Part shown: positions 1 through 64,000 of the stretch, in pieces
Layout of the letters: each line of letters starts with the position of its first letter
Numbering within the stretch: the stretch's first letter is position 1
Source: Kribbella pratensis
GTDB lineage: Bacteria; Actinomycetota; Actinomycetes; Propionibacteriales; Kribbellaceae
Assembly: GCF_004366075.1 (NCBI RefSeq)
Contig: NZ_SODU01000005.1
Span: 434,001 to 498,000 of the forward strand
Length of the DNA stretch: 64,000 bases
Direction of reading: 5' to 3'
Notes under the pieces: generated by a model
What the model saw: the letters and a program-made list of their open reading frames with translations, nothing else
The model's database searches: none
What the model was told of the DNA's origin: nothing
Translations under genes and position numbers: made by a program

Positions 1-1
1 G

Positions 2-655
2 AACGCAGCGATCGTCGAGGCGACGCGGGACGTGGCGACGGTCGCGACGCTGGGCGACTCGATCACCTCGTCGGTCGGGACGACGATCGACACGAACCGG
101 CGCTGGCCGGACATCCTCGCTGCCCGCTACGCGCGACTGCCGGAGCCGGCGCGGCTGGCGATCTCCAACGAGGGCATCTCGGGGAACCGGGTGCTCGGCG
201 GGGTCGCGAAGGCTGGTAGTGCGGGGGCGAGTGCACTGGCCCGGCTGGACAAGGATGTGCTCACCAAGCCCGGCGTACGGACGGTGCTGGTACTGGAAGG
301 GATCAACGACATCTACGCCGGCGCGACGACGGAGCAGTTGCTCGCCGGATACCGGCAGCTGATCGCCCGGGTGCACGCGTCCGGACGCTGCATCGTCGGC
401 GGGACGTTGACGCCGATGGGGAGCTCGTTCGTGTACACGCCGGAGAAGGAAGCGATCCGGCAGGCGGTGAACACGTTCATCCGCACGAGCGGTGAGTTCG
501 ACGACGTGGCGGACTTCGACGCGGCAACGCGCGACCCGGCGGATCCGACCCGGCTCGCAGCGGCGTACGACGGCGGCGACGGCCTGCACCCCAACGACGC
601 CGGCAACCAGGCGATGGGCGACGCACCGAACCTCGACAGCCTGCGCTGCGACTGA
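2..655 (+). CDS. SGNH/GDSL-type esterase, C-terminal part (5' end outside window)
   Basis: The frame is open from base 2, so the start lies upstream; the GTG at 32 is only an internal candidate. The visible part carries the SGNH hydrolase blocks in order: GDSIT (block I, nucleophile Ser), a Gly/Asn region SNEGISGNR (block II), GINDIY (block III) and DGLHPNDAG near the end (block V, catalytic Asp and His). This family removes acetyl or other ester groups from carbohydrates or lipids; those in polysaccharide loci are often rhamnogalacturonan or xylan acetylesterases. The C-terminus ends CD* after a Cys-containing tail, common in secreted members, but no signal peptide can be checked here. It converges on the transporter at 715. 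Substrate is not determined. Confidence 0.85.
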   Translation, partial: NAAIVEATRDVATVATLGDSITSSVGTTIDTNRRWPDILAARYARLPEPARLAISNEGISGNRVLGGVAKAGSAGASALARLDKDVLTKPGVRTVLVLEGINDIYAGATTEQLLAGYRQLIARVHASGRCIVGGTLTPMGSSFVYTPEKEAIRQAVNTFIRTSGEFDDVADFDAATRDPADPTRLAAAYDGGDGLHPNDAGNQAMGDAPNLDSLRCD

Positions 656-660
656 CAGCC

Positions 661-703
661 AACCGCCGTACGCATCGCCTTGCGGGCGGTGCGTACGGCG
701 GTT
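661..703. terminator. bidirectional hairpin terminator
   Basis: A perfect 13-bp inverted repeat, AACCGCCGTACGC (661-673) and GCGTACGGCGGTT (691-703), with partial pairing continuing inward. It lies 6 bp after the esterase stop and 12 bp from the stop of the opposing solute-binding protein gene, so it can serve both transcripts. The T-rich tail is weak, as is usual in high-GC actinobacteria. Confidence 0.75.
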
Positions 704-714
704 GTTGCCTCCGG

Positions 715-2343
715 CTACTTCCGGCCCTGCGCGGCCATTGCTTCTTCGTACTCGTGGCGGATCGCGTCGCCGCTCGACTTACGCCAGTTGGCCACCGCCT
801 TGTCCCAGTCCGACAGACTGGAGCGGCCGAGCTGGATCTCCTTGGTGAGCGAATCGAAGTCCTTGTCGGCGACTTTGCCCTTCGTCGAGTCTGTCGACGA
901 GTAGAGCCCGTACGTCGGCTGCAGGATCGCGGTCGGCAGGATCGTCTTGAGGTGGTTGTACGCGACATCGACCGCCTCGGGATGACCCGGGAAGTAGACC
1001 GGATAGCCACCGTCGGCGAGGTACTGGATCGGGAACTCGCCCAGGCAGACCTCACTACTGCCGTCCTTGGTCAGCACCGGATCGGTACCCTTCAGGGTGT
1101 AGTGCCGCCCGGGCAGGCCGAACTTACGGAACAGGTACTCCTCGGTGCCGAACGGCGCTGCCATCCAGTTCAGCACCCGCAGCAGCATCTTGGTCCGCTC
1201 CGGCGAGCTGGGTCTGATCGCCGAGATCGAGTTGTTCGGCGAACCCAGCAGGAACCGGCCGATCTCCCCGGCGCTGTCCCGGACGACCGGCAGCGCGATG
1301 GCGAAGTTCGGCGTCACGGCGCGCCGGTAGAAGCTCTGGATCGACGAGTAGGTGTCCTGCGTCATCACCGCGGACCCCTGGCTGAACCAGACCTTCTGGT
1401 TGTTCTTCGCCACCCCGTCGGGATGGATCAGCCCGTCGGCCTGCATCTTCGCCGTGATCGCGAGCATCTCCTTGTACTCCGGGAGCTCGCGGCCGTGCAC
1501 CAGCCGGCCGTCGCGAACCTCCCAGCCGTTGGGCAGCCGCAGCATCGCGCTCAGCGCCGACGCGGGTGGGACCGCGAACGCCCAGCGGTTCTTCTTCTGG
1601 TCCGTGACCGCCTTCGCCACCGCGTTCAGCTCGTCCACGCCGGGTGAGCCGAGCTCGACGCCGAACTGGTCGAGGAGGTCCTGCCGGGCCAGCAGCAGGG
1701 TGGACGACATGACGCCGCGCTGGATCGGGACCGCCCGGATGCCGCCGGCGAACACGCAGCCGCGCCAGGAGTCGGGTGACAGGTTGGCCAGGAACGGGTA
1801 CTCCAGGATCGCGTCGCCGGACAGGTACTCGGTCAGGTCCTGGGCCCGGGCCTCGAGGAACTGTGGCAGATAGGAGAATTTGCCGTCGACGTTGAACAGA
1901 TCTCCCAGCGTGTCTCCGGCCACCGAGGTCGCGAACTTGTTGGTGAAATCGGAGCCGGTGGCCGAGGTGATCGTCAGCGACAGCGGCGAACCGATTCTCC
2001 GGTTCAGCTCCTGCCAGTACAGGTTGCGGTCCGCGGTCGGCGGAATCGGGTTCGACGTCGGCACCGACCCGGACAGGTCGCTGCCATCGGCCGGTACGCC
2101 GTCGGTGACCTTCGCCGGATGTTCCGGGAAGCGGTAGAAGCAGTCCGGCATCAAGGGGTGGCTGCGTGGCAGGTCCGGCTTCGGGCCGTCGAAGCGTTTG
2201 TACGTCGGGAGCGCGACCGGCTTGTTCAACGCCGCGATGTCCGTCGACCTGGTGACGGTGGAGCAGCCGCTCAGGCCGACGGCCGCGGCCGCCAGCGATC
2301 CACCGAGGAGCGTTCGCCTGCTGATCCTGCTGATTTCCGTCAT
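715..2343 (-). CDS. extracellular solute-binding lipoprotein, LplA/YtcQ type (CUT1 ABC transporter)
   Basis: A 542-residue substrate-binding protein. The N-terminus has RRTLLGG followed by a hydrophobic stretch and a lipobox LSGC at about residues 24-27, so it is probably a lipoprotein, possibly Tat-routed. The length is that of the large LplA/YtcQ group rather than the 420-residue maltose-binding group. Its start overlaps the stop of the permease at 2340 (ATGA), and it is the last gene of a three-gene transporter operon read from 4258. Related YtcQ-YteP-YtcP systems import rhamnogalacturonan oligosaccharides in Bacillus. Import of pectic oligosaccharides is therefore inferred from family and context, not shown. 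No ATPase is encoded here; a shared MsmK-type ATPase elsewhere is usual. Confidence 0.88.
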   Translation of the reverse strand: MTEISRISRRTLLGGSLAAAAVGLSGCSTVTRSTDIAALNKPVALPTYKRFDGPKPDLPRSHPLMPDCFYRFPEHPAKVTDGVPADGSDLSGSVPTSNPIPPTADRNLYWQELNRRIGSPLSLTITSATGSDFTNKFATSVAGDTLGDLFNVDGKFSYLPQFLEARAQDLTEYLSGDAILEYPFLANLSPDSWRGCVFAGGIRAVPIQRGVMSSTLLLARQDLLDQFGVELGSPGVDELNAVAKAVTDQKKNRWAFAVPPASALSAMLRLPNGWEVRDGRLVHGRELPEYKEMLAITAKMQADGLIHPDGVAKNNQKVWFSQGSAVMTQDTYSSIQSFYRRAVTPNFAIALPVVRDSAGEIGRFLLGSPNNSISAIRPSSPERTKMLLRVLNWMAAPFGTEEYLFRKFGLPGRHYTLKGTDPVLTKDGSSEVCLGEFPIQYLADGGYPVYFPGHPEAVDVAYNHLKTILPTAILQPTYGLYSSTDSTKGKVADKDFDSLTKEIQLGRSSLSDWDKAVANWRKSSGDAIRHEYEEAMAAQGRK

Positions 2344-3236
2344 CCCTTCACCGCCCCGGTCAGCATGCCCTTGGCGAAGTGCCGTTGCAGGAACGGGTAC
2401 ACGATCAGGATCGGCACCAGCGACACCACCAGGATCGCCATCTGGATCGACTCCTGCGGCGGCAGTTGGTCGGCCGACGCGCCGCCGAGATCACCGCTGC
2501 TCAGCTCGGTGTTGTTGATCACGTAGGTCCGCAGTACCAGCTGCAACGGCCATTTCGCGGTGTCGTTGATGTAGAGCATCGCGTTGAAGAACGCATTCCA
2601 GTACCCGACCGCGTAGAACAACCCGACGACCGCCAGCACCGCCTTCGACAGCGGCAGCACGATCGACCAGAAGATCCGGAAGTCGCCGGCGCCGTCGATC
2701 CGGGCCGAGTCGAGTACCGAGTCCGGGATGCCCATGAAGAACGAGCGCAGCACGATCACGTTGAACCCGCTGATCGCCGTCGGCAGGATCAGCGCCAGCA
2801 ACGAGTCGAGCAGCCCGAACTCCTTCACCACCAGGTAGTTCGGGATCAGGCCCGGGCTGAACAACAGGCTGAACAGCACGATCATCAGGATCGGGCGCTG
2901 CCCGAACGACCCCGGCCGGCTGAGCGAGTACGCGAGCATCGTGGATCCGGCCAGGCTGATCAGCGTGCCGAAGGTGGCGATCACGACGCTGATCAGCAGC
3001 GCCCGCTGCACCACGCCGCCGTTGAAGATCGCCTTGTACGCGTCCAGGTTCAGCCCGTCCGGCCAGAGCACGAACCCACCGGAGTTCGTAACATGTTCCT
3101 GACTGGCGATGCTGGTCGCGATCACGCCGATGAACGGGATGATGACGACCGCGCAGCAGATCAGCAGTACGACGCCCTTCACCGCCCGCGACGGCATCCC
3201 GGGACCGTCGTCGATCCCTGTCTGAACAGCGCTCAT
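2340..3236 (-). CDS. ABC transporter permease, LplC/YtcP type (MalG-like)
   Basis: About 298 residues, an inner-membrane permease of a carbohydrate ABC transporter. Hydrophobic helices begin at about residue 20 (GVVLLICCAVVIIPFIGV). The cytoplasmic EAA loop is DSARIDGAGDFRIFW followed by SIVLPL, the site that docks the ATPase. The ATG at 3236 is preferred over upstream in-frame starts because it overlaps the stop of the preceding permease (ATGA) and removes an Arg-rich non-membrane extension. It pairs with the permease at 3233 to form the heterodimeric channel. Confidence 0.9.
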   Translation of the reverse strand: MSAVQTGIDDGPGMPSRAVKGVVLLICCAVVIIPFIGVIATSIASQEHVTNSGGFVLWPDGLNLDAYKAIFNGGVVQRALLISVVIATFGTLISLAGSTMLAYSLSRPGSFGQRPILMIVLFSLLFSPGLIPNYLVVKEFGLLDSLLALILPTAISGFNVIVLRSFFMGIPDSVLDSARIDGAGDFRIFWSIVLPLSKAVLAVVGLFYAVGYWNAFFNAMLYINDTAKWPLQLVLRTYVINNTELSSGDLGGASADQLPPQESIQMAILVVSLVPILIVYPFLQRHFAKGMLTGAVKG

Positions 3237-4258
3237 CGTTTGTACACCCCTGCCTCGCCGAAGATGTGGGCGATCTTGTTGGCGCCGAGCACCAGGACGA
3301 CGGCAACAAGACCCTTCACCAAGCCGACCGCGGCCGACACACCCCATTGGCCGGCCAGTACGCCGTTGTTGTAGACGTAGGTGTCGAGCACTTCGCTCGC
3401 CGGTCTCCCGACCAGGTTCTGCTGCAGGATGATCTGCTCGAACCCGACGGTCAGCGAGTCACCCAGCCGCAGGATCAGCAGCAGGATGATCAGCCCGCGG
3501 ATCCCGGGCACCGTGACGTGCCACAGCTGCCGCCAGCGCGAGGCGCCGTCGACGCGCGCGGCTTCGTACAGCCCGGGATCGATCTGGGTCAGCGCGGCGA
3601 GGAACAGGATCGTCCCCCAGCCGGTGTCCTTCCAGATCACCTGGCTGGTGAGCAGCGCGATGAAGCCGTCCGGGTTACCGAGGAAGTCGATCGTGCCCAT
3701 CCCGTGCTCGCGGAGGAAGTTGTTGATCAGTCCGCTGCCGCCGAGGATCTGCTGGAAGATCGCGATCACGATCACCCAGGACAGGAAGTGCGGCAGGTAC
3801 AGCACCGACTGCACGACCCGCTTGATCCGCTCGGACAGCAGGCTGTTCAGCAGCAGCGCCAACGCGATCGGCGCCGGGAACACGAAGATCACCTGGACCA
3901 GCGTGATCAGCAGCGTGTTCTTGAGTGCGTTCAGGAATTCCGCGTCGCCGTTGAAGATCACCGCGAAGTTGTCCCACCCGACCCACGCGCTGCGGCCGAG
4001 CGGCACGAACGGCAGGTACTCCTGGAACGCGATCAGGTTCCCGAGCAGCGGCAGGTAGTGGAACACCAGCAGCAGCGCCAGCCCGGGCAGGGCCATCAGC
4101 AGCAGGATCTTGTCCCGCCGGGCGCGCGCCCACCAGGACGGCGGCTTACCCGCCGAGCGCTCCGAGGATCTACTGTCCGTAACGGTGCCCGGCGGTCCGG
4201 ACCCCGTCGGTTTTCCGGCCGTGGTCTGTCGGCTGGGGATTCGTTCTGTTTGAGCCAC
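3233..4258 (-). CDS. ABC transporter permease, LplB/YteP type (MalF-like)
   Basis: A 341-residue permease, first gene of the transporter operon. It has a 45-residue polar N-terminal extension, then the first membrane helix (ILLLMALPGLALLLVFHYL). The EAA loop is EAARVDGASRWRQLWHVTVP. It starts with GTG; reading on the minus strand, GGGAG lies a few bases upstream. A palindromic LacI-type site at 4291-4304 lies 33 bp before the start and could control the operon. With the 2340 permease and the 715 binding protein it forms a CUT1 oligosaccharide importer. Confidence 0.9.
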   Translation of the reverse strand: MAQTERIPSRQTTAGKPTGSGPPGTVTDSRSSERSAGKPPSWWARARRDKILLLMALPGLALLLVFHYLPLLGNLIAFQEYLPFVPLGRSAWVGWDNFAVIFNGDAEFLNALKNTLLITLVQVIFVFPAPIALALLLNSLLSERIKRVVQSVLYLPHFLSWVIVIAIFQQILGGSGLINNFLREHGMGTIDFLGNPDGFIALLTSQVIWKDTGWGTILFLAALTQIDPGLYEAARVDGASRWRQLWHVTVPGIRGLIILLLILRLGDSLTVGFEQIILQQNLVGRPASEVLDTYVYNNGVLAGQWGVSAAVGLVKGLVAVVLVLGANKIAHIFGEAGVYKR

Positions 4259-4290
4259 GCGACACTCCCAGGTCGTAGCCCCCCACGATT

Positions 4291-4304
4291 GGAGAGCGCT
4301 TTCC
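4291..4304. promoter_or_regulatory. LacI-family-type operator upstream of the Lpl-type transporter
   Basis: GGAGAGCGCTTTCC is a near-perfect 14-bp palindrome (6 of 7 positions symmetric) with the central GC of many LacI-family operators. It lies in the 118-bp gap between the 4377 gene and the transporter start at 4258. The cognate regulator is unknown; the site differs from the two operator types shared by the middle and right parts of the window. Confidence 0.55.
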
Positions 4305-4376
4305 GATCTCCTTGTCCGACTGTGTCGTGTCTTGGGGAGTCACGCAGCTTTGTTCGGAGTGTCTTGCGGAATCCGG

Positions 4377-5315
4377 TCAGCCGGAGTGGTGCCAGCGGGT
4401 CTCGGCGCCGCCGCGACGGGCCAGGTGTTCGAGGTGCGCCCGGGCCATCCGGACGGTCTGCAGGTTGATCGCGCCGTACGCTCCCAGCTCGGTGCCGATG
4501 GCGTAGGCCAGGTCACGGACAGTCAGCGAACCCTTGCTACGTAGCAGGCTGCTGGTGAGCTCGTCGACGGCGGCGACCCATTCGAGGCTCTCCTCGATCA
4601 GCTTCCGGCCGGCGGTCGCGTCCATCGCGTCGCCGTGCGACGGGACGAGCGCGTCGAAGTCCAGCTCGAGGAGCCGGCTCAGCCCGTTCGTGTACCGGGT
4701 GACGTCGGTGTAGAGCGGCGCCAGCCAGAGCGCGCTGTCGAGGTACGGGCGCCCGCGGCCCTGCACGTCGTCGAAGGTGAACAGCGTCCGCGAGGCCTCG
4801 TCGAGTACGGCGATGTGCCCGGGACTGTGGCCGCTGGTCGTGATCACCTGCAAGGGGCGTTCACCGGGGAGCCGGTCCCCGTCGCGCAACAGGACGTCGA
4901 TCCGGACCCGCTCGTCCAGCATCTCCAGCAGGTCGGTCCGCTCGGTGTCCGACAGGTCCAGCGCGTCCGGATCCGAGCCCCACAGCTCGGTCAGCAGCCG
5001 CTCGTTGTCCTCCAGCCACCCGGCCTCCAGCGCGGGCGCCGCGAACCGTGCCCCGCTGTGCTTGCGCAGTACGGCGTTGCCGCCCATGTGATCGGGATGG
5101 GCGTGGCTGTTGACGACCAGGGTGAGATCGGACAGCCCGAGCCCCAGGCCGGCGAGCTCGGGTGCTGTCGACGACTCGGGCGTGGACGCGATCCCCGCGT
5201 CGAGCAGCACCAGTTCGGAGCCGGCGTCGATCACGTGCAACCAGAGCGGCAGTCCACCCACGTGCGGATAGTCGGTCGCCAGCCGATGGATACCCGGCGC
5301 GATCTCTTCAGCCAC
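4377..5315 (-). CDS. metallo-beta-lactamase-fold hydrolase
   Basis: 312 residues from a GTG at 5315, preferred because a purine-rich GGACGGTGAGG stretch lies just upstream and the protein then begins VAEEIAPGIHRL, a usual start for this fold. The zinc motif HAHPDH is at about residues 71-76, followed by a GHSPGH segment and FDDVQG and PSHGD metal-ligand regions. The fold covers thioesterases, lactonases and glyoxalase-II-like enzymes. It lies 4 bp behind the enoyl-CoA hydratase gene and is the last gene of the long minus-strand run. A thioesterase or lactonase step after the CoA genes is plausible but is inference. Confidence 0.85.
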   Translation of the reverse strand: MAEEIAPGIHRLATDYPHVGGLPLWLHVIDAGSELVLLDAGIASTPESSTAPELAGLGLGLSDLTLVVNSHAHPDHMGGNAVLRKHSGARFAAPALEAGWLEDNERLLTELWGSDPDALDLSDTERTDLLEMLDERVRIDVLLRDGDRLPGERPLQVITTSGHSPGHIAVLDEASRTLFTFDDVQGRGRPYLDSALWLAPLYTDVTRYTNGLSRLLELDFDALVPSHGDAMDATAGRKLIEESLEWVAAVDELTSSLLRSKGSLTVRDLAYAIGTELGAYGAINLQTVRMARAHLEHLARRGGAETRWHHSG

Positions 5316-5319
5316 AACC

Positions 5320-6093
5320 TCACCGTCCTTCGAAGGTTCCGGTACGACGTTCCGCGAAGGCCGCCCGTCCTTCGGCGGCGTCCTGCGTGCCGAGGGCAAC
5401 GGCCTGCAGCTCGCGCTCGTACTGAATGGCGGCCTCCAGACCCATGGACCAGGCCGCGCGCAGGTTCGCCTTGGCCGCGGCAGCCGCGACCGGTGGGCGT
5501 GCGGCGATCCGGTGCGCCAACTCGGTTGCGGTCGGCAACAGGTCTTCGGGGTCCACGATCTCGCTGACCAGCCCGATGCGGAGCGCCTCGACAGCGTCGA
5601 TGGGATCACCGGTGAGCAGCATCATCGCCGCATCGCTCGCCGGCACCGACGCCGCGAGGAGTGCCGTCACTCCCCCGCCGCCGATCCACCCGAGCTTGAT
5701 CTCCGCCGCCGCGAAGCTCGCCGTTCCCGAGGCCAGCCGGATGTCGCACGACAGCGCCAGCTCCAGTCCGCCGCCGTACGCGTACCCGTTGACCGCCGCG
5801 ATCACCGGCGTTCGCAACGAGCGCAGCGCGTCGCAGTAGTCCCGCCGGTTCCGGAAGTGCCACGGGCCGTCGTACCGGTCGAGCTCGCCGATGTCGCTAC
5901 CGACCGAGAAGGCGCGCTCGCCCGCTCCGGTCACCACGACCGCGCGGATCGACGGGTCGTCGTCGATACGCGGGATGAGCTCGAGCAGCTCGGCGCTCAT
6001 CGACCGGGTGGCCGCGTTCAGCTTCGCGGGACGGTCCAGCGTGAGTATGCCGACGTACCCGTCCTGCTCGAAGCGGACCTTCCCGTCCGCCAT
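5320..6093 (-). CDS. enoyl-CoA hydratase/isomerase (crotonase family)
   Basis: 257 residues with the crotonase pattern: RPAKLNA near the N-terminus, an oxyanion-hole segment FSVGSDIGEL and the family signature YGGGLELALSCDIRLAS. The ATG at 6093 overlaps the CaiB stop as TGATG; a GTG one codon upstream is an alternative. Family members hydrate, isomerise or retro-aldol cleave acyl-CoA thioesters. The upstream CaiB-type CoA transferase and an SDR suggest catabolism of an organic acid or aromatic side group through a CoA ester. The substrate cannot be read from sequence. Confidence 0.88.
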   Translation of the reverse strand: MADGKVRFEQDGYVGILTLDRPAKLNAATRSMSAELLELIPRIDDDPSIRAVVVTGAGERAFSVGSDIGELDRYDGPWHFRNRRDYCDALRSLRTPVIAAVNGYAYGGGLELALSCDIRLASGTASFAAAEIKLGWIGGGGVTALLAASVPASDAAMMLLTGDPIDAVEALRIGLVSEIVDPEDLLPTATELAHRIAARPPVAAAAAKANLRAAWSMGLEAAIQYERELQAVALGTQDAAEGRAAFAERRTGTFEGR

Positions 6094-7280
6094 CACAGCG
6101 CTACCACCGCACCCTGCTCGAGCAACGCCTGTCGTCTCGCCGGTGACACACCGAGCTCGGCCAGCAGCTCATCGGTGTGCTCGCCGACCAGCGGAGCAGG
6201 ACGATGTACGTCGGGAGGCGTGCGACTGAAGCGGTACGGGAAGCCAGGTGTCGTCACAGTGCCCTCGGTCGGGTGCTCGTAGGTCACGAACGACTCGTTG
6301 TGCAGCACCTGTGGGTCCGTGCGTACGTCGTCGTACGAGAGCACTGGACCGCACCACACGCCGCGCTCACGCAGCTTGAGCATCCAGTGCTCTGTCGTCT
6401 CTCGTCGTAGCGCAGTGGACACCGCGGCGGCGATCTCGTCCCGCCGCGCAAACCCGTCTCGCTCGGCGTCCAGTCCGGCGAGCTGTGGCGCGTCCAGCAC
6501 CTCCGCCAGTACAGGCAGGTTCGCAAACGCCAGTGAGATGTACCCGTCCGCAGTGGTGAAGATGCCGTACGGCGCACGGATGTAGCTGTGCGCATGCACC
6601 TCCTCCGACCGTGTCTGCGGTACGCCGCCAACGGTGTGCACCGACAGCTCCTGCATCTGTAGCGCGATCACCGCGTCCAGCATGTTCACCTGAACCAGCT
6701 GTCCCTCACCGGTCCGCTCCCGATGCAGCAGAGCGGCCAGTACACCTTCGAACGCGCTGTACGCCGTGACCGCGTCGGCCAGGAAGTACGGCGCAGCCAC
6801 GGGCGGCTCGTCCGGTCGGCCGGCGCTGAACAGAGCACCGCTCATCGCCTGCACCAGCAGGTCCTGTCCGGGCCACTCGGCGTACGGACCGCTCTCGCCG
6901 TACCCAGAAATCGACACGTAGACCAGCGAGGGCTTCAGTGCGCGGAGGGTGTCGTAGTCGACGCCGAGACGGGCAGCCACACCAGGCCGGTAGTTCTGCA
7001 GGAACACGTCCGCTGTGCGCACCAGCTCGTACAAGAGCTCGCGGCCGGCGTTGGACTTGAGGTCTACGGCCAGACTGCGCTTGTTGCGGTTCAGCGACAG
7101 GAAGGACGCGTTGACCTGGTTGCCGGTCGCGCCACCGGCGGCCGTGTGCCGTTGCCATTCACCGGTGACCGGCTCGACCTTGACGACGTCCGCGCCGAGG
7201 TCGCCGAGCCGCATCGCCGCCAGCGGGCCGGCCATCGCCACCGACACGTCGAGTACTCGGTAACCGCCCAGGATGTTCAT
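6093..7280 (-). CDS. family III CoA-transferase (CaiB/BaiF)
   Basis: 395 residues. Typical features are an N-terminal GYRVLDVS, the LGADVVKVEP CoA-binding segment, and FLADAVTAYSAFEGVLAALL, which holds the conserved Asp that forms the acyl-enzyme in family III enzymes. The start at ATG 7280 overlaps the SDR stop (ATGA) and gives a standard family N-terminus; longer in-frame extensions have no family features. It transfers CoA between carboxylic acids. It sits between an SDR and an enoyl-CoA hydratase, so it probably activates an acid produced by the SDR step (inference). Confidence 0.9.
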   Translation of the reverse strand: MNILGGYRVLDVSVAMAGPLAAMRLGDLGADVVKVEPVTGEWQRHTAAGGATGNQVNASFLSLNRNKRSLAVDLKSNAGRELLYELVRTADVFLQNYRPGVAARLGVDYDTLRALKPSLVYVSISGYGESGPYAEWPGQDLLVQAMSGALFSAGRPDEPPVAAPYFLADAVTAYSAFEGVLAALLHRERTGEGQLVQVNMLDAVIALQMQELSVHTVGGVPQTRSEEVHAHSYIRAPYGIFTTADGYISLAFANLPVLAEVLDAPQLAGLDAERDGFARRDEIAAAVSTALRRETTEHWMLKLRERGVWCGPVLSYDDVRTDPQVLHNESFVTYEHPTEGTVTTPGFPYRFSRTPPDVHRPAPLVGEHTDELLAELGVSPARRQALLEQGAVVAL

Positions 7281-8023
7281 TGCGCCGTCCAGCCCGCGTC
7301 GACCGGCAGGATCGCACCGGTGATGAACGAGGCGTCGTCGCTGGCCAGGAACGCGATCGCCGCCGCCACTTCCGACGGCTGACCGATCCGGCCGAGCGCG
7401 TGATGCCGGTCGACCATCGCCTGCATCGCACCCGGATCGTCCGCACCGCTGACCTTGCCGTTGCGGATCAGCGGTGTGTCGATCAGCCCGGGCGCCACGC
7501 AGTTCGCGCGGACGCCGTCCGGGCCGTGGTCGAGTGCCATCGCGCGGGTCAGGTTCTCCACACCGGCCTTCGCCGCGCAGTACGCCGACCTGTTCCGCTC
7601 CCCGACCGTCCCGATCGCGGACGAGATCGTGACGATCGCACCGCCGCCCTGCGCAACGAAGCGCGGCAGGACGGCCCGGCACGAGTTGTAGACACCGGTC
7701 AGGTCGACGTCGAGGATCGTCCGCCATTCGTCCGGCGTCGTGTTCGGCACGGTGTCGCAGACGTCCACACCAGCAGCACTCACCAACACATCAACCCGCT
7801 CCAGCCCCGAGACAACCTCCACCGTCCGCTCGAGATCAGTCACGTCGAGCTGAAACGCCGTACCACCCAGCTCATCGGCAAGCTCAGCAGCTGCTGAGCC
7901 GTAGCGGTCACAGATGACGACCGTGCCGCCCTCGTCGGCGATCCGGCGGGCGGTGGCCGCGCCGATCCCGGAGGCACCTCCGGTGATCAGCGCGACCTTG
8001 CCCTTGAACCTCTCGATATCCAT
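7277..8023 (-). CDS. short-chain dehydrogenase/reductase
   Basis: 248 residues of classical SDR type: cofactor loop TGGASGIG at residues 14-21, SAAG at about 82-85, catalytic Ser at 134 or 135, and Y148-x3-K152 (YCAAK). The C-terminal PVDAGW is standard. Asp39 after the second beta strand (VVICDR) favours NAD. It lies 16 bp after a beta-helix gene and overlaps the CaiB gene. Sugar dehydrogenases such as L-fucose or rhamnose dehydrogenase have this form, which would suit the pectin context, but linkage to the CoA genes allows a role in acid catabolism. Confidence 0.9.
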   Translation of the reverse strand: MDIERFKGKVALITGGASGIGAATARRIADEGGTVVICDRYGSAAAELADELGGTAFQLDVTDLERTVEVVSGLERVDVLVSAAGVDVCDTVPNTTPDEWRTILDVDLTGVYNSCRAVLPRFVAQGGGAIVTISSAIGTVGERNRSAYCAAKAGVENLTRAMALDHGPDGVRANCVAPGLIDTPLIRNGKVSGADDPGAMQAMVDRHHALGRIGQPSEVAAAIAFLASDDASFITGAILPVDAGWTAQ

Positions 8024-8039
8024 TGAACTCTCAGAACCC

Positions 8040-9881
8040 TCAGGGCTTCTCGTAGGGGAAGGACGGCAGTACGCCGATCTGGTCGTACTGCATCTTGGAC
8101 TCGTCGAACCCGGCCTCCCAGCTCACGTTCGCGAATGTGTCGCACGGCCCGGCCGACGGCCCGTGGTACGGGTCGCTCTCGGTGTTCGTCACCTTGATGT
8201 CCGAGAACGCGAACCCGCACCCGCCGAAGTCCATGTGCACGCCGTACGGCTTGGCGTCCGGCATCGACGGATCGGCGTTGGCGTCGTCGATGATCATCTG
8301 CGACACGGAGGCGTCCGGCGTGTACGGCGGCTGGTTGCGGACGCCGTACGCGTAGAAGGGACCGGTGTCGCCGCTGTCCTGCGCCAAGTGCGACAGCCGG
8401 ACGAACTTGACGGTGTTGCCGCCGGCGTAGTTGTCCGCGTTCGGGATCTCCGGCCGCGACTCGATGCTGATGCCGTACCGGGCGCCGTGCTCGACGACGG
8501 TGTGGCTGACCTCGTTGCCGCCGCTGTTCATGATCTCGACGCCGGCCGAGTCGCCGGGCACCAGCTCGCCGATGTGGTGGATGTAGTTGTTGGTGAAGGT
8601 GTTGCCATGGGCAACGTCGCCCTCACCCGGCCAGCCGCCCTCGACCTTGATGCCGTCGTTGCCGAGGTGCTCGAGCAGACTGTCGGACACGGTGGTCTTC
8701 TCGTTCGCGAACAGCAACTCGATCGCGGTGAACCCGGTCTGCCGGATGTGCAGCCCGGTCAGCTTCACCCCGCGCGTGTTCGTGAGCGTGATCGCACCCC
8801 AGCGGTTCCGCGGCAGCTCGATCTGGGTGTCGTACTTCGGGTACTTGTGCTTGTTGCCCGAGTCACCCGTCCCGTTCCAGCCGTACCGGTACCAGTCCAT
8901 GAAGTCGGTGTGCTGGATGGTCAGGCCGTCGAGTGTCAGGTTCTCCACCCGCCGGTTCGGAGACGCGCCCTCGATCGAGAACACCTGCGTCTGCGTCGGC
9001 CGGTACACCTTGACACCGTCCATGGTGCCGCCGGCCGGCTTGTAGTACAGCGTTTTCGCCGGGTAGTCCAGGTAGTACTCGCCGGCCTGGTCGAGCAGGC
9101 TCAGCGAGTTCTGCACGAAGTACCGCGAGCCGCCGCCCGAGTTGATGAAGCCGTACCGCGCCGGGTACACCAGGGTGGTCCGCTTCTTCGTGAAGTTGAT
9201 GTCGAGCATCGGGATCGTGTCGGTGAACCACGACCACGAGCCGCCCGACCACACCGTCACCTGCGCGGGCCACGACGTACCGAGCCGAAGATCCCAGGAC
9301 GGGTCGATGTCACCGGCGTTGAACCCGAGCTGGTCGCGCACCGCTTCCTTGGTCGGGTCGAACAGGACCGATCGCAGGTACGGCGCCCACTTGTCGTCGG
9401 ACTCGCGGTTCGGGTATCGGGCCGTGGTGGCACGCTTCCCGTCGGCGTACAGGCTGTAGAACGGCTGGCTGATATCGACCGGCGCCTTGAAGATGCCGTC
9501 CTTGTACGGCGTCCAGCCGCTCACCTCCCGCCCCGCTTCGAAGACCGCCTTGCCCGGCCCGTCCACGCTCCGGTACGTGACCCCGGAGTCGCGGTCGTCG
9601 AAGGTGATCGTCTTGTCGACCTGGTAGGTGCCCGCCCGCAGGTTCACCACGGGCGTGCAACCCGCATGCGCCCTGATCCGCAAGGTGTCTCGTGCGTGTT
9701 CGATCGTCTTCCAGGGCTTCGACTCGGTCCCCGGCGCCTTGTCGTCGCCGTCCGGTGCGACCCAGAACGAGCTGCACGTGTCCTGCCCGGCCGGGGCGGC
9801 GGCTCGCGCCGCCACCCCGCCTCCGAGGACAAGAGCAGGAAGGGCCAGACCGGCCAGCACTCCCGCTGCGAAACGTGGCAT
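8040..9881 (-). CDS. secreted right-handed beta-helix protein (candidate GH141-like), copy 2
   Basis: 613 residues with a Sec-type signal peptide (MPRFAAGVLAGLALPALVLG, cleavage probably after ARAAA). The mature protein begins with WVAPDGDDKAPGT and SKPWKTIEHAR, the opening of many parallel beta-helix glycosidase and lyase-like proteins, then RSVDGPGKAVFEAGREVSGW. Many N-x-(S/T/V) ladder repeats and NDGIKVEGGW follow. Clearly paralogous to the next gene at 9887. A GTG at 9890 overlapping the upstream stop (GTGA) is an alternative start. The layout matches GH141 (RG-II fucosidase/xylanase family), but that assignment is by impression of motifs only. Confidence 0.8.
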   Translation of the reverse strand: MPRFAAGVLAGLALPALVLGGGVAARAAAPAGQDTCSSFWVAPDGDDKAPGTESKPWKTIEHARDTLRIRAHAGCTPVVNLRAGTYQVDKTITFDDRDSGVTYRSVDGPGKAVFEAGREVSGWTPYKDGIFKAPVDISQPFYSLYADGKRATTARYPNRESDDKWAPYLRSVLFDPTKEAVRDQLGFNAGDIDPSWDLRLGTSWPAQVTVWSGGSWSWFTDTIPMLDINFTKKRTTLVYPARYGFINSGGGSRYFVQNSLSLLDQAGEYYLDYPAKTLYYKPAGGTMDGVKVYRPTQTQVFSIEGASPNRRVENLTLDGLTIQHTDFMDWYRYGWNGTGDSGNKHKYPKYDTQIELPRNRWGAITLTNTRGVKLTGLHIRQTGFTAIELLFANEKTTVSDSLLEHLGNDGIKVEGGWPGEGDVAHGNTFTNNYIHHIGELVPGDSAGVEIMNSGGNEVSHTVVEHGARYGISIESRPEIPNADNYAGGNTVKFVRLSHLAQDSGDTGPFYAYGVRNQPPYTPDASVSQMIIDDANADPSMPDAKPYGVHMDFGGCGFAFSDIKVTNTESDPYHGPSAGPCDTFANVSWEAGFDESKMQYDQIGVLPSFPYEKP

Positions 9882-9886
9882 CGGAG

Positions 9887-11746
9887 TCACCGGCCCGCGA
9901 CGTCGTACGGGAAGGTGGGCAGTACGCCGATCTTGTCGTACTCCATCTTCGACGCGTCGAAGCCCGCCTCCCAGTCGGCATTGGTCACCTGGTTGCACTG
10001 GTACGCCTGGTACTTCTGGTCGGTCACCTTCCCGACCTGCACGTTGCTGATCGCGAACCCGCAACCACCGGCGTCCATGTGCACGCCGCGGGTGCCGCCC
10101 GCGTCGGGCATCGACGGGTCCGGAATCACGTCCCCGATCACCATCTGGTCGACCGTGTTCTGGATCGGGTGCGGCTCCTGGTTGTCCACGCCGTACGTGT
10201 AGAAGGCGCCCATGTCGCCGCTGTCCAGACCCATCTCCTCCAGCTTGATGTACTTGAAGGTGTTACCGGACGAGTACTGGTCCGGGTCCTTCACCTCCGG
10301 CCGCGACTCCAGGCTGATGCCGTAGCGGGCGCTGTGCTTCACCTCGACATTCGTCACCGTGTTGTTCCCGGTGGTCATCAGTTCGATGCCGGCCGCGTCA
10401 CCCGGGACCAGTTCACCGACGTGGTCGATGAACAGGTTCGAGAACGTGTGGTGGTTGGTCAGGTCACCTTCGCCGGGCCAGCCGCCCTCGACCTTGATCC
10501 CGTCGTTGCCGATGTTCTCCAGCAGGCTGTCGGTGACCCTGGTGTGATCGTTGGCGTACAGCATGAAGATGCCGGTGTAGCCCGTGTCGGAGATGTGCAT
10601 CCGGCTCAGGTCGATGTTGCTGGTGTTGGTCAGGGTGATCGCACCGAACTGGTCCCGCGGTAGCTCGATCTGCCGGTCGTACTCGGGGTACTTGTGCTCG
10701 AAGCCGGAGTCACCAGGGGCGTTCCAGCCGACCCGGTACCAGCTGACGAAGTCGGAGTACTGCACGCCCAGACCGTCGAACGTCACGTCGTGCAGCCGGT
10801 CCTGCGGTGACTTACCGGCCAGGTTGAGCACGGTCTTCACCGTGGGCCGCAGGACCTTGACGCCGTCCATCGTGCCGGCGCGCGGCTTGTAGTAGACCTC
10901 ACCGGCCTTGAAGTCGACGTAGTACTCCCCTGGCTGGTCAAGGAAGCTCAGCGAGTTCTGGAAGTAGTATCGCGAGCCGCCGCGGCTGTTCACCATGGCG
11001 AACCGGGTGAAGTACTTCAGGGTGGTCTGCGTCTTCTTGAAGTTGGTGTCCAGCAGCGGGATCGTGTCCGTGAACCACGACCAGGAGCCACCGGACCAGA
11101 TCGTCACCGACGCCTGGCTCAGGTCCCACGTCGGATCCCAGTCACCGGCCTTGCCCCACAGCCAGTTGTGGACGTCCATCTTGTCCTCTTCGTAGAGGAT
11201 CGATGTCATGTACGGCGCCCACGTGTCCTCGGCGGCGCGGTTCGGGTAGCGGGCGTTCGTGGCGCGCTTGCCGTCCTCGAAGAGCGTGTAGAAGGGCTTG
11301 GACGCGTCGAACTTGGTCTTGTAGATGCCGTTCTGGGTCGGGGTCCAGCCGGTGAGCTCCTCGGCGCCCTGGAGCTGCGCCTTACCGGGGCCGTCGACAC
11401 TGCGGTACACGACCCGGTGACCGTTCTTGCCGGAGTCCTGCTCGTTCAGGTCGATCGTGGACGCGACCGGGTAGTTGCCGGCCTTCAGGTTGACGGTGAT
11501 GTCGCAGTTCATCCGGTCGTTGAGATCCTTGTTCCGGATCTCGTCGCGGGCCCGGGTGACGGTCTTCCAGGGCTCCTTCTCGGTGCCCTTCGCGGAGTCG
11601 TTGCCATCGGGTGCGACCCAGAAGTTGTTGCAGTCGACCGCACCGGCGGGCTGGGCGTTGAATTGGAGGGCCGCGACGGTCACCAGGGCAGCCGCGACCA
11701 CCCCGGCGCCGACGCTGAGCGTCGTACGCCTGGTTCTTCTGGACAT
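9887..11746 (-). CDS. secreted right-handed beta-helix protein (candidate GH141-like), copy 1
   Basis: 619 residues. The N-terminus is SRRTRRTTLSVGAGVVAAAL with cleavage near PAGA, so it is exported. The body repeats the architecture of the 8040 product: WVAPDGNDSAKGT, SVDGPGKAQLQGAEELTGW, SGGSWSWFTDTIPLLD, NDGIKVEGGWPGEGD, VHMDAGGCGFA. Together the pair looks like a tandem duplication with divergence. It lies 28 bp after the RraA-like gene, in the same direction as a sugar transporter and catabolic genes. An extracellular role on a plant polysaccharide side chain is inferred. Exact family and catalytic residues are unassigned. Confidence 0.8.
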   Translation of the reverse strand: MSRRTRRTTLSVGAGVVAAALVTVAALQFNAQPAGAVDCNNFWVAPDGNDSAKGTEKEPWKTVTRARDEIRNKDLNDRMNCDITVNLKAGNYPVASTIDLNEQDSGKNGHRVVYRSVDGPGKAQLQGAEELTGWTPTQNGIYKTKFDASKPFYTLFEDGKRATNARYPNRAAEDTWAPYMTSILYEEDKMDVHNWLWGKAGDWDPTWDLSQASVTIWSGGSWSWFTDTIPLLDTNFKKTQTTLKYFTRFAMVNSRGGSRYYFQNSLSFLDQPGEYYVDFKAGEVYYKPRAGTMDGVKVLRPTVKTVLNLAGKSPQDRLHDVTFDGLGVQYSDFVSWYRVGWNAPGDSGFEHKYPEYDRQIELPRDQFGAITLTNTSNIDLSRMHISDTGYTGIFMLYANDHTRVTDSLLENIGNDGIKVEGGWPGEGDLTNHHTFSNLFIDHVGELVPGDAAGIELMTTGNNTVTNVEVKHSARYGISLESRPEVKDPDQYSSGNTFKYIKLEEMGLDSGDMGAFYTYGVDNQEPHPIQNTVDQMVIGDVIPDPSMPDAGGTRGVHMDAGGCGFAISNVQVGKVTDQKYQAYQCNQVTNADWEAGFDASKMEYDKIGVLPTFPYDVAGR

Positions 11747-11774
11747 GTTGGGCGGGGTCCTCTCTCAGGGAGGG

Positions 11775-12569
11775 TCAGTCGCCGGCGTTGCCGTTCCGGC
11801 TGCGCCAGCGCTCGTACTCGAGACGGGTCTTCTCGGTCAGGGGGTAGTAGTCACGCAACGGGGCGCCTTCGTCGATCCGGCGCCGGCTGAACTTCTCCCA
11901 CTCGTCGTGCTCGGCGGCCGCCTGGACGACGGACTCGGCACGCCGGCGGGGTACGACGACGGCACCGTCGTCGTCGGCGAGCACCAGGTCCCCCGGCAGC
12001 GTGAGGACGCCGCCGACCGCCACCGGGACGTTGTACGCCCACGGGAACAGCTCGGACTGGGACGCGTAGTGCGGGGTGGCTCCGGTGGACCAGATCGGGA
12101 CGTCGAGCTCCGACACCCGCGGTACGTCGCGGATCCGGCCGTCGACGACGATGCCGGCGCCGCCGCGGAGCTTGAAGTAGCGGACCAGCATGTCGCCGAA
12201 GCAGCCGGTGGTGTGGCTGCCGTACGCCTGGACCACCAGGACGTCACCCGGCTGGATCTCGTCGAGCACGGCCCACAGCGCCGTACTGCGCTCGATGTAC
12301 TCCTGGGTCTGGCCGTCGGCGATGTCCTCACGCTGTGGCATGAACTGCAGGGTCAGCGCGCGGCCGACCACCTTCTTGCCGGGGAACATGCTGGTCGGAC
12401 CGTCGACGAAGGTCCGGCGGATGCCCTGGTTGTGCAACCGGGCGCAGGCGGTGGCCGACCCGATCTCGGACAACCGCGACACCAGGTCCGGATCCGGCGC
12501 CGGCGGGGTGTCGCCGCGTACCGGCAGGTCCCAGACAGGCGTCACCGGAGCTTGTTCCGTGCTGCTCAT
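11775..12569 (-). CDS. RraA-family aldolase-like protein
   Basis: 264 residues from ATG 12569, chosen because GAGGAG lies 6 bases upstream; a start at 12596 would add nine residues. The core is the RraA/HMG-aldolase fold: QPGDVLVVQAYG, then GDMLVRYFKLRGGAGIVVDG followed by RIRD, holding the Arg-Asp pair that binds pyruvate and metal in 4-hydroxy-4-methyl-2-oxoglutarate aldolases, and PGDLVLADDDGAVVVPR. Plant-sugar loci use members as retro-aldolases or decarboxylases on keto-sugar acids. True RNase E-inhibitor RraA proteins are shorter (about 160 residues), so an enzymatic role is more likely. Confidence 0.85.
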   Translation of the reverse strand: MSSTEQAPVTPVWDLPVRGDTPPAPDPDLVSRLSEIGSATACARLHNQGIRRTFVDGPTSMFPGKKVVGRALTLQFMPQREDIADGQTQEYIERSTALWAVLDEIQPGDVLVVQAYGSHTTGCFGDMLVRYFKLRGGAGIVVDGRIRDVPRVSELDVPIWSTGATPHYASQSELFPWAYNVPVAVGGVLTLPGDLVLADDDGAVVVPRRRAESVVQAAAEHDEWEKFSRRRIDEGAPLRDYYPLTEKTRLEYERWRSRNGNAGD

Positions 12570-12588
12570 ATGTCTCCTCAGTACTGAA

Positions 12589-14505
12589 TTAGGCAAGCGC
12601 CAGGTGGGCGGCGCGATAGGTGTTTCTGGTCAGCCGCAGATCCAGCCGGATGGTCCGGCCCGGCGGCATCGTCACTTCGAGTCTGTTGCCGTCGACAACG
12701 ACCGTCCGGCTGCCGGGCGTCGGTGGGGTCGAGGTGTACGCCGGTGACGGCCCCGGGTACTCGCCTGTGGCCGTGGACACCGTGGCCTCGTCGATCCGGT
12801 CGGTGCCGAAGCTCCCGGCCTGAACGATCACCCTGCGGGTCTGGGTCGCGGACAGGTTGACCAGTTGCAGACCTGTCCGGTCCGGCTCCACTGTGTCGAC
12901 CAGTGCGGCGACATCAGGTGGCAGACCGGGACGGCCGCGGTCCGCGTCCAGGTAAAGGACGCGCAGTGGCAGCAGACCGCCGTTGTAGAGCAGCTGCGGC
13001 GTACCTGTGGTCAGCTGCAGCAGCGCCTCGGTGGCGACCGGGTTGTGCCGTTGCCAGTGGTGGATGTTCATGTCGGCCGGGTCGACGGTGTCGACGGCCA
13101 TCAGGTCCATCCGGCGCTGCACCTGGGACAGTGCGACGCCCAGCATCGCCTCCGGGTAGCCGGGGTTGTCTCCGGCCAAGTAGGCGAGCCAGGGCGCCTC
13201 GTGACCGGCGTCCTCCTTGTTGCGGAAGTCGCGGACCGTACGCCAGTCATAACCGCTGCGCTCGCGCAGCTTGCTCAACCGGTCGCGGTCACTCGACTCG
13301 AAAGATGCCTGCCACAACCACATCGGCAGTCCCAGCTGCGGCGGCTGGTAGTCGAACCACCCGTCGTCGCTGTGCCGGTTCGGGATCAGCAAGGTCGGGT
13401 TGGCGCAGTCGTCCCCCAGCTCGGCCTCCCACCGGTCCCGGATGCTCATGTCGGTCTCGTCGACCGCACCGCTGATGCCCCGTTCGTACAGGTGGTCCAG
13501 TAGCTGCCGTGCGAAGTCCAGCCGCTTCGAGTCACCCGTGAGTACGACGCCGTTCAACGCCGCGACGCAGGCGGCCGATCCGACGCTGTAAACCCCGTGC
13601 GGCCAGTTCCAGCCGTACTTGCCGCCGTACCAGCGGCCGTCGTGAAGCTCGCCGACGATGCCGTTCGGGCCGACGTTGTCGGGCAGCAGGCCGCCGTTCG
13701 CCTTGGCGCGCTCCTCCCACGCGTCCAGGTACTCCAGCGTCCACGCGGCGAACCGGTCGCTGTGGTCGTACAGCCAGGCGTTCGCGGTCAGCGTCGTCGC
13801 GGCCAGGTTGACTGCGGTGTCACCAGCACCGAGTCGGCGGATCATCTCCGCACCCATGAGGTCCGCGTTCGCCGGGTCCTTCAGATCGTCCCAACTGCTG
13901 ATCCCGGGTACGCCGGACAGCGGCAGCCCGAAGATCCGCATCCGCTCCTGGTTGGCGCCGAATGTCCGCCACTCGTCGTTGATGCCCCACCGCGGACCGC
14001 CGGCGCCGTTGTGCGGGGCGCGGATCGTCCGGGTCACCGGGTCGTAGTTGGCCGCCGGCGATCCCGGGAGGTACAGCTCGGCGAACCGGTACGCGCGCTC
14101 GCGGAACACCTCGTCCGTCGGGTCGGCCGCGCACAGCGAGTAGAAGAAGATCATCGACTCGCCGAGGTGGAACCAGTCGTACCCGCGCTCGAACTCGTCG
14201 ACCAGGAACCCCAGGTCGGTAAGCTGCCGGGTGACGCCTTCCCAGTGCCACTTCGACACGTCGATCAGGTCGTCAGCGCCGCCGAGCTGGTACAGCACCG
14301 GCCAGTTCACGAACGCCTCGTAGAAGTCGTCCGCACCGTCTCGGCTCTGCACCGGGCCGGCGTACCGCAGGCTGCCGTCGGGCAGGCAGTAGCGTTCGCG
14401 GAACAGCCACCAGCCTTCGTCCATCACGTCGAACAGGCGCCGCTGCATGATCGCCCAGGCGGGGGGCGAGCCGATCGGTATCTCCGCGACAACTGGTTCG
14501 TTCAT
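12589..14505 (-). CDS. large uncharacterised protein, probably an (alpha/alpha)6-type glycosidase-like fold
   Basis: 638 residues, no signal peptide (begins MNEPVVAEIPIGSPPAW), so cytoplasmic. The sequence is rich in Trp and acidic residues in helical repeats: WWLFRERYCLPDGSL, FYEAFVNWPVLYQLGG, RGYDWFHLGESMIFFY, KYGWNWPHGVYSVGS. This resembles (alpha/alpha)6 toroid glycosidases or lyases. The C-terminal 100 residues look like a beta-rich domain (TGLQLVNLSATQTRRVIV). The start overlaps the permease stop at 14502 (ATGA), so it is co-transcribed with a sugar importer and probably acts on the imported oligosaccharide. No named family is recognised with confidence. Confidence 0.75.
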   Translation of the reverse strand: MNEPVVAEIPIGSPPAWAIMQRRLFDVMDEGWWLFRERYCLPDGSLRYAGPVQSRDGADDFYEAFVNWPVLYQLGGADDLIDVSKWHWEGVTRQLTDLGFLVDEFERGYDWFHLGESMIFFYSLCAADPTDEVFRERAYRFAELYLPGSPAANYDPVTRTIRAPHNGAGGPRWGINDEWRTFGANQERMRIFGLPLSGVPGISSWDDLKDPANADLMGAEMIRRLGAGDTAVNLAATTLTANAWLYDHSDRFAAWTLEYLDAWEERAKANGGLLPDNVGPNGIVGELHDGRWYGGKYGWNWPHGVYSVGSAACVAALNGVVLTGDSKRLDFARQLLDHLYERGISGAVDETDMSIRDRWEAELGDDCANPTLLIPNRHSDDGWFDYQPPQLGLPMWLWQASFESSDRDRLSKLRERSGYDWRTVRDFRNKEDAGHEAPWLAYLAGDNPGYPEAMLGVALSQVQRRMDLMAVDTVDPADMNIHHWQRHNPVATEALLQLTTGTPQLLYNGGLLPLRVLYLDADRGRPGLPPDVAALVDTVEPDRTGLQLVNLSATQTRRVIVQAGSFGTDRIDEATVSTATGEYPGPSPAYTSTPPTPGSRTVVVDGNRLEVTMPPGRTIRLDLRLTRNTYRAAHLALA

Positions 14506-15380
14506 CCCTTGGTCGCTCCCGCGGTCAGGCCGCTGATCACGTGCCGCTGGAGCAGCACGAAGACCACCAGCAACGGAGCCACTGCGAGCAGCAGCGTCGG
14601 GAACACCACCGTGTAGTCGGTGGAGTACTGGCTCACCGCGGCGTACACGCCGGTCGTCACGGTGTAGAGACCGCTGCCCGGGCCGAGGATGATCTGTGGG
14701 TTCACGAAGTCGTTCCACACCGAGAAGGTGTTCAGGATGACCATCGTCACCACGGCCGGCTTCATCAGCGGGAACACGATCGACCAGAACACCCGGTGCT
14801 TGCCGGCCCCGTCGACCGCGGCCGCCTCGTCCAGGCTGGCCGGGATCGTCATGATGTATCCGGCGTACAGGAAGATCGAGAACGGCAGCGTCAGCGTGGT
14901 CTCGAACAGGACGAACCCGGGGATCGTCCCCATCAGCCCAAGGAACTTCAGCGTGTAGACGACCGGGATCACCAGCACCTGGCTGGGGATGAAGGTCCCG
15001 GCGACGAACAGCAGCAGGAGCATCCGGTACCGGCGTTCGCTGCGCCGCGCGATCACGTACGACACCGGACCGGCCAGTGCGACGGACAGCACGTTCACCG
15101 ACACCACGAACAGGATCGTGACGGCGTATCCCTTTCCGATGTTGAAGTCGGGGTTCGTCGCGGCCTTCCGCAGGTACTCCGTGGTGAGTTGGTCGGGCGA
15201 CAGCGAGAACGGGTGCTGCAGGATGTCCTGCTGCGACTTGAACGCGCTGACAATCAGCAGGTACATCGGCACCAGCATCAGCACACTGGTCACGACCAGG
15301 AACGCGACCCGTCCCCAGCCCTTTGCTCTGAAGGGTTTGAACTGCACAGTGGCCACCCGTGGCATCCGGAGCGCGCTCAT
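14502..15380 (-). CDS. carbohydrate ABC transporter permease (MalG-like)
   Basis: 292 residues. The first helix is VAFLVVTSVLMLVPMYLLIV; the ATPase-docking EAA loop is DEAAAVDGAGKHRVFW followed by SIVFPL. Both ends overlap neighbours by 4 bp, showing tight co-expression with the 15377 permease and the 12589 protein. Second permease of the second CUT1 importer in the window. Confidence 0.92.
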   Translation of the reverse strand: MSALRMPRVATVQFKPFRAKGWGRVAFLVVTSVLMLVPMYLLIVSAFKSQQDILQHPFSLSPDQLTTEYLRKAATNPDFNIGKGYAVTILFVVSVNVLSVALAGPVSYVIARRSERRYRMLLLLFVAGTFIPSQVLVIPVVYTLKFLGLMGTIPGFVLFETTLTLPFSIFLYAGYIMTIPASLDEAAAVDGAGKHRVFWSIVFPLMKPAVVTMVILNTFSVWNDFVNPQIILGPGSGLYTVTTGVYAAVSQYSTDYTVVFPTLLLAVAPLLVVFVLLQRHVISGLTAGATKG

Positions 15381-16258
15381 GCCTGCACTCCTCGGTCAGC
15401 GCGTGCTCGCAGCCGTGCGACGGTCAGAGCGAGACCTGCGGTGATGACCATCAGTACGACGCTCTGCGCCGAGCCGAAGCCGAGCGCGTTGTTGTGGAAC
15501 GAGTCCCACAGGATCAGGTACGCCGCGGTCTGCGTGGACCCAGCCGGGCCACCTCCTGTCAGCGACACCACGAGGTCGTACGTCTTCAGCAACGTCACCA
15601 GCGACAGCACGAGGTTCACCGTCACGACAGGTGCCAGGGCGGGCAGTGTGACGTTGAAGAACGTCTGCTGCTTCGACGCACCGTCGATGCGCGCCGCCTC
15701 GAGCAGGTCCTTCGACACCGTCTGCAGCCCGGCCAGGTAGAGCACTACGTTCACACCGAACCCGGCCCACACCAGTACGGCGATCAGACTCGCGAGAGCC
15801 CATTTCGGGTCGGAGAGGAACGGCAGTACCTCGGTGCCCTTCGACGTCAGCCAGCCGTTGACGACACCCGACGTACCGAGCACTGCGCTCCACAGGAAGC
15901 CGACGACCAGTGCGCTCAGCACGTGCGGGTAGAACAGCACGATGCGGAAGAACGCGTTCAGCCGGGACGCACCGTTCACCAGCAGGGCGAACCCGAGTCC
16001 GAGCACGCTGAGCAAGACCGTGCCGATAGCCGCGATCAGCAGCGTCACCCAGCCCGCCCGGATCGCCTCGGCGCTGTGGGTCAGGCTGACGTAGTTCTTC
16101 AGGCCGACGAACGCCGGGTTCGCGCTGTAGCCGTCCCAGTCGGTCAGGCTGAGGTAGAGCGACAGACCGACCGGGACGACCAGCATGACGACGAACAGCA
16201 CCAGCGCCGGGCCGACCATACTGAGGGTCGTCAGATTTGTCGTCAGGCGGGCCCTCAC
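15377..16258 (-). CDS. carbohydrate ABC transporter permease (MalF-like)
   Basis: 293 residues from GTG 16258, chosen because it overlaps the solute-binding protein stop (GTGA) and puts the first helix (MVGPALVLFVVMLVVPVGLS) close to the N-terminus; longer starts add a non-membrane Arg-rich tail. The EAA loop is EAARIDGASKQQTFF followed by NVTLPAL. First permease of the second importer. Confidence 0.92.
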   Translation of the reverse strand: MRARLTTNLTTLSMVGPALVLFVVMLVVPVGLSLYLSLTDWDGYSANPAFVGLKNYVSLTHSAEAIRAGWVTLLIAAIGTVLLSVLGLGFALLVNGASRLNAFFRIVLFYPHVLSALVVGFLWSAVLGTSGVVNGWLTSKGTEVLPFLSDPKWALASLIAVLVWAGFGVNVVLYLAGLQTVSKDLLEAARIDGASKQQTFFNVTLPALAPVVTVNLVLSLVTLLKTYDLVVSLTGGGPAGSTQTAAYLILWDSFHNNALGFGSAQSVVLMVITAGLALTVARLRARADRGVQA

Positions 16259-17532
16259 GACTTCGAGCCCATCCAGCTGTCGATGCGGGTAGCGACGTCC
16301 TTCGCACTCTTCCCCGTGTAGAGGCTCTGGACTGCCTTGTTCCATTCGCCGTTGAAGCCCTGCGGCAGCGTGTTGGCGCCGTACCCCTCACCCTGGGCGA
16401 CGTGCTTCGGCGCCTGGTCGAGGATCTCCTGCACCTGCTTGCCGAGCGGCGACAGCTTGTCGGTGTAGCCCTTGCGGAAGTTGCCGTCCTGCGCGAGCTG
16501 GCTCTGGACGGCGGTCTTGTCCGTGACCAGCCACTGCACCAGCTTCACCGAGAGGTCACGCTGCTTGGTCGACTTCAGGACCATGTACGGCGCGGCCATC
16601 GTGACACCCTGCGGACCCGGCGACGGCTGCCCCTTGTCGGTCGGTGCGGCGAACACACCGAGGTCGAACTTCGGCTTGGCGTCGTCGGCCGTGCGGACGA
16701 ACCAGCTGCCCATGATGTACATGCCGGCCTTGCCGGACAGGAAGTTGGTCTGCGCGCCGACGTCCTTCAGGCCGAGCGCGTTCTTGTCGACGTAGCCGTT
16801 CTTGATCCAGGACTCGTAGCGCTCCAGCAGCGGCAGCATCGTCTCGCCGACCTTGGCCTGCTTGGAGCTGATCTGCTGGTACCAGTCCGGGTACTTGGTG
16901 GCGATCGACGGGTCGCTGAGCTGCAGCAGCTGCAGACCGGTCACGTAGTCGCCGGCGGTCTGCAGCGGCAGGTATCCGGCCGCCTTGAGCTTGCCCATGG
17001 CCGCGGTCAGCTCGTCCAGGTCCTTCGGCGGAGCGCTGATGCCGGCCTTCGCGAAGGCGTCCTTGTTGTAGAACACCAGCGACTGCGCCTGCTGGCCGAC
17101 ACCGACCGTGTACACCTTTCCGTCCAGCGAGGCCTGCTCCACCAGCGGGGTGTCCTTGGTCCACGCCTGGTCGGTCAGGTCGAGCATCTGCGGCGCCAGC
17201 ACCTTGTCGGCCATCAGCGTCTCGACGACATCCGGCGCGTTGCCGGCCGCCAGCAGCTGCGGCAGCGTGTCCTTGACGCCCGAACCCGTCGGCGCCTCGA
17301 TCTTCACGTCGACGCCAGGGTTGGCGTCCTCGAAGGGCTTGACCAGGCCCTCCCAGTAACTCTTGGTCAGGTTGGGGGTGATGTTGACCAGCATCCGCAC
17401 TTCGCCGGTGCTGTCACCAGCAGCACCCTTGTCGTCACTGAAGCCGCCACCGCAGCCCGCCGCGCCCACCAGGATCACAACGGATGTCAGCAGGCCGAGC
17501 GTGCGCCCTGGTTTGCGTGCCGAACGAGCCAT
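16255..17532 (-). CDS. extracellular sugar-binding lipoprotein (CUT1 family 1 solute-binding protein)
   Basis: 425 residues starting at ATG 17532 with a strong upstream GAGGAGGAC. The lipobox VGAAGC at about residues 22-27 marks a lipoprotein. The mature part has the family pattern WEGLVKPFEDANPGVDVKIE and APDVVETLMADK. It is the first gene of the long minus-strand run and is divergent from the regulator at 17710 across a 177-bp gap with a palindromic site. It captures an oligosaccharide for the two permeases; the sugar is unknown, but fucose-containing or pectic oligosaccharides fit the neighbours. Confidence 0.92.
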   Translation of the reverse strand: MARSARKPGRTLGLLTSVVILVGAAGCGGGFSDDKGAAGDSTGEVRMLVNITPNLTKSYWEGLVKPFEDANPGVDVKIEAPTGSGVKDTLPQLLAAGNAPDVVETLMADKVLAPQMLDLTDQAWTKDTPLVEQASLDGKVYTVGVGQQAQSLVFYNKDAFAKAGISAPPKDLDELTAAMGKLKAAGYLPLQTAGDYVTGLQLLQLSDPSIATKYPDWYQQISSKQAKVGETMLPLLERYESWIKNGYVDKNALGLKDVGAQTNFLSGKAGMYIMGSWFVRTADDAKPKFDLGVFAAPTDKGQPSPGPQGVTMAAPYMVLKSTKQRDLSVKLVQWLVTDKTAVQSQLAQDGNFRKGYTDKLSPLGKQVQEILDQAPKHVAQGEGYGANTLPQGFNGEWNKAVQSLYTGKSAKDVATRIDSWMGSKS

Positions 17533-17621
17533 TTCCGGGTCCTCCTCGGATCGTCCCGGCGTCGGGGGCGGCCGGGCGTCGTTATCGAGTGACGATGCAG
17601 AGCGCAGCGCTGAAGTGTCAA

Positions 17622-17631
17622 CGTTTAAACG
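17622..17631. promoter_or_regulatory. palindromic operator candidate in the divergent promoter region
   Basis: CGTTTAAACG is a perfect 10-bp palindrome, extended as AACGTTTAAACGG, between the solute-binding protein start (17532) and the regulator start (17710). A second imperfect inverted repeat, GGAC(G)TTCTG and CAGAAGTCC, lies at 17639-17660. The adjacent GntR-FCD-type regulator is the obvious candidate to bind here and control both directions; this is inference from position. Confidence 0.5.
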
Positions 17632-17709
17632 GCAAAGTGGACGTTCTGAGTCAGAAGTCCGTGCCATATAGGGTTGGCAGAACGCTGTGAACCGGGTCAC
17701 CATGCAGCC

Positions 17710-18837
17710 ATGCCCGATGCCGGAAGACCGAAGTCGCCGCTGACCCTGTCGGTGCCCGAGCGGACTGCGCTCAGCCAGCTCGCGGCCGCCCCGCGGACCA
17801 GTGCCGCGATGCGGCTGCGGGCGCGGATCGTGCTGGCCAGCGCCGAGGGACGCTCGAACAAGGCGGTCGCGGACCTGCTCGAGGTCACCCCGGGCACGGT
17901 CGGCAAGTGGCGCCGGAGGTTCCTCCGGATGGGCATGGCCGGCCTCGACGACGGGATGCGCAGCGGACGGCCGCGGATGGTCGACCGGGTGCAATTGGGC
18001 GCGGCGTCGATAACAGGTGCGCCAACATCGATGGCCGATTCCGGACATCGCCCCTCGACCCGCGAGCTGGCCGCGGCGTACGGCGTCTCGCAGTCGACGG
18101 TCTCGCGGCGGCGCCGGGAGGAGATCCAGCACTACCGCTCCGGTGCTGGAACTGTTGTGGCGACCAGCCATCCCGCCCCACCGCCGCCAAGTGACACAGA
18201 GTTGCTGTCCGACCGGGTGTACGAGGCGATCCGCGGCTGGATACTGTCCGGCGAGCTGGCGCCCGGGATGCGCGTGGTCGAGTCCGAGATCGCCCGGGTG
18301 CTCGGCACCAGCCAGACCCCGGCCCGGGAAGCGGTACGCCGGTTGGCGCACGAGGGACTCGTCACGTACCGCCCGCGGCTGGGGAACTTCGTCACCGAGA
18401 TCTCGCAGGTCGAGGCCCGCGAGGCGCGGGAGGTCCGCGTACTGCTCGAGTCCGCGGCAGCGCGCCGGGCGACCGGCCACGCGCCACCGGAGGAACTCGA
18501 CCTGCTCCGGATCGAGGTGCAGCGGATGATCGAGGCGGCCGGCCATCACGACATCGGCGCGTTCCGCGAGGCTGACCTGCGGTTCCACCGGCAGGTGCTG
18601 GCGACCAGCGGCAACTCGATGCTGCTGCGCGTGTGGCGGACCCTGGAGCCGGCGCTGTGGAGCCTGCAGGTGGTGTCGAACGCGATGTACGCCGGCGACT
18701 GGGGCCTGATGGCGCGCCGCCACCTGGACCTGATCGAGGTACTCGCCGGCACCGACCCCGAGGACTCCGCCCGTCTCTTCGCCGCCCACGCCCGCGGCGA
18801 GAGCTCGATCACCAGACCAGCCGGCCACCATGATTGA
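17710..18837 (+). CDS. transcriptional regulator: IS630-type HTH joined to GntR-FCD
   Basis: 375 residues in one uninterrupted frame. Residues 10-95 match the N-terminal HTH of IS630 transposases (LSVPERTALSQLA, AEGRSNKAVADLLEV, VGKWRRRF, GLDDGMRSGRPR). Residues 113-137 form a second HTH (STRELAAAYGVSQSTVSRRR). Residues 163-228 are a GntR winged helix (LSDRVYEAIRGWILSGELAP, SQTPAREAVRRL), followed by an FCD ligand domain (ADLRFHRQVLATSGN, HLDLIEVL). FCD regulators sense small acids or sugar acids. It is the first gene of the fuconolactonase/GH95 operon and overlaps the next gene by 8 bp. The unusual double-DNA-binding architecture is discussed in the findings. Confidence 0.85.
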   Translation: MPDAGRPKSPLTLSVPERTALSQLAAAPRTSAAMRLRARIVLASAEGRSNKAVADLLEVTPGTVGKWRRRFLRMGMAGLDDGMRSGRPRMVDRVQLGAASITGAPTSMADSGHRPSTRELAAAYGVSQSTVSRRRREEIQHYRSGAGTVVATSHPAPPPPSDTELLSDRVYEAIRGWILSGELAPGMRVVESEIARVLGTSQTPAREAVRRLAHEGLVTYRPRLGNFVTEISQVEAREAREVRVLLESAAARRATGHAPPEELDLLRIEVQRMIEAAGHHDIGAFREADLRFHRQVLATSGNSMLLRVWRTLEPALWSLQVVSNAMYAGDWGLMARRHLDLIEVLAGTDPEDSARLFAAHARGESSITRPAGHHD

Positions 18838-19624
18838 CGCCCACGTCCACGTCTGGGACCTGACCCGCCGCCGGCTTCCCTGGCTGGCTCCCGACCACCC
18901 CCTCCGCCGCAACTTCACCCTCCCCGACCTGCCCCACCTCTCCGACCTCCCCGGCCCGTCCGATCGCTCCGACCTTGTGCTGGTGCAGGCCGATGCCGAC
19001 CCAGCTGAGGTGGATGACCTGCTGGCTCTGGCTCAGGAGAACGCGGCTGTGGTTGGTGTGGTCGGCTGGTTCGACCTGCTCGACTTCCCGGACCGGCTGC
19101 CGGACGACCCGCTTCTTGTCGGCGTGCGCAGTCCACCCATCGACCAGACCGACCCTGACCTGCTGACAGCTCCCGCGCACCTGCGCGGCGTGCGGGCCGC
19201 CGCCGACGCCGGCCTCGCCATCGACCTCCTGCTCCGCCCCTCCGCCCTGATCGGCGCCGCCCGGCTGGCTTCCGCCGTACCGGACGCCCGTCTCGTGCTC
19301 GACCACCTCGGCAACCCGACAGCTGCCACCGCCGAGTGGCGGTCCGGAATGCAGGCACTCGCCGAGTGCCCGAACGTGACCGTCAAGCTCTCCGGCACCG
19401 CCCACCTCGCGACCGACGACCTCCGCACGCTGGTCGACGTCGCCCTCGAACTCTTCGGCAGTGAACGGTTGCTGTTCGGCTCGGACTGGCCCGTGTGCAC
19501 GCTGGCCGCCACCCGCGCCGAGGTGATCCGCCGTACCACCGCACTGCTGCCACCTGCCACGCACAACGACGTGTTCCGTGGCACCGCCCAGCGCATCTAC
19601 CGCTCCAGGGAGACCGCCCCATGA
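18830..19624 (+). CDS. amidohydrolase-2 family, L-fuconolactonase-like
   Basis: 264 residues. It opens with MIDAHVHVWDLTRRRLPWL (metal-binding HxH, and the W-D-L pattern of sugar lactonases), has LVLDHLGNP in the middle and LLFGSDWPV with the late metal-ligand Asp. This family hydrolyses L-fucono-, L-rhamnono- or L-galactono-lactones. It overlaps the regulator stop by 8 bp and the GH95 start by 4 bp (ATGA). Being next to a fucosidase, L-fucono-1,5-lactone is the likeliest substrate, in the oxidative L-fucose pathway; the specific lactone is inferred. Confidence 0.82.
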   Translation: MIDAHVHVWDLTRRRLPWLAPDHPLRRNFTLPDLPHLSDLPGPSDRSDLVLVQADADPAEVDDLLALAQENAAVVGVVGWFDLLDFPDRLPDDPLLVGVRSPPIDQTDPDLLTAPAHLRGVRAAADAGLAIDLLLRPSALIGAARLASAVPDARLVLDHLGNPTAATAEWRSGMQALAECPNVTVKLSGTAHLATDDLRTLVDVALELFGSERLLFGSDWPVCTLAATRAEVIRRTTALLPPATHNDVFRGTAQRIYRSRETAP

Positions 19625-22053
19625 CCCAGTACACCCGCCGCCAGGTCCTGCGGACCGCCGGCGCCGCGGCCGGCACCGCAGTTGTCGCCGGCTCGCTCAC
19701 CAACCCCCTGACTGCCGGAGCCGTCAGCTCACCGCCCGGCAGTGACACCAACCCGCTCAAACTCTGGTACACCCAGCCCGCCACCGAGTGGCTGCAGGCA
19801 CTTGCCATCGGCAACGGGCGCCTCGGCGCCATGGTGTACGGCGGCACCGCGACCGAGCAGCTGCAACTGAACGAGGACTCGATCTGGGCCGGTGGTCCAC
19901 ACCAGTACGATGACCCGGTCGGCAAGGACGTCCTCCCGGAGATCCGTCGGCTGATCGCCGAGGAGAAGTACCTCGACGCGCAGAACCTCGCCGATGCGCA
20001 CTTCATGGGTCTCCCGCACGAGCAGATGCAGTACCAGCCGGTCGGCTACCTTTCGCTGGCCTTTCCGGGCATCGACGCCACCGCGGTCACGGCGTACCGG
20101 CGAGAGCTGGACCTGACCACGGCGATCACGTCGGTCAGCTACGAGCACGCGGGCGTGCGCTACACGCGGGAGGTGTTCGTCAGCCATCCCGCACAGGTGC
20201 TGGTGATGCGGCTGACTGCCAGCCAGCGCGGGGCGCTCACGTTCGACGCGACGTACAGCACGGAGCAGGCCGCGACACCATCGGCGTACGACAAGCAGAC
20301 GCTCGCGCTCAACGGGATCAGCGGCGACGCCGAGGGCCTGACCGGTTCGGTCAAGTTCTGCGCGCTGCTCCGCGCTTTCACCGAGGGCGGCAGTACGACG
20401 GTTGCTGACGGCAAACTCTCGGTCGCCGGCGCTGACGAGGTCACGCTGCTGTTCTCGGTCGGCACCAGCTACCGCAACTACCTCGACGTCAGCGCGGACC
20501 AGATCGCTCGCGCCGTAGCGCCACTGGCCGCGGTCGGACGCCCGGCGTACGGCGCCCTGCGGCACCAGCACGTCGAGGACTACCAGCGGCTCTTCGGGCG
20601 CCTCGATATCGACCTCGGTACGTCGGACTCGATCGCGCTGCCGACCGACCAGCGGATCATGGCGTTCCGCAACGGCGGCGATCCGCAACTGGCCGCGCTG
20701 TACTACCAGTTCGGCCGGTACCTGCTGATCTCCAGCTCCCGCACCCCGGGCCAGCCTGCGAACCTGCAGGGCATCTGGAGCTACAAGATGCTGCCCGAGT
20801 GGCAGTCCAAGTTCACGCTGAACATCAACGCCGAGATGAACTACTGGCCGGCCGGACCGGCCAACCTGGCGGAGTGCTGGGACCCGATGTTCCAGATGAT
20901 CAGCGAGCTGTCCGAGTCCGGCGCCCGTACTGCGGCCACCATGTACGACGCACCTGGCTGGGTGGCGCACCACAACACGGACGGATGGCGCGGGACCGCA
21001 CCGGTCGACTTCGCGTACTACGGGGTCTGGCCGACCGGCGGTGCGTGGCTGTCGCTGCTGTTCTGGGAGCGGTACGAGTACACCGGCGACCTCGACATGC
21101 TGCGGAAGTACTACCCGGTCCTGCGCGGCTCCGTGGAGTTCTTCCTCGACCAGCTGCAGACCGACGCCAAGACGGGCTGGCTGGTGACCAGCCCGTCGCA
21201 CTCCCCCGAGGTCAAGCACCACGACTACGACAACGTCGGCGTGAGCATGTGCGCGGGGCCGACGATGGACACCGAGATTCTGCACGACCTGTTCAAGGTG
21301 TTCGGGCAGGCGACCGCAGTGCTTGGTGTCGACAGCGCGATGGCCGCTGCCGCCGCGGACGCGCGGTCGAAGCTGGCACCGATCCAGATCGGGTACCTCG
21401 GCCAGATCCAGGAGTGGCTGATCGACTGGGAGGAGGCCGCTCTGGAGACGAGTCGACATGTCTCACACCTGTGGGCAGTCTTCCCCAGCGACCAGGTGAC
21501 CCCACGCAGTACGCCGGAACTCGCCGACGCTGCCCGCAAGTCGCTGGAGCTGCGCGGCCCGGCTGTGACCGCAGGGTGGTCGCTGGCGTGGAAGCTCAAC
21601 CTCCGGGCCCGGCTGCTCGAGCCGGACAACGCGTACAAGCACCTGACGCAGCTGCTGGGCCCCGGACGTACCGCGCCGAACATGTTCGACCTGCACCCGC
21701 CGTTCCAGATCGACGGAAACTTCGGCGGTGTCTCCGGGATCACCGAGATGATCATGCAGAGCCACTCCGGCGAAGTCGCGCTACTCCCCTGCCTGCCGAC
21801 GGCGTTCCCGACCGGGACCGTCCGGGGTATGCGCGCCCGCGGCGGCTTCGACCTCGAGTTCTCGTGGTCCGGCGGGAAGTTGACCAAGGCAACGGTTCGG
21901 TCGCTGCTCGGCAACCGGCTACGGCTGCGGACCGGCGCTTCGGTGGATGTCAAGTCGTCCATCGGCCCGGTGGCGTTCGCCCGCCCGGAGGACGGCGTCG
22001 TGGAGTTCCGCACTCGCCCGGGTGTCGACTACTTCATCGAGGTGCGCCCGTGA
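19621..22053 (+). CDS. GH95 alpha-L-fucosidase (or alpha-L-galactosidase), exported
   Basis: 810 residues. A Tat-type signal (TRRQVLRTAGAAAGTAVVAG) marks export. GH95 landmarks are all present: ALAIGNGRLGAMVYGG and NEDSIWAGGPH in the N-terminal domain, LNINAEMNYW with the paired Asn at about 401 and 403, SPSHSPE with the acid Glu at about 530, and PPFQIDGNFGG with the activating Asp at about 698. These correspond by motif to N421/N423, E566 and D766 of Bifidobacterium AfcA. Likely substrate is an alpha-1,2-linked L-fucose or L-galactose on xyloglucan or RG-II. Co-transcribed with the lactonase and the GH95-like gene. Confidence 0.92.
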   Translation: MTQYTRRQVLRTAGAAAGTAVVAGSLTNPLTAGAVSSPPGSDTNPLKLWYTQPATEWLQALAIGNGRLGAMVYGGTATEQLQLNEDSIWAGGPHQYDDPVGKDVLPEIRRLIAEEKYLDAQNLADAHFMGLPHEQMQYQPVGYLSLAFPGIDATAVTAYRRELDLTTAITSVSYEHAGVRYTREVFVSHPAQVLVMRLTASQRGALTFDATYSTEQAATPSAYDKQTLALNGISGDAEGLTGSVKFCALLRAFTEGGSTTVADGKLSVAGADEVTLLFSVGTSYRNYLDVSADQIARAVAPLAAVGRPAYGALRHQHVEDYQRLFGRLDIDLGTSDSIALPTDQRIMAFRNGGDPQLAALYYQFGRYLLISSSRTPGQPANLQGIWSYKMLPEWQSKFTLNINAEMNYWPAGPANLAECWDPMFQMISELSESGARTAATMYDAPGWVAHHNTDGWRGTAPVDFAYYGVWPTGGAWLSLLFWERYEYTGDLDMLRKYYPVLRGSVEFFLDQLQTDAKTGWLVTSPSHSPEVKHHDYDNVGVSMCAGPTMDTEILHDLFKVFGQATAVLGVDSAMAAAAADARSKLAPIQIGYLGQIQEWLIDWEEAALETSRHVSHLWAVFPSDQVTPRSTPELADAARKSLELRGPAVTAGWSLAWKLNLRARLLEPDNAYKHLTQLLGPGRTAPNMFDLHPPFQIDGNFGGVSGITEMIMQSHSGEVALLPCLPTAFPTGTVRGMRARGGFDLEFSWSGGKLTKATVRSLLGNRLRLRTGASVDVKSSIGPVAFARPEDGVVEFRTRPGVDYFIEVRP

Positions 22054-24800
22054 CGGCTCTTCGATTGACGCTGCCGTTGCTGGCCGCGCTGCTCACTGTG
22101 GGCGCCACCGCTGTGCCGCCTGCCAGTAGTACGCCTCCTGAGCAGGGGACGACCGCCTGGCGCGACGGTGCGCTGCAGGGCGACACGGCAGGGCTGGTGT
22201 CACGGTCCGACCTCGTCCAGGAGGGCCCTGCGTGGCGTTCGTATCAGGCGATGCCGCTGGGAAACGGTGTGCTCGGTGCTTCGGTCTGGGCCGAGAAGGG
22301 CTACAGCGCACAGCTCAACCGCGTGGACACGTTCCCGGACCTCAAGTCCGCCGGGCGTCTCGTCGTACCCGGTCTGGGCTCTCTGATGCGTGCTGACGAC
22401 TACAGCGGACGGCTGGCGCTGTACGACGGTCAGGTCGTACAGAGCGGTGGCGGTCTCACTGCACGCTCCTACGTGCGTGCTGACGCGGACCAGTTCGTTC
22501 TGGAGGTGACTGGTGCGGACCCATCGCAGGTGCAGACCGCTGATCTGAAGCTATGGGCCGGCCGTACCCCGGCCGTCAGCGCAAATGGTGGGGTTGCTGC
22601 GCTCGCGGAGACGTTCCACGACGAGGCGTCCGGCAGCATCACCGGTGCAGTTGCCGCACTGACCGCACAGGCCCAGGGCGTCACCGCGTCGGTGGTGGAC
22701 CCGCTGACGGTGCGGCTGACGTTCCGGCCGCGTGCGGACGGCAGTTTCCGGCTCGTGGTCGGCGTACCGTCGTACCGCGGCGGAGAACTACGGACAGCCG
22801 CGCGACGTGCCGTTGTCGAGTCGCCCAGTCATCACCTCGACTGGTGGCACGCGTTCTGGGACAAGGCGGCGCCGATGCGGATCACGTCGGCGGACGGGTC
22901 CGGTGAGTACGTCGAGAACCTGCGGACGTTGCAGCTGTACACGATGGCCGCGTCGATGCGCGGCGACGTACCGAGCACGCATGGTGCGGTGGTGCGGATG
23001 TTCTCGTCCTCGGGAGACCAGGCGGACTGGGCCCAGGACTCGTACTGGCACTTCAACCTACGGATGCTGGTGTCCGCGAACCTCGGCGCGGGCATCGGCG
23101 AGCTCAACTCGCCGTACTTCAAGTTCTACCTGGACCGTGCCGAGCTGATGCGCGAGTGGACGCGCACACACTGGAAAGGCGGCGAGGGCCTCTGCCTGCC
23201 GGAGTTCATGCGGTACGACGGCACAGGCGACGGCTGCGACAACATGCAGGAGCCCAGCTGGACACGGCGCATCCTGACCAGTGGGCCGGAGCTGGTGAAC
23301 AACATCTGGCAGCAGCACCGGTACACCGGTGACACGGCCCTGCTGAATCGGAGCTATCCGCTGATGCGGGACGTGGCGCGGTTCTACCTGTCCGCCATGA
23401 CCACTGGTGCGGACGGCTACCTGCACCTGGAGCACGTGAATGCTCTTGAGGTGCAGTGGGACACCAGCGACCCAGTGCCGGACCTGGCCGCGATGCGGGT
23501 CATCTTCCCGCTCGTCGCCGACCTTGCGACGTCGCGTGGCGACACAGCATTGGCCAAGCAGTTGCGGGACGCTGTGGGCAAGCTGCCGCCGTTCCGGACC
23601 GTGCAGCGTGGCGGCGAGGAGGTGCTGGCGTGGTCCGGCACCGACGAGGAGTCGCACAACACGCAGAACCCGGAGATGGAGGCGCTCTGGCCGTGGGGCG
23701 TGTTCGACGAGACGTCCGAGCTGATGCAGGCGACGTACCGGCAACGGGTGTATCCGCAGGACAAGGACTGGGGCATGGACTCCACCTGGGCGGCCCGGCT
23801 CGGGCTCTCGGACGAGGTGAAACGCCTGCTGCTGAAGGGGATCGCGGACTTCCAGATCTACCCGAACGGCTTCACCGTGCACCGCACCGGCCAGGAAGCG
23901 GTCCGGAACCGCAGCTTCTACAACGAGTGGGGCGGCGTACTCACCACCGGCCTGCAGGAAGCCCTGGTCCAGTCGTACGACGGGATTGTGCACGTCGCGC
24001 CCGCATGGCCACGTGATTGGGACGTCGCTGGGTCAGTCCAGATCGAGGGCGGGCACCGGATCAGCACCGAGGTGCATGACGGCGTACCGACCGTGGTCGG
24101 CATCCAGGCCGGCAGCCGCGACACGTTGAAGCTGCGCAACCCGTGGCCGGGTCAGCAGGTCCGCGTGGTCGACTCTCATGGACGCGTTGTCGTCGGTGGG
24201 ACTCCTGCCGACCTCGTGACCCTGCAGACGGCTCCTGGTACGTCGTACACGCTTGAGCGCGTCGCCGTACCGCTGTCGTCCTTGACGTTCGCCCCGCTGG
24301 CCGGTCAGCCTGCGTCTGCAGTCAAGACGGTCGGCAACCGGGTGCTGGGCATCACGCGGAGCGAGCCGCCGCTGCTGAGCGACCTGGTGTCGGTGCAGTC
24401 GCCGGAGAAGCTGACCAACCTCGTCAAGGCTCAGGTCGGTGCACCGATCTATGTGGATCGCAGCTACACGGTCACTGAGCTGCCTGGGGCGTTGAACGGT
24501 CAGGCCTTGGTACAGGGCTCCAACGACGACTCCAAGGCGACGACACCACCTGACTACCTGACGCTGAATTTGACTCGGCCGGCGACCGTGTACGTCGCCT
24601 TCGATCCCCGTGGCGAGAACGTGTGGTGGCCGTCGTGGCTGTCCTCGTTCACTCGCACTGGTGAGACGGTCGGCACGACGGATCAGCGTCTGGTCCTCTT
24701 CAAACGCGACGTACCCGCCGGGCAGCTGTCCCTAGGCCCGAACTCCGGCGTGTCCGGCAAGGGGAACTCCACCTACGTCACGTTTGTGGTACCACGCTGA
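22050..24800 (+). CDS. exported GH95-like (alpha/alpha)6 protein with C-terminal beta domain
   Basis: 916 residues from GTG 22050, overlapping the GH95 stop (GTGA), with a Sec-like signal (LRLTLPLLAALLTVGATAV). The N-terminal half resembles GH95 relatives (YQAMPLGNGVLGASVWAEKG, FLVNRVDTFPDL-like layout), with helical-toroid motifs SYWHFNLRMLVSANLGAGI and HNTQNPEMEALWPWG. The GH95 catalytic signatures of the upstream gene (NINAEMNYW, QIDGNFGG) are absent. The last 170 residues form a separate beta-rich domain (SYTVTELPGALNGQALVQGS, VYVAFDPRG) like those attached to pectin-active enzymes. Probably a distant glycosidase of unknown specificity. Confidence 0.75.
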   Translation: MTALRLTLPLLAALLTVGATAVPPASSTPPEQGTTAWRDGALQGDTAGLVSRSDLVQEGPAWRSYQAMPLGNGVLGASVWAEKGYSAQLNRVDTFPDLKSAGRLVVPGLGSLMRADDYSGRLALYDGQVVQSGGGLTARSYVRADADQFVLEVTGADPSQVQTADLKLWAGRTPAVSANGGVAALAETFHDEASGSITGAVAALTAQAQGVTASVVDPLTVRLTFRPRADGSFRLVVGVPSYRGGELRTAARRAVVESPSHHLDWWHAFWDKAAPMRITSADGSGEYVENLRTLQLYTMAASMRGDVPSTHGAVVRMFSSSGDQADWAQDSYWHFNLRMLVSANLGAGIGELNSPYFKFYLDRAELMREWTRTHWKGGEGLCLPEFMRYDGTGDGCDNMQEPSWTRRILTSGPELVNNIWQQHRYTGDTALLNRSYPLMRDVARFYLSAMTTGADGYLHLEHVNALEVQWDTSDPVPDLAAMRVIFPLVADLATSRGDTALAKQLRDAVGKLPPFRTVQRGGEEVLAWSGTDEESHNTQNPEMEALWPWGVFDETSELMQATYRQRVYPQDKDWGMDSTWAARLGLSDEVKRLLLKGIADFQIYPNGFTVHRTGQEAVRNRSFYNEWGGVLTTGLQEALVQSYDGIVHVAPAWPRDWDVAGSVQIEGGHRISTEVHDGVPTVVGIQAGSRDTLKLRNPWPGQQVRVVDSHGRVVVGGTPADLVTLQTAPGTSYTLERVAVPLSSLTFAPLAGQPASAVKTVGNRVLGITRSEPPLLSDLVSVQSPEKLTNLVKAQVGAPIYVDRSYTVTELPGALNGQALVQGSNDDSKATTPPDYLTLNLTRPATVYVAFDPRGENVWWPSWLSSFTRTGETVGTTDQRLVLFKRDVPAGQLSLGPNSGVSGKGNSTYVTFVVPR

Positions 24801-24802
24801 GC

Positions 24803-25267
24803 ATGTTCAACCACGCACCCGACGGCTACGACTGCCCCTTCTGCCGACTAGCCGCCGGCCGCAAAGACCACCTCACGGCGCAGCACGACATAGTGCTGCG
24901 CCGTGAGCACGCCCTCGCCTTCGTAGCCTCCCGCTGGTGGCCCAACAACAAGGGCCACGTCCTCGTGGTCCCGACCGCCCACCACGAGAACCTGTACGAC
25001 CTGCCCCCGGAATCCGGGCACGCCGTCCACGACGTAGTCCGCGAAATCGCCATCGCGATCCGCACCACCTACAACGACTGCGAAGGGATCTCCACCCGCC
25101 AACACAACGAACCCGCCGGCTACCAGGACGCCTGGCACTACCACGTCCACGTCTTCCCCCGTTACCCCGACGACAACCTCTACAACACACGCCACCTGGA
25201 AACCCCCGCCACCCCCGCCCAACGAGCCCCCTACATCCACCGCCTCCGCGCGTTCCTCGGCAACTGA
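24803..25267 (+). CDS. HIT-family nucleotide hydrolase/transferase
   Basis: 154 residues, beginning 2 bp after the previous stop. It carries a Cys pair (CPFCRL) at the N-terminus, NKGHVLVVP and the HIT triad WHYHVHVFPR (H-x-H-x-H). HIT proteins cleave dinucleoside polyphosphates or AMP adducts; some transfer nucleotides to sugar phosphates (GalT-like). The end of the operon with sugar enzymes may be coincidental. The C-terminal coding part is C-rich on the plus strand. Confidence 0.9.
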   Translation: MFNHAPDGYDCPFCRLAAGRKDHLTAQHDIVLRREHALAFVASRWWPNNKGHVLVVPTAHHENLYDLPPESGHAVHDVVREIAIAIRTTYNDCEGISTRQHNEPAGYQDAWHYHVHVFPRYPDDNLYNTRHLETPATPAQRAPYIHRLRAFLGN

Positions 25268-25282
25268 CGGGCTCGCGTGTCG

Positions 25283-25987
25283 TCAGGAGGTCTTGTGGCG
25301 GGCACCGCCCTCGAGGTGGATTGTCTCGCCGGAGATGAACCCCGCACGGAGCAGCCACATCACCGTGTCGACGACGTCGTCGGACTCGCCGTACCGTCCA
25401 ACCAGCGTTCCAGCGGCACTCTTGCTCAGCAAGCCGACCTTGCTGTCGCCCAACCGATCCCAGGCACCCGAGTCGACGACCCCGGGCGAGATGGCATTGA
25501 CCCGTACCGGGGCGAGGTCCGCCGCGAGGTGGCGAGCGACGTACTCGACCGCACCATTGGTCACTCCCTTGACCAGCGAGCCCCATCCCGGCCGCCACCC
25601 GACGACCCCGGAGAACAACACGATCGACCCGCTCGGCCGCAGTACCGGCGCGAAGTGCTTGGCGACCAGCATCGGCCCGATCACCTTCGCCGTGAACGCA
25701 GCGACCAGCTTGTCATGATCCAACTCAACAGCCCGAACATCGTGCGGCGCCGAACCGGTCGACACGATGTGGTCGATCCCCTCCGCAAACCGCCCGGCCG
25801 CTGCCGCGATCGTCGCCTCGTCCTGCAGATCGATGCGCACCGTGGTCGCGCCGATCTCCGCCGCCTGCGCCTCGGCGGCAGCCAGATCACGCGCACCGAT
25901 CACCACTTCGTACCCGTCCTTCACCGCACGCCGCGCGATGGCCGCTCCCAGCGCCCGTGCACCGCCGATGACCAGGATCCGCTCCAC
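25283..25987 (-). CDS. SDR-family oxidoreductase
   Basis: 234 residues starting with GTG. The cofactor loop is VIGGARALGAAIA, a GGxxxLG variant of TGxxxGIG, with SGVVGWRPGW and NGAVEYVARHLAAD in the place of the Ser and the YxxxK helix. Here the usual Tyr-x3-Lys is not evident (NGAVEYVAR), so the active site is atypical. It is divergent from the HxlR regulator at 26067 and converges on the HIT gene with a 15-bp gap. Such SDR/HxlR pairs are common, regulator and target; the substrate is unknown. Confidence 0.82.
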   Translation of the reverse strand: MERILVIGGARALGAAIARRAVKDGYEVVIGARDLAAAEAQAAEIGATTVRIDLQDEATIAAAAGRFAEGIDHIVSTGSAPHDVRAVELDHDKLVAAFTAKVIGPMLVAKHFAPVLRPSGSIVLFSGVVGWRPGWGSLVKGVTNGAVEYVARHLAADLAPVRVNAISPGVVDSGAWDRLGDSKVGLLSKSAAGTLVGRYGESDDVVDTVMWLLRAGFISGETIHLEGGARHKTS

Positions 25988-26021
25988 TTTTCGTCACTCC
26001 CTCTCGTAGGATCGGACCCAC

Positions 26022-26044
26022 GGTATGGATTTGATACCGGTATC
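26022..26044. promoter_or_regulatory. compound palindromic operator between SDR and HxlR genes
   Basis: GATACCGGTATC (26033-26044) is a perfect 12-bp palindrome, and GGTAT at 26022-26026 forms a second inverted pair with ATACC at 26034-26038. The sites lie in the 79-bp gap between the divergent starts (25987 and 26067). HxlR dimers bind such inverted repeats, so autoregulation together with control of the SDR is likely. Confidence 0.6.
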
Positions 26045-26066
26045 TTCAACGGAACTGGGAGCACCC

Positions 26067-26444
26067 ATGGGCAAGGCGTACAACGTGATGGCGGCAACCT
26101 GTCCGAGCCGAACCGTGCTCCACCGCATCGGCGCCCGTTGGACCGTGTTCGTCGTCAACGCCCTCGCTGACGGCCCGCGCCGCTTCACCGACCTGAAGGC
26201 ACACATCCAGGGCATCACCCCGAAGGTCCTGACCGAGACGCTGCGCTCCCTCGAAGCCGACGGCCTGATCAGCCGGCACGAGCATGCCGAGAACCCGCCA
26301 CGTGTCGAATACGCCCTGACACCCCTAGGACGATCCCTCCTCGTCCCACTCCGCGCCGTACGAGTCTGGGCCGAACAACACGTCCCCGACATCGAAGCCG
26401 CCCGAGCCCGCCACGAGCACCAGACGTACGCCGACACAGTGTGA
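26067..26444 (+). CDS. HxlR-family transcriptional regulator
   Basis: 125 residues from ATG 26067; an upstream in-frame start at 26025 would run through the operator and lacks family residues. The winged-helix HxlR signature is clear: CPSRTVLHRIGARWTVFVVN, LADGPRRFTDLKAHIQGITP, KVLTETLRSLEADGLISR, and YALTPLGRSL. The single Cys near the N-terminus matches the redox- or aldehyde-sensing Cys of some HxlR/HypR proteins, so carbonyl or thiol stress control of the neighbouring SDR is conceivable. DNA-binding role is from family knowledge. Confidence 0.9.
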   Translation: MGKAYNVMAATCPSRTVLHRIGARWTVFVVNALADGPRRFTDLKAHIQGITPKVLTETLRSLEADGLISRHEHAENPPRVEYALTPLGRSLLVPLRAVRVWAEQHVPDIEAARARHEHQTYADTV

Positions 26445-26691
26445 ATGCACGAGCCAGGCTGGCCGCCCGACTCAACCCGGTCAACGCTGGCCCGCCGCTG
26501 CGCCTAACGAAGCATCACCCAACTCGAGCTGACGTCCGCGGCTGAATCAGCGTGTGGATCGCCGATCGCAAACCCTTCCTCCGGTCCAAGACCGGCGACC
26601 AGCCGCACCCGGCCGCATGCTGCGCACGAGTTGATGACGCAGGTGTGCGCCGCTAGCGCGGCAGGCGAAGGATCGCGGAGATCCGCTGGGA
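26445..26691. other. gene-free stretch
   Basis: No credible coding frame, promoter pair or repeat was seen between the HxlR stop and the start of the HNH remnant at 26692. Confidence 0.5.
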
Positions 26692-26975
26692 TCAGATCAT
26701 GTCGAAGGAGGTCGGGCCGGAGCCGGGCTCATCGGTGGCGCGCTCACCCCGGACCGCGAACCGGGCCGCCTCCGCCCGCGTCACCTCATCGACCTGTCAG
26801 CTGGATCGCCGTACGCGCCATCGCGTCGGCCGACTGCGCGCCACTGACTTGGCCTCACACCCCATCCGGCGGCTGCGGGCGCGGCGGTTTCCCGCCCCCA
26901 CGGATCGTCTTGTGGGGTTGAGACTTGGAGCCTTGGGTTGCCGGTGGGCGCGGGTTCGCCGTCCGGCTGCTGTGC
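26692..26975 (-). pseudogene. truncated second copy of the 3' end of the DUF222-HNH gene
   Basis: This stretch repeats the last part of the 27070 gene, including the same stop context (TCAGATC, then CGAAGGAGG), GGTGGCGCGCTCACCCC and ACCGCGAACCGGGCCGC, then GGATCGTCTTGTGGG and GTTGCCGG. On the minus strand it still reads DGEPAPTGNP and TPQDDPWG, matching DGEPTPAGNS and SPQDDPWG of the intact protein. The frame is broken around 26800-26870, and there is no 5' part. It looks like a partial tandem duplication followed by decay. Confidence 0.7.
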
Positions 26976-27069
26976 GGACAGAGGCATGCCCGGCGGGGTT
27001 GCCAGTCTGCCCGCGGACCGTGCAGACCCGATGGCAACTCCTTGCAGGCCGGCCTCGTCCTGGTCCCGT

Positions 27070-29136
27070 TCAGATCGTGGCGAAGGAGGGCGGGCCGGTG
27101 TCGGCGTCGTCGGTGGCGCGCTCACCCCACACCGCGAACCGGGCCGCTTCCGCGCGGGTCGACTCGTCGGCGTGCCAGCGGCTCGGTCTCACACCCGACC
27201 CGGTGGCCGCGGGCGCGGCGGTGTCACCCCAGGGATCGTCTTGTGGGCTTGAGATTCGAGGCTTTGAGTTGCCGGCGGGCGTCGGCTCGCCGTCCGATGG
27301 CGCCGAGGGCGAGGGGTGCTCGCGCGGTGGCTGGGGTGGCCGGGGTGCGTCACCCGTTGGTTTGTGCGCCCGGGATGGGTCATCGAGTGGGCCCGCGGGC
27401 GTGGGGCGATCACCCGGCGGCTCGTGCGCTCGGAAGGCGGCCTCCGATGGGCCCGAGGGCGTGCGGTGCTCGCGCGGCGGCCCGGGCAACCGGGGTGCGT
27501 CAGCCGGTGGTTGGTGTGCCCGGGAGGCGTCGTCCGATGGGCCTGAGGGCGTGGGGTGTTCGCCCGTTGGTTCGTGTGCCCGGGATGGGTCATCGGGTGG
27601 GCCCGAGGGCGTGGGGTGATCACCCGGCGACTCGTTTGCCCGGGATGGGTCGTTCGATGGAGCCGAGGGCCTGGGGTGTTCACCCGGTGGCTTGGGTGCT
27701 CCGGATGCGTCGGCTGGTGGTTTGTGTGGGTGGCGGGGTGGTGGGTCGGCCCAGGTGGGTCTGGTGACGTGGACTTGGCCGTTGGTGATGGTGATGGTCC
27801 AGTGGCCGTGGTGGAGGTCGGTGTGGTCGCGGCGGCAGACCAGGGCGAGGTTGTCGAGCTTGGTGTGGCCGCCGTCGATCCAGGAGATCAGATGATGTGC
27901 GTCGCACATGACCGGTGGCGCGTTGCAGATGACGCAGCCGCGGTCGCGGGTGTTGAGGGCGCGGCGGAGGGCTTTGGTGACGAGGCGTTCGCGGCGGCCG
28001 ACGTCGAGGGGTTCGGAGTTGGAGCCGAGCACGATCGGGATGACGTTGGCGTCGCAGGCAAGGCGGCGGATGGTGGCCGCGGACAGTCCGTTGCTGTAGA
28101 CGGTGTGCCCGATCGCGTCCGCGGTGGCTGCCTTCAGGTCTTCCAGGTCGATCGTGACGGTCAGGTTCGCCTTCGCCCCGAACCCAGGTACCACGTCACC
28201 ACCCACACCGCCGCACCGACCGGCTCCACCGTCCGAGCCACCAACTGAGCCGCCTGCCGCATCGGCCGTTGCCTCCGCCGTAGAACCAGCGTCTGTGGAG
28301 CTGGCTGGTTTGCTGGTGGGGCGGGGCATGGTGGGTGAGGGGATGCCGGCGTCGAGGGCGGTGGCGGCGAGGGTGAGGGTGGTGGTGAGGGCGTCGGCTT
28401 GGCGTTTTTCGCGGGAGCGGGGGTCTCGCTCGCCATCGACGGTTTTGTGGGCGCGGGCGCCGGTGACGATCAGGGTGCGGAACAGTTCGGCGTTCTCGTT
28501 GGCAAGGTAGCCCTTGAACTTCACGCCGCGGTCAGCGGTCGTCAAGGTCAAGGTTTCGCGGGCGGCGGCCTTGTGTTCTTCGGGTTCGGGGCCGTCGGTG
28601 TCGAGGATGTCGCGGGATTGTTCGGCGGCCTTGCGCAGGTCGGTCGGACACAGGTGCCGGGCGAGGCGGACCAGTTCTTGTTCGGCGAACTCCAGATCGG
28701 CCACCGGGACGGTTGTCGGGACTTTTTCGAGGGCGGTGATGATTGCTTCGGCTTGTGCCGGCCGCAACACCACCTCAGGAATCTCCCCGTCCCGGTCGTC
28801 TGCCACATCGGCCACATCGGGGAGGGCGGCGGTGACGGCCGGGTATTTGGGGAGTGCGCGGGCCAGCCGGACGTCGCGGAAGGCGCGGGAGTGGTCCAGG
28901 CGGTAGCGGAACTCCAGGTACTGCACCATGTCACGCGCACCGACCCGTTCGGCATACCCGGAAGTGTCCATCGCCGCGACCAGCCGCAACCGGCGCGTCT
29001 CGAGCAGCGCCAACTCGGCATCGGCCTGGTCGAGAGCACGCGCCAGCTCCGCATCGCTCATCAACTCCACCGGCTTGTCCATATCGAGAGCACGCGCCAG
29101 TTCCGCGTCGCTCATCAAGTCGGCCGGCTTGTCCAT
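27070..29136 (-). CDS. DUF222/HNH endonuclease-domain protein (13E12 family) with repeat arrays
   Basis: 688 residues from ATG 29136. An N-terminal 18-residue unit (MDKP.(D/E)LMSDAELARALD) occurs twice in tandem, then the helical DUF222 region (SGYAERVGARDMVQYLEFRY, RLARALPKYP) and, at about residues 410-460, the HNH nuclease motif (CVICNAPP, CDAHHLISWIDGGHTKLDN, LVCRRDHTDLHH). The C-terminal 200 residues are Pro/Ser-rich repeats of about 20 residues (HPTPSGPSDDPSRAHEP type). 13E12 proteins are multicopy in actinobacteria and their function is unknown; they are sometimes linked to mobile introns. It lies in the middle of the sugar region with no functional tie. Confidence 0.88.
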   Translation of the reverse strand: MDKPADLMSDAELARALDMDKPVELMSDAELARALDQADAELALLETRRLRLVAAMDTSGYAERVGARDMVQYLEFRYRLDHSRAFRDVRLARALPKYPAVTAALPDVADVADDRDGEIPEVVLRPAQAEAIITALEKVPTTVPVADLEFAEQELVRLARHLCPTDLRKAAEQSRDILDTDGPEPEEHKAAARETLTLTTADRGVKFKGYLANENAELFRTLIVTGARAHKTVDGERDPRSREKRQADALTTTLTLAATALDAGIPSPTMPRPTSKPASSTDAGSTAEATADAAGGSVGGSDGGAGRCGGVGGDVVPGFGAKANLTVTIDLEDLKAATADAIGHTVYSNGLSAATIRRLACDANVIPIVLGSNSEPLDVGRRERLVTKALRRALNTRDRGCVICNAPPVMCDAHHLISWIDGGHTKLDNLALVCRRDHTDLHHGHWTITITNGQVHVTRPTWADPPPRHPHKPPADASGAPKPPGEHPRPSAPSNDPSRANESPGDHPTPSGPPDDPSRAHEPTGEHPTPSGPSDDASRAHQPPADAPRLPGPPREHRTPSGPSEAAFRAHEPPGDRPTPAGPLDDPSRAHKPTGDAPRPPQPPREHPSPSAPSDGEPTPAGNSKPRISSPQDDPWGDTAAPAATGSGVRPSRWHADESTRAEAARFAVWGERATDDADTGPPSFATI
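27300..27715 (-). repeat. coding tandem repeat, about 60-bp units, in the HNH C-terminus
   Basis: Six to seven imperfect 60-bp units encode the 20-residue motif HPTPSGPSDDPSRAHEP with variations (GEHPRPSAPSNDPSRANE, GDRPTPAGPLDDPSRAHK). Some units are shortened or carry PRLPG/PRPPQ insertions. Reading frame is kept throughout. Confidence 0.8.
29029..29136 (-). repeat. 54-bp tandem duplication at the HNH gene start
   Basis: Two consecutive 54-bp units (29083-29136 and 29029-29082) differ at only a few bases and encode the doubled MDKP-LMSDAELARALD segment. Either unit supplies an ATG, so the true start could be in the second copy. Confidence 0.8.
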
Positions 29137-29213
29137 GTAGCAAAGCCTAGACACCGCCACCGACAGTTTTCAAAGCCAGATCCCCTTATTTTCAAGGAGA
29201 TTCGGTGCAGCTC

Positions 29214-32200
29214 TCAACTGTATGGGTGGAATCTGAGAGTAAAGGTGTAGGGCGCTACTTCGAGGGTGTGTTGCTGGGTGGCAGGTGGGCCGCAGGAGGC
29301 TGAGCCTAGGCCGTTCTGGGCCAGGTCGAGGTTCAAGTAGATGTGGTCGTGGGGCGTGAGGTCCGAGCGGTGACGGGCGCGTTCCAGGTCTTCGGTGGTC
29401 CAGCGGCGGGCGGTGAGCTGGAAGTGCGGCGTACCGGCGACTCGAAAACCGTTGCCGTTGGCATCGGTCAGCGAAGCCCAGCGTACGTCGATGCGGGAGC
29501 CGTTCTCCTGCGGTACGACGTACGGCGTCTGCAGCTCGTCTACGGTGCATGCGTACCGTCCCACTCGGGCTGCCTCGCGGCTGTCGGCGTACGCCTCGCC
29601 CGGGCCACCGCCGTACCACTGCACGTTCTCCAGCTCCTTGGGGAGCGTCAGCCGTACGCCGACGCGCGGCCAACTGCCGCAGCGTGGTGTGACAGCTGTG
29701 CCGGCCCACTCACCCTCCGGCTGTACGTCGACTGTCAGTTGGAGGCCGTGCTCGTTGGCGGTCCAGCTGTACGTCGTGCGCACGCTGACGCCGAGGCCTT
29801 CGGGGGCTACTCTCGTGCGCACGATTAGCTCGTTGTCCTGCAGTTCTACGGCGTCGACTCGGTGTAGCAGTCGGTCGAGGCCGGCGGCTCGCCATTCCTG
29901 GGTGACGCCGTTCCGGCCGCCTTGGCCGTTGTCGTTGTCGGTGGGGGCACGCCAGAGGTCCAGCTCTGGTCCGTCGACCACCTGTCCGAACAGACGGGTC
30001 AGCTTGCCGGTACGACGGTCGAACTCTCCTCCACCGAGTGTTAGCACTTCTCCGTTGTCCACCACGGGAGTCGCCGAGGTGGCAGGTGTCTCGGTGGGTT
30101 GATCCAGCACGAACTGGGCCCAGGCAACCTCATGCCCGGCAGTAGCCCACGCTTCGTCCTTCGCCAGCACCGCATACACGGTCAGCACCCGCTCTCCATC
30201 AGAAGATGAAGAGGCGAGACCAGCCTCAGGTAGAGCGCAGGCTGGGGCAGTCGACGCGGGCGCGGCGGGGCGGGCGGGAGTGGTGGCGCAGGTGGCGGTG
30301 GCGCAGGTGGCGGTGGCGCAGGTGGCGGTGGCGCCGGTGGCGGTCGCGGTGGCGCAGGTGGCGGTGGCGCCGGTGGCGGTCGCGGTGGCGCAGGTGGCGG
30401 TGGCGCCGGTGGCGGCCTCGGGGGTGGCGGCCTCGGGGGTGGCGGCCTCGGGGGTGGCGGCCGTGGGGGTCGCGGCCGCGGGGGTGGCGGGCGGGAGGGG
30501 GATGGTGGTGGATTGGCCTGGGGGGATGGGCGGGAGGGGCAGGTGGCCGGTGGCTAGTTGTTGGCCGTCTTGGATGAGGGTCCAGTGGAATTGGAGGTCG
30601 GTGGTGTCTGTGTAGGTTCGGTGGTTGTGGATGGTTAGAGGGTCGGGGCCGGTGATGCGTACTGGTTCCAGGACCTTCTTGTATTCGGTGAGGCCCGGAG
30701 ACGGGGTTCGGTCAGGAAACAGCAGACCGTCGATGCAGAAGTTGGTGCCGTGGAGGCGCTCGCCGAAGTCGCCGCCGTACACGTGGTCTGTTGCGCCGGG
30801 CAACAACAAGCCATGGTCGATCCACTCCCAGACGAAGCCGCCCTGCAGCCGCGGGTAGTGCTCCAGGATCCGCTGGTAGTCGGCCAACCCGCCAGGACCG
30901 TTACCCATCGCATGGGCGTACTCGGCGAGGATGAACGGCAGCGCACGCCGCCTGGCCTCCAGCGAAGGATGTTCCGCGGTCTCCTCCGGCACGTCCTCCG
31001 TTCGCGTCCCGATCGCCTCGAGGTCCTCCAGCGGCGGGTACATCAGGCTGTAGAAGTCCGAGAACTCGTACGTCCGGTCCCGCTCGTAGAACACTGCCCG
31101 CTCCGGATCCCGCCGCCGCGTCCACGCGGCGAGCTCGCCGAAGTTCCGGCCGCGGTGGCTCTCGTTGGCCAGCGACCAGATCACCACGCTCGGATGGTTC
31201 TTGTCGCGCTCGACCATCCGGCGCATCCGGTCGAGCATCATCGGCGCCCAGTCCGGGTCGTCGGCCGGGTTGCCGCGCCAGTCGGTGTAGATGAAGCCGT
31301 GCGTCTCGATGTCGCACTCGTCGATGACCCAGAGCCCGAGTTCGTCGCACAGGTCGAGGAACGCGGGATGTGGTGGGTAGTGCGCGGTCCGTACGGCGTT
31401 GATGTTGTGCTGCTTCATCAGCACCAGGTCCTGCCGCATCGCCTCGATCGTCATCGCCCGGCCGCGCCGCTCGTCGTGTTCGTGCCGGTTCACGCCGCGG
31501 AAGAACAACGGCTTCCCGTTCGCGGTGAACAGCCCGTCGACCATCGCCACGGTCCGGAACCCGATCCGCAGCTCGACCGTCTCCCCCGGCACCTCGACCG
31601 TCGCGTCGTACAGCCGCGGCAGCTCAGCCGACCACGGTTCGACCCCACTGATCGTCACCGGCACACCAGGCTCGACGACCACCCCGAGCTCGGGCACCCG
31701 CACAACCGCACCCGGCACCGAGTCCGACACCGAGGATGAGCCCAACGACGTGACGTCGACTCGCAGCGTCCCGGCGCCGGTCAGGTGGTCGTACGACGCG
31801 TGCACGAAGACGTCGTCGATCAACGGGCGCGCGAGCAGGGTCACGTCCCGGAAGATGCCCGGCAGCCACCACATGTCCTGGTCCTCGAGGTACGAACCTG
31901 ACGACCACTGGTGGACCCGCACAGCCAGCGTGTTCCGCCCCGGCCTCAACAGCTGCCCGACCGTGAATTCACTCGGCAGCCGGCTCCCCTTCGCGGTCCC
32001 GGCCTCGACGCCGTTCACCCACACCTTGAAGCACGAGTCGACGCCCTCGAACCGCAGGACCGCACCGTCGATCGGCCAGTCGTCCGGCAGCTCGAACGTC
32101 CGGACGTGGTCGCCCGTCGGGTTCGCGTCCGGTGCGTACGGCGGATCGATCGGGAAGGGAAACGCGGTGTTGGTATACCGCGGTCGGTCGTGTCCCTGGA

Positions 32201-32387
32201 GTACCCAGTGCCCGGGAACGGTCAGCTCGCCCCAGTCCGCCTCGACCTTTGGCATACCATCCGGCGCGCTGTCCCAGAGCTTGAAGTTCCACTGCCCGTT
32301 CAGGCTGATCCGCGGTCGGGACGAGCGCAGCCACGCCCGCGGTTCCCGCGCCCCGGTGCTCGGCGTCAGATCCTCGAAGTACCTCAC
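29214..32387 (-). CDS. GH2 beta-galactosidase (LacZ type) with an Ala-Thr-Cys repeat insertion
   Basis: 1057 residues from GTG 32387, which overlaps the GH42 stop (GTGA) and has GGAGG upstream. LacZ layout: sugar-binding jelly roll (LRFEGVDSCFKVWVNG), TIM barrel with FFRGVNRHEHD, acid/base E409 in WSLANES, nucleophile E489 in LAEYAHAMGNG, and a C-terminal beta-sandwich (WYGGGPGEAYADS). No signal peptide, so cytoplasmic. At about residues 630-702, between the DUF4981-like domain and the C-terminal domain, sits a low-complexity insert of Ala/Thr with regularly spaced Cys. Without it the size is that of ordinary LacZ. With GH42 it would remove beta-galactose from imported pectic galactan or RG side chains. 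Confidence 0.93.
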   Translation of the reverse strand: MRYFEDLTPSTGAREPRAWLRSSRPRISLNGQWNFKLWDSAPDGMPKVEADWGELTVPGHWVLQGHDRPRYTNTAFPFPIDPPYAPDANPTGDHVRTFELPDDWPIDGAVLRFEGVDSCFKVWVNGVEAGTAKGSRLPSEFTVGQLLRPGRNTLAVRVHQWSSGSYLEDQDMWWLPGIFRDVTLLARPLIDDVFVHASYDHLTGAGTLRVDVTSLGSSSVSDSVPGAVVRVPELGVVVEPGVPVTISGVEPWSAELPRLYDATVEVPGETVELRIGFRTVAMVDGLFTANGKPLFFRGVNRHEHDERRGRAMTIEAMRQDLVLMKQHNINAVRTAHYPPHPAFLDLCDELGLWVIDECDIETHGFIYTDWRGNPADDPDWAPMMLDRMRRMVERDKNHPSVVIWSLANESHRGRNFGELAAWTRRRDPERAVFYERDRTYEFSDFYSLMYPPLEDLEAIGTRTEDVPEETAEHPSLEARRRALPFILAEYAHAMGNGPGGLADYQRILEHYPRLQGGFVWEWIDHGLLLPGATDHVYGGDFGERLHGTNFCIDGLLFPDRTPSPGLTEYKKVLEPVRITGPDPLTIHNHRTYTDTTDLQFHWTLIQDGQQLATGHLPLPPIPPGQSTTIPLPPATPAAATPTAATPEAATPEAATPEAATGATATCATATATGATATCATATATGATATCATATCATATCATTPARPAAPASTAPACALPEAGLASSSSDGERVLTVYAVLAKDEAWATAGHEVAWAQFVLDQPTETPATSATPVVDNGEVLTLGGGEFDRRTGKLTRLFGQVVDGPELDLWRAPTDNDNGQGGRNGVTQEWRAAGLDRLLHRVDAVELQDNELIVRTRVAPEGLGVSVRTTYSWTANEHGLQLTVDVQPEGEWAGTAVTPRCGSWPRVGVRLTLPKELENVQWYGGGPGEAYADSREAARVGRYACTVDELQTPYVVPQENGSRIDVRWASLTDANGNGFRVAGTPHFQLTARRWTTEDLERARHRSDLTPHDHIYLNLDLAQNGLGSASCGPPATQQHTLEVAPYTFTLRFHPYS
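30282..30497 (-). repeat. coding minisatellite inside the GH2 gene
   Basis: On the plus strand the repeat reads GGTGGCGCAGGTGGCGGT and GGTGGCGGCCTCGGG variants in 12-18 bp units. It encodes ATPEA repeats followed by ATGAT/ATCAT pentapeptides. All units are multiples of 3, so the frame survives copy-number change. Confidence 0.85.
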
Positions 32388-34414
32388 TGCGCCTCCTTGA
32401 GCACCCGAACATCCCACGGCCCCAACTCAACCCGCGCCAACGCACCCTGCCCCGACTCCACCGGCACCAGCGGCACGACAGCCATCGGCGGCTCGACGAC
32501 CACTGCCGTTCCCGACCAGTTGTGGACGAACCACAGGCGCTCCCCCGCCGCGTTGACCGCCGACAGCGCAGTCACCGACGGAGCCCACAGCCGCGACTCG
32601 CCGTGCAATGCCGCGGCCAAAGCACGATCCGGCACTGTCCCGACGTACGTCACCCGCCCGGCACCGAACTGCTTGCTGGTGACGATCGGTCGGCGTCCAG
32701 TCGGATGCTCGTACGTCGCCAGTACGTTGGCATCGTCCACGAGCAACGTCTCCGCCCACCGCGTGACATGCCCGTCCAACCCGCTCACCGGCATCGCCGA
32801 CTCCAAGTTCTCGAACTCCTGGTATGCCATTCCGGCCGCCTCCCGCAACCGCGGCGGCGCGGTCTCAGGACGCGGCCGGGCCTCCAGATCCGCATACCCG
32901 GTCCGCGGTCCGACGATCAGATGCCCGCCGTCCCGCGCATAGGAGACCAACCGATTCAGCACCGCGTCCGACGCGACGTAAAGCCCGGCCGCGACGACCA
33001 CCGGAGCCGACAACGCAGCCTCGAGCCGCTCGACCGGCACCACACCGGGCCGCAACCCGGCGTCCAGAGTCCCCGAATAGAAGGCCTCCACGATCGTCCG
33101 GTACGACGCCTTGTCCGGTATACCACCGTGCGTCGCCAACGGCGGCTGGCACTGCATCGCCCAGTCGCTCTCGTTCGACCACAGCACCGCGACGTCCACA
33201 TCAGGCGTCAGATCGACCACGGACGACCCGGCCGCCGCCAACTCGGCCCCGATCGCAGCGATCTCGCGGTATACCCGTCCCGGCTCCAAATCGTGCCCGA
33301 GAATCCCGCCCCAGAACGTTTCTGCCCCGTGATGGATCGAGTGCCAGTGCCAGTACTCGACCATCCGCGCACCACGCGACACCATCGCCCACGCGAGCTG
33401 CCGGAGCTGCCCGTCGTACGGCGGCCGGTTCTGGTGCGCGCCGCCGATCGACGTCGCGTTCGTCTCGGTCACCAGGAACGGCTCACCGCGCGACCCGTGG
33501 ACCCGATCCGCGGCCAGGAACAACTCGGCGACACTCCGCCCGATCCATCCCGGCTCGAGCCGCGATGGATCCGCCGGCCGAGTCAACCCGCCCTGGACGT
33601 CGACGTAAATGTTGCCTGCCGCAACGTCCAGCTGTGACGTCAGCGGTACGTCGGCGACCGCCGGCCGGTCGTACGCGAGGCACGTCGTGACGAACTGCCC
33701 CGGCCGCCGCAACCCCTGCAGCAACGAGGCCTGCCAGCCGATGAACTCAGAAGTCCGCGCCGCCTGGAACCGCCGCCAGGCCAGGTCGTACGACGGCGTG
33801 CTGTTCCCGTCCGGCCGCCACAGCTCGGACCAGTCGCTCAACCGATGCGACCAATACGTCAATCCCCACGCCTCGTTCAGCGCCTCGACGTCGCCGTACG
33901 TCCGACGCAATCGAGCCACGAAGTCCTCGAACGCGGACGAGTTGTGAGCCAGCAGCACACCGGGCTCGTTGTCGACCTGGTACCCGATGACCGCCGGATG
34001 ATCGCGATAGCGCTCCACGATCCGCCGTACGACCCGCTCCGCGTGGAACAGGAACGCGGGCTGCCCGTAGTCGATCTCCTGCCGGATCCCCCACGGCACC
34101 GGTACGCCGGTCTGTCGCTCGGCAGCGATCTCCGGGTGTGCGCGTTGCAGCCACGGCGGCACGGCGTACGTCGGCGTCCCGAGGATCACGCCGATCCCGC
34201 GGTCACGAGCACCGTCGAGTACCGGGCGGATCCATTCGAGGTCGAAGACGCCGTCCCTTGGTTCCCAGGTCGACCAGACCGACTCACCGACACGGATGGC
34301 GGTGATGCCCGCCGCAACCATCAGGTCCAGGTCGGTCGGGACCCGATCACCGAGTGAGCGCGGCAGGTACTCCGGGTAGTAGGCCGTCCCCAGCACGACA
34401 TGTGGCGGCAGCAT
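32384..34414 (-). CDS. GH42 beta-galactosidase
   Basis: 676 residues, no signal peptide. The TIM barrel opens with LGTAYYPEYLPRS, has the acid/base E150 in GYQVDNEPG and the nucleophile E317 in PFLVTETNA, then a trimerisation domain (DVAVLWSNESDWAM) and a small beta domain ending in LWFVHNWSG. GH42 enzymes act on beta-1,4-galactan oligosaccharides and lactose-like sugars in the cytoplasm. It is upstream of GH2 with a 4-bp overlap. Its upstream region carries the operator TGCAATCGTTTGCA at 34446, 32 bp before the start. Two beta-galactosidases in one operon suit type I galactan side chains. Confidence 0.94.
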   Translation of the reverse strand: MLPPHVVLGTAYYPEYLPRSLGDRVPTDLDLMVAAGITAIRVGESVWSTWEPRDGVFDLEWIRPVLDGARDRGIGVILGTPTYAVPPWLQRAHPEIAAERQTGVPVPWGIRQEIDYGQPAFLFHAERVVRRIVERYRDHPAVIGYQVDNEPGVLLAHNSSAFEDFVARLRRTYGDVEALNEAWGLTYWSHRLSDWSELWRPDGNSTPSYDLAWRRFQAARTSEFIGWQASLLQGLRRPGQFVTTCLAYDRPAVADVPLTSQLDVAAGNIYVDVQGGLTRPADPSRLEPGWIGRSVAELFLAADRVHGSRGEPFLVTETNATSIGGAHQNRPPYDGQLRQLAWAMVSRGARMVEYWHWHSIHHGAETFWGGILGHDLEPGRVYREIAAIGAELAAAGSSVVDLTPDVDVAVLWSNESDWAMQCQPPLATHGGIPDKASYRTIVEAFYSGTLDAGLRPGVVPVERLEAALSAPVVVAAGLYVASDAVLNRLVSYARDGGHLIVGPRTGYADLEARPRPETAPPRLREAAGMAYQEFENLESAMPVSGLDGHVTRWAETLLVDDANVLATYEHPTGRRPIVTSKQFGAGRVTYVGTVPDRALAAALHGESRLWAPSVTALSAVNAAGERLWFVHNWSGTAVVVEPPMAVVPLVPVESGQGALARVELGPWDVRVLKEAQ

Positions 34415-34445
34415 GCGCCAACGCTAACCGACACCACGCCACCCA

Positions 34446-34459
34446 TGCAATCGTTTGCA
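34446..34459. promoter_or_regulatory. LacI-type operator, family B copy 1
   Basis: TGCAATCGTTTGCA: outer 5 bp on each side (TGCAA/TTGCA) are perfectly symmetric around a CG. The identical 14-mer recurs at 37239 before the GH28 operon. It lies just upstream of the GH42-GH2 operon and downstream of the LacI gene at 34695, its likely binder. Confidence 0.75.
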
Positions 34460-34499
34460 CACAGGAGAATCGCACAGAGGAGTCGGGCACAGGGAGCTA

Positions 34500-34694
34500 C
34501 GCCCGAGGAGTGGAGCTCGAGGAGTGCGCCCGTGGAGCGCGCACGGGGAGTGCGCGCGTGGAGTGCGCGCGTGGAGTGGCGCCCGTGGAGCGCGCGCGTG
34601 GAGTGCGCGCGTGGAGCGCGCGCGTGGAGTGGCGCAGGTGGAGCGGCGCACGGGAGTGCGCGCGGGGAGTGCGCGCCGGAGTGGCGTGCCGGGC
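34500..34694. repeat. short tandem repeat array upstream of the GH42 gene
   Basis: About a dozen imperfect copies of a 10-19 bp unit built on GTGGAGTGCGCGC and GTGGAGTGGCGC lie between the LacI stop (34695) and the GH42 operator. No gene is seen in this 280-bp gap; the array occupies most of the region in which a GH42 promoter would have to lie. Confidence 0.8.
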
Positions 34695-35702
34695 TCAGCT
34701 TGCGCGGATCCTCGCTCGTCGCCGGGCCGGGCCGGTGCTGGCGCGCACCACGAGCTCCGGGGTGAGCAGGTCCGGCGCCGGCCAGTCGGCGCCGGCGAGC
34801 CGCTTGGTCAGCTGTTCCCAGGCGAGTTCGCCCAGCTTGGCCCGCTCGTTGCGCAACGAGGTCAACGGCGGCCGCGAGTACGCCGCGATCGGAATGTCGT
34901 CGTACGACGCGACCGACAGCTCGGACGGCACCTCGACGCCGTTGTCGTACATCCAGCTCAGCAGGCCGATCCCGACCAGGTCGTTGAAGGTGATCACCGC
35001 GGTCGCCCGGCTGTGCAGCACCGTCGGGCCGGCGTCGTACCCGTGGTTGCCGGACCAGCCCCCGTCGATCTCGTCCAGAGTCACATCGAGCGCCCGCGCC
35101 GTACGACGCAACGTCCGTCGGCGCTCCCCATCGGACCAGGACGTGGCCGGACCGCCGACGTACAGCACCCGGCGATGGCCGAGACCGGTGAGATGCTCGA
35201 GCAGGAGTCGCGAGGCGGCGCGGTAGTCGATCGCCACCACGCCGGCGTTCTTCACGGTGCGGTTGATGCAGACCACGGGCACCGGCTGCGCCAGCGCCTT
35301 CTCCAGGCCGGCGCGGGTCAGTCGCGAGCTGCAGAGCACCAGCGCGCCGGAGTAGTCGACGAGCTCGTCGACGAGTCGCAACTCCTCGGCCGGGTCCTCA
35401 CTGCTCTCGCCGATCAGCAACCGGTACCCACCGGCCCGCGCGGCGGCGTTGAGGCCCTTCAGAACCTCGGAGAAGAACGGGTTCGTCAGGTCCGGCACCG
35501 TCACGCCGACGGTCAGCGGGCGACCGAGCTTGAACTCCTGCGCTCGCTTGTCGGCGCGGTACCCCAGCTGGCCGGCGACCGCGCGCACATGCGCGACCAC
35601 CTCGGGCGAGATCAGGTCCGAACCGTTCAGCGCCCGCGACACCGTCGAGACCGAGGTACCGGCCTCGCGTGCCACGTCGATCAACCGAACCCGTTCCGCC
35701 AC
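34695..35702 (-). CDS. LacI-family transcriptional regulator (LacI-1)
   Basis: 335 residues from GTG 35702 with AGAGGAA upstream. The N-terminal HTH is RLIDVAREAGTSVSTVSRALNG, the hinge follows at about residues 45-60 (RADKRAQEFKLGRPLTVGV), and the periplasmic-binding-like domain has VPDLTNPFFSEVLKGL, LGHRRVLYVGGP and FNDLVGIGLL. It lies 24 bp after the GH28 gene at 35727, so it is probably co-transcribed with it, and just before the GH42-GH2 operon. It probably represses through TGCAATCGTTTGCA and responds to a pectin-derived sugar; both are inferred from position. Confidence 0.92.
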   Translation of the reverse strand: MAERVRLIDVAREAGTSVSTVSRALNGSDLISPEVVAHVRAVAGQLGYRADKRAQEFKLGRPLTVGVTVPDLTNPFFSEVLKGLNAAARAGGYRLLIGESSEDPAEELRLVDELVDYSGALVLCSSRLTRAGLEKALAQPVPVVCINRTVKNAGVVAIDYRAASRLLLEHLTGLGHRRVLYVGGPATSWSDGERRRTLRRTARALDVTLDEIDGGWSGNHGYDAGPTVLHSRATAVITFNDLVGIGLLSWMYDNGVEVPSELSVASYDDIPIAAYSRPPLTSLRNERAKLGELAWEQLTKRLAGADWPAPDLLTPELVVRASTGPARRRARIRAS

Positions 35703-35726
35703 TGTCTTCCTCTCAGCCCATGTTCC

Positions 35727-37112
35727 TTAAGTCTGGCCGATCCGCACGTTCCGGATCGTCACGTCGTCGGCGTACTGTACGACAGCTTCCGCCGCGACTT
35801 CGTCGAACCGGCTGTCGGTGATCGCCACCGAGGTGATGTGCTTGGTCTCCGCTCCCACGATGCGGTACGCCCGCTCGGCGCGGGCCACCCGGACCCGGTC
35901 GAAGCGGATGCCGCGCACGTCCGGGAACAGCGACTGGTCGCCACCTCCCTGGTAGCTGAAAGTAACCTCCAAAGGACGATACATCCAGGCCCGCGAATCC
36001 ACGTCGCGGACATCGACATTGTGCACATAGCCACCGCGGGTGGAGGTCGACTTCACGCAGAGCAGCCATTGCAGGTAGGCCTCGTCGGCCGCCGGATCGG
36101 CCGGCGCGTACAGACGGCGTACGAAGACGTCCTCGACTCCGCCGCTCATCTCGCTTCCGACAGCGACCGCGGCGCCACCGCTGAGGAACGTGCAGTCCTC
36201 CACGATGATCCCGCGCGACGGCAGCCCGAGCCGGCGTCCGTCGGCGTCCCGGCCGGACTTGATCGCGATGCAGTCGTCGTGGGTCGCGAACGTGCAGTCG
36301 CGGATCAGTACGTCGGTGCAGGACTCCGGATTGCAGCCGTCGCCGTTCGGGCCCAGGTTGCTGACGGTGACGTCCCGGACGGTGACGTTGCGGCACTCGA
36401 GCGGATGGATCGTCCACATCGGCGAGTCCTTCACGGTCACGCCCTCGATCAGCACGTTCGTACACCGGAACGGCTGGACGAAGCTCGGACGGAGGTAGTG
36501 CCCCGCACCGAAGACACGCTGCTCGACCGGGACCTGCTCGTTGTTCATCCGCTCCAGCTCGCCCCAGTCGGCGCGCTGGTTCGGCAGGCCGGTGTGCCAG
36601 CCGTACTGGCCGCTGCCGATCAGGTACCACCAGTGCTCGTTGTCGCCGGCACCGTCGAGCGTGCCCTTGCCGGTGATGCCGATGTCGGTCTGCCCCTCGG
36701 CGCGGATCAGCGACGAGTGGTTGTACACCTCGACGCTCTGCCACCGCGTCCGCACGACGGGCAGGTACGCCGCCGGGTCGGTGCTGAACCGCAGCGTCGC
36801 GCCTTCCTCCAGGTGCAGGTCGACGTGACTCAACAGGTTGATCGCACCGGTCTGCCACACCCCCGGCGGTACGACGACATGCCCGCCACCGGCGTGATGG
36901 CAGGCGGAGATGGCCGCGGCGATCCCAGCGGTCGCGTCGTCGGGCGTCGCGCCGTACGCCGTGATCGGGAACCAGGCGTCCCGGAAGCGCGGCGGCCGGA
37001 TCCGCGCTCTGACGAGAGCCTCCTGATCGGCGGCGACCGCGGGCAGTCCGATGCCGGCAGCAACCACCCCTCCGAGTGAGACACCGAGCAGCTGACGACG
37101 AGTGGGACGCAT
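35727..37112 (-). CDS. GH28 polygalacturonase-family protein, exported
   Basis: 461 residues from ATG 37112 with GAGGAAGG upstream. A Tat-like signal (TRRQLLGVSLGGVVAAG) marks export. Beta-helix GH28 with NGDGCNPES (Asn-x-Asp), THDDCIAIKSG (the Asp pair) and VGSEMSGG replacing the classical GHG. The usual RIK is CVK here (LLCVKSTSTRGG). The backbone is conserved with the other four GH28 genes in the window, and this one is the most divergent. Galacturonan or rhamnogalacturonan hydrolysis is inferred; altered subsite residues suggest a different linkage preference. Confidence 0.9.
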   Translation of the reverse strand: MRPTRRQLLGVSLGGVVAAGIGLPAVAADQEALVRARIRPPRFRDAWFPITAYGATPDDATAGIAAAISACHHAGGGHVVVPPGVWQTGAINLLSHVDLHLEEGATLRFSTDPAAYLPVVRTRWQSVEVYNHSSLIRAEGQTDIGITGKGTLDGAGDNEHWWYLIGSGQYGWHTGLPNQRADWGELERMNNEQVPVEQRVFGAGHYLRPSFVQPFRCTNVLIEGVTVKDSPMWTIHPLECRNVTVRDVTVSNLGPNGDGCNPESCTDVLIRDCTFATHDDCIAIKSGRDADGRRLGLPSRGIIVEDCTFLSGGAAVAVGSEMSGGVEDVFVRRLYAPADPAADEAYLQWLLCVKSTSTRGGYVHNVDVRDVDSRAWMYRPLEVTFSYQGGGDQSLFPDVRGIRFDRVRVARAERAYRIVGAETKHITSVAITDSRFDEVAAEAVVQYADDVTIRNVRIGQT

Positions 37113-37138
37113 AGGACAACCTTCCTCAGGGCGGGTGA

Positions 37139-37152
37139 GGTAAAGCTTTGCC
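37139..37152. promoter_or_regulatory. LacI-type operator, family A copy at the GH28/LacI-1 operon
   Basis: GGTAAAGCTTTGCC lies 26 bp upstream of the GH28 start at 37112. It differs at one base from GGTAAACCTTTGCC at 51761 and resembles the site at 45285. It probably binds the LacI-2 regulator, placing LacI-1 under LacI-2 control. Confidence 0.65.
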
Positions 37153-37238
37153 CGCAAGTATCCAAGAGATTCGGGGCCGGTCAAGCCTTCGTCCACAGCC
37201 AGGCGTTGACAGCCCACCGCATGAAAGGCACGATCGGT

Positions 37239-37252
37239 TGCAATCGTTTGCA
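37239..37252. promoter_or_regulatory. LacI-type operator, family B copy 2
   Basis: TGCAATCGTTTGCA, identical in 14 of 14 bases to 34446. It lies 15 bp upstream of the GH28 start at 37268, and the downstream AGGAG ribosome-binding site follows it directly. Confidence 0.75.
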
Positions 37253-37267
37253 CGCTAGGAGCCGCGG

Positions 37268-38668
37268 ATGACCGCCCCCGTTAGTCGCCGTACTGTCCTG
37301 CTCGCCGGTGGAGCTGCTCTCACCGGTGGATCCCTGCTCGGCGGCGGTACCGCCCCGGCCGCCGCCGAAACCGCACCGGACGCGCAAGTGGCCGCGATCC
37401 TGCGAAGGATCTGCCCGCCGCGCTTCCCGGACCGCTGGTACGACGTGACCGACTTCGGCGCGGTCGGCGACGACGCGACCGACTGTACGGCGGCACTCCG
37501 CGCGGCGATCGAGACCTGTCACCGGCACGGCGGCGGACACGTCGTCGTACCAGCGGGTGACTACCGGACCGGCGCCGTACACCTGCTCAGCCGCGTCGAC
37601 CTGCACCTAAAGGCCGGTGCGCGACTGGCGTTCAGCCAGGACCCGGCGGCGTACCTCCCGGTTGTCGCGACGCGCTACGAGGGCACGGAGTGCTACAACT
37701 ACTCCGCCTTCGTCTATGCGTACGGTCAGCGCGACATCGCGGTCACCGGGCAGGGTGTGCTCGACGGACGCGCCGACGCGACGCACTGGTGGGACTGGAC
37801 CGGCGGGCCGCCGCCGAACGAGGGACCGGACAAGACGCTGCTGATCCAGATGGCGACGGCAGGCGTTCCGGTCGAGGAGCGGGTGTTCGGCGCGGGTCAC
37901 AATCTCCGGCCGAACCTGCTGCAGTTCAACCGCTGCGAGAACGTGCTGCTCGACGGCATCACGGTCAAGGACTCGCCGATGTGGAACATCCACCCGGTGC
38001 TCTGCCGCAACGTCACGATCCGCGGCGTCACCGTCGACAGCCCGGACGGCCCGAACAACGACGGGATCGACCCGGAGTCCTGCACCGACGTACTTATCGA
38101 GGACTGCACGATCTCCACCGGCGACGACTGCATCGCGTTCAAGTCCGGCAAGGACGCCGACGGCCGGCGGGTGAACGTGCCGGCCCGGTACGCCGTCGTG
38201 CGGAACTGCGAGATGGCCGACGGGAACGGCGGCGTGACGGCCGGCAGCGAGACCAGCGGCGGCGTGATGGACATCTTCGTCCGCGACTGCCGGATGAGCA
38301 GCCCGCACCTCGAGCGCGCGATCCGGATCAAGAGCAATCCGGCCCGCGGCGGGACCATCAGCAACATCGACGTACGCCGGGTGACGGTCGGGCAGGCCGC
38401 CGACTCGGCGATCGAGATCGTGCTCAACTACGCGAACGTGACCACCGGGGCGTACCCGCCGGACGTGCACGGCATCACGATCAGCCAGCTCACCGTCGCG
38501 TCCGCGCCGCGCGCCCTCAACCTGCTCGGCCTCACCGACGACCCGCTGCGCGACATCCACCTGCACCAGTGCCGCTTCGACGCGATCACCGAGGACAACG
38601 TGATCGAGAACGTCGAGGGACTGCGCCTGGATCAGGTCTGGATCAACGGCGCCCGCGTCGACAACTGA
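37268..38668 (+). CDS. GH28 polygalacturonase-family protein, exported
   Basis: 466 residues; AGGAG lies 8 bp before the ATG. Twin-Arg signal (SRRTVLLAGGAALTGGSLLGG) marks export. GH28 motifs: NNDGIDPES, TGDDCIAFKSG, AGSETSGG and a canonical IRIKSN. The N-terminal CPPRFPDRWYDVTDFGAVGD is the usual opening of bacterial exo-acting GH28 proteins. First gene of a three-gene GH28 operon with identical operator to the GH42 promoter. Role: cutting the galacturonan backbone outside the cell, probably as an exo-enzyme or rhamnogalacturonan hydrolase. Confidence 0.93.
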   Translation: MTAPVSRRTVLLAGGAALTGGSLLGGGTAPAAAETAPDAQVAAILRRICPPRFPDRWYDVTDFGAVGDDATDCTAALRAAIETCHRHGGGHVVVPAGDYRTGAVHLLSRVDLHLKAGARLAFSQDPAAYLPVVATRYEGTECYNYSAFVYAYGQRDIAVTGQGVLDGRADATHWWDWTGGPPPNEGPDKTLLIQMATAGVPVEERVFGAGHNLRPNLLQFNRCENVLLDGITVKDSPMWNIHPVLCRNVTIRGVTVDSPDGPNNDGIDPESCTDVLIEDCTISTGDDCIAFKSGKDADGRRVNVPARYAVVRNCEMADGNGGVTAGSETSGGVMDIFVRDCRMSSPHLERAIRIKSNPARGGTISNIDVRRVTVGQAADSAIEIVLNYANVTTGAYPPDVHGITISQLTVASAPRALNLLGLTDDPLRDIHLHQCRFDAITEDNVIENVEGLRLDQVWINGARVDN

Positions 38669-38679
38669 AGGAGCCTCAC

Positions 38680-40158
38680 ATGGACGACCTGACTCGGAAG
38701 AACTTCCTCCGCCTGGGCGGTGCCGCGGCCCTCGCGGGCACGGCCGCGAGCCTCGGCGCCGGCCCTGCCGCCGCGGGAGGCGCGGGCGCAGGCACCGGAA
38801 GCGGCAGTGCGGGAAGCGGTACTGCGGCGGCGCAGCTCGGCTCCTCGGCCGGGATCGACCCGGGGCCCGGGTGGGGTCATGTCGGCCACATCCTGTCCAC
38901 CGTCCGGCCGCCGCGATTCCGCGCCCGCGACTTCTCGATCACCACCTTCGGCGCTGTTCCCGACGGCACCACCCTCGCGACCGGCGCGATCGCAAAGGCG
39001 ATCGACGCCTGTCATCAGGCCGGCGGCGGGCGCGTCGTCGTACCGGCCGGCACCTTCCTGACCGGCGCGATTCACCTCAAGTCCAACGTCAACCTGCACG
39101 TCTCCGACGGCGCCACATTGCTCTTCAGCACCGACCCGGCGCAGTACCTCCCGGTCGTGCTGACCCGCTTCGAAGGCGCCGAGTGCATGAACTACTCGCC
39201 GCTCATCTACGCGCGCAACTGCGAGAACATCGCCGTCACCGGCAACGGAACGCTCGACGGCGGTGCGACCTGGGACAACTGGTGGTCCTGGGTCACCCCG
39301 TCCGGCCCCGACGCCCAGGCGCTGCAGCAGATGGCGGCGGACGGCGTACCGGTCGCGGATCGGGTGTTCGGCGACGGCCACCACCTGCGCGCCGCGTTCA
39401 TCGAGACCCAGTCCTGCCGCAACGTGCTGATCGAGGGCGTCACGATCCTGCGTTCGCCGTTCTGGGAGGTGCACCCGGTGCTGTCGCGCAACATCACGGT
39501 GCGCGGCCTCCACATCGACAGCCGCGGCCCGAACAACGACGGCGTCAACCCGGAGAGCTCGCAGTACGTCCACATCCAGGACTGCACGTTCAACTGCGGT
39601 GACGACTGCATCGCGATCAAGTCCGGCCGCGGCGCCGACGGTCTGCGCGTGAACGTGCCGTCGGAGAACATCCTCATCGAGGACTGCACGCTGAACATCC
39701 GGTACGGCGCGATCACGATCGGCAGCGAGATGACCGGCGGCGTCCGGAACGTGTTCGTCCGCAACTGCACGGTCGGCAGCCCGAACCTGTACTTCGGCCT
39801 GTACATCAAGACGAACTCGGTCCGCGGCGGTTTCGCCGAGAACATCTACCTGCGCGACCTCGAGATCTCGAACCTGACCAAGGAAGTCGTGTCCTGCAAC
39901 TTCTACCGCAGCGAGGGCGACGTCGGACCGCTGACGCCGCGGGTGCGGAACGTCGAGCTGCGCAACGTGAACGTCGGCCATGCGCGGAACGCGTTCTCGA
40001 TCTTCGGGTACCCCCGGTCGCCGATCCAGGACTTCCGGGTGATCGACTGCACGTACACCAGCATCGACGCCGCGAGCTCGATCCAGGACACCGAGCTGAC
40101 GTTCCAGAACTTCCACGTGAACGGTCAGCTCATCACGGATCCGGCGCAGCTCACGTGA
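38680..40158 (+). CDS. GH28 polygalacturonase-family protein, exported
   Basis: 492 residues from ATG 38680 with AAGGAG upstream, 11 bp after the previous stop. A twin-Arg-like signal (TRKNFLRLGGAAALAGTAA) is followed by a Gly/Ser/Ala linker (GGAGAGTGSGSAGSGTAAA). GH28 motifs: NNDGVNPES, CGDDCIAIKSG, IGSEMTGG and LYIKTNSVRGG (Tyr in place of Arg in RIK). It shares VVSCNFYRSEGDVGPLTP with the next gene, so these two are recent paralogues, one exported and one not. Confidence 0.93.
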   Translation: MDDLTRKNFLRLGGAAALAGTAASLGAGPAAAGGAGAGTGSGSAGSGTAAAQLGSSAGIDPGPGWGHVGHILSTVRPPRFRARDFSITTFGAVPDGTTLATGAIAKAIDACHQAGGGRVVVPAGTFLTGAIHLKSNVNLHVSDGATLLFSTDPAQYLPVVLTRFEGAECMNYSPLIYARNCENIAVTGNGTLDGGATWDNWWSWVTPSGPDAQALQQMAADGVPVADRVFGDGHHLRAAFIETQSCRNVLIEGVTILRSPFWEVHPVLSRNITVRGLHIDSRGPNNDGVNPESSQYVHIQDCTFNCGDDCIAIKSGRGADGLRVNVPSENILIEDCTLNIRYGAITIGSEMTGGVRNVFVRNCTVGSPNLYFGLYIKTNSVRGGFAENIYLRDLEISNLTKEVVSCNFYRSEGDVGPLTPRVRNVELRNVNVGHARNAFSIFGYPRSPIQDFRVIDCTYTSIDAASSIQDTELTFQNFHVNGQLITDPAQLT

Positions 40159-41429
40159 CCCCCGGCTGGGCTGACGCCGACCGTATCCTGGCCGATGTCC
40201 GGCCGCCCGTCTTTCCCGCAGTCGACTTCCCGATCACGTCGTACGGCGCGGTCGAAAGCGACGCCGGTCCCGGGATCGCGGCCGCCATCCTGGCCTGTCA
40301 CGAGTCCGGTGGCGGGCGCGTCGTCGTACCGCCCGGCGAATGGCATACCAAAAAGATCCACCTGCTGTCGTACGTCGAGCTGCACGTCAGTGAGGGCGCC
40401 ACGCTGCTGTTCAGCACCGATCCGGCCGACTACCTGCCGGTCGTGGAGACCCGGTACGAGGGACTCGAGGTGCTCAACCACTCCCCCATGATCTACGCGA
40501 ACGGCTGCACCGACATCGCGATCACCGGCACCGGGACGCTCGACGGGCAGGGATCGTGGGACACGTGGTGGCAGTGGTTCCACGAGTGCGACGAGGACTT
40601 CAAGCGGCTACGCGAGCAGAGCTGGTACGGCGTACCGCTCGCGGACCGTGATGCCGGCGACCGGCTGCGGTCGTCCTTCGTGCAGCCGTACAACTGCACC
40701 AACGTGCTCATCGAGGGCGTGACCGTCGTTCGTTCACCGTTCTGGCAGATCCACCCGGTGCTCTGCCGCAACGTGACGATCCGCGACCTGGTCATCGACT
40801 CGCAGGGGCCGAACAACGACGGCATCGACCTCGAGTCGTGCCGCTCGGTCGTCGTCTCCGGCTGTGTCATCGACGCCGGCGACGACTGCATCGCGCTCAA
40901 GTCCGGTCGCGAGGCGGACGGACTACGGGTCGACGTACCGACCGAGGACGTGCTGATCGAGAACTGCGAGCTGCGGGTCAAGTACGGCGCGATCACGCTC
41001 GGCTCGGACCTCACCGGCGGCATCCGCAACGTGTACGTCCGCAACTGCCGGATCGGCGGGCCGTACTTCGCCTTGTACATCAAGACGAATGCGGTCCGCG
41101 GCGGCTTCGTGGAGAACGTCTACCTGCGCGACATCACGGTGTCCGAGGTCGTGAAGGAAGTTGTCCAGTGCAACTTCCACCGCGGTGAAGGTGAAGCCGG
41201 CCCGCTCACGCCGTACGTCCGGAACGTCGAACTGCGCGGGGTGAAGGTCGAGCGCGCGCGTAATGCGCTGCTGCTCCGCGGCTACCGGAACTCCCGGATC
41301 GAGGACTTCCGGCTGGTCGACTGCACCTTCACCGTCGACCAGCCGAGCACGGTGCAACATGCCGGGCTCACGTTCGAGACCGTGACCGTCAACGGGCACC
41401 CGGTCAAGGACGTTCACCAGATCAGGTGA
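40155..41429 (+). CDS. GH28 polygalacturonase-family protein, cytoplasmic
   Basis: 424 residues from GTG 40155, overlapping the upstream stop (GTGA). There is no signal peptide: the frame starts MTPGWADADRILADVRPP, directly at the mature fold. Motifs: NNDGIDLES, AGDDCIALKSG, LGSDLTGG, LYIKTNAVRGG. Likely removes galacturonate from imported oligosaccharides. Ends 3 bp before a strong terminator at 41433. Confidence 0.92.
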   Translation: MTPGWADADRILADVRPPVFPAVDFPITSYGAVESDAGPGIAAAILACHESGGGRVVVPPGEWHTKKIHLLSYVELHVSEGATLLFSTDPADYLPVVETRYEGLEVLNHSPMIYANGCTDIAITGTGTLDGQGSWDTWWQWFHECDEDFKRLREQSWYGVPLADRDAGDRLRSSFVQPYNCTNVLIEGVTVVRSPFWQIHPVLCRNVTIRDLVIDSQGPNNDGIDLESCRSVVVSGCVIDAGDDCIALKSGREADGLRVDVPTEDVLIENCELRVKYGAITLGSDLTGGIRNVYVRNCRIGGPYFALYIKTNAVRGGFVENVYLRDITVSEVVKEVVQCNFHRGEGEAGPLTPYVRNVELRGVKVERARNALLLRGYRNSRIEDFRLVDCTFTVDQPSTVQHAGLTFETVTVNGHPVKDVHQIR

Positions 41430-41432
41430 AAT

Positions 41433-41464
41433 GAGGGCGGCCCGCCTCGGCCCGGGCCGCCCTC
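41433..41464. terminator. strong hairpin terminator between convergent genes
   Basis: GAGGGCGGCCCG (starting at 41433-41435) pairs with CGGGCCGCCCTC (41453-41464), a GC-only stem with an 8-base loop, placed between the GH28 stop (41429) and the opposing hydrolase stop (41469). It can end both transcripts. Confidence 0.8.
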
Positions 41465-41468
41465 GCCG

Positions 41469-42710
41469 TCAGGGCAGGTGGGCGCAGTGGACGTCCAGGT
41501 CCCACAGGATCACCGACAGCGCGTACGGGCTGATCGTGTGGTCGCCGTGGGTCGCGTCCTCCAGCAACTCCCAGTGGCCGTTCGATTCGTTGCTCACCGC
41601 ATCGGTCCCGATCACGGCGATCCGCTGCCGCACCGCGGCCTCGTACGACCGGTGCCCGACGCCGTTGAAGCAGCACTCGTCGAAGCGGTTGAGGATCTGG
41701 ATCTGCCGCCGGTTCGGCCCGACCGAGGCGAGCGCGTAGAAGTCCGGGAAGTCGGCCAGCCCGTAGAACCCGGGTTGCTTGTCCAGCCGCTGCTCCCAGT
41801 CGCCGCGCGTCGGGCTCGGCTTCGGCGACCCCGGCCGGACGAAGAACGGCAGCGAGCCGGCCGTCGGGTACGACCGCGTGATCCGGGTGTCGAGTGCCGG
41901 GTACACGCTCGTCGCCCAGCCGCCGCCGGACAGTCCGATCATCTGCACGGAGGACGGGCGGTACGTCGCCTGGACGTAGTTCATCGCGACGGCCAGCGGC
42001 TCCATGAACAGCGCGAGCGGCGAGTACGTCTCCGACTCCCACAGCGGCAGGTCGTTGTGCGACGGCTGCAGCTGCTTGGTGGGGTCGGCCGGGTCCTGCA
42101 GCGTCTTCGGGTTCCAGTGGTAGAACGGCATGGCGAACAGGAGCACGGTGTACCCGTGGTCGAGCAGGCCCTGTGCGACGCGCTGCATCGTGTCCAGGCC
42201 CTCACCGTGCCCGTTGTGGTAGAACGCGACCCTCCGGTGCGTGCTCTGCGTCGGCTCGAGTACGAAGACCGTGGCGACGTACCCGAACGGCATCGCCACG
42301 TCGAGCTTGTCGTAGCGCCGTACGCCGGTGAACTCGGGCAGCTCCGGTGGCACTCCGACATCCCGCCGTACCGTCGGCAACCCGGTCGGCAACGCGCCGG
42401 TGTCCTTCCACACCTGCGCGACCAGCTGCGGCCGCAGCGCGTCCGCGTCGGCGGCGGTGTGGATCTTCATCAGCTCCTCGACGTCCACCCCGACGACGAC
42501 CTGCGGCAGCGTCTTGTACGTCGCCGCGTGGGCAGCCGCGATCTCGGCGTTCACCGGCGCGACCGGCCGTGGCGCCGGATGCGGCTGCACACCGCCCGCG
42601 GGGACTTCCGTCGCGACCGCGCCGGCAGCGTTGAGCGGCCATCCGGTCGCACTGCCGGCTGTCACGGCGAGAGCACCTCCGAGAATGGCCCGACGGTTGA
42701 CGTTCTTCAT
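41469..42710 (-). CDS. exported alpha/beta-hydrolase, probable carbohydrate esterase
   Basis: 413 residues with a Tat signal (NRRAILGGALAVTAGSATGW). The alpha/beta-hydrolase core has VAFYHNGHGEG, YTVLLFAMPFYHW and the nucleophile elbow GLSGGGW; the late ATHGDH or NGHWE region probably supplies the His. Only 6 bp separate it from the pectinesterase fusion upstream. In such a setting an acetylesterase or methylesterase for pectin is expected, but the family is not one I can name. No lipobox. Confidence 0.78.
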   Translation of the reverse strand: MKNVNRRAILGGALAVTAGSATGWPLNAAGAVATEVPAGGVQPHPAPRPVAPVNAEIAAAHAATYKTLPQVVVGVDVEELMKIHTAADADALRPQLVAQVWKDTGALPTGLPTVRRDVGVPPELPEFTGVRRYDKLDVAMPFGYVATVFVLEPTQSTHRRVAFYHNGHGEGLDTMQRVAQGLLDHGYTVLLFAMPFYHWNPKTLQDPADPTKQLQPSHNDLPLWESETYSPLALFMEPLAVAMNYVQATYRPSSVQMIGLSGGGWATSVYPALDTRITRSYPTAGSLPFFVRPGSPKPSPTRGDWEQRLDKQPGFYGLADFPDFYALASVGPNRRQIQILNRFDECCFNGVGHRSYEAAVRQRIAVIGTDAVSNESNGHWELLEDATHGDHTISPYALSVILWDLDVHCAHLP

Positions 42711-42716
42711 GATGGA

Positions 42717-45167
42717 TCACCTTTCGAGGCGGGGAACAACCGGGTGCCATCCGCCGAACACGAACGACGGGTCGCGCAGCTGCGCTGCCTCCTCGTCGCC
42801 GAGCTGCCGGGAGCAGGCCAGTCGTGTGCTGGTGTCGAGCGGCTGACCGGTCAGGTCGGTGCTGTGGTACTCCCAGAACCGGATCTGACCGGCGGCCGCG
42901 CAGTCGTTGGGGCTGGTGATCTGCCAGCCGGTCTTCTTCACGTGGCTGTCCATCGCGGAGTCGATGAAGACGGCCTGGCTGGTCGGGAACCGGCTGAGCT
43001 CGGCCCGCGCCAGGAACACGCTGTCGTCGGCCACCTCCGGCGCGCGGGTCAGCCGCACCCGCACGAAGATGTTGCCGGGCCCGTTGTCGATGTTGCGGAC
43101 CTGGTTGTAGTAACCCTCGTGCAGCGCCCTCAGCTCCGAGTCCTGCATGAACACGCCGCCGGTCCCCCAGACGAAGTCCACGTCACCCTCGACGTAGCTG
43201 TTCGTCACGAACGCCTGTCCTTGCAGGCGGAGACTGTCCTGGTACCCGAGGATGCGAACCCGCGCCAGCACGATCCGGCTCCCGTTCCCGAAGAACGCCT
43301 CGGCCTGCGACCCGCGGTACGGCGTGAGGTTCTGCACGGTCACGTCCGTCATCGTGAAGTCGTCGGCGAACACGCCCATCGCGGACCGCCAGCAGTTGAA
43401 GCGATCCGACTGCGGGATGAAGCGGCGCTGGCAGTACGACTGCTCGACCGGGACGTTCCCCATCGCGGAGTCGCCGTTGAGCAGGTTGTTGTTCGGGTAG
43501 CCGATCACGGTCCGGCCGGCGCCCGCACCGCGGATCGTGAGACCGGGTTTGGTCGGCGGCACCCAGACGAGCTCACGGTAGAGACCGGGGGCGACGTCGA
43601 TCGTCGCCTGGTGCCCCTCGCCGACGAAGTCGATCGCTGCCTGCACCGTGCAGAAGTCCTTGCCACGTCCGACGGTCAGCTGGGCATCTGATTTCGGATC
43701 CAGGCGGGTGCGGATCCGCCAGCCGTCCGCCTTCGTGATCCCTGGGTCGCCTTGCACGAATCCGGGATCGACTGTCACGTAGTACACCTGGCCGGCTTTG
43801 AGCCGCTGGTGCGGGTAGACCTTTACAGTCCGCCCGTCGACCACGACCGCCTGGTACGTCCACGTGTGCAGCTCGCCGTAGTCCGTGCGAGCGTCGCCGA
43901 CCGTCCGGTGGTACGACGTGAGGTCCGCGAGGCTGATCGTGTCGACGACCTCGCCGTCCGCCGCGTGGATGTTCAGCTTGCCGGTCACACCGAGGCGGAC
44001 CGGTCCCTGGTACGTCAGGCTGAGCGGGGTGTCCGAGCACGTCGCGTCCTCGAGACCCTGCGGCGCGAGTTTCGGCGTACCGCTGGGGCCGGTGGACCAG
44101 CCGGTCAGACGTTTGAGCACCGCGGTGAGTTTGGTCGCGGCGACCTGGTGGCCTTGGACGTTCGGGTGCGTGCTGCCGTTGAAGTCGTCCGGCCCGAGCC
44201 AGCCCGTCGTGTCGACGTACACGATGCGACTGTCGTTCGTCGCCGCGACCGCCGCCTTGATGTCGTCGGCGTGCGTGCCGTTGAAGGGGCGCAGGGCAAC
44301 GATCAGCGCCTGTGGGTCCGCCGCGCGGATCTTGCGCAGATAGGCCAGGTACGCCGGGGTGAACTCGGCGCTCGTCGACGCCGCGTCGTTCGTGCCGAAG
44401 TTGACGACGACCGCGCCGGGGTCGAAGGGTGCAGCCGGGAAGCCCGCAAGGTTCCAGCCGAAGGACTCCGACGCCGTACCGACGTTGCCGTGACCTTGCT
44501 GGATGATGCCCTGCTTGCCGAAGCCGACCTGGTTGGTGTCCGCGCCGAACGCCTGGCCGACCAGGTGCGGGTACGCCTTGGTGCCGTCCGCGCAGTCCGT
44601 CCCGAGCTCGGCGCAGAGCGCCATCACGCCTTGGGTGATCGAGTCGCCGTAGAACTCCATGCGGTGCTCGGCGGTCGTCTGCAGCGGGATCAGCTTGGCG
44701 TCGGGGGCGAGCTCGATCTTCTCCAGGACGACGCCGGTCTGCAGCGGCACGTTCCAGCGGTTCTCGTACTCGTCGACGTCCTTGACCACGATCTCCGCGG
44801 TGTGCGCGACCGTCGGGTCGAGGTTGTCGGCGAACACCTTGTGGTCCGCGTCGGCCTTGTGCAGTACGGGCGCCTGGCCGTCGATTGCGACGTACAACTG
44901 GGCCGGGACGGTGATCGACGCGGTGTCGAGCAGTGCGCCGAGGTGCGAGCCGGTGAACCGGAAGCGGACCGAGGACCCGGAGTTCACGGTGATCGCGACG
45001 TCGTCGTCCCGGCCCCAGTGCCCGTCGAGCTCGATCCGCGGGTCGAACGGTCCGTACGTCGCCGGGTTCGCGGCTGTTGCTGTACTTGCCGCCGTACTGG
45101 CTGACGCTGTCAGGAGGCCGGCTCCGGCCAGGATCACCAGACACAGACTCAAGAGGCGATTTCGCAC
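42717..45167 (-). CDS. exported SGNH esterase fused to CE8 pectin methylesterase
   Basis: 816 residues with a Sec signal (NRLLSLCLVILAGAGLLTA). Residues 40-160 form a jelly-roll (WGRDDDVAITVNSGSSVRFRF) like the N-domain of CE2 esterases. Residues 170-360 are an SGNH domain: FYGDSITQG (Ser176), VNFGTNDA and STHPNVQGH. About residues 500-800 are a CE8 beta-helix: GKDFCTVQAAIDFV, YRGSQAEAFF, GYQDSLRLQG and GDVDFVWGTGG with the two catalytic Asp. The typical LGRPW Arg segment is altered to IRFWEYHS. One chain would thus remove acetyl and methyl esters from homogalacturonan. It is divergent from LacI-2 with an operator at 45285. Confidence 0.88.
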   Translation of the reverse strand: MRNRLLSLCLVILAGAGLLTASASTAASTATAANPATYGPFDPRIELDGHWGRDDDVAITVNSGSSVRFRFTGSHLGALLDTASITVPAQLYVAIDGQAPVLHKADADHKVFADNLDPTVAHTAEIVVKDVDEYENRWNVPLQTGVVLEKIELAPDAKLIPLQTTAEHRMEFYGDSITQGVMALCAELGTDCADGTKAYPHLVGQAFGADTNQVGFGKQGIIQQGHGNVGTASESFGWNLAGFPAAPFDPGAVVVNFGTNDAASTSAEFTPAYLAYLRKIRAADPQALIVALRPFNGTHADDIKAAVAATNDSRIVYVDTTGWLGPDDFNGSTHPNVQGHQVAATKLTAVLKRLTGWSTGPSGTPKLAPQGLEDATCSDTPLSLTYQGPVRLGVTGKLNIHAADGEVVDTISLADLTSYHRTVGDARTDYGELHTWTYQAVVVDGRTVKVYPHQRLKAGQVYYVTVDPGFVQGDPGITKADGWRIRTRLDPKSDAQLTVGRGKDFCTVQAAIDFVGEGHQATIDVAPGLYRELVWVPPTKPGLTIRGAGAGRTVIGYPNNNLLNGDSAMGNVPVEQSYCQRRFIPQSDRFNCWRSAMGVFADDFTMTDVTVQNLTPYRGSQAEAFFGNGSRIVLARVRILGYQDSLRLQGQAFVTNSYVEGDVDFVWGTGGVFMQDSELRALHEGYYNQVRNIDNGPGNIFVRVRLTRAPEVADDSVFLARAELSRFPTSQAVFIDSAMDSHVKKTGWQITSPNDCAAAGQIRFWEYHSTDLTGQPLDTSTRLACSRQLGDEEAAQLRDPSFVFGGWHPVVPRLER

Positions 45168-45284
45168 GGCGTTCTCCTCGCGCGGACCGCCACAACAGAG
45201 CCCGGGGCGGTGGGCGGGTAATCCTTTTCCTGGCTACCGTCGCAGTGTCGCGCATTGACGTCAAGGGCTTGTCCGGGGAAATCG

Positions 45285-45298
45285 GGAAAAGGTTTACA
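45285..45298. promoter_or_regulatory. LacI-type operator, family A variant
   Basis: GGAAAAGGTTTACA, reverse complement TGTAAACCTTTTCC, matches GGTAAACCTTTGCC (51761) at 11 of 14 positions, with the core GTAAACCTTT intact. It lies in the 179-bp region between the CE8 fusion (45167) and LacI-2 (45347), positioned for autoregulation. Confidence 0.65.
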
Positions 45299-45346
45299 TC
45301 ACGCTACCGGCAGCGATCCGCGCTGGGATCATGGTCCAATGGGCCG

Positions 45347-46372
45347 GTGAGACGGTATCGATCCTCTGAGCCCGCTGCGGACCGCGCGGCCCGCCCCACG
45401 ATCCATGACGTGGCGCGGCTGGCCGAGGTCTCGACGGCGACCGTGTCGCGGGTGCTGAGCGGCGGCAAGCCGGTGTCGCCGGAGGTCGCCGACCGCGTTC
45501 GCGTCGCCGCCCAGGACGTCGGCTACCGGCCGAACCCGGCGGCCCAGACGCTGTTGCGCGGCAGCAGCCGGACGGTCGGCGTCGTCGTACCGGACCTCGG
45601 AAACCCGTACTTCGCCGAGATCCTCAAGGGTGTCGCCTCCGAGGCGGCCGCCACCGAACACCACACGCTGGTCGCCGGCACCGACGAGGACCCTGAGCAG
45701 GAGTACCGCTCCGCGATCGAGCTCGCCCGCTGGGTCGACGGGCTGCTGCTGTGCGCGCCCCGGATGAGTACGCCCCGCCTGCGCGAGGTCGCCGAGGCTG
45801 CACGCCGGCTCGTCCTGATCAACCGGGTACTGCGGCATTCAGCGGTCGGATCGGTCGTGGTCGACTACCACCTCGGCGTCCGCGCGCTCTGCGAACATCT
45901 GGCGTCACTCGGGCACAAGCGGATCGCGTACCTGCAGGGCCCGACTGCCGCGTGGTCCGATCAGCAACGCCAACGCGGTTTCCGCTCACCGGAGGCGTCC
46001 GGTCTCACGATCTTCCGGGTGCCGTGCGGCTCGACGCTCGTCGACGGACAGGCCGCGGTGGACGAGGCGCTCACGTACAAGCCGACCGCGATGATCTGCT
46101 TCAACGACCACGTCGCCGTCGGCGTCCTCAGCCGCCTGCGCGAACTCGGTCTCTCCGTCCCCGGCGACATCTCCGTCGCCGGTATCGACAACGCCCCAAT
46201 GAGCGCCCACACCGACCCCGGCCTCACGACGTACGCCGTCTCCACCATCGAACTGGGCCGCCAAGCCTGGGAACGCTTCACCCCCCGAGTAACCACCGCC
46301 ACCACCCACCTCCAAGGCGAACTGGTGATCCGCTCCTCCACCGCACCCCCACCCCACCGCCCCCACCGCTAA
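45347..46372 (+). CDS. LacI-family transcriptional regulator (LacI-2)
   Basis: 341 residues from GTG 45347, the first start that keeps a short N-terminal arm before the HTH (TIHDVARLAEVSTATVSRVL). Hinge DVGYRPNPAAQTLLRG; effector domain with VVVPDLGNPYFAEILKGVA, LGHKRIAYLQGPTAAWS and CFNDHVAVGVLSRL, ending VISSTAPPP-like tail. No good ribosome-binding site is visible. Divergent from the CE8 fusion. Likely the binder of the GTAAACCTTT-type sites and thus the upper controller of the pectin genes (inference). Confidence 0.9.
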   Translation: MRRYRSSEPAADRAARPTIHDVARLAEVSTATVSRVLSGGKPVSPEVADRVRVAAQDVGYRPNPAAQTLLRGSSRTVGVVVPDLGNPYFAEILKGVASEAAATEHHTLVAGTDEDPEQEYRSAIELARWVDGLLLCAPRMSTPRLREVAEAARRLVLINRVLRHSAVGSVVVDYHLGVRALCEHLASLGHKRIAYLQGPTAAWSDQQRQRGFRSPEASGLTIFRVPCGSTLVDGQAAVDEALTYKPTAMICFNDHVAVGVLSRLRELGLSVPGDISVAGIDNAPMSAHTDPGLTTYAVSTIELGRQAWERFTPRVTTATTHLQGELVIRSSTAPPPHRPHR

Positions 46373-46389
46373 CCGCACCCGCCCCAACC

Positions 46390-46875
46390 CCACCGCACAT
46401 ACAACCCACCCGCCCCACCCCACGCACCACCGCACGTACCACCGCACGTACGACCGCACGTACCACCTCCGCACGCACCACAGCACGCCCCACCCCATCG
46501 CACGCACCAGCACCCGCCCCACCCACCGCATGCACGCACCACCGCACGTACCACCTCCGCACGCCCACCCCACCGCACGCACCACAGCACGCCCCACCCC
46601 ATCGCACGCACCAGCACCCGCCCCACCCACCGCATGCACGCACCGGCACCCGCCCCACCCCACCGGACGGACGCACGCACCACCGCACGCACCACCTCCG
46701 CACGCCCCAACCCCACCGCACGCACCACAGGACGCCCCACCCACCGCATGCACGCACCACCGCACGCACCACCTCCGCACGCCCCACCGGACGCACGCAC
46801 CACCACCACACACACCACCACCCGCCGCCCACCCCACCGCACGCACGCACCACCGCACGCCCCGCTCGAGCACGG
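46390..46875. repeat. C-rich tandem repeat tract downstream of LacI-2
   Basis: A 480-bp stretch made almost only of ACC, GCACG and CCCC blocks, with units such as CGCACGCACCACCGCACG and CGCCCCACCCCATCG repeated several times. A segment around 46480-46520 recurs at 46585-46625. Long open frames on both strands are by-products of stop-poor composition; no gene is supported. Confidence 0.8.
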
Positions 46876-47005
46876 CTTGAGACCCGCATATGGGTGGATA
46901 TCCGTCGGTGTTGTGCCTTCTCCCGTTGGTATGCGAGGGGAGAACCCCCAACACCCGGGGACATCCCCGCGGGAGTTGTCGGGCGCGTTGTGCTGCCGGG
47001 TGCCA
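46876..47005. other. unassigned sequence of normal composition
   Basis: Between the repeat tract and the inverted repeat at 47006 the composition returns to normal (GCATATGGGTGGATATCC, CCCGTTGGTATGCGAGG), but no coding frame or promoter pattern stands out. Confidence 0.4.
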
Positions 47006-47053
47006 GGTTGTTTCACCGCTGGCGGGTTGTATGGCGGCATCGGTGAAACAACC
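47006..47053. other. long inverted repeat, possible terminator
   Basis: GGTTGTTTCACCG (47006-47018) and CGGTGAAACAACC (47041-47053) form a perfect 13-bp stem with a 22-base loop. A competing 9-bp pair, GCGGGTTGT (47022-47030) with ACAACCCGC (47048-47056), overlaps it, so two mutually exclusive hairpins are possible. It is the only clear structure in the 950-bp gap between LacI-2 and the GH78 gene. Confidence 0.6.
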
Positions 47054-47109
47054 CGCTATCCGCACGAACCGGCGCAACACGGCTAGCGGCAACGGCAGCC
47101 GCTGACGCG

Positions 47110-47325
47110 GGCGCCGACCGCGAGTGGGGGCGGATGCGCGGGTGGGGCGGGTGCGCGGGTGGGGGCGGGTGGGGTGTGGCGGCGCAGTCGACGGCACCAT
47201 CCTGCGACCGGGGGCGGGGAGTGCGGCGGCCGGGGGGTGGTGAGTGTTGGGGGGCGGGGGTGGGCGAGGTTAGGCGGGGTGGGCGAGGTTAGGCGGGGTG
47301 GGCGGGGTGGGCGGGGTGGGCGGGG
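47110..47325. repeat. G-rich repeat tract, potential G-quadruplex
   Basis: GGGTGGGCGGGG and GGCGAGGTTAGGCGGGGT units repeat up to the GH78 stop at 47326, with four or more runs of three to four G within short distances between 47270 and 47335. No gene is seen. Confidence 0.65.
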
Positions 47326-50049
47326 TTAGGCGGGGGTGGTGAAGTGGTAGGTGCCTGATCCTGTGCGGCAGATGGTGGTGTCGGGGGTGGAGTCGAGGAC
47401 GGTGACGTCCTTCGCCTGGGTCAGGGGGTGGCCGGACTCCTTGGTGGCTTCCGGGTTTGTGGTGGGGATGTGGATGGTGGCGTCGGCGCCGGGTGGGACG
47501 GTTACGTCGAGGGTGAGGGTGCCGTCGGACTGTTGCCAGCGGGTGGTGACTCGGCCGGTGGGGGTGTCGTACGACGCTTCGGCCCAGTTCAGGCGGCCGC
47601 CGGGGCGGGGTTTGATGACGAGGTCGCGGAAGCCGATGGACTCGGGCGACTGGCTGATACCGGCGACATCGCCGTACAGCCATTCACCGACCGAGCCGAG
47701 CGAGTAGTGGTTGAACGAGTTCATCGCGACCGGCCCGAATCCGTTCTCCTCCGTCCACCCGTCCCAGCGCTCCCAGATCGTCGTCGCGCCGTGCTTGATC
47801 GAGTACCCCCAGGACGGATACCGGTCGTCGTGCAGCAGGTCGTACGCCAACTCGGCGTACCCGTACTTCGTCAGGATCGGGCACAGCAACGCGACCCCGG
47901 CGAACCCGGTCGTCAGCGATCGCCCGCGCGACTCGAGATCCGCGACCAGATGCTTCACCACCGCCTGCTCCGCCTGCTCGGGCAGCAACCCGAACGCCAA
48001 CGGCAACAGGTACCCGGTCTGGGTCTCCCCGCGAACCTTGCCCTCGGCATCGACGAACTCCGCCACGAACGCCGCCGCGATCTTGTCCCGCAATTCGCCG
48101 TACGCCGCTGCCTCGTCCGCCAATTCGAGCACCCGAGCGGCCGCCGCCGTGAACTCCACGCTCCGCGCGAAGTACGCGGTCGCGAGGACATCTCGATCGG
48201 TCTGTACGCCGAACTGGAGCCAGTCGCCGTAGTGACCGCTCGTCCGGTTCCGCCAGATCAGGTCGGGGTTGGCGCGGTGCACGTAGTCGACCCAGCGCCG
48301 CATCACCGGCCACGCGGTCCGCAGTACGCGCTCGTCGCCATAGATCCGGTACAACGTCCACGGCACGATCGTCGCCGCGTCGGCCCACGCCGGCGTACCG
48401 TGCCGACCGGTGATCACGTGTGGGATCACGTCCGGGATCGCGCCCTCATCGGTCTGTGCGACCGCGAGATCCGCGAACCAGTTCTCGAAGAACGTCAGTA
48501 CGTCGGCCTGGTACGCCGCTGTGGGCAGGAAGATCTGTGCGTCCGCCGTCCACCCGAGCCGTTCGTCGCGCTGCGGGCAGTCCGTCGGAACGCTGACGAA
48601 GTTGCCTCGCTGCCCCCACCGGATGTTGCTGAGCAACTGGTTGACGCCCGGATCCGAACACTCGAACCGTCCCGCGACCGGCGTGTCCGAATGCAGCACC
48701 CGCCCGGTCACGTCCTCCGCGGTCAGCTCACCCGGATAGCCGTCGACCTCGACGTACCGGAAGCCGTGCACGGTGAAGATCGGCTCGAAGAACTCCTCGT
48801 CCCCGCCGGCGCTGACGAAGTAGTCCGTGGCGTCGGCCGTGCGCAGGTTGGCGGTGTACAACTCGCCGTCCGCCTGCAGCATCTCGCCGTGCCGCAGCCG
48901 GATCCGGTCCCCGGCCTGGGCGCCACGCACCCGCAACCGGACGCGACCGGCGAGGTTCTGCCCGAGGTCGACGATGAAGCGTCCGGGTTCGAGCGCGGTC
49001 ACCGCGGTCGCCGCGACGTCCTCGGTCACCCGCACCGGGTCGGTCGTCACCGCGATCAGCGTCGACACGTCACCACCGAGATCGCCCGCCGGCGCCCACT
49101 CGCTCGCGTCGTACCCCGGGCTGCTCCAGTCACCGAGCTCGAGCCTGGCGTCGTACGACTCGCCCATCAGCAGATCGGCGAACCTGATCGGCCCGACGCG
49201 TTCGACCCAGCGGCCGTCGGTCGCGACCACGGTCCGCGAACCGTCCGGGTGGTCGACGACGAGTTGCGCGAGTAGCTGCGGCTTCTTGCCGTAGTGGTGC
49301 GCGTGGCTTCGTGTATCCCACCCGACGTACCCGGACCACCAGCCCTCGCCGAGGACGGCGCCGATGACGTTCTCGCCCTCGTGCAGCAGCTCGGTCGCGT
49401 CGTACGTCTGGTAGGCCACGCGCTTGCGGTAGTCGGTCCAGCCCGGTGTCAGCTCGTCGTTCCCGACCCTCTGACCGTTGGCGCTGAACTGGTAGAGACC
49501 GTGGGCAGTCGCATAGACCCGTGCCCTGGTGACTGGTTGGGTCAGCTCGAACGAGCGCCGGTAGTAACGTGGCGGCGCGATGGTTGCCTGCCGCACCGTC
49601 CGCGGCTCCGCGCGGTCGACGGGCGGCTCGAAGTACGGATCGGTCTCGTAGTCGTGCTCGATCCAGTGTGCTTCCCACTCGTCCTCGTGGAAGAGACCCG
49701 TCGCAAAGGTCGACTCCGCAGACGAAACCTGTCCGGCCGCATCCCGCACCGAGAGCCGCCAGACGTAGTCGGTCTGCGATGTCAACGGAGCACCACCGTG
49801 GTCGACGTACGTCTCCCGCTCGCTCCGCCATCCGCTGTCCCACACCTGTACGCCATCGCGCAGCACCTGCACGCGGAACGCGTCCTGCCGATCGCCACGG
49901 GTCGGCGACGTCAACCGCCAGCTCAGCCGCGGCCGCGCCGTACCGATCCCGAGCGGATCGACACGGTGCTCACAGCGCAGGTCGTACGCCGTCAGCCCAG
50001 TCAGGCCGGTCGCACTCGGCACCTCGGACAGCACCCAGGTCGTTGTCAC
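47326..50049 (-). CDS. GH78 alpha-L-rhamnosidase
   Basis: 907 residues from GTG 50049, overlapping the upstream stop (GTGA). GH78 layout: fibronectin-like start (LRCEHRVDPLGIGTARPRLSW), the Bac_rhamnosid N-domain (RARVYATAHGLYQFSANG, DELTPGWTDY), and the (alpha/alpha)6 barrel with SVPTDCPQRDERLGWTADAQ carrying the family acidic motif, AWADAATIVPWTLY, and TTIWERWDGW. No signal peptide, so cytoplasmic. Rhamnose is removed from rhamnogalacturonan oligosaccharides. It is co-transcribed with the GH127-type gene. Confidence 0.94.
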   Translation of the reverse strand: MTTTWVLSEVPSATGLTGLTAYDLRCEHRVDPLGIGTARPRLSWRLTSPTRGDRQDAFRVQVLRDGVQVWDSGWRSERETYVDHGGAPLTSQTDYVWRLSVRDAAGQVSSAESTFATGLFHEDEWEAHWIEHDYETDPYFEPPVDRAEPRTVRQATIAPPRYYRRSFELTQPVTRARVYATAHGLYQFSANGQRVGNDELTPGWTDYRKRVAYQTYDATELLHEGENVIGAVLGEGWWSGYVGWDTRSHAHHYGKKPQLLAQLVVDHPDGSRTVVATDGRWVERVGPIRFADLLMGESYDARLELGDWSSPGYDASEWAPAGDLGGDVSTLIAVTTDPVRVTEDVAATAVTALEPGRFIVDLGQNLAGRVRLRVRGAQAGDRIRLRHGEMLQADGELYTANLRTADATDYFVSAGGDEEFFEPIFTVHGFRYVEVDGYPGELTAEDVTGRVLHSDTPVAGRFECSDPGVNQLLSNIRWGQRGNFVSVPTDCPQRDERLGWTADAQIFLPTAAYQADVLTFFENWFADLAVAQTDEGAIPDVIPHVITGRHGTPAWADAATIVPWTLYRIYGDERVLRTAWPVMRRWVDYVHRANPDLIWRNRTSGHYGDWLQFGVQTDRDVLATAYFARSVEFTAAAARVLELADEAAAYGELRDKIAAAFVAEFVDAEGKVRGETQTGYLLPLAFGLLPEQAEQAVVKHLVADLESRGRSLTTGFAGVALLCPILTKYGYAELAYDLLHDDRYPSWGYSIKHGATTIWERWDGWTEENGFGPVAMNSFNHYSLGSVGEWLYGDVAGISQSPESIGFRDLVIKPRPGGRLNWAEASYDTPTGRVTTRWQQSDGTLTLDVTVPPGADATIHIPTTNPEATKESGHPLTQAKDVTVLDSTPDTTICRTGSGTYHFTTPA

Positions 50050-51758
50050 CAGGACCACTCCGTCTCGGGTCGGTGGAGCTCGTACTCACGGAGGCCGCCG
50101 GCGTGTTCCGGGCGGTCGCCGTACATCGGTCGGGACGTGCCCGGCGGGTCGATCGCGATCACGTCGTCGCCGCGCCAGGTGGTCCGGAACTCGTTGCCGG
50201 CCGCAAACTCTGTGGTGGTCTGCTCGACCATCGGGAACGTCACGGTGATGCGCTCCCCCGGCTGCGGCTTCGGAATCGACAGGTATCCGTCGGGCGCCCA
50301 GATCCGCTCGGCGCCGGTCCGCTCTTCGTCTCCGCGCTGCAGCCTCAGCCGCGCGTACCCGGCCCAGTCGGGGATGCGCACCCGGAGCTCGTCCATGGGC
50401 TCGTTGACGTGCAGCTCGACCTTGCCCTCGACCGGCAGGTGGCTGATCACGTCGACCGCATGATGGCCGCGCGTGAGCAGCAGGTTGACTCGGGTCAGCC
50501 GGTGGTCACCGGTGACGATGCTGTTCCACGCCCAGAACAGTCCTCGGACGCCTGAGCCGACACAGCATGCCTGGACGTCGTTGGTGTGGCCACGCCCCAG
50601 CGGTACGTCGGACACGTAGTCGTTCGGAGCGCCGTACCCACAGAAGGCGCCGAGGACGCGCTCGCCCACGTCGACGTGCGTCCGCCAGCCGGGCTCGTCC
50701 TGCGAGCGGTCCGGCGCGGACTCCACCCAGCTGACGTCCTGCAGCTGCGACGCGGCCAGGTGGTTGCGGACGAAGCGCTCGACGACCGCCCAGTACTCCG
50801 TGAGGCCGTTGCCGGCCAGCGTCGTACCCAGACCGATGAGGTCGACGAGCGAACAGGTCTCATGCTCGTACTGCTGGTCGGCAAGGTCACCTGGCGTCCA
50901 GCCGAACCGGGTGGCCTCGCCCAGCACCCAGTCGTAACTGCGGCGCACGAACTCGGTCAGCCCGTGGTCACCGGTGTGCCTGGCCAGTCGAGCAAGGCCT
51001 TCCAGGGTCCCGACCCGCGTGTGGAAGTGGCCACTGCGGTACGCACGGGCCGGGTTGAAGCTCCCGTCCGCGTTGAAGACACCGCTCTTCTCGACGATCA
51101 GCCGGGCGAACCACTCGCACAGCTCCAGCGCGTCGGTGTTGCCGGTCGCCTGGTGGTAGCGCAGCAGCGGCATGATCAGGCGGCCGGAGAACGAGGCCGG
51201 GTCGGGCGCGAGATGCAGGTCGATCGCGTTCGACGACGGCCAGCCGTCCTTCGTGTACTCCGACGCCGGGTAGAACCAGACGTCGCGCTCCTTGATCGCG
51301 ATCCGCTTCAGCGCCGCCACCTGGCGGTCCGCGGCCCGCTGCGCCTGTGGATCGTCGGCAGCGACCACTGCGGTCGTCATGGCGAGCAGAGTGGCGCGCT
51401 GGTCGATCAGGTTCGCATTCGGCAGCCAATGGCCTTTGGGGTGCGCCTGGCGGTAGGTGAGACCGTCGTCGGCGAGCAGTGCGAACAGCCGCTGCCGGTA
51501 GCGGTCGGCGATCGTGTCCCAGCGCGGGTCCCAGCCCTTGCCGCCGGTCATCTGGCGGGTCAGCAGGATCGCGTCGGTGAGCCGTCCGTGACTGGAGCCG
51601 TAGTCCCAGTCGCCGTGGTCCATGCGGGCAGGACGGGCGAGCAGGTTCGCGCTGAAGAACGGGATGCCGTCCAGGTCGTCGTCGGCCAGGCCGGTCACCG
51701 CGTTCATCGCCAGCGCGGCCCGGTCCTCGAGCAGCAGAGTCGCAGGGATCGTCGCCAT
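50046..51758 (-). CDS. GH127-superfamily (DUF1680-like) glycosidase
   Basis: 570 residues from ATG 51758. An (alpha/alpha)6 barrel (GYARL-type beta C-domain near the end) with the E-x-C pair at E300 and C302 (YEHETCSLVDL) and the CC pair at C398 and C399 (VQACCVGSG). These match the zinc-binding Glu and three Cys of GH127 beta-L-arabinofuranosidase, where one Cys is the nucleophile. No signal peptide. GH127 relatives (GH127, GH137, GH142, GH146) include RG-II enzymes. It opens the GH127-GH78 operon and is preceded by operator family A, whose 14 bp begin 2 bp upstream of the start codon. Confidence 0.82.
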   Translation of the reverse strand: MATIPATLLLEDRAALAMNAVTGLADDDLDGIPFFSANLLARPARMDHGDWDYGSSHGRLTDAILLTRQMTGGKGWDPRWDTIADRYRQRLFALLADDGLTYRQAHPKGHWLPNANLIDQRATLLAMTTAVVAADDPQAQRAADRQVAALKRIAIKERDVWFYPASEYTKDGWPSSNAIDLHLAPDPASFSGRLIMPLLRYHQATGNTDALELCEWFARLIVEKSGVFNADGSFNPARAYRSGHFHTRVGTLEGLARLARHTGDHGLTEFVRRSYDWVLGEATRFGWTPGDLADQQYEHETCSLVDLIGLGTTLAGNGLTEYWAVVERFVRNHLAASQLQDVSWVESAPDRSQDEPGWRTHVDVGERVLGAFCGYGAPNDYVSDVPLGRGHTNDVQACCVGSGVRGLFWAWNSIVTGDHRLTRVNLLLTRGHHAVDVISHLPVEGKVELHVNEPMDELRVRIPDWAGYARLRLQRGDEERTGAERIWAPDGYLSIPKPQPGERITVTFPMVEQTTTEFAAGNEFRTTWRGDDVIAIDPPGTSRPMYGDRPEHAGGLREYELHRPETEWSW

Positions 51759-51760
51759 GA

Positions 51761-51774
51761 GGTAAACCTTTGCC
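51761..51774. promoter_or_regulatory. LacI-type operator, family A, overlapping the ribosome-binding region
   Basis: GGTAAACCTTTGCC, two bases upstream of the GH127 gene start codon. Its position in the leader would block early transcription or translation initiation. It differs at one base from the 37139 site. Confidence 0.65.
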
Positions 51775-51834
51775 TCCTCCGCCCGCGAAGTCAACCGGCT
51801 ATCCACAGGCTGGCCGATCCGCCTTGTTTTCTTG

Positions 51835-51842
51835 AGGTTTAC
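51835..51842. promoter_or_regulatory. operator family A half-site before the MDR-RLP-kinase operon
   Basis: AGGTTTAC is the exact half of GGCAAAGGTTTACC. The other half is degenerate (CTTG). It lies 40 bp upstream of the dehydrogenase start at 51883, in the 124-bp divergent region shared with the GH127 gene. Confidence 0.35.
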
Positions 51843-51882
51843 TGGCGGAGACTGGTCGGACCTCGAGCAAAGGAGAGGCCTG

Positions 51883-52890
51883 ATGCGAGCAGCCGTTCTG
51901 GAGGCGCCACGGCAGGTTTCGGTGACCGACGTCCCGGATCCGGAGATGGGTGACGACGTGCTGCTCAGGATGCGTGCGGTCGGGCTGTGCGGCTCCGATC
52001 TGCATACCTGGAGCGGACACCATCCGTTCCGCAAACCGCCTGTGGTGCTGGGGCACGAGGGCGCCGGCGAGGTCGTGTCGTCGGGCGATCCACGCTTCCG
52101 TGCAGGCGATCGGGTCGCCGTGCTGCCGGCGTTGTCCTGCTGGGAGTGCACGCGGTGCGAGGCAGGTCATCCGCATCTCTGCAAACACAAACGGGTCCCC
52201 GGGCTGGGCTGGCCGGGGATGCTGAGCGAGTACTTCGTTGCGCCCGGCCGGGTGCTCGTGTCGTTGAACGACGAGATCGGGTACGGCGAGGGCGCGATGA
52301 TCGAGCCGGTCGCGGTGGCCTGGCGTTCCACGTCGGCGGTGCGCGCCGGAGATGCCGTCGCCGTCCTCGGTGGTGGGGCGATCGGAAGCCTCGCGGCGGC
52401 GCTGAGTCGGCACCGTGGCGCGCGGACCGTGTTGGTGAGCGACATCCAGCGGCACAACCGTGAGTTCCTCGTGTCACAAGGCGTTGAGACCGTGGTTGAT
52501 CCGCGCTCGTCGGACCTTGTGCCGCTCGGGATCGAGGTGAGCGGCGGGGACGGGTTCGATGTGGTCGTGGTGGCGTCCGGGCATCCGAGCTGTCTCGCGG
52601 AGGCTCTGGCGTTGTGCCGACCGCGCGGGCAGGTGGTGCTGCTGCCGATGTTCGGCGGCGCGTTGACGGTCGATCTGAATCCGGTGGTTCTCAAGGAGGT
52701 CACAGTGCAGGGGTCGACGATCTACACACCTTCCGATTTCGCGGCGGCGGCGCGGCTCGTCAACACGCGGAGTCTCGACGTACGTCCGTACATCTCCGAC
52801 GTGGTTCCACTCGACCGAACCCCGCAGACCCTGTTGGCGATCGACGGTGGGGCAGCGCACCTCAAGACACAGATCGATCCGACCCGATGA
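51883..52890 (+). CDS. zinc-dependent MDR alcohol/sugar-acid dehydrogenase
   Basis: 335 residues from ATG 51883 with AAAGGAGAGG upstream. Medium-chain dehydrogenase: catalytic zinc GLCGSDLHTW and LGHEGAGEV, structural zinc CWECTRCEAGHPHLC, NAD domain VAVLGGGAIGSLAAAL. Related enzymes oxidise polyols, L-threonine, L-galactonate and sugar alcohols. It overlaps the RuBisCO-like gene (ATGA), so it probably makes the ketone that the kinase and RLP then use. The order MDR-RLP-DUF1537 is not the standard apionate oxidoisomerase arrangement, so the substrate is open. Confidence 0.9.
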   Translation: MRAAVLEAPRQVSVTDVPDPEMGDDVLLRMRAVGLCGSDLHTWSGHHPFRKPPVVLGHEGAGEVVSSGDPRFRAGDRVAVLPALSCWECTRCEAGHPHLCKHKRVPGLGWPGMLSEYFVAPGRVLVSLNDEIGYGEGAMIEPVAVAWRSTSAVRAGDAVAVLGGGAIGSLAAALSRHRGARTVLVSDIQRHNREFLVSQGVETVVDPRSSDLVPLGIEVSGGDGFDVVVVASGHPSCLAEALALCRPRGQVVLLPMFGGALTVDLNPVVLKEVTVQGSTIYTPSDFAAAARLVNTRSLDVRPYISDVVPLDRTPQTLLAIDGGAAHLKTQIDPTR

Positions 52891-54266
52891 GCGCCGGAGA
52901 GGTCGTTGCCACGTATCTGGTCGAGACCTACCTACCGCTGGAACAGGCCGCCGAAGCCATCGCCGGCGAACAGTCGACGGGCACGTTCACGGCTGTCGCC
53001 AGGGAGACACCCGAGCTCCGCGAACGTTTCGCCGCCCGCGTCCTGTCCGTCGACGAACTCCCGCCCACCGGCAACCCGGACCTGCCAGGCACCACCCGCT
53101 CGCGGGTGCCGACCGGCAACCCGGACCTGCCGGGCACAACCCGGCCGCGGGTGCCCACCGGCAGCCCGGACTTGCCGGGCACCAACACCCACGACGCCTC
53201 GCGGGATGACGGGAAGCGGAGCGCTCGGGTGCGGATCGCGTTCGGACTGGACAACTTCGGGCCGTCGTTGCCCAATCTGCTCGCCGCGGTGGCCGGCAAC
53301 CTGTTCGAGCTCAGGCAACTCGCCGGCATCCGGCTTCTCGACCTCGACCTGCCGGCGCCGTTCGCCGAGCGCTATCCCGGCCCGCAGTACGGCCTCCGCG
53401 GGACTCGCGAACTGCTCGACCGGCCGGACGGCGTCCTGCTGGGCACGATCGTGAAACCGAGTATCGGGCTGCCACCCGAAGAACTGCGGCTCGTCGTCCG
53501 CGAGCTCGCCGAGGCGGGCATCGACTTCATCAAGGACGACGAACTCATGGGCAACCCGCCCCATTCACCGCTCGCCGACCGGATCGCGGTCGTCACCGAG
53601 GAGCTCGACAAGGTCGCCGCCCGTACCGGCCGGCGTCCCATGTACGCGTTCAACATCACCGACGATCTCGACCGCATGGCCGCCAACCACGACCTGGTTC
53701 ACGCGGCCGGCGGCACCTGCGTGATGGTGTGCGTGAACCTCGTCGGCTTCAGCGGCCTCGCCTGGCTGCGCGAACGCTGCGCCCTGCCCATCCACGGACA
53801 TCGCGCGATGACCGGTGTCTACACCCGAGCGCCGCAGCTCGGCATCGACTACGTCGCCTGGTCCAAACTCGCTCGCCTGGCGGGCGCGGATCACCTGCAC
53901 ACCAACGGCCTGTCCAACAAGTTCTACGAAACCGACGAGGAGGTCCTGCGCTCCATCACCGCCGTCCGCACACCACTCCTGGGAGGGTATGAAACCCTGC
54001 CCGTCCTCTCCTCCGGTCAGACGCCTGGGCTGGCTTCGGAGACGTACCGTCGCACCAACACAACTGATCTCCTGGTACTGGCCGGCGGCGGCATCCACGG
54101 CCACCCGAGCGGCCCAAGCGCAGGCGTCACCGCAATGCGCGCCGCCTGGTCCGCAGCAACCTCCGGCACCGACCTGACCACAGCCGCCAAACAGGTCCCC
54201 GAACTACAAGAAGCACTAAACAAGTTCGGCTCGCCGTACACCGGCAGCGGTCATGGGCCGGCCTAG
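52887..54266 (+). CDS. RuBisCO-like protein, 3-oxo-isoapionate-4-phosphate-type (OiaX-like)
   Basis: 459 residues. The large-subunit-like fold keeps the general-base segment GTIVKPSIGL (K190), the carbamylation motif DFIKDDE (K216-E219), HGHRAMTG (His303, His305) and GADHLHTNG, and LAGGGIHGHPSGPSAG for phosphate binding. Loop 6 GKLEG of true RuBisCO is not kept (NGLSNKFYE). Retention of Lys-carbamylation chemistry and the adjacent DUF1537 kinase point to the OiaX group, which cleaves 3-oxo-isoapionate 4-phosphate to 3-phosphoglycerate and glycolate in apiose breakdown. Residues 60-104 are an unusual triplicated insert. The precise reaction is inferred from family and neighbour. Confidence 0.82.
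   Translation: MSAGEVVATYLVETYLPLEQAAEAIAGEQSTGTFTAVARETPELRERFAARVLSVDELPPTGNPDLPGTTRSRVPTGNPDLPGTTRPRVPTGSPDLPGTNTHDASRDDGKRSARVRIAFGLDNFGPSLPNLLAAVAGNLFELRQLAGIRLLDLDLPAPFAERYPGPQYGLRGTRELLDRPDGVLLGTIVKPSIGLPPEELRLVVRELAEAGIDFIKDDELMGNPPHSPLADRIAVVTEELDKVAARTGRRPMYAFNITDDLDRMAANHDLVHAAGGTCVMVCVNLVGFSGLAWLRERCALPIHGHRAMTGVYTRAPQLGIDYVAWSKLARLAGADHLHTNGLSNKFYETDEEVLRSITAVRTPLLGGYETLPVLSSGQTPGLASETYRRTNTTDLLVLAGGGIHGHPSGPSAGVTAMRAAWSAATSGTDLTTAAKQVPELQEALNKFGSPYTGSGHGPA
53064..53198 (+). repeat. 45-bp tandem repeat inside the RuBisCO-like gene
   Basis: Three in-frame 45-bp units encode PTGNPDLPGTTRSRV, PTGNPDLPGTTRPRV and PTGSPDLPGTNTHDA. Units 1 and 2 are nearly identical in DNA; unit 3 has drifted. 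Confidence 0.9.
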
Positions 54267-54303
54267 ACATGGCCAGGCGCAGATCACGGGGGTGGGGCGT
54301 CGG

Positions 54304-54413
54304 CATGAGCGGGAGTACGCATGAGCGGGAGTAGGCATGAACGGGAGTAGGCATGAACGGGAGTAGGCATGAGGGGGACTATGCGAGTGAGAGTAGGCAT
54401 GAGCGGGAGTAGG
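54304..54413 (+). repeat. tandem array of ribosome-binding site plus ATG units before the kinase
   Basis: Five units of 16 bp (CATGAGCGGGAGTAGG with A/G and C/G changes) plus one 30-bp variant at 54368-54397. Each contains a GGGAG and, 4 bp on, the ATG of the next unit. Most of these ATGs open short overlapping frames of 7-19 codons. The kinase ATG at 54415 is the ATG that follows the last unit. Confidence 0.9.
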
Positions 54414-54414
54414 C

Positions 54415-55761
54415 ATGGTTGAGGCGGCGTTCTACGGGGACGACTTCACTGGGTCGACGGATGCGATGGTGCAGTTCGCGCGGGTCGGGTTGCGGGCGGT
54501 GCTCCTCGTGAGGTTGCCGTCGGCATCTGAGTTGCGGGAGCTGGCTGAGCGGTACGACGTGATCGGCGTTGCCGGGATCGCGCGATCGCTGCCGCCCGAT
54601 GAGCAGGAGGCCGAGCTGCGGCCGGTGCTGGAGGCGTTGCGGGATCTTGGGCCGCGCGTGCTGCAGTACAAGGTGTGCTCGACCGCGGACTCCTCCCCCA
54701 CCCGCGGCAGTATCGGACGCGCGCTGGAGATCGGGCGCGAGGTCTGCGGCCCTGCTGTCGTCCCCATCCTCATCGCTCAACCGGAGCTGGGTCGCTACAC
54801 CGTCTTCAGCCACCACTTCGCCGCCGAAGCCGGCACCATCTACCGCCTCGACCGCCAACCCACCATGTCCACCCATCCCGCCACCCCCATGCACGAATCC
54901 GACCTCCGCCACCACCTGTCCCACCAAACCACCCTCCCCCTAACCGCCCTCCACCTGACCACCTACACCAACCTCCCCACCACCTACACAAACCTCACCA
55001 ACCCCCGACGCCCGAGACAGTCCACCCGATCCACCTCCCAGTCCTCCACGCCCCAGTCCTCCACGCCCCAGTCCTCCACCGGCCCCGCTCTCCACCCCAC
55101 CGCCCAGTCTCCTGTTGTGCCCGGTGGAGTTGGGGCGGTGGTGCTGGATGCGTTGACTGACGAGGATCTACACAGGCTCGGGAGGGTGATTCTGCGGGAC
55201 GGGACCGCGGGTGAGGTCAGGTTTGTGATCGGGTCGGGTGGGATGTCTCGGGCGTTGGGGTTGGCGCTTCGGCCCGGCGGTGGGGCTGTTGGCTCGGGTA
55301 CGTCTGGTGCGGGTGGGCCGGTGTTGGTGGTGTCGGGCAGTCAGTCGCGCCGTACCGCCGAGCAGATCGAGCACGCACGATCGGCTGGGTGGATCGTGCT
55401 GCCGTTCGCCGACGACGTACCGCGGAAGGCAGTCGCCGCCATCGCAGCAGGAGCCGATGGCGTTGTCGTGCATACGAACGAGCTGTCACCGGACAAGCTC
55501 TCGCTGGTACCAGCCGGCCTTGCCGACGTGGTCCGGAAGGCCGCCGTACGCCGCGTCGTAGTAGCCGGCGGCGACACGTCAGGTCAGGTACTGCACCAGC
55601 TGGACGTCACCGCGTTGGAGCTGGCGCGATCCCTCTGCCCCGGCGTGCACCTCTGCCACGCAACCTCGCCGTACTTCGACGAAGTCCTCCTGAAACCCGG
55701 CCAGCTCGGCCCCGTCACGCTCTTCACGGAATTCCAGCAACGGTCGGTGACGAGTGCATAA
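54415..55761 (+). CDS. DUF1537-family four-carbon acid sugar kinase (OiaK-like)
   Basis: 448 residues. N-terminal domain FYGDDFTGSTDAM, with QYKVCSTADSSPTRGSIGRAL for sugar acid binding, and TPMHESDLRHHL typical of the family; the C-terminal nucleotide domain has VLVVSGSQSRRTAEQI, and VVVAGGDTSGQVL. The family phosphorylates erythronate, threonate, and 3-oxo-isoapionate (OiaK). Co-transcription with the RuBisCO-like gene favours the last. Around residues 190-225 is an inserted loop with TTYTNLP-TTYTNLT and a triplicate QSSTP. The upstream repeat array supplies its start signal. Confidence 0.85.
   Translation: MVEAAFYGDDFTGSTDAMVQFARVGLRAVLLVRLPSASELRELAERYDVIGVAGIARSLPPDEQEAELRPVLEALRDLGPRVLQYKVCSTADSSPTRGSIGRALEIGREVCGPAVVPILIAQPELGRYTVFSHHFAAEAGTIYRLDRQPTMSTHPATPMHESDLRHHLSHQTTLPLTALHLTTYTNLPTTYTNLTNPRRPRQSTRSTSQSSTPQSSTPQSSTGPALHPTAQSPVVPGGVGAVVLDALTDEDLHRLGRVILRDGTAGEVRFVIGSGGMSRALGLALRPGGGAVGSGTSGAGGPVLVVSGSQSRRTAEQIEHARSAGWIVLPFADDVPRKAVAAIAAGADGVVVHTNELSPDKLSLVPAGLADVVRKAAVRRVVVAGGDTSGQVLHQLDVTALELARSLCPGVHLCHATSPYFDEVLLKPGQLGPVTLFTEFQQRSVTSA
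55039..55083 (+). repeat. 15-bp triplicate inside the kinase gene
   Basis: CAGTCCTCCACGCCC occurs twice and a third time ending CGGC, encoding QSSTP-QSSTP-QSSTG at residues 209-223. It lies in a G-poor, C-rich plus-strand block (about 54830-55110) unlike the flanking DNA. Confidence 0.85.
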
Positions 55762-55836
55762 TGCTGCGTGTTGACTCGATCGGGTCTGCACGGGGGCGGC
55801 GCCGAATCATCGGCACGCCAGATGAGATGAGGTCCT

Positions 55837-57048
55837 GTGGTGCGTCGTCCTGTTTTCGCCAGCCTGCTCGGCCTGGCCCTCCTGGCGGTGGCCGGGCCGA
55901 TGACGGCGTCGGCCGCGCCCGCAGCGACTTCAGCCCCTGGTGATTTCTACCAGGCGCCGTCGCCGCTACCCGCTGGTCGCCCCGGCACGCTGATCCGTAC
56001 TCGGCCCGCGACAGTCCTCGCGACCGCGCTCACGGCGAAGGCCACGACGATCATGTACCACTCGCGCGACGCGCAGAACGCGGATATCGCGGTGACCGGC
56101 ACGGTCTTCACACCAACGCTGCCGTGGCTGGGACGTGGCTCGCGGCCCTGGGTGAACCTCGCGGTCGGTACCCAGGGCCTGGGTCAGCAGTGCGCGCCGT
56201 CGAAGCAGTTCGTCGCCACGACCGAGCAGGAACTCGAACCGGTCGAGCTCCTGTTGGCGAACGGTTGGGGTGTCGTGGTCAGCGACTACGAGGGCTACAC
56301 CGCCGGCTCCACTCCGACCTATGTCGCGGGAGTCTCCGAGGCACACACGGTGCTCGACATGGCCCGTGCGGCTGCCTCCGTCCCGGGAACGGGCATCTCG
56401 GCGGCGACCCGCTGGGCCACGATGGGCTACTCGCAAGGCGGCGGCGCGTCGAGCTGGGCGGCGTCGCTGGCCCCTTCCTACGCGCCCGAGCTCAACCTCG
56501 TCACCGACGTATCGGGTGGCGTGCCGGCCGACGTCCGAAACGTCGCCGAGTCTCTGGACGGCAGCCTCATCGGCGAAGGTCTGCAGCTGTACGCGCTGAT
56601 CGGCCTGCAGCAGGCCTATCCCGGTCGGTTCCCACTGGACGAGGCTCTCAGCGTTGAGGGCAGGGCCACCGTGGCGTCGGTGAAGGCCCAGTGCGTCGTG
56701 CAGACGCTGGCCAGCTTCCCGTTGAAGAGGTTCAGCGACTACTCCACCGGCCAGACAATCCAGCAGTTCAACGCCCGGCCCGACGTCGCCTCTGTGTACG
56801 CGGAGAACAACCTGAGCACCCGGCCCGCTCCCGCCGTGCCGGTCTTTCAGTACCACGCAGCCCTGGACGAAATCGTTCCCATCGGCCAGGCACGCGCGCT
56901 CAACCAAGCCTGGTGCGCCAAAGGCACGCCCATGGTCTTCTCCGTCGTCCCCGGAGACCACATCACCGGCGAAACCACCGGCCTGCCCGGCGCGGTCTCC
57001 TGGCTGGCCGACCGCTTCGCAGAGCGGCCCCTGCAAACCACCTGCTGA
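55837..57048 (+). CDS. secreted lipase-family alpha/beta-hydrolase (LIP type)
   Basis: 403 residues from GTG 55837 with GATGAGG upstream. The Sec signal is RRPVFASLLGLALLAVAGP with cleavage near ASAAP. Family landmarks: GTVFTPTLPW, NLAVGTQGLGQQCAPSKQF, GWGVVVSDYEGY, nucleophile elbow GYSQGGGA, LDEIVPIGQA (Asp) and GDHITG (His). This is the secretory lipase group, also found in actinobacteria as acyl-ester hydrolases. A cleaved-wax or cutin-like substrate would fit plant material, but this is not shown. It ends 527 bp before the converging GH28 gene. Confidence 0.88.
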   Translation: MVRRPVFASLLGLALLAVAGPMTASAAPAATSAPGDFYQAPSPLPAGRPGTLIRTRPATVLATALTAKATTIMYHSRDAQNADIAVTGTVFTPTLPWLGRGSRPWVNLAVGTQGLGQQCAPSKQFVATTEQELEPVELLLANGWGVVVSDYEGYTAGSTPTYVAGVSEAHTVLDMARAAASVPGTGISAATRWATMGYSQGGGASSWAASLAPSYAPELNLVTDVSGGVPADVRNVAESLDGSLIGEGLQLYALIGLQQAYPGRFPLDEALSVEGRATVASVKAQCVVQTLASFPLKRFSDYSTGQTIQQFNARPDVASVYAENNLSTRPAPAVPVFQYHAALDEIVPIGQARALNQAWCAKGTPMVFSVVPGDHITGETTGLPGAVSWLADRFAERPLQTTC

Positions 57049-57575
57049 CACTTCCGACCTGGGCATGCCGGTGATTCGTCGCTGACCCAAGCGTCCCTAG
57101 GGTTTCGGCGCGGGTATGTTGCCCGGACGGCCGAGCAGTTGCGCACATCCGCGCCATCTCGCACACGTGGTGGACAGCCTCCACGAGCGAATCGGCCAAC
57201 CACTCGAATTCGCTGTGCTTCCAGGCCTACACAATCGAGAACAACCAGGTCGCCCTGACCGAATGGCCGGCCGTCGATCCCTTGGTGGGAAAGAAATCGT
57301 CGGCATATACACATTTGTTTCCCAACAAGCCGCCACACACTCCGCCTCACGACTCGACGAGGTCGACAGCGGGCAACTGATTCCTGCAGTGGCGGGTTGC
57401 CCCCTGATGTGGTGGGTTGCCCCCTCGGATTTTCGGTGGGCAACCCTGCAGTTCAGGGGGCAACCTTCGGATTGAGGCGTGCTTGGGGTTGCCCGGCCTG
57501 GTCACTGACGGGATCGACAGTCGACCCACTCCCTTAACCGAACAGCCGCGCCGCCAACCCTGCGAAGGTGCGGGT
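57049..57575. other. 527-bp gap without a supported gene
   Basis: Composition is less GC-rich in 57160-57340 and one frame there reads AVAHIRAISHTWWTASTSES, then NHSNSLCFQAYTIENNQVAL, with some resemblance to DUF397-type small proteins, but no start and no conserved end are seen. A nested hairpin structure at 57394-57465 follows. Confidence 0.45.
57394..57465. terminator. nested double hairpin, probable bidirectional terminator
   Basis: The 12-mer GGGTTGCCCCCT occurs at 57394 and 57414. The first copy can pair with AGGGGGCAACC (57455-57465), and the second with GGGCAACCC (57438-57446), giving an outer and an inner stem. It lies between the convergent lipase and GH28 genes. Confidence 0.6.
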
Positions 57576-58757
57576 TCAGAAGTATTCGCAGTTCTCGGTG
57601 GGTTGCCGGTCCGTCGCTGCGGAGGTCAGGCTGAAGTTCTCGACCGGGGAGTGTGGGGTGTCGAGGATCTCGACGGTTCGGGGGGCTGAGCGTACGGCGA
57701 GGTTGGTGACGGTGATGTCGCGTACGACGGGGGCGTGGCCGCCGAACTGTTCCGGTTCCGCGTGCCGGGTGGTGATGAGGATCGCGGAGGTGGTGACCGC
57801 GTCGACGATCAGGTTCTCGACCGTGACGTGCTCGATCACGCCGCCGCGCAAGGAGTTCGTCTTGATGCGCAGCGCGTGGTCCACGCCCGCACCGGCAACC
57901 GGCCCACCCGCGGGGGTGGTGACGTGGAGGTCTCGGGCTTGGATGTTCGATGCTCCGGCGGAGGCTTCGCTGCCGATGGTCAGGGCTCCGTGGCCGGCGG
58001 TGAAGCGGCAGGATTCGATGAGGATGTTGCGGGACGGGCGGCCTGCGCGGCGGCCGTCGGCGTCGCGGCCGGACTTGACGGCGATGCAGTCGTCGCCGGT
58101 GGTGAACGAGCAGCCGGTGATGACGACGTTCTCGCAGGAGTCGGGGTTGCAGCCGTCGTTGTTCGGGCCGAGGGAGTCGACCGTGATCCCGCGGACGAGT
58201 ACGTCGGTGCAGAAGACCGGGTGGACCACCCACATCGGGGCGTTCACGATGCGTACGTCTTCGATGCGCACGCGACGGGAGGTGTGCGGCTGGATGAAGC
58301 TCGGGCGGAAGCCGTGACCGGGTTCGAAGATGCGGTCCTCGACGGGTACGTCGGCTTCGACCATGCGGAGCAGGCGTTCCCAGTCGGTGCGCGGGCGGGT
58401 GTTGCTCCACCAGGTGGCAGTGCTCGCACCGCCGTCGAGGGTGCCGGTGCCGGTGATCGCGATGTCGGTTTCGTCGTACGCGTAGATGAGAGGTGAGTGG
58501 CTGAAGCACTCGATTCCTTGCCAGCGGGTGCGGACGATCGGGTACGTCGTCGGGTCGGTGTGGAACCGGAGTGTCGCGCCGGCGGGCAGATGCAGTTCGA
58601 CGTTGCTGCGAAGCCGGATCGGCCCGGTGACGAATTCACCGTCGGGTACGACGACACGCCCGCCGGTGAGCGCACACGCGTCGATCGCCTCCGCAATCGC
58701 CCCAGTGCAGTCCGACCCGGCGCGAGCCCCGAAGTTGGTGATCAGGTAGTCGGTCAT
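57576..58757 (-). CDS. GH28 polygalacturonase-family protein, cytoplasmic
   Basis: 393 residues from ATG 58757, overlapping the upstream stop (ATGA). No signal peptide: starts TDYLITNFGARAGSD. Motifs NNDGCNPDS, TGDDCIAVKSG, IGSEASAGA and LRIKTNSLRGG with a canonical RIK. Last gene of the apiosidase-like/sialidase-like operon, so it probably removes galacturonate from imported RG-II or galacturonan fragments (inference). Confidence 0.92.
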   Translation of the reverse strand: MTDYLITNFGARAGSDCTGAIAEAIDACALTGGRVVVPDGEFVTGPIRLRSNVELHLPAGATLRFHTDPTTYPIVRTRWQGIECFSHSPLIYAYDETDIAITGTGTLDGGASTATWWSNTRPRTDWERLLRMVEADVPVEDRIFEPGHGFRPSFIQPHTSRRVRIEDVRIVNAPMWVVHPVFCTDVLVRGITVDSLGPNNDGCNPDSCENVVITGCSFTTGDDCIAVKSGRDADGRRAGRPSRNILIESCRFTAGHGALTIGSEASAGASNIQARDLHVTTPAGGPVAGAGVDHALRIKTNSLRGGVIEHVTVENLIVDAVTTSAILITTRHAEPEQFGGHAPVVRDITVTNLAVRSAPRTVEILDTPHSPVENFSLTSAATDRQPTENCEYF

Positions 58758-60814
58758 CGGAGAGCTTGGATGCGGAGGGCGTTGGCCAGGGGGACGGCTA
58801 TGACCCAGCTCGGGTTCCAGGTGTTGGTGTGGCCTCGGCGTTGCCAGTGGGTTTGGAAGACGGCTTCGCCTTGTTCGCCGGGAAGGGGGAAGTTCCAGTC
58901 GTTCGGGGCAGCGGCGACGGTTTGACTCAACGCGTGCAGGGTGGTTCGCGCGGCGGCGACGTACGCGGGGCGGTCGGTGGTCAGGCCGAAGGAGAGGAGT
59001 TCGTACGTCGGGAGGAAGGCGTCGAGGTGGTGGTTCTGCACGCTGACGGTCGGCCAGCCGATCGCGTTGAAGCCGGCGGCGTGAAGAGGCGAGTCCTCGT
59101 CCTGTTCCGGGGACCAGACGTACACCCAGGTGAGGAGCCAGTCGGCGGAGACTTCGCACCAGGTGGCGTACAGCGGGTCGCCGGTGCGGCGGAGGAGTTC
59201 GTAGGCGGCCATGAAGTAGTACATGCCGGCTTCTTTGTCCTCGCAGGCCGCGTCCAGGGTGGAGCGGGAGAACGGCCGGTCGAAGGTCCGCGCGTGCTGG
59301 TCGTGGTACCGGGACAGCCAGACGGTTGCTTCGGACAACAGTTCGTGAGAGTCGAGGACCGACGAGGCCTTCAGAGCGGCCAGTACGCACGGGATGCCCG
59401 CCGAGGAGACCGTCGTCGCAGCTGGCAGGCCGTCGAGTCGCCATCCGACCGGAAAGGTCCCGTCGGCCAACTGAGCGGTACCGCGGAGGAAGGTCATGGC
59501 TTCTTCGAGGGCGTTGAGCCACGACGGCGGGACGGGTTCGTCGTGGTCGCGGAAGAGGGTGATGATGTCGGTCAGGTCGCTGATTGTCTCGCCGTACGCT
59601 CGGCTGGAGACCATGGGGCGGTTACCGGCACGGAAGCTGGTCCAGCGGCGGGTGCTGACCTGGTACGCGTTGTGGCGCAGGCCGGGGGTCGGTGTCGGGC
59701 TGCCGGCCAGGTAGAACTCGACGGCCGCACGGCAGCGGTCGATGCGCAGCCGGTCCCGGGTGTTGAAGCCGACCTGGGCGTCGCACCAGGCGAGCTTCAG
59801 CGCCTGGCCTGTCCAGCCGTACATGAAGTGCCGAGACTTACGCGGCCCGTTGCCGGGAATGTCGCTGAACTTGGTGTACCCGGCGACGGTCCCGGACTGG
59901 TACCACCGGTTGTCCAGGGCAACAGTCTTCAACGTGATGAGCTCGACGAGAGCCAATCCGGGTGAACCAGCGGCCGTGAAGAGGGTGCGCGCACTCTCGA
60001 CAAGGTGCCGAAACGCGTGACCGCGGAGCTCCTGCCGTCCCCAGTCGAGGACCAGGTGCTGGGTGTATACCTCACCGGGACGCAGCGTGAGGTAGCCGTC
60101 GTCGGTCGCCTCGGTCTCCGCCTTGCTGACGTACCGGACGTCCTGCTTGCCGTCGAACATCAGTACGCCGCTGAGCGCCGCGATCACCGGACCGTCCTGC
60201 CGGATCGCGCCGAGCGAGCCGTACCGGACCTGGCCGTCGCCCGAGCGGCGTGCCTGCGGGCGCGAGATGACGGACAGCCAACGGCGTTCGCGCCCCTCGC
60301 GCCATTCGAGGTTGGCGCCGGGGATCGGGAGCCGGTCCTCCTCGGCGACGAAGCCGCCGCCGGGTGTCGGGCCGATCCGCGGCACGGCGCGGGCCGGGTC
60401 GGCGGACGGGTTGTCGTTGTAGATCACGCCGGGGATGGTGAGCTGGCTGTCCTTCACCCTGCCGAGGTCGAGCAACAGTCCGACGGCGAGGTCGGCGACG
60501 CGGCGCTTGCTCGTGTTACGCCAGCAGAGCTCGAGGTTCAACCGGTCGCCGTCGTCGAACGCCAGCCGCACCTCGACCGCGAGCGGTCCGGTCCGGCAGC
60601 CCGCCCGGTGTTCGCCCGGCCGCCGCGAGATCCACCACCCGTCGGGACACGTCAGCGGGCTGGGCTGCCAGGGGCGACCGGCCGAGCAGGTGAGGAGGTC
60701 GCCCAGCGGGCGTTCCAAGTAGACCGGCCCGTCGACCTGGCCGAACTCGAGCACCACACCGTCCGGTGTGCGACGCAACGAAGCCTGGCGCGGACCAGAC
60801 GTCAGCGCGGGCAT
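58754..60814 (-). CDS. uncharacterised large cytoplasmic protein, probable (alpha/alpha)6 fold
   Basis: 686 residues, no signal peptide. The N-terminal 250 residues are beta-rich (LNLELCWRNTSKRRVADLAVGL). The rest is helical with W/Y-rich segments (HFMYGWTGQALKLAWCDAQ, VSTRRWTSFRAGN, EAGMYYFMAAYELLRRTGD, SPEQDEDSPLHAAGFN). Start ATG overlaps the previous stop by one base (TGATG). The architecture resembles glycosidases or lyases with a beta-sandwich plus helical toroid. Situated between the apiosidase-like pair and GH28, it is a candidate for a pectin or RG-II side-chain enzyme of unassigned family. Confidence 0.72.
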   Translation of the reverse strand: MPALTSGPRQASLRRTPDGVVLEFGQVDGPVYLERPLGDLLTCSAGRPWQPSPLTCPDGWWISRRPGEHRAGCRTGPLAVEVRLAFDDGDRLNLELCWRNTSKRRVADLAVGLLLDLGRVKDSQLTIPGVIYNDNPSADPARAVPRIGPTPGGGFVAEEDRLPIPGANLEWREGRERRWLSVISRPQARRSGDGQVRYGSLGAIRQDGPVIAALSGVLMFDGKQDVRYVSKAETEATDDGYLTLRPGEVYTQHLVLDWGRQELRGHAFRHLVESARTLFTAAGSPGLALVELITLKTVALDNRWYQSGTVAGYTKFSDIPGNGPRKSRHFMYGWTGQALKLAWCDAQVGFNTRDRLRIDRCRAAVEFYLAGSPTPTPGLRHNAYQVSTRRWTSFRAGNRPMVSSRAYGETISDLTDIITLFRDHDEPVPPSWLNALEEAMTFLRGTAQLADGTFPVGWRLDGLPAATTVSSAGIPCVLAALKASSVLDSHELLSEATVWLSRYHDQHARTFDRPFSRSTLDAACEDKEAGMYYFMAAYELLRRTGDPLYATWCEVSADWLLTWVYVWSPEQDEDSPLHAAGFNAIGWPTVSVQNHHLDAFLPTYELLSFGLTTDRPAYVAAARTTLHALSQTVAAAPNDWNFPLPGEQGEAVFQTHWQRRGHTNTWNPSWVIAVPLANALRIQALR

Positions 60815-61989
60815 CAGGACGCCCGGCGGATCTGAATGGCCTGGTACTGCGTGCCGGGCAGCCGGACCGTCAACGTGCCGGCATCAGCGACACTCTCGCG
60901 AGTACGGCGTACCGAGTGGTTCCACACGTCCAGTACGTCGACGTCGTACTCGCCCTCGGGCAGTGAGAACGTCCGGTCCGGGAACTGGTGCTCGCCGAGG
61001 TACTGGAGGTAGTACGAGCCAGGCACCGCGAGCGTCGGGGCGTCGCGGTAGTCGTCGATCGGCTCCACACCGGCGGGCAGTTCGTCCAGCACCTCCCGCA
61101 ACAGCCGCAGCCGTCGCGCGACAACACCAGTGGGCCGACTGCCGCCGTCCGACCACGGCACGACGCTCACGGACGACGGGTCGACGTACCACTCGCCGTG
61201 CGTCACGTAGGCCCCGCGAACTATCCCCTCCCAGATGCGGGTCAGCATCTCCTCAGGCCGGAGGCTGGTGTCGGGGGTAGTGCCGTTGCCTTCGTGGCCA
61301 CATGCGTCAACGAAGACGGGCTTGGCGTGGGCCACACGCAACGCGGACACTCCACGGAGGTTCTCCAGCCGGACGCTCAGGTGAGTCAGCCAGGGCGGTC
61401 CCGGGTCGGTTGCCTCGTGCATCGAGATCAGGTGGCGACTGGAGTCGAGTTCCGCGATCAGCTCGGCCAACTCTCGCGACCTGTCAGCGGACTCCAGGCA
61501 CCAGGTGACATTCCGATAAGCGGCCAGCCGATTCACCGCAGCGCGAACAACAGACGAGTCCGTCGGCAGGACGATGTCAGCCACGATGTCGGCCGCCAGC
61601 AGGTCACGGACCTGGTCCTCGATGCCGTCGGACACCCGCAGCCGGACGCGGTTGAACGGCGAGGCCGCGAGCGCCGGGCGTGCGGCAGCCCACTGCGCCG
61701 GATCACCGAACCACGTGGTCGTGAGCGGGTGGTACGGCGTACCGTCCGCCCAGCGCAATGTGGTGCCAGCACGACGGACAGGACCATGCGAGGTCGCGGG
61801 CGTGCACTCCACAGTCCCGCCGTCGTACGACCAAACGCCTTCCAGATCAGGGCTGTAACGGACCACCCACCCGTCGTCCGACTGGAACGGTTCGACGTAC
61901 GCGGTGGCGCCGGACGTGTGGCGGAACAGCACGCCTGCCGGCGCGGGCACAGGTAGTTCGAGCACGTCCCAGCGTGCTACTGACGTCAT
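60814..61989 (-). CDS. apiosidase-like (DUF5060/DUF4038) paralogue lacking both catalytic Glu
   Basis: 391 residues. It aligns along most of its length with the next gene: RLAAYRNVTWCL against RLAAYRNVWWSL, KPVFVDACGHEGNG against KPVVIDEIGYEGNA, and EMLTRIWEGIVRGAYVTHGE against EMVHRFWQGMSLGGYVGHGE. The acid/base Glu (E250 in the partner) is Ala168 here, and the nucleophile Glu (E328) is Ala229. About 80 residues of the barrel are shortened. The C-terminal sugar-binding domain (YYLQYLGEHQFPDRTFSLPE) is kept. Likely a non-catalytic subunit, sensor or binding protein rather than a pseudogene, since the frame is intact and overlaps neighbours on both sides. Confidence 0.8.
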   Translation of the reverse strand: MTSVARWDVLELPVPAPAGVLFRHTSGATAYVEPFQSDDGWVVRYSPDLEGVWSYDGGTVECTPATSHGPVRRAGTTLRWADGTPYHPLTTTWFGDPAQWAAARPALAASPFNRVRLRVSDGIEDQVRDLLAADIVADIVLPTDSSVVRAAVNRLAAYRNVTWCLESADRSRELAELIAELDSSRHLISMHEATDPGPPWLTHLSVRLENLRGVSALRVAHAKPVFVDACGHEGNGTTPDTSLRPEEMLTRIWEGIVRGAYVTHGEWYVDPSSVSVVPWSDGGSRPTGVVARRLRLLREVLDELPAGVEPIDDYRDAPTLAVPGSYYLQYLGEHQFPDRTFSLPEGEYDVDVLDVWNHSVRRTRESVADAGTLTVRLPGTQYQAIQIRRAS

Positions 61990-63410
61990 CGGGTCCCTCT
62001 CAGGGCGAGGTACGGGGTGGCGGGCAGTGGGATGCGGCTCGGGCCGGAGTACTCGGCCAGCGGGGTGATGGTCATCGCCCGCGTGTCGATCAGGTCGAAG
62101 TGGAAGGGCGAACCGTCCGGCAGGTCCAGCTCGACAGCGGACGGCTGACGGTCGCCGAGGTAGTGCAGGACACAGCGGTCCGCGTCGACCTCACCGTCCG
62201 ACTGCCGCGGCAGCCCCGCGAACACGGCCCGGAGGAAGTCGATCCGCTCCGGGCTCTCGCCGTACAGCCGGCCGCCGATCGAGATCCACGCGCGGGTCTC
62301 CCGGTCGACGAACGACTCGCCGTGCCCGACGTATCCGCCGAGCGACATGCCCTGCCAGAACCGGTGCACCATCTCGTCCGCGGTCAGGTTCCCCCAGCGC
62401 CGGCCGGCATTGCCCTCGTAACCGATCTCGTCGATCACGACCGGCTTCCGGCAGTCCCGCCAGGCAGCGACCTCGGCGCCGTCCCAGTGCTGCACGCTCT
62501 GATGCGTGATCCACGGCTTGGTGAAGTCGTACGGCGTGAAGACCTCGTACATCTTGGTCCCGTTGTGGATCGACCGCAGTCGCTGGTACGGGTCGTACCG
62601 CTGCACCAGCTGCAGCAGCCGGTCCCAGTCCGCGATCGTCTTCTCGTGGTTGAAGTCGTACTCGTTCGACAGCGACCACCAGACGTTCCGGTACGCCGCC
62701 AGCCGCGCGACGACGTACCGCAGATAGGCCGCGTCCTGCGCCGGGGTCATCCGGTCGAAACCCCACACGCCGCGGTCGTACGGGTGGAACAGGATCAGGT
62801 CCGCCTGGACGCCCAGCGCCAGCAGGTCCGCCACCCGCGCCTCGAACTCCCGGAAGAACACCGGGTCGTACCGGTCCACGTCGACCGAACCTGGTGTCGC
62901 CCCGGCGAACGGCGTGCGCTCGGGTCGCATTCCGTCCGTGGGCAGCAGACACATCCGGACCTTGTCGAAAGGTGCTGAGCGCAACGACTCCAGCGTCAGT
63001 TCCTGGAGCTCTTTCGACTCGTACGTCCAGTGGTAACACGTCGTCCCGATGCAGTCGTACCGCGTGCCGTCGGCGTACGAGAAGTGGTGCCTGCCGAGGA
63101 CGTCGACCGGCCCGTGGTTCCCGGGCCCCGGCGGGGAGCACACGAAGCTCCCACGCCGGCCGTCGAGCTCGGGTGCGGAGCTCGACGTGATGTACGACCA
63201 CTCCCCCTCCCGGTCCGGCGAGAACCGCGCCCGGTACGTCCCGTCGCCGTCGTAGAAGCCGTCGACGGTCACCATCCGGTTCCGGAACTGGTACGTGACC
63301 TGGAACTCCACCTCGGCGAACGGATTGCCGCCGGACGGGCCGGTCAGGGTGAGCTCGTGCAGGCCCCACTTCTCCGGGGTGGTGGGGTGGGTAAATCCAA
63401 TGCCGCTCAT
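61986..63410 (-). CDS. apiosidase-like glycoside hydrolase (DUF5060/DUF4038/DUF5605)
   Basis: 474 residues from ATG 63410, overlapping the sialidase-like stop (ATGA). N-terminal DUF5060 beta-sandwich (WGLHELTLTGPSGGNPF, DGFYDGDGTYRARF), TIM barrel of the DUF4038/apiosidase type with acid/base E250 (WWSLSNEYDF) and nucleophile E328 (VVIDEIGYEGN), and a C-terminal collagen-binding-like beta domain (LHYLGDRQPSAVELDLPDG). GH140 apiosidases of RG-II belong to this fold. No signal peptide, so intracellular. Specificity for apiosyl linkages is inferred from the RuBisCO-like/OiaK neighbours. Confidence 0.82.
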   Translation of the reverse strand: MSGIGFTHPTTPEKWGLHELTLTGPSGGNPFAEVEFQVTYQFRNRMVTVDGFYDGDGTYRARFSPDREGEWSYITSSSAPELDGRRGSFVCSPPGPGNHGPVDVLGRHHFSYADGTRYDCIGTTCYHWTYESKELQELTLESLRSAPFDKVRMCLLPTDGMRPERTPFAGATPGSVDVDRYDPVFFREFEARVADLLALGVQADLILFHPYDRGVWGFDRMTPAQDAAYLRYVVARLAAYRNVWWSLSNEYDFNHEKTIADWDRLLQLVQRYDPYQRLRSIHNGTKMYEVFTPYDFTKPWITHQSVQHWDGAEVAAWRDCRKPVVIDEIGYEGNAGRRWGNLTADEMVHRFWQGMSLGGYVGHGESFVDRETRAWISIGGRLYGESPERIDFLRAVFAGLPRQSDGEVDADRCVLHYLGDRQPSAVELDLPDGSPFHFDLIDTRAMTITPLAEYSGPSRIPLPATPYLALRGTR

Positions 63411-64000
63411 GGCAATCGGTCTCCTGCCTGGATCCACTCGGGCGCCAGGATCACGTGCTTGATGGTCTTGCGCAGGTACGAGTACGCGACGTGCAACTGC
63501 CCGTCGCGGGTCTGCAGCAGCGTCGGGTACGAGTAGCCGAACTCGTTCTCCCGGTACTCCTCGTCCTGCACCTGCAGGTTCCGCCAGTACGGCCAGGTAG
63601 CGCCGTCGTCCTCGGACAGTGCCAGCGTGAGCGGGGTCCGCAGGGTCTTCCGGCGTACGCCGCCCTTGCCGTCGTCGACCCAGCGGAACTGGTCACGCTC
63701 GGCCGACGAGTCGTTGAACACCATGACGAGCCGGCCGTCGGACAGCCGCAGTACCTGGACCGCCGAGTTGTTGTTCGGCAGGGTGGTGCGCTCCGGCGAG
63801 GTCCAGGTCCGGCCGTTGTCCTTCGAGACCGACCGGTGGATGCGGTCGGCGGCACGGCTGCGGAAGTACCCGACGAGCTCGCCGGGCGACAGCTCGACGA
63901 CGCTCATCTGCACCTGCCCGATCGCGTCCGGCAAGTCCACCGCCGACCAGGTCTCGCCCTGGTCGGTGCTGAGTTGAAGAACGCTCCGCTCGGCGGTCTT
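63407..64000 (-). CDS. sialidase-like BNR-repeat protein, C-terminal part (5' end outside window)
   Basis: The frame is open to the window edge. A GTG at 63940 is only an internal candidate, because STDQGETWSA is encoded upstream of it. Three Asp-box BNR repeats, S-x-D-x-G-x-T-W, are visible: STDQGETW, SKDNGRTW and SEDDGATW. YSYPTLLQTRDGQLHVAYSY is the late blade pattern of sialidase-fold exo-enzymes. In RG-II loci this fold (GH33) removes DHA or Kdo; here that is a guess from neighbours. It overlaps the apiosidase-like start (ATGA). Confidence 0.82.
   Translation of the reverse strand, partial: KTAERSVLQLSTDQGETWSAVDLPDAIGQVQMSVVELSPGELVGYFRSRAADRIHRSVSKDNGRTWTSPERTTLPNNNSAVQVLRLSDGRLVMVFNDSSAERDQFRWVDDGKGGVRRKTLRTPLTLALSEDDGATWPYWRNLQVQDEEYRENEFGYSYPTLLQTRDGQLHVAYSYLRKTIKHVILAPEWIQAGDRLP

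Follow-up and report, generated by a model that had tools for sequence, protein, structure and literature searches.

The RuBisCO-like protein (RLP) and the DUF1537 kinase encoded in the window, that is, the whole stretch of 64,000 nucleotides from the soil bacterium Kribbella pratensis analysed here, may together act as a module that decarboxylates a branched sugar acid, most likely L-aceric acid, from the highly complex plant pectin rhamnogalacturonan-II (RG-II), a reading that we prefer but hold tentatively. L-aceric acid is 3-C-carboxy-5-deoxy-L-xylose and among the rarest plant sugars. It can be removed by a known hydrolase, BT1003 (PMC10850190), and our literature search, which was mostly outside subscription journals, found no paper on its fate after release. 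An earlier sequence-only reading of this DNA had proposed a variant of apiose catabolism with another branched acid as the alternative, and that alternative is the branch preferred here. It is a more doubtful proposition that the parts jointly make up a new L-aceric acid catabolic pathway, in which the RLP would decarboxylate a phosphorylated 3-C-carboxy-5-deoxypentulose, the protein c4 would act as aldose-ketose isomerase, with an MDR dehydrogenase replacing it in some lineages, and c18 would represent a new family of aceric acid hydrolases related to GH127. If true, this would add a further natural reaction for RuBisCO-like proteins, assign a function to the PF01177 proteins that now carry racemase annotations and open the fate of aceric acid to tests with five genes. 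Should apiose prove to be the substrate, an ApnO-free route to an RLP would still be shown.

The operon and its relatives

The operon and the features belonging to it, with coordinates from the ORF list, translation and family scans, are:

50049-51758, minus strand: c18, GH127/146-like, 570 aa, divergent from the operon, candidate aceric acid hydrolase
51759-51882, no strand: intergenic region common to the operon and the divergent c18 gene
51883-52890, plus strand: MDR zinc dehydrogenase, polyol/threonine-dehydrogenase-like, 335 aa (ADH_N and ADH_zinc_N)
52887-54266, plus strand: RLP, 459 aa (RuBisCO_large and RuBisCO_large_N)
53063-53184, plus strand: 45-bp tandem repeat, 2.7 copies, in frame in a loop of the RLP N-domain, unit PTGNPDLPGTTRPRV
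54302-54417, plus strand: 16-bp tandem array, GGCATGAGCGGGAGTA, 7.4 copies, between RLP and kinase
54415-55761, plus strand: DUF1537 kinase, 448 aa (SBD_N and NBD_C)

The ATGA link between the first two genes, proposed in the sequence-only reading, was confirmed at 52887-52890, where the ATG of the RLP (52887-52889) overlaps the stop of MDR (52888-52890), and the kinase follows as described there, its start lying 148 bases past the RLP stop. The same reading had recognised the RLP and the kinase as kin of OiaX and OiaK, and these are indeed the best NCBIfam models for both proteins. The RLP scored 410.8 bits with the OiaX model NF042437 and the kinase 258 bits, in three stretches, with the OiaK model NF042436, each against a curated cut-off of 700, which supports the two as relatives of OiaX and OiaK, their nearest curated families, yet far under the cut-offs. 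With the OxoTetrKin model the kinase reached only 137 of 350. The best PDB match of the RLP is 3nwr, and its residues K189, K216, D218, E219, H305, R306, H338 and K345, which we take to be equivalent to the active-site residues of RuBisCO, are kept across the aligned rows listed. No OiaX score over 700 bits was found by profile search in 27 RLP genomes (best 549), nor a canonical OiaX over 700 bits in 385 genomes of one class.

The OiaK-OiaX branch of D-apiose catabolism, reportedly described by Carter et al. in 2018, shares with the operon an RLP gene adjoining a DUF1537 kinase gene, the RuBisCO-equivalent catalytic residues and the top NCBIfam models. The operon differs from it in scores far under both cut-offs, in the extra MDR gene, in a genome without an ApnO-type gene or ApnL-model match, in altered residues beside the active site and in the linkage to GH127-like genes. 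Four-carbon acid sugar pathways with DUF1537 proteins run from a tetronate dehydrogenase over the kinase to a class II aldolase decarboxylase; they have the same combination of dehydrogenase, DUF1537 kinase and decarboxylating enzyme, whereas here the putative decarboxylase is an RLP and the dehydrogenase is of the MDR type and dispensable. OiaK is a 3-oxo-isoapionate kinase and OiaX a 3-oxo-isoapionate-4-phosphate decarboxylase (PMC6302742).

In the RLP tree, the actinobacterial RLPs of c4-type and MDR-type loci fall in one clade, and the alignment gives them common residues beside the active site, unlike ApnO-type RLPs. The c4-type RLPs of Bacteroidota retain the ApnO-type residues, which argues against aceric acid. 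The tree was built without L037, L053, L082, L085 and L086 (stop within the translated match) and L134 and L138-L140 (duplicates or short). L033-L035, copies of L115-L117, were left out of the counts.

The operon surroundings look like an RG-II pectin locus by their family-scan matches:

37268-38668, plus strand: GH28
40155-41429, plus strand: GH28
42717-45167, minus strand: GDSL and pectinesterase protein
45254-46372, plus strand: LacI-family regulator
47326-50058, minus strand: GH78 alpha-L-rhamnosidase
55837-57048, plus strand: lipase-family hydrolase (PF03583), just downstream of the operon
57576-58760, minus strand: GH28 pectin hydrolase
60814-61989, minus strand: DUF5605 protein
61986-63425, minus strand: protein with DUF5060, Apiosidase-like catalytic domain (PF13204, 46.8 bits, cut-off 26.5) and DUF5605
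63407-64000, minus strand: BNR_2 sialidase-like protein, running off the window

According to PMC12168206, RG-II contains 13 different sugars joined by more than 20 types of linkage. The sequence-only reading had missed the pectin glycosidases around the operon, the divergent c18 gene and the in-frame repeat insertions in the RLP and the kinase. The protein at 61986-63425 was considered as an apiosidase (GH140) and not retained, 4n0r being its only PDB match at E 0.001.

Loss of MDR and the presence of c4

The best NCBIfam model for MDR is PRK05396/tdh (about 169 bits, below cut-off), and xylitol, sorbitol and L-threonine dehydrogenases are among its PDB neighbours. Of the 13 Kribbella genomes with a main-clade RLP, 9 have one ortholog each (E <= 1e-60), located immediately upstream of the RLP, and the overlap of the two genes is visible in the seven Kribbella genomes listed, a listing without G009, G020, G016, G018, G057 and the Streptomyces loci. 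The order MDR-RLP-kinase also occurs, without overlap, in the Streptomyces loci L048 and L145. The linkage of MDR and RLP is more than chance. Where present, MDR is under purifying selection (dN/dS 0.09-0.15). All three MDR-positive loci compared have uncovered stretches 23-27 kb upstream of MDR.

In the remaining 4 of the 13 main-clade genomes MDR is cleanly deleted, with three different junctions and with RLP and kinase retained, and about three losses are counted in Kribbella. Purifying selection on RLP and kinase is maintained despite the loss, and the leader and Shine-Dalgarno of 51759-51882 are kept there as well. Within Kribbella, MDR is missing only where the genome also encodes, at an unlinked site, a PF01177 protein, c4, which is the usual partner of such RLPs outside Kribbella and has one invariant Cys and an aspartate/glutamate-racemase fold (L133, L134 and any row with a stop were left out of the c4 rows). 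The genome of the window, which has MDR, also has a c4 gene, at C2:1775514-1776242. The sequence-only reading had suggested that MDR may supply the ketone. Since MDR was deleted while RLP and kinase were kept, it can be at most one of two interchangeable suppliers; that role is possible, but it is not filled of necessity, and the losses in 4 of 13 rule out that MDR is essential. The gene content suggests that c4 and MDR may be interchangeable in supplying the ketone.

GH127-like genes accompanying the RLPs

The divergent c18 gene occurs in 13 of 37 Kribbella genomes, exactly those with a main-clade RLP, and it is found with the RLP in loci of Kribbella and Streptomyces and in two of Paenibacillus; the order in L181 is c18-c4-RLP-kinase. 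Cysteine glycosidases of clan GH-P have a Zn site of Glu-x-Cys plus Cys-Cys (PMC10850190). This motif is found in c18, where E300-x-C302 and C398-C399 are invariant in 10 of 10 sequences. By hhalign (91%) the E-x-C of c18 is aligned and the C-C is not, and its Pfam GH127 scores are under the gathering thresholds (catalytic domain 19.6 vs 24.9, middle domain 21.6 vs 24.2). The structural model has a pLDDT of 58 when built from 10 rows including two Paenibacillus (53 from 12 rows). With Foldseek, ranks 1-19 of the pLDDT 58 model are GH127/GH146 (E 5e-11 to 6e-8); with VIA-align, the best 50 rows are barrel epimerases, which are nearest, and hydrolases of other families, with no GH127 among them. 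We would count c18 as GH127-related; its fold may be that of the GH127 clan, and it may be specific for aceric acid.

A GH127-related gene is present in none of 21 ApnO-only loci, in 39 of 52 loci with c4 and, by c18, in all 15 main-clade loci of Kribbella and Streptomyces. These counts come from loci of 4.2 to 64 kb at bit-score thresholds set by us, so that none means absent from the DNA compared at those thresholds; the query AraL148 was taken from L148 itself, and L140 repeats the place of L112. Two points count against aceric acid here, namely that a GH127-related gene is missing from the compared DNA of 13 of the 52 c4 loci, and that loci from the same lineage are not independent of each other and the loci counted are mainly actinobacterial.

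In 30 loci (28 with c4 only, L044 and L110) a BT1003-type gene, typed by similarity to L056, lies directly upstream of the RLP on the same strand and ends 3-78 bp before the RLP match. With the aceric acid hydrolase model the L056 protein reaches 762 bits, against a cut-off of 950. Its closest PDB entry is 5mqo, 'Glycoside hydrolase BT_1003', at 583 bits, and the second-ranked entry has 352. BT1003 is the one aceric acid hydrolase in the GH127/GH146 tree of PMC10850190. None of 58 genomes exceeds 950 bits with this model (NF049879), the genome of the window reaching 412 at best and G016, G018 and G057 scoring 626-684, and BT1003-type bacterial genes outside Bacteroides are also under that cut-off. 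Main-clade Kribbella has no BT1003-grade gene (best listed 456 bits), which again counts against aceric acid, and the GH127 gene 20 kb downstream (L135) was ruled out as an aceric acid hydrolase, being nearer to beta-L-arabinofuranosidases. Thus the window's link rests on c18, and its weak structural model, its Pfam scores under the thresholds and the epimerases nearest to its barrel in VIA-align likewise weigh against aceric acid. Compared with BT1003 in RG-II degradation by Bacteroides, the likeness is that in Microbacterium-type loci and in L110 the RLP operon begins with a BT1003-type gene and that c18 has the E-x-C and C-C residues of the clan; the difference is that c18 is not GH127 by Pfam cut-offs and that the Kribbella main clade is without a BT1003-grade gene.

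Apiose, other substrates and a proposed route for aceric acid

Proteins with PF16896 and KARI_N are presumably ApnO, judged from their neighbourhoods rather than from a named model. Whole-genome profile searches with PF16896 gave no match in the genome of the window or in any other of the 13 main-clade Kribbella genomes, and none in six Bacteroidota genomes and Aeoliella that keep RLP-kinase-c4, while 32 of 48 other RLP genomes were positive. The ApnL model NF049900 was also without a match in this genome. Only 5 of 45 genomes matched it, none over the cut-off, and the ApnO-type genomes G090 and G095 were missed as well, so the absence of ApnL alone is weak evidence. The earlier observation that the window has no ApnO or ApnL thus extends to the genome as far as these two profile searches see, and the canonical apiose pathway was dropped as the default. 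In Microbacterium L168 (scanned) and L169 (by similarity), the operon that carries the ApnO-type gene is separate from the RLP. The other members of that operon are a DAK-type kinase, a TPI-like protein, a xylose-isomerase-like TIM barrel and an ApnL-model match, which suggests that these loci can deal with apiose without the RLP.

The main rival, which we regard as rather unlikely, is an ApnO-independent apiose route in which MDR (or c4) and other proteins would bring RG-II apiose to 3-oxo-isoapionate for the OiaK/OiaX-like enzymes. It would agree with the nearest curated families, with the apiosidase-like domain in a pectin context and with G016 and G018, where an ApnO-type gene is divergent from and adjoins a related RLP, with c4 and an aceric acid hydrolase also present, an arrangement that speaks against aceric acid, as does a Gfo/Idh gene one gene from c4 in Paenibacillus L182 (L179 alike), placed as an apiose dehydrogenase might be. 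However, ApnO performs a hydroxymethyl shift for which there is no candidate here, genes for PF16896 and the ApnL model were not found in the genome (the latter absence being weak alone), the residues beside the RLP active site differ from the ApnO type and the apiosidase-like protein has its single PDB match. The apiose proposal of the sequence-only reading therefore stands in its OiaX/OiaK relatives and its lack of ApnO and ApnL, but apiose seems less likely than aceric acid for this operon because GH127-like genes go together with this RLP clade and because, in the two Microbacterium loci studied closely, an ApnO operon of apiose type is separate from the RLP. That the canonical OiaX pathway is present, with upstream genes too diverged or missing from the assembly, is very improbable: distant members can escape whole-genome profile searches, but the assembly is rated 100% complete in 8 contigs, and PF16896 was found widely in other RLP genomes and in no main-clade Kribbella.

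It is decidedly unlikely that the substrate is some other branched or C5-C6 sugar acid, with MDR oxidising a secondary alcohol in it and the kinase and RLP using the resulting keto form. Bacilli operons with MDR, a TRAP transporter and a class II aldolase would fit this, L069, L076 and L079 having a homologous MDR beside RLP-kinase, DctP-type TRAP genes and a class II aldolase-like gene, and so would the purifying selection on MDR. Against it are the repeated MDR losses with the RLP retained, the lack of a recognised TRAP or aldolase gene among the neighbours of the Kribbella operon and the distance between Bacilli and Kribbella MDRs (only 34-38% identical), with the RLPs in separate clades. 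That the RLP is an enolase/isomerase of methionine salvage or of another form IV type, without relation to sugar acids, has the common RuBisCO superfamily in its favour and is barely credible: the MtnW models gave the RLP 161 bits (TIGR03332, cut-off 513.6 not reached) and 200 bits vs 411 for OiaX, which rules out methionine salvage, a clade that the earlier reading wished to have checked, and the RLP is tightly linked to a DUF1537 kinase and pectin genes.

For L-aceric acid, the preferred substrate, the route would begin with its release by a GH127-clan cysteine glycosidase, BT1003-type elsewhere and here c18, which carries the motif, may have the fold and is presumed to have the specificity. 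The aldose would then be converted to the 2-ketose, a beta-keto acid with one carbon more than 3-oxo-isoapionate. This conversion would be due either to c4 or to a reduction followed by polyol oxidation by MDR; we infer this chemistry, the reaction of c4 and the substrate, and gene loss suggests that the two ways are interchangeable. By analogy to OiaK, the kinase would phosphorylate the CH2OH beside the ketone and, by analogy to OiaX, the RLP would decarboxylate the phosphorylated ketose to 5-deoxypentulose 1-phosphate. An aldolase encoded elsewhere would probably yield dihydroxyacetone phosphate and acetaldehyde; the operon itself has no aldolase gene, which counts against aceric acid.

Repeat insertions, all in frame, are present in both the RLP and the kinase, where loop insertions were read off the alignment, and the kinase has a low-complexity insert at about aa 180-240.

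The operon and the canonical apiose route

The three genes and their ATGA overlap stand as the sequence-only reading had described them:

51883-52890, + strand: MDR, zinc dehydrogenase (open reading frame and translation)
52887-54266, + strand: RLP, RuBisCO-like protein; its start overlaps the MDR stop as ATGA
54415-55761, + strand: DUF1537 kinase (open reading frame and translation)

The same reading took the RLP and the kinase for relatives of OiaX and OiaK. This holds in that OiaX is the top NCBIfam model for the RLP and OiaK that for the kinase, but the scores are 410.8 and 258 bits against cut-offs of 700. The top NCBIfam matches of the MDR are L-threonine dehydrogenase models at about 169 bits, far under the cut-off.

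ApnO oxidises apionate while moving a hydroxymethyl group, which is ketol-acid reductoisomerase chemistry run in reverse; it most likely corresponds to the proteins with both a PF16896 and a KARI_N match. In profile searches no PF16896 match came up in the 13 Kribbella genomes carrying the main RLP clade, K. pratensis (G000; 8.39 Mb in 8 contigs, with the window at G000:C5:434001-498000) included; three of 58 relatives (G016, G018 and G037) and 32 of the 48 other RLP genomes had one. The ApnL model had matches in 5 of 45 genomes, none of them Kribbella, which is weak evidence of absence because the model misses ApnO-type genomes as well. Within the reach of these profile searches, the lack of ApnO and ApnL claimed earlier for the window extends to the whole genome, with ApnL the weaker test.

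At L168, the ApnO-type gene adjoins a DAK-type kinase (732 bits, cut-off 492), a TPI-like protein and a xylose-isomerase-like TIM barrel; a nearby RpiB-like protein scores 204 of 168 on RPI_actino and 143 of 240 on the D-erythrulose-4-phosphate isomerase model, and an ApnL-model match beside the ApnO-type gene reaches 205 of 750 bits. Similar genes are found at L169, in whose genome the ApnL-model match adjoins the ApnO-type gene. A haloarchaeal plasmid (L147, NZ_CP144462.1) carries an RLP, a DUF1537 kinase, a PF16896-like gene and a GntP permease, and is an archaeal counterpart to the ApnO-type set.

Several repeats were observed in the operon. A 15-aa unit is present in 2.7 in-frame copies in an N-domain loop of the RLP (53063-53184); according to the alignment it is single in 10 of the 13 main-clade RLPs, and the loop is expanded with other units in the RLPs of G009 (L113) and G020 (L114). 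Directly before the kinase lies a 16-bp array (54302-54417) whose consensus unit contains ATG, and a perfect 15-bp repeat (55037-55079) lies within a low-complexity insert of the kinase.

MDR loss and the second partner, c4

Of the 37 Kribbella genomes (G000 and G001-G036), 15 have an RLP ortholog: the 13 main-clade ones, G016 and G018. The MDR gene lies directly upstream of the RLP in 9 of the 13 main-clade genomes, and no match at E <= 1e-60 was found anywhere in G012, G013, G014 and G025. A necessary role of the MDR in supplying the ketone is therefore not supported, as these four genomes keep the RLP, and the MDR is not indispensable. In a 60-kb comparison the MDR gene was the sole stretch of more than 400 bases near the operon that was present in all three MDR-containing loci compared (G000, G005, G022) and absent from the four MDR-less ones; further uncovered stretches were private to a single locus, at the ends, or 23-27 kb upstream, and the four MDR-less loci had no new stretch in common. 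The junctions differ: in G012 the end of the MDR gene is still there ahead of the RLP start, in G013 and G014 the RLP seems fused to the MDR start, and G025 has a third form. Three changes of MDR presence are needed on the tree (15 rows, 5481 columns), in which 7 of 12 inner branches are well supported and one is open, the count depending on short branches among G000, G005, G012, G022 and G025. The dN/dS of the catalytic part of the RLP was 0.075-0.080 in four pairs with an MDR-less genome versus 0.05-0.09 in four others; that of the MDR was 0.09-0.15 in its four pairs.

Many other RLP-kinase pairs adjoin c4. In this member of PF01177, the family of aspartate/glutamate racemases, a single Cys is invariant (54/54 sequences), and an AQ-x-SM motif further on stands, in our reading, where racemases have their second Cys. 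Of the main-clade Kribbella genomes, G000, G005, G022, G012, G013, G014 and G025 have c4, outside the RLP locus and in a partly shared neighbourhood; it was not found in G009, G017, G020, G031 and G032, and G001 has only a relative at 36-42%. The MDR is absent in four of the seven main-clade genomes with c4 versus none of the six others, and G016 and G018 likewise have c4 and no MDR. That the MDR is absent only where c4 is present is suggestive, not proof, because three losses are few. The only sign that c4 may isomerise sugars comes from the gene order at L184, where a c4 relative precedes genes for an FGGY kinase and an aldolase of the class II FBP type, as in a set of isomerase, kinase and aldolase. 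Both L183 and L184 hold a c4-like gene, an FGGY kinase, aldolase(s) and a DUF1537 kinase (recognised in L183 only by the look of the sequence), with no RLP match; they possibly represent another sugar pathway, which could reveal the reaction of c4.

RLP phylogeny and residues

A quick tree with 102 rows nests the 15 Kribbella and Streptomyces RLPs in an actinobacterial clade of 49 (SH-aLRT 96), with the ApnO-only RLPs outside it. Among the remaining 34 members of the clade, 33 have c4 in the locus and 33 a gene like that of the Bacteroides aceric acid hydrolase BT1003. Positions 308, 309, 329 and 382 (window RLP numbering) are mostly G (0.95), W (1.00), W (0.89) and Q (1.00) in 19 ApnO-only RLPs, M (0.90), F (0.72), A (0.90) and L (1.00) in 29 actinobacterial c4-type RLPs, and M (1.00), T (0.87), A (1.00) and L (1.00) in the 15 Kribbella and Streptomyces RLPs; the MDR-less Kribbella RLPs L118 and L119 carry the residues of the last group. 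These residues near the active site argue for a single substrate across the actinobacterial clade. The signature is not tied to c4 everywhere, because the ApnO-type residues are retained in the c4-type RLPs of Bacteroidota, and the RLPs of Bacilli differ again. Two genomes hold RLP pairs, one MDR-type and one c4-type in G087, and in G089 an ApnO-type RLP and a second RLP with a kinase (c4 gene 11 kb away), which suggests different substrates within each pair.

A second, distant RLP (28-33% identity; L128-L132) occurs in G019, G020, G039, G044, G057 and others of the order. The RLP and gene order of L063 (JASDDH010000019.1), labelled Planococcus, fall inside a Microbacterium-type group, and the contig is possibly mislabelled or contaminating.

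Glycosidases and the proposed chemistry

The window encodes GH78, three GH28, GH2, GH42, a pectinesterase, a BNR protein, a GH141-like protein and an apiosidase-like DUF5060/DUF5605 protein, with a GH127 gene 20 kb downstream of the RLP; by family names, this set would serve rhamnogalacturonan-II degradation. For the apiosidase-like protein, at 61986-63425, 4n0r was the sole PDB hit at E 0.001, and the protein is therefore not called an apiosidase here.

A BT1003-type gene precedes the RLP on its strand in 28 c4-only loci, as well as in L044 and L110, and its end lies 3-78 bp before the RLP match. These genes were assigned by similarity to the L056 protein, which reaches 762 bits against a cut-off of 950 with the aceric acid hydrolase model and, against PDB, 583 bits with 5mqo (next chain 352). 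In all 13 main-clade Kribbella and two Streptomyces loci the operon is instead flanked by the divergent c18, and in G016 and G018 a BT1003-type gene takes its place. Among the 37 Kribbella genomes c18 is found in exactly the 13 with main-clade RLPs, the genes being physically linked and so one inheritance unit. In Paenibacillus L181 the genes for c18, c4, RLP and kinase follow one another on the same strand; at L179 all four likewise share a strand, with c18 7 kb off. The c18 protein appears to resemble GH127/GH146, which take Foldseek ranks 1-19; hhalign aligned it with the BT1003 type at 91%, and E300-x-C302 and C398-C399 are invariant. Against this resemblance, the predicted structure is a weak model, Pfam scores are sub-threshold, and cellobiose 2-epimerases lead the VIA-align rows (Z 21). 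When c18 is counted as GH127-related, 108 loci divide as follows.

Loci with a GH127-related gene, by RLP partner
ApnO only: 0/21
c4 only: 34/47
ApnO and c4: 3/3
c4 and MDR: 2/2
MDR only: 11/16 (the five without are Bacilli)
No ApnO, c4 or MDR: 6/19

The apiose intermediate 3-oxo-isoapionate is HOOC-C(OH)(CH2OH)-CO-CH2OH, and from the structure of aceric acid its 2-ketose is HOOC-C(OH)(CHOHCH3)-CO-CH2OH, which we infer to be a homologue. The full name of aceric acid is also given by a reference that PMC12168206 cites. If kinase and RLP acted on the aceric acid 2-ketose by the chemistry of the apiose route, the product would be a 5-deoxypentulose 1-phosphate. A reductase together with the MDR as polyol dehydrogenase would lead to the ketose that an isomerase would also make; this could be the reason why the MDR and c4 seem to stand in for each other.

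Large degenerate tandem arrays were also observed at 46393-46863, 34479-34692 and 30264-30490, in part within predicted frames, and a DUF222/HNH protein (27073-29160) has a 54-bp repeat close to one of its ends and, internally, longer arrays.
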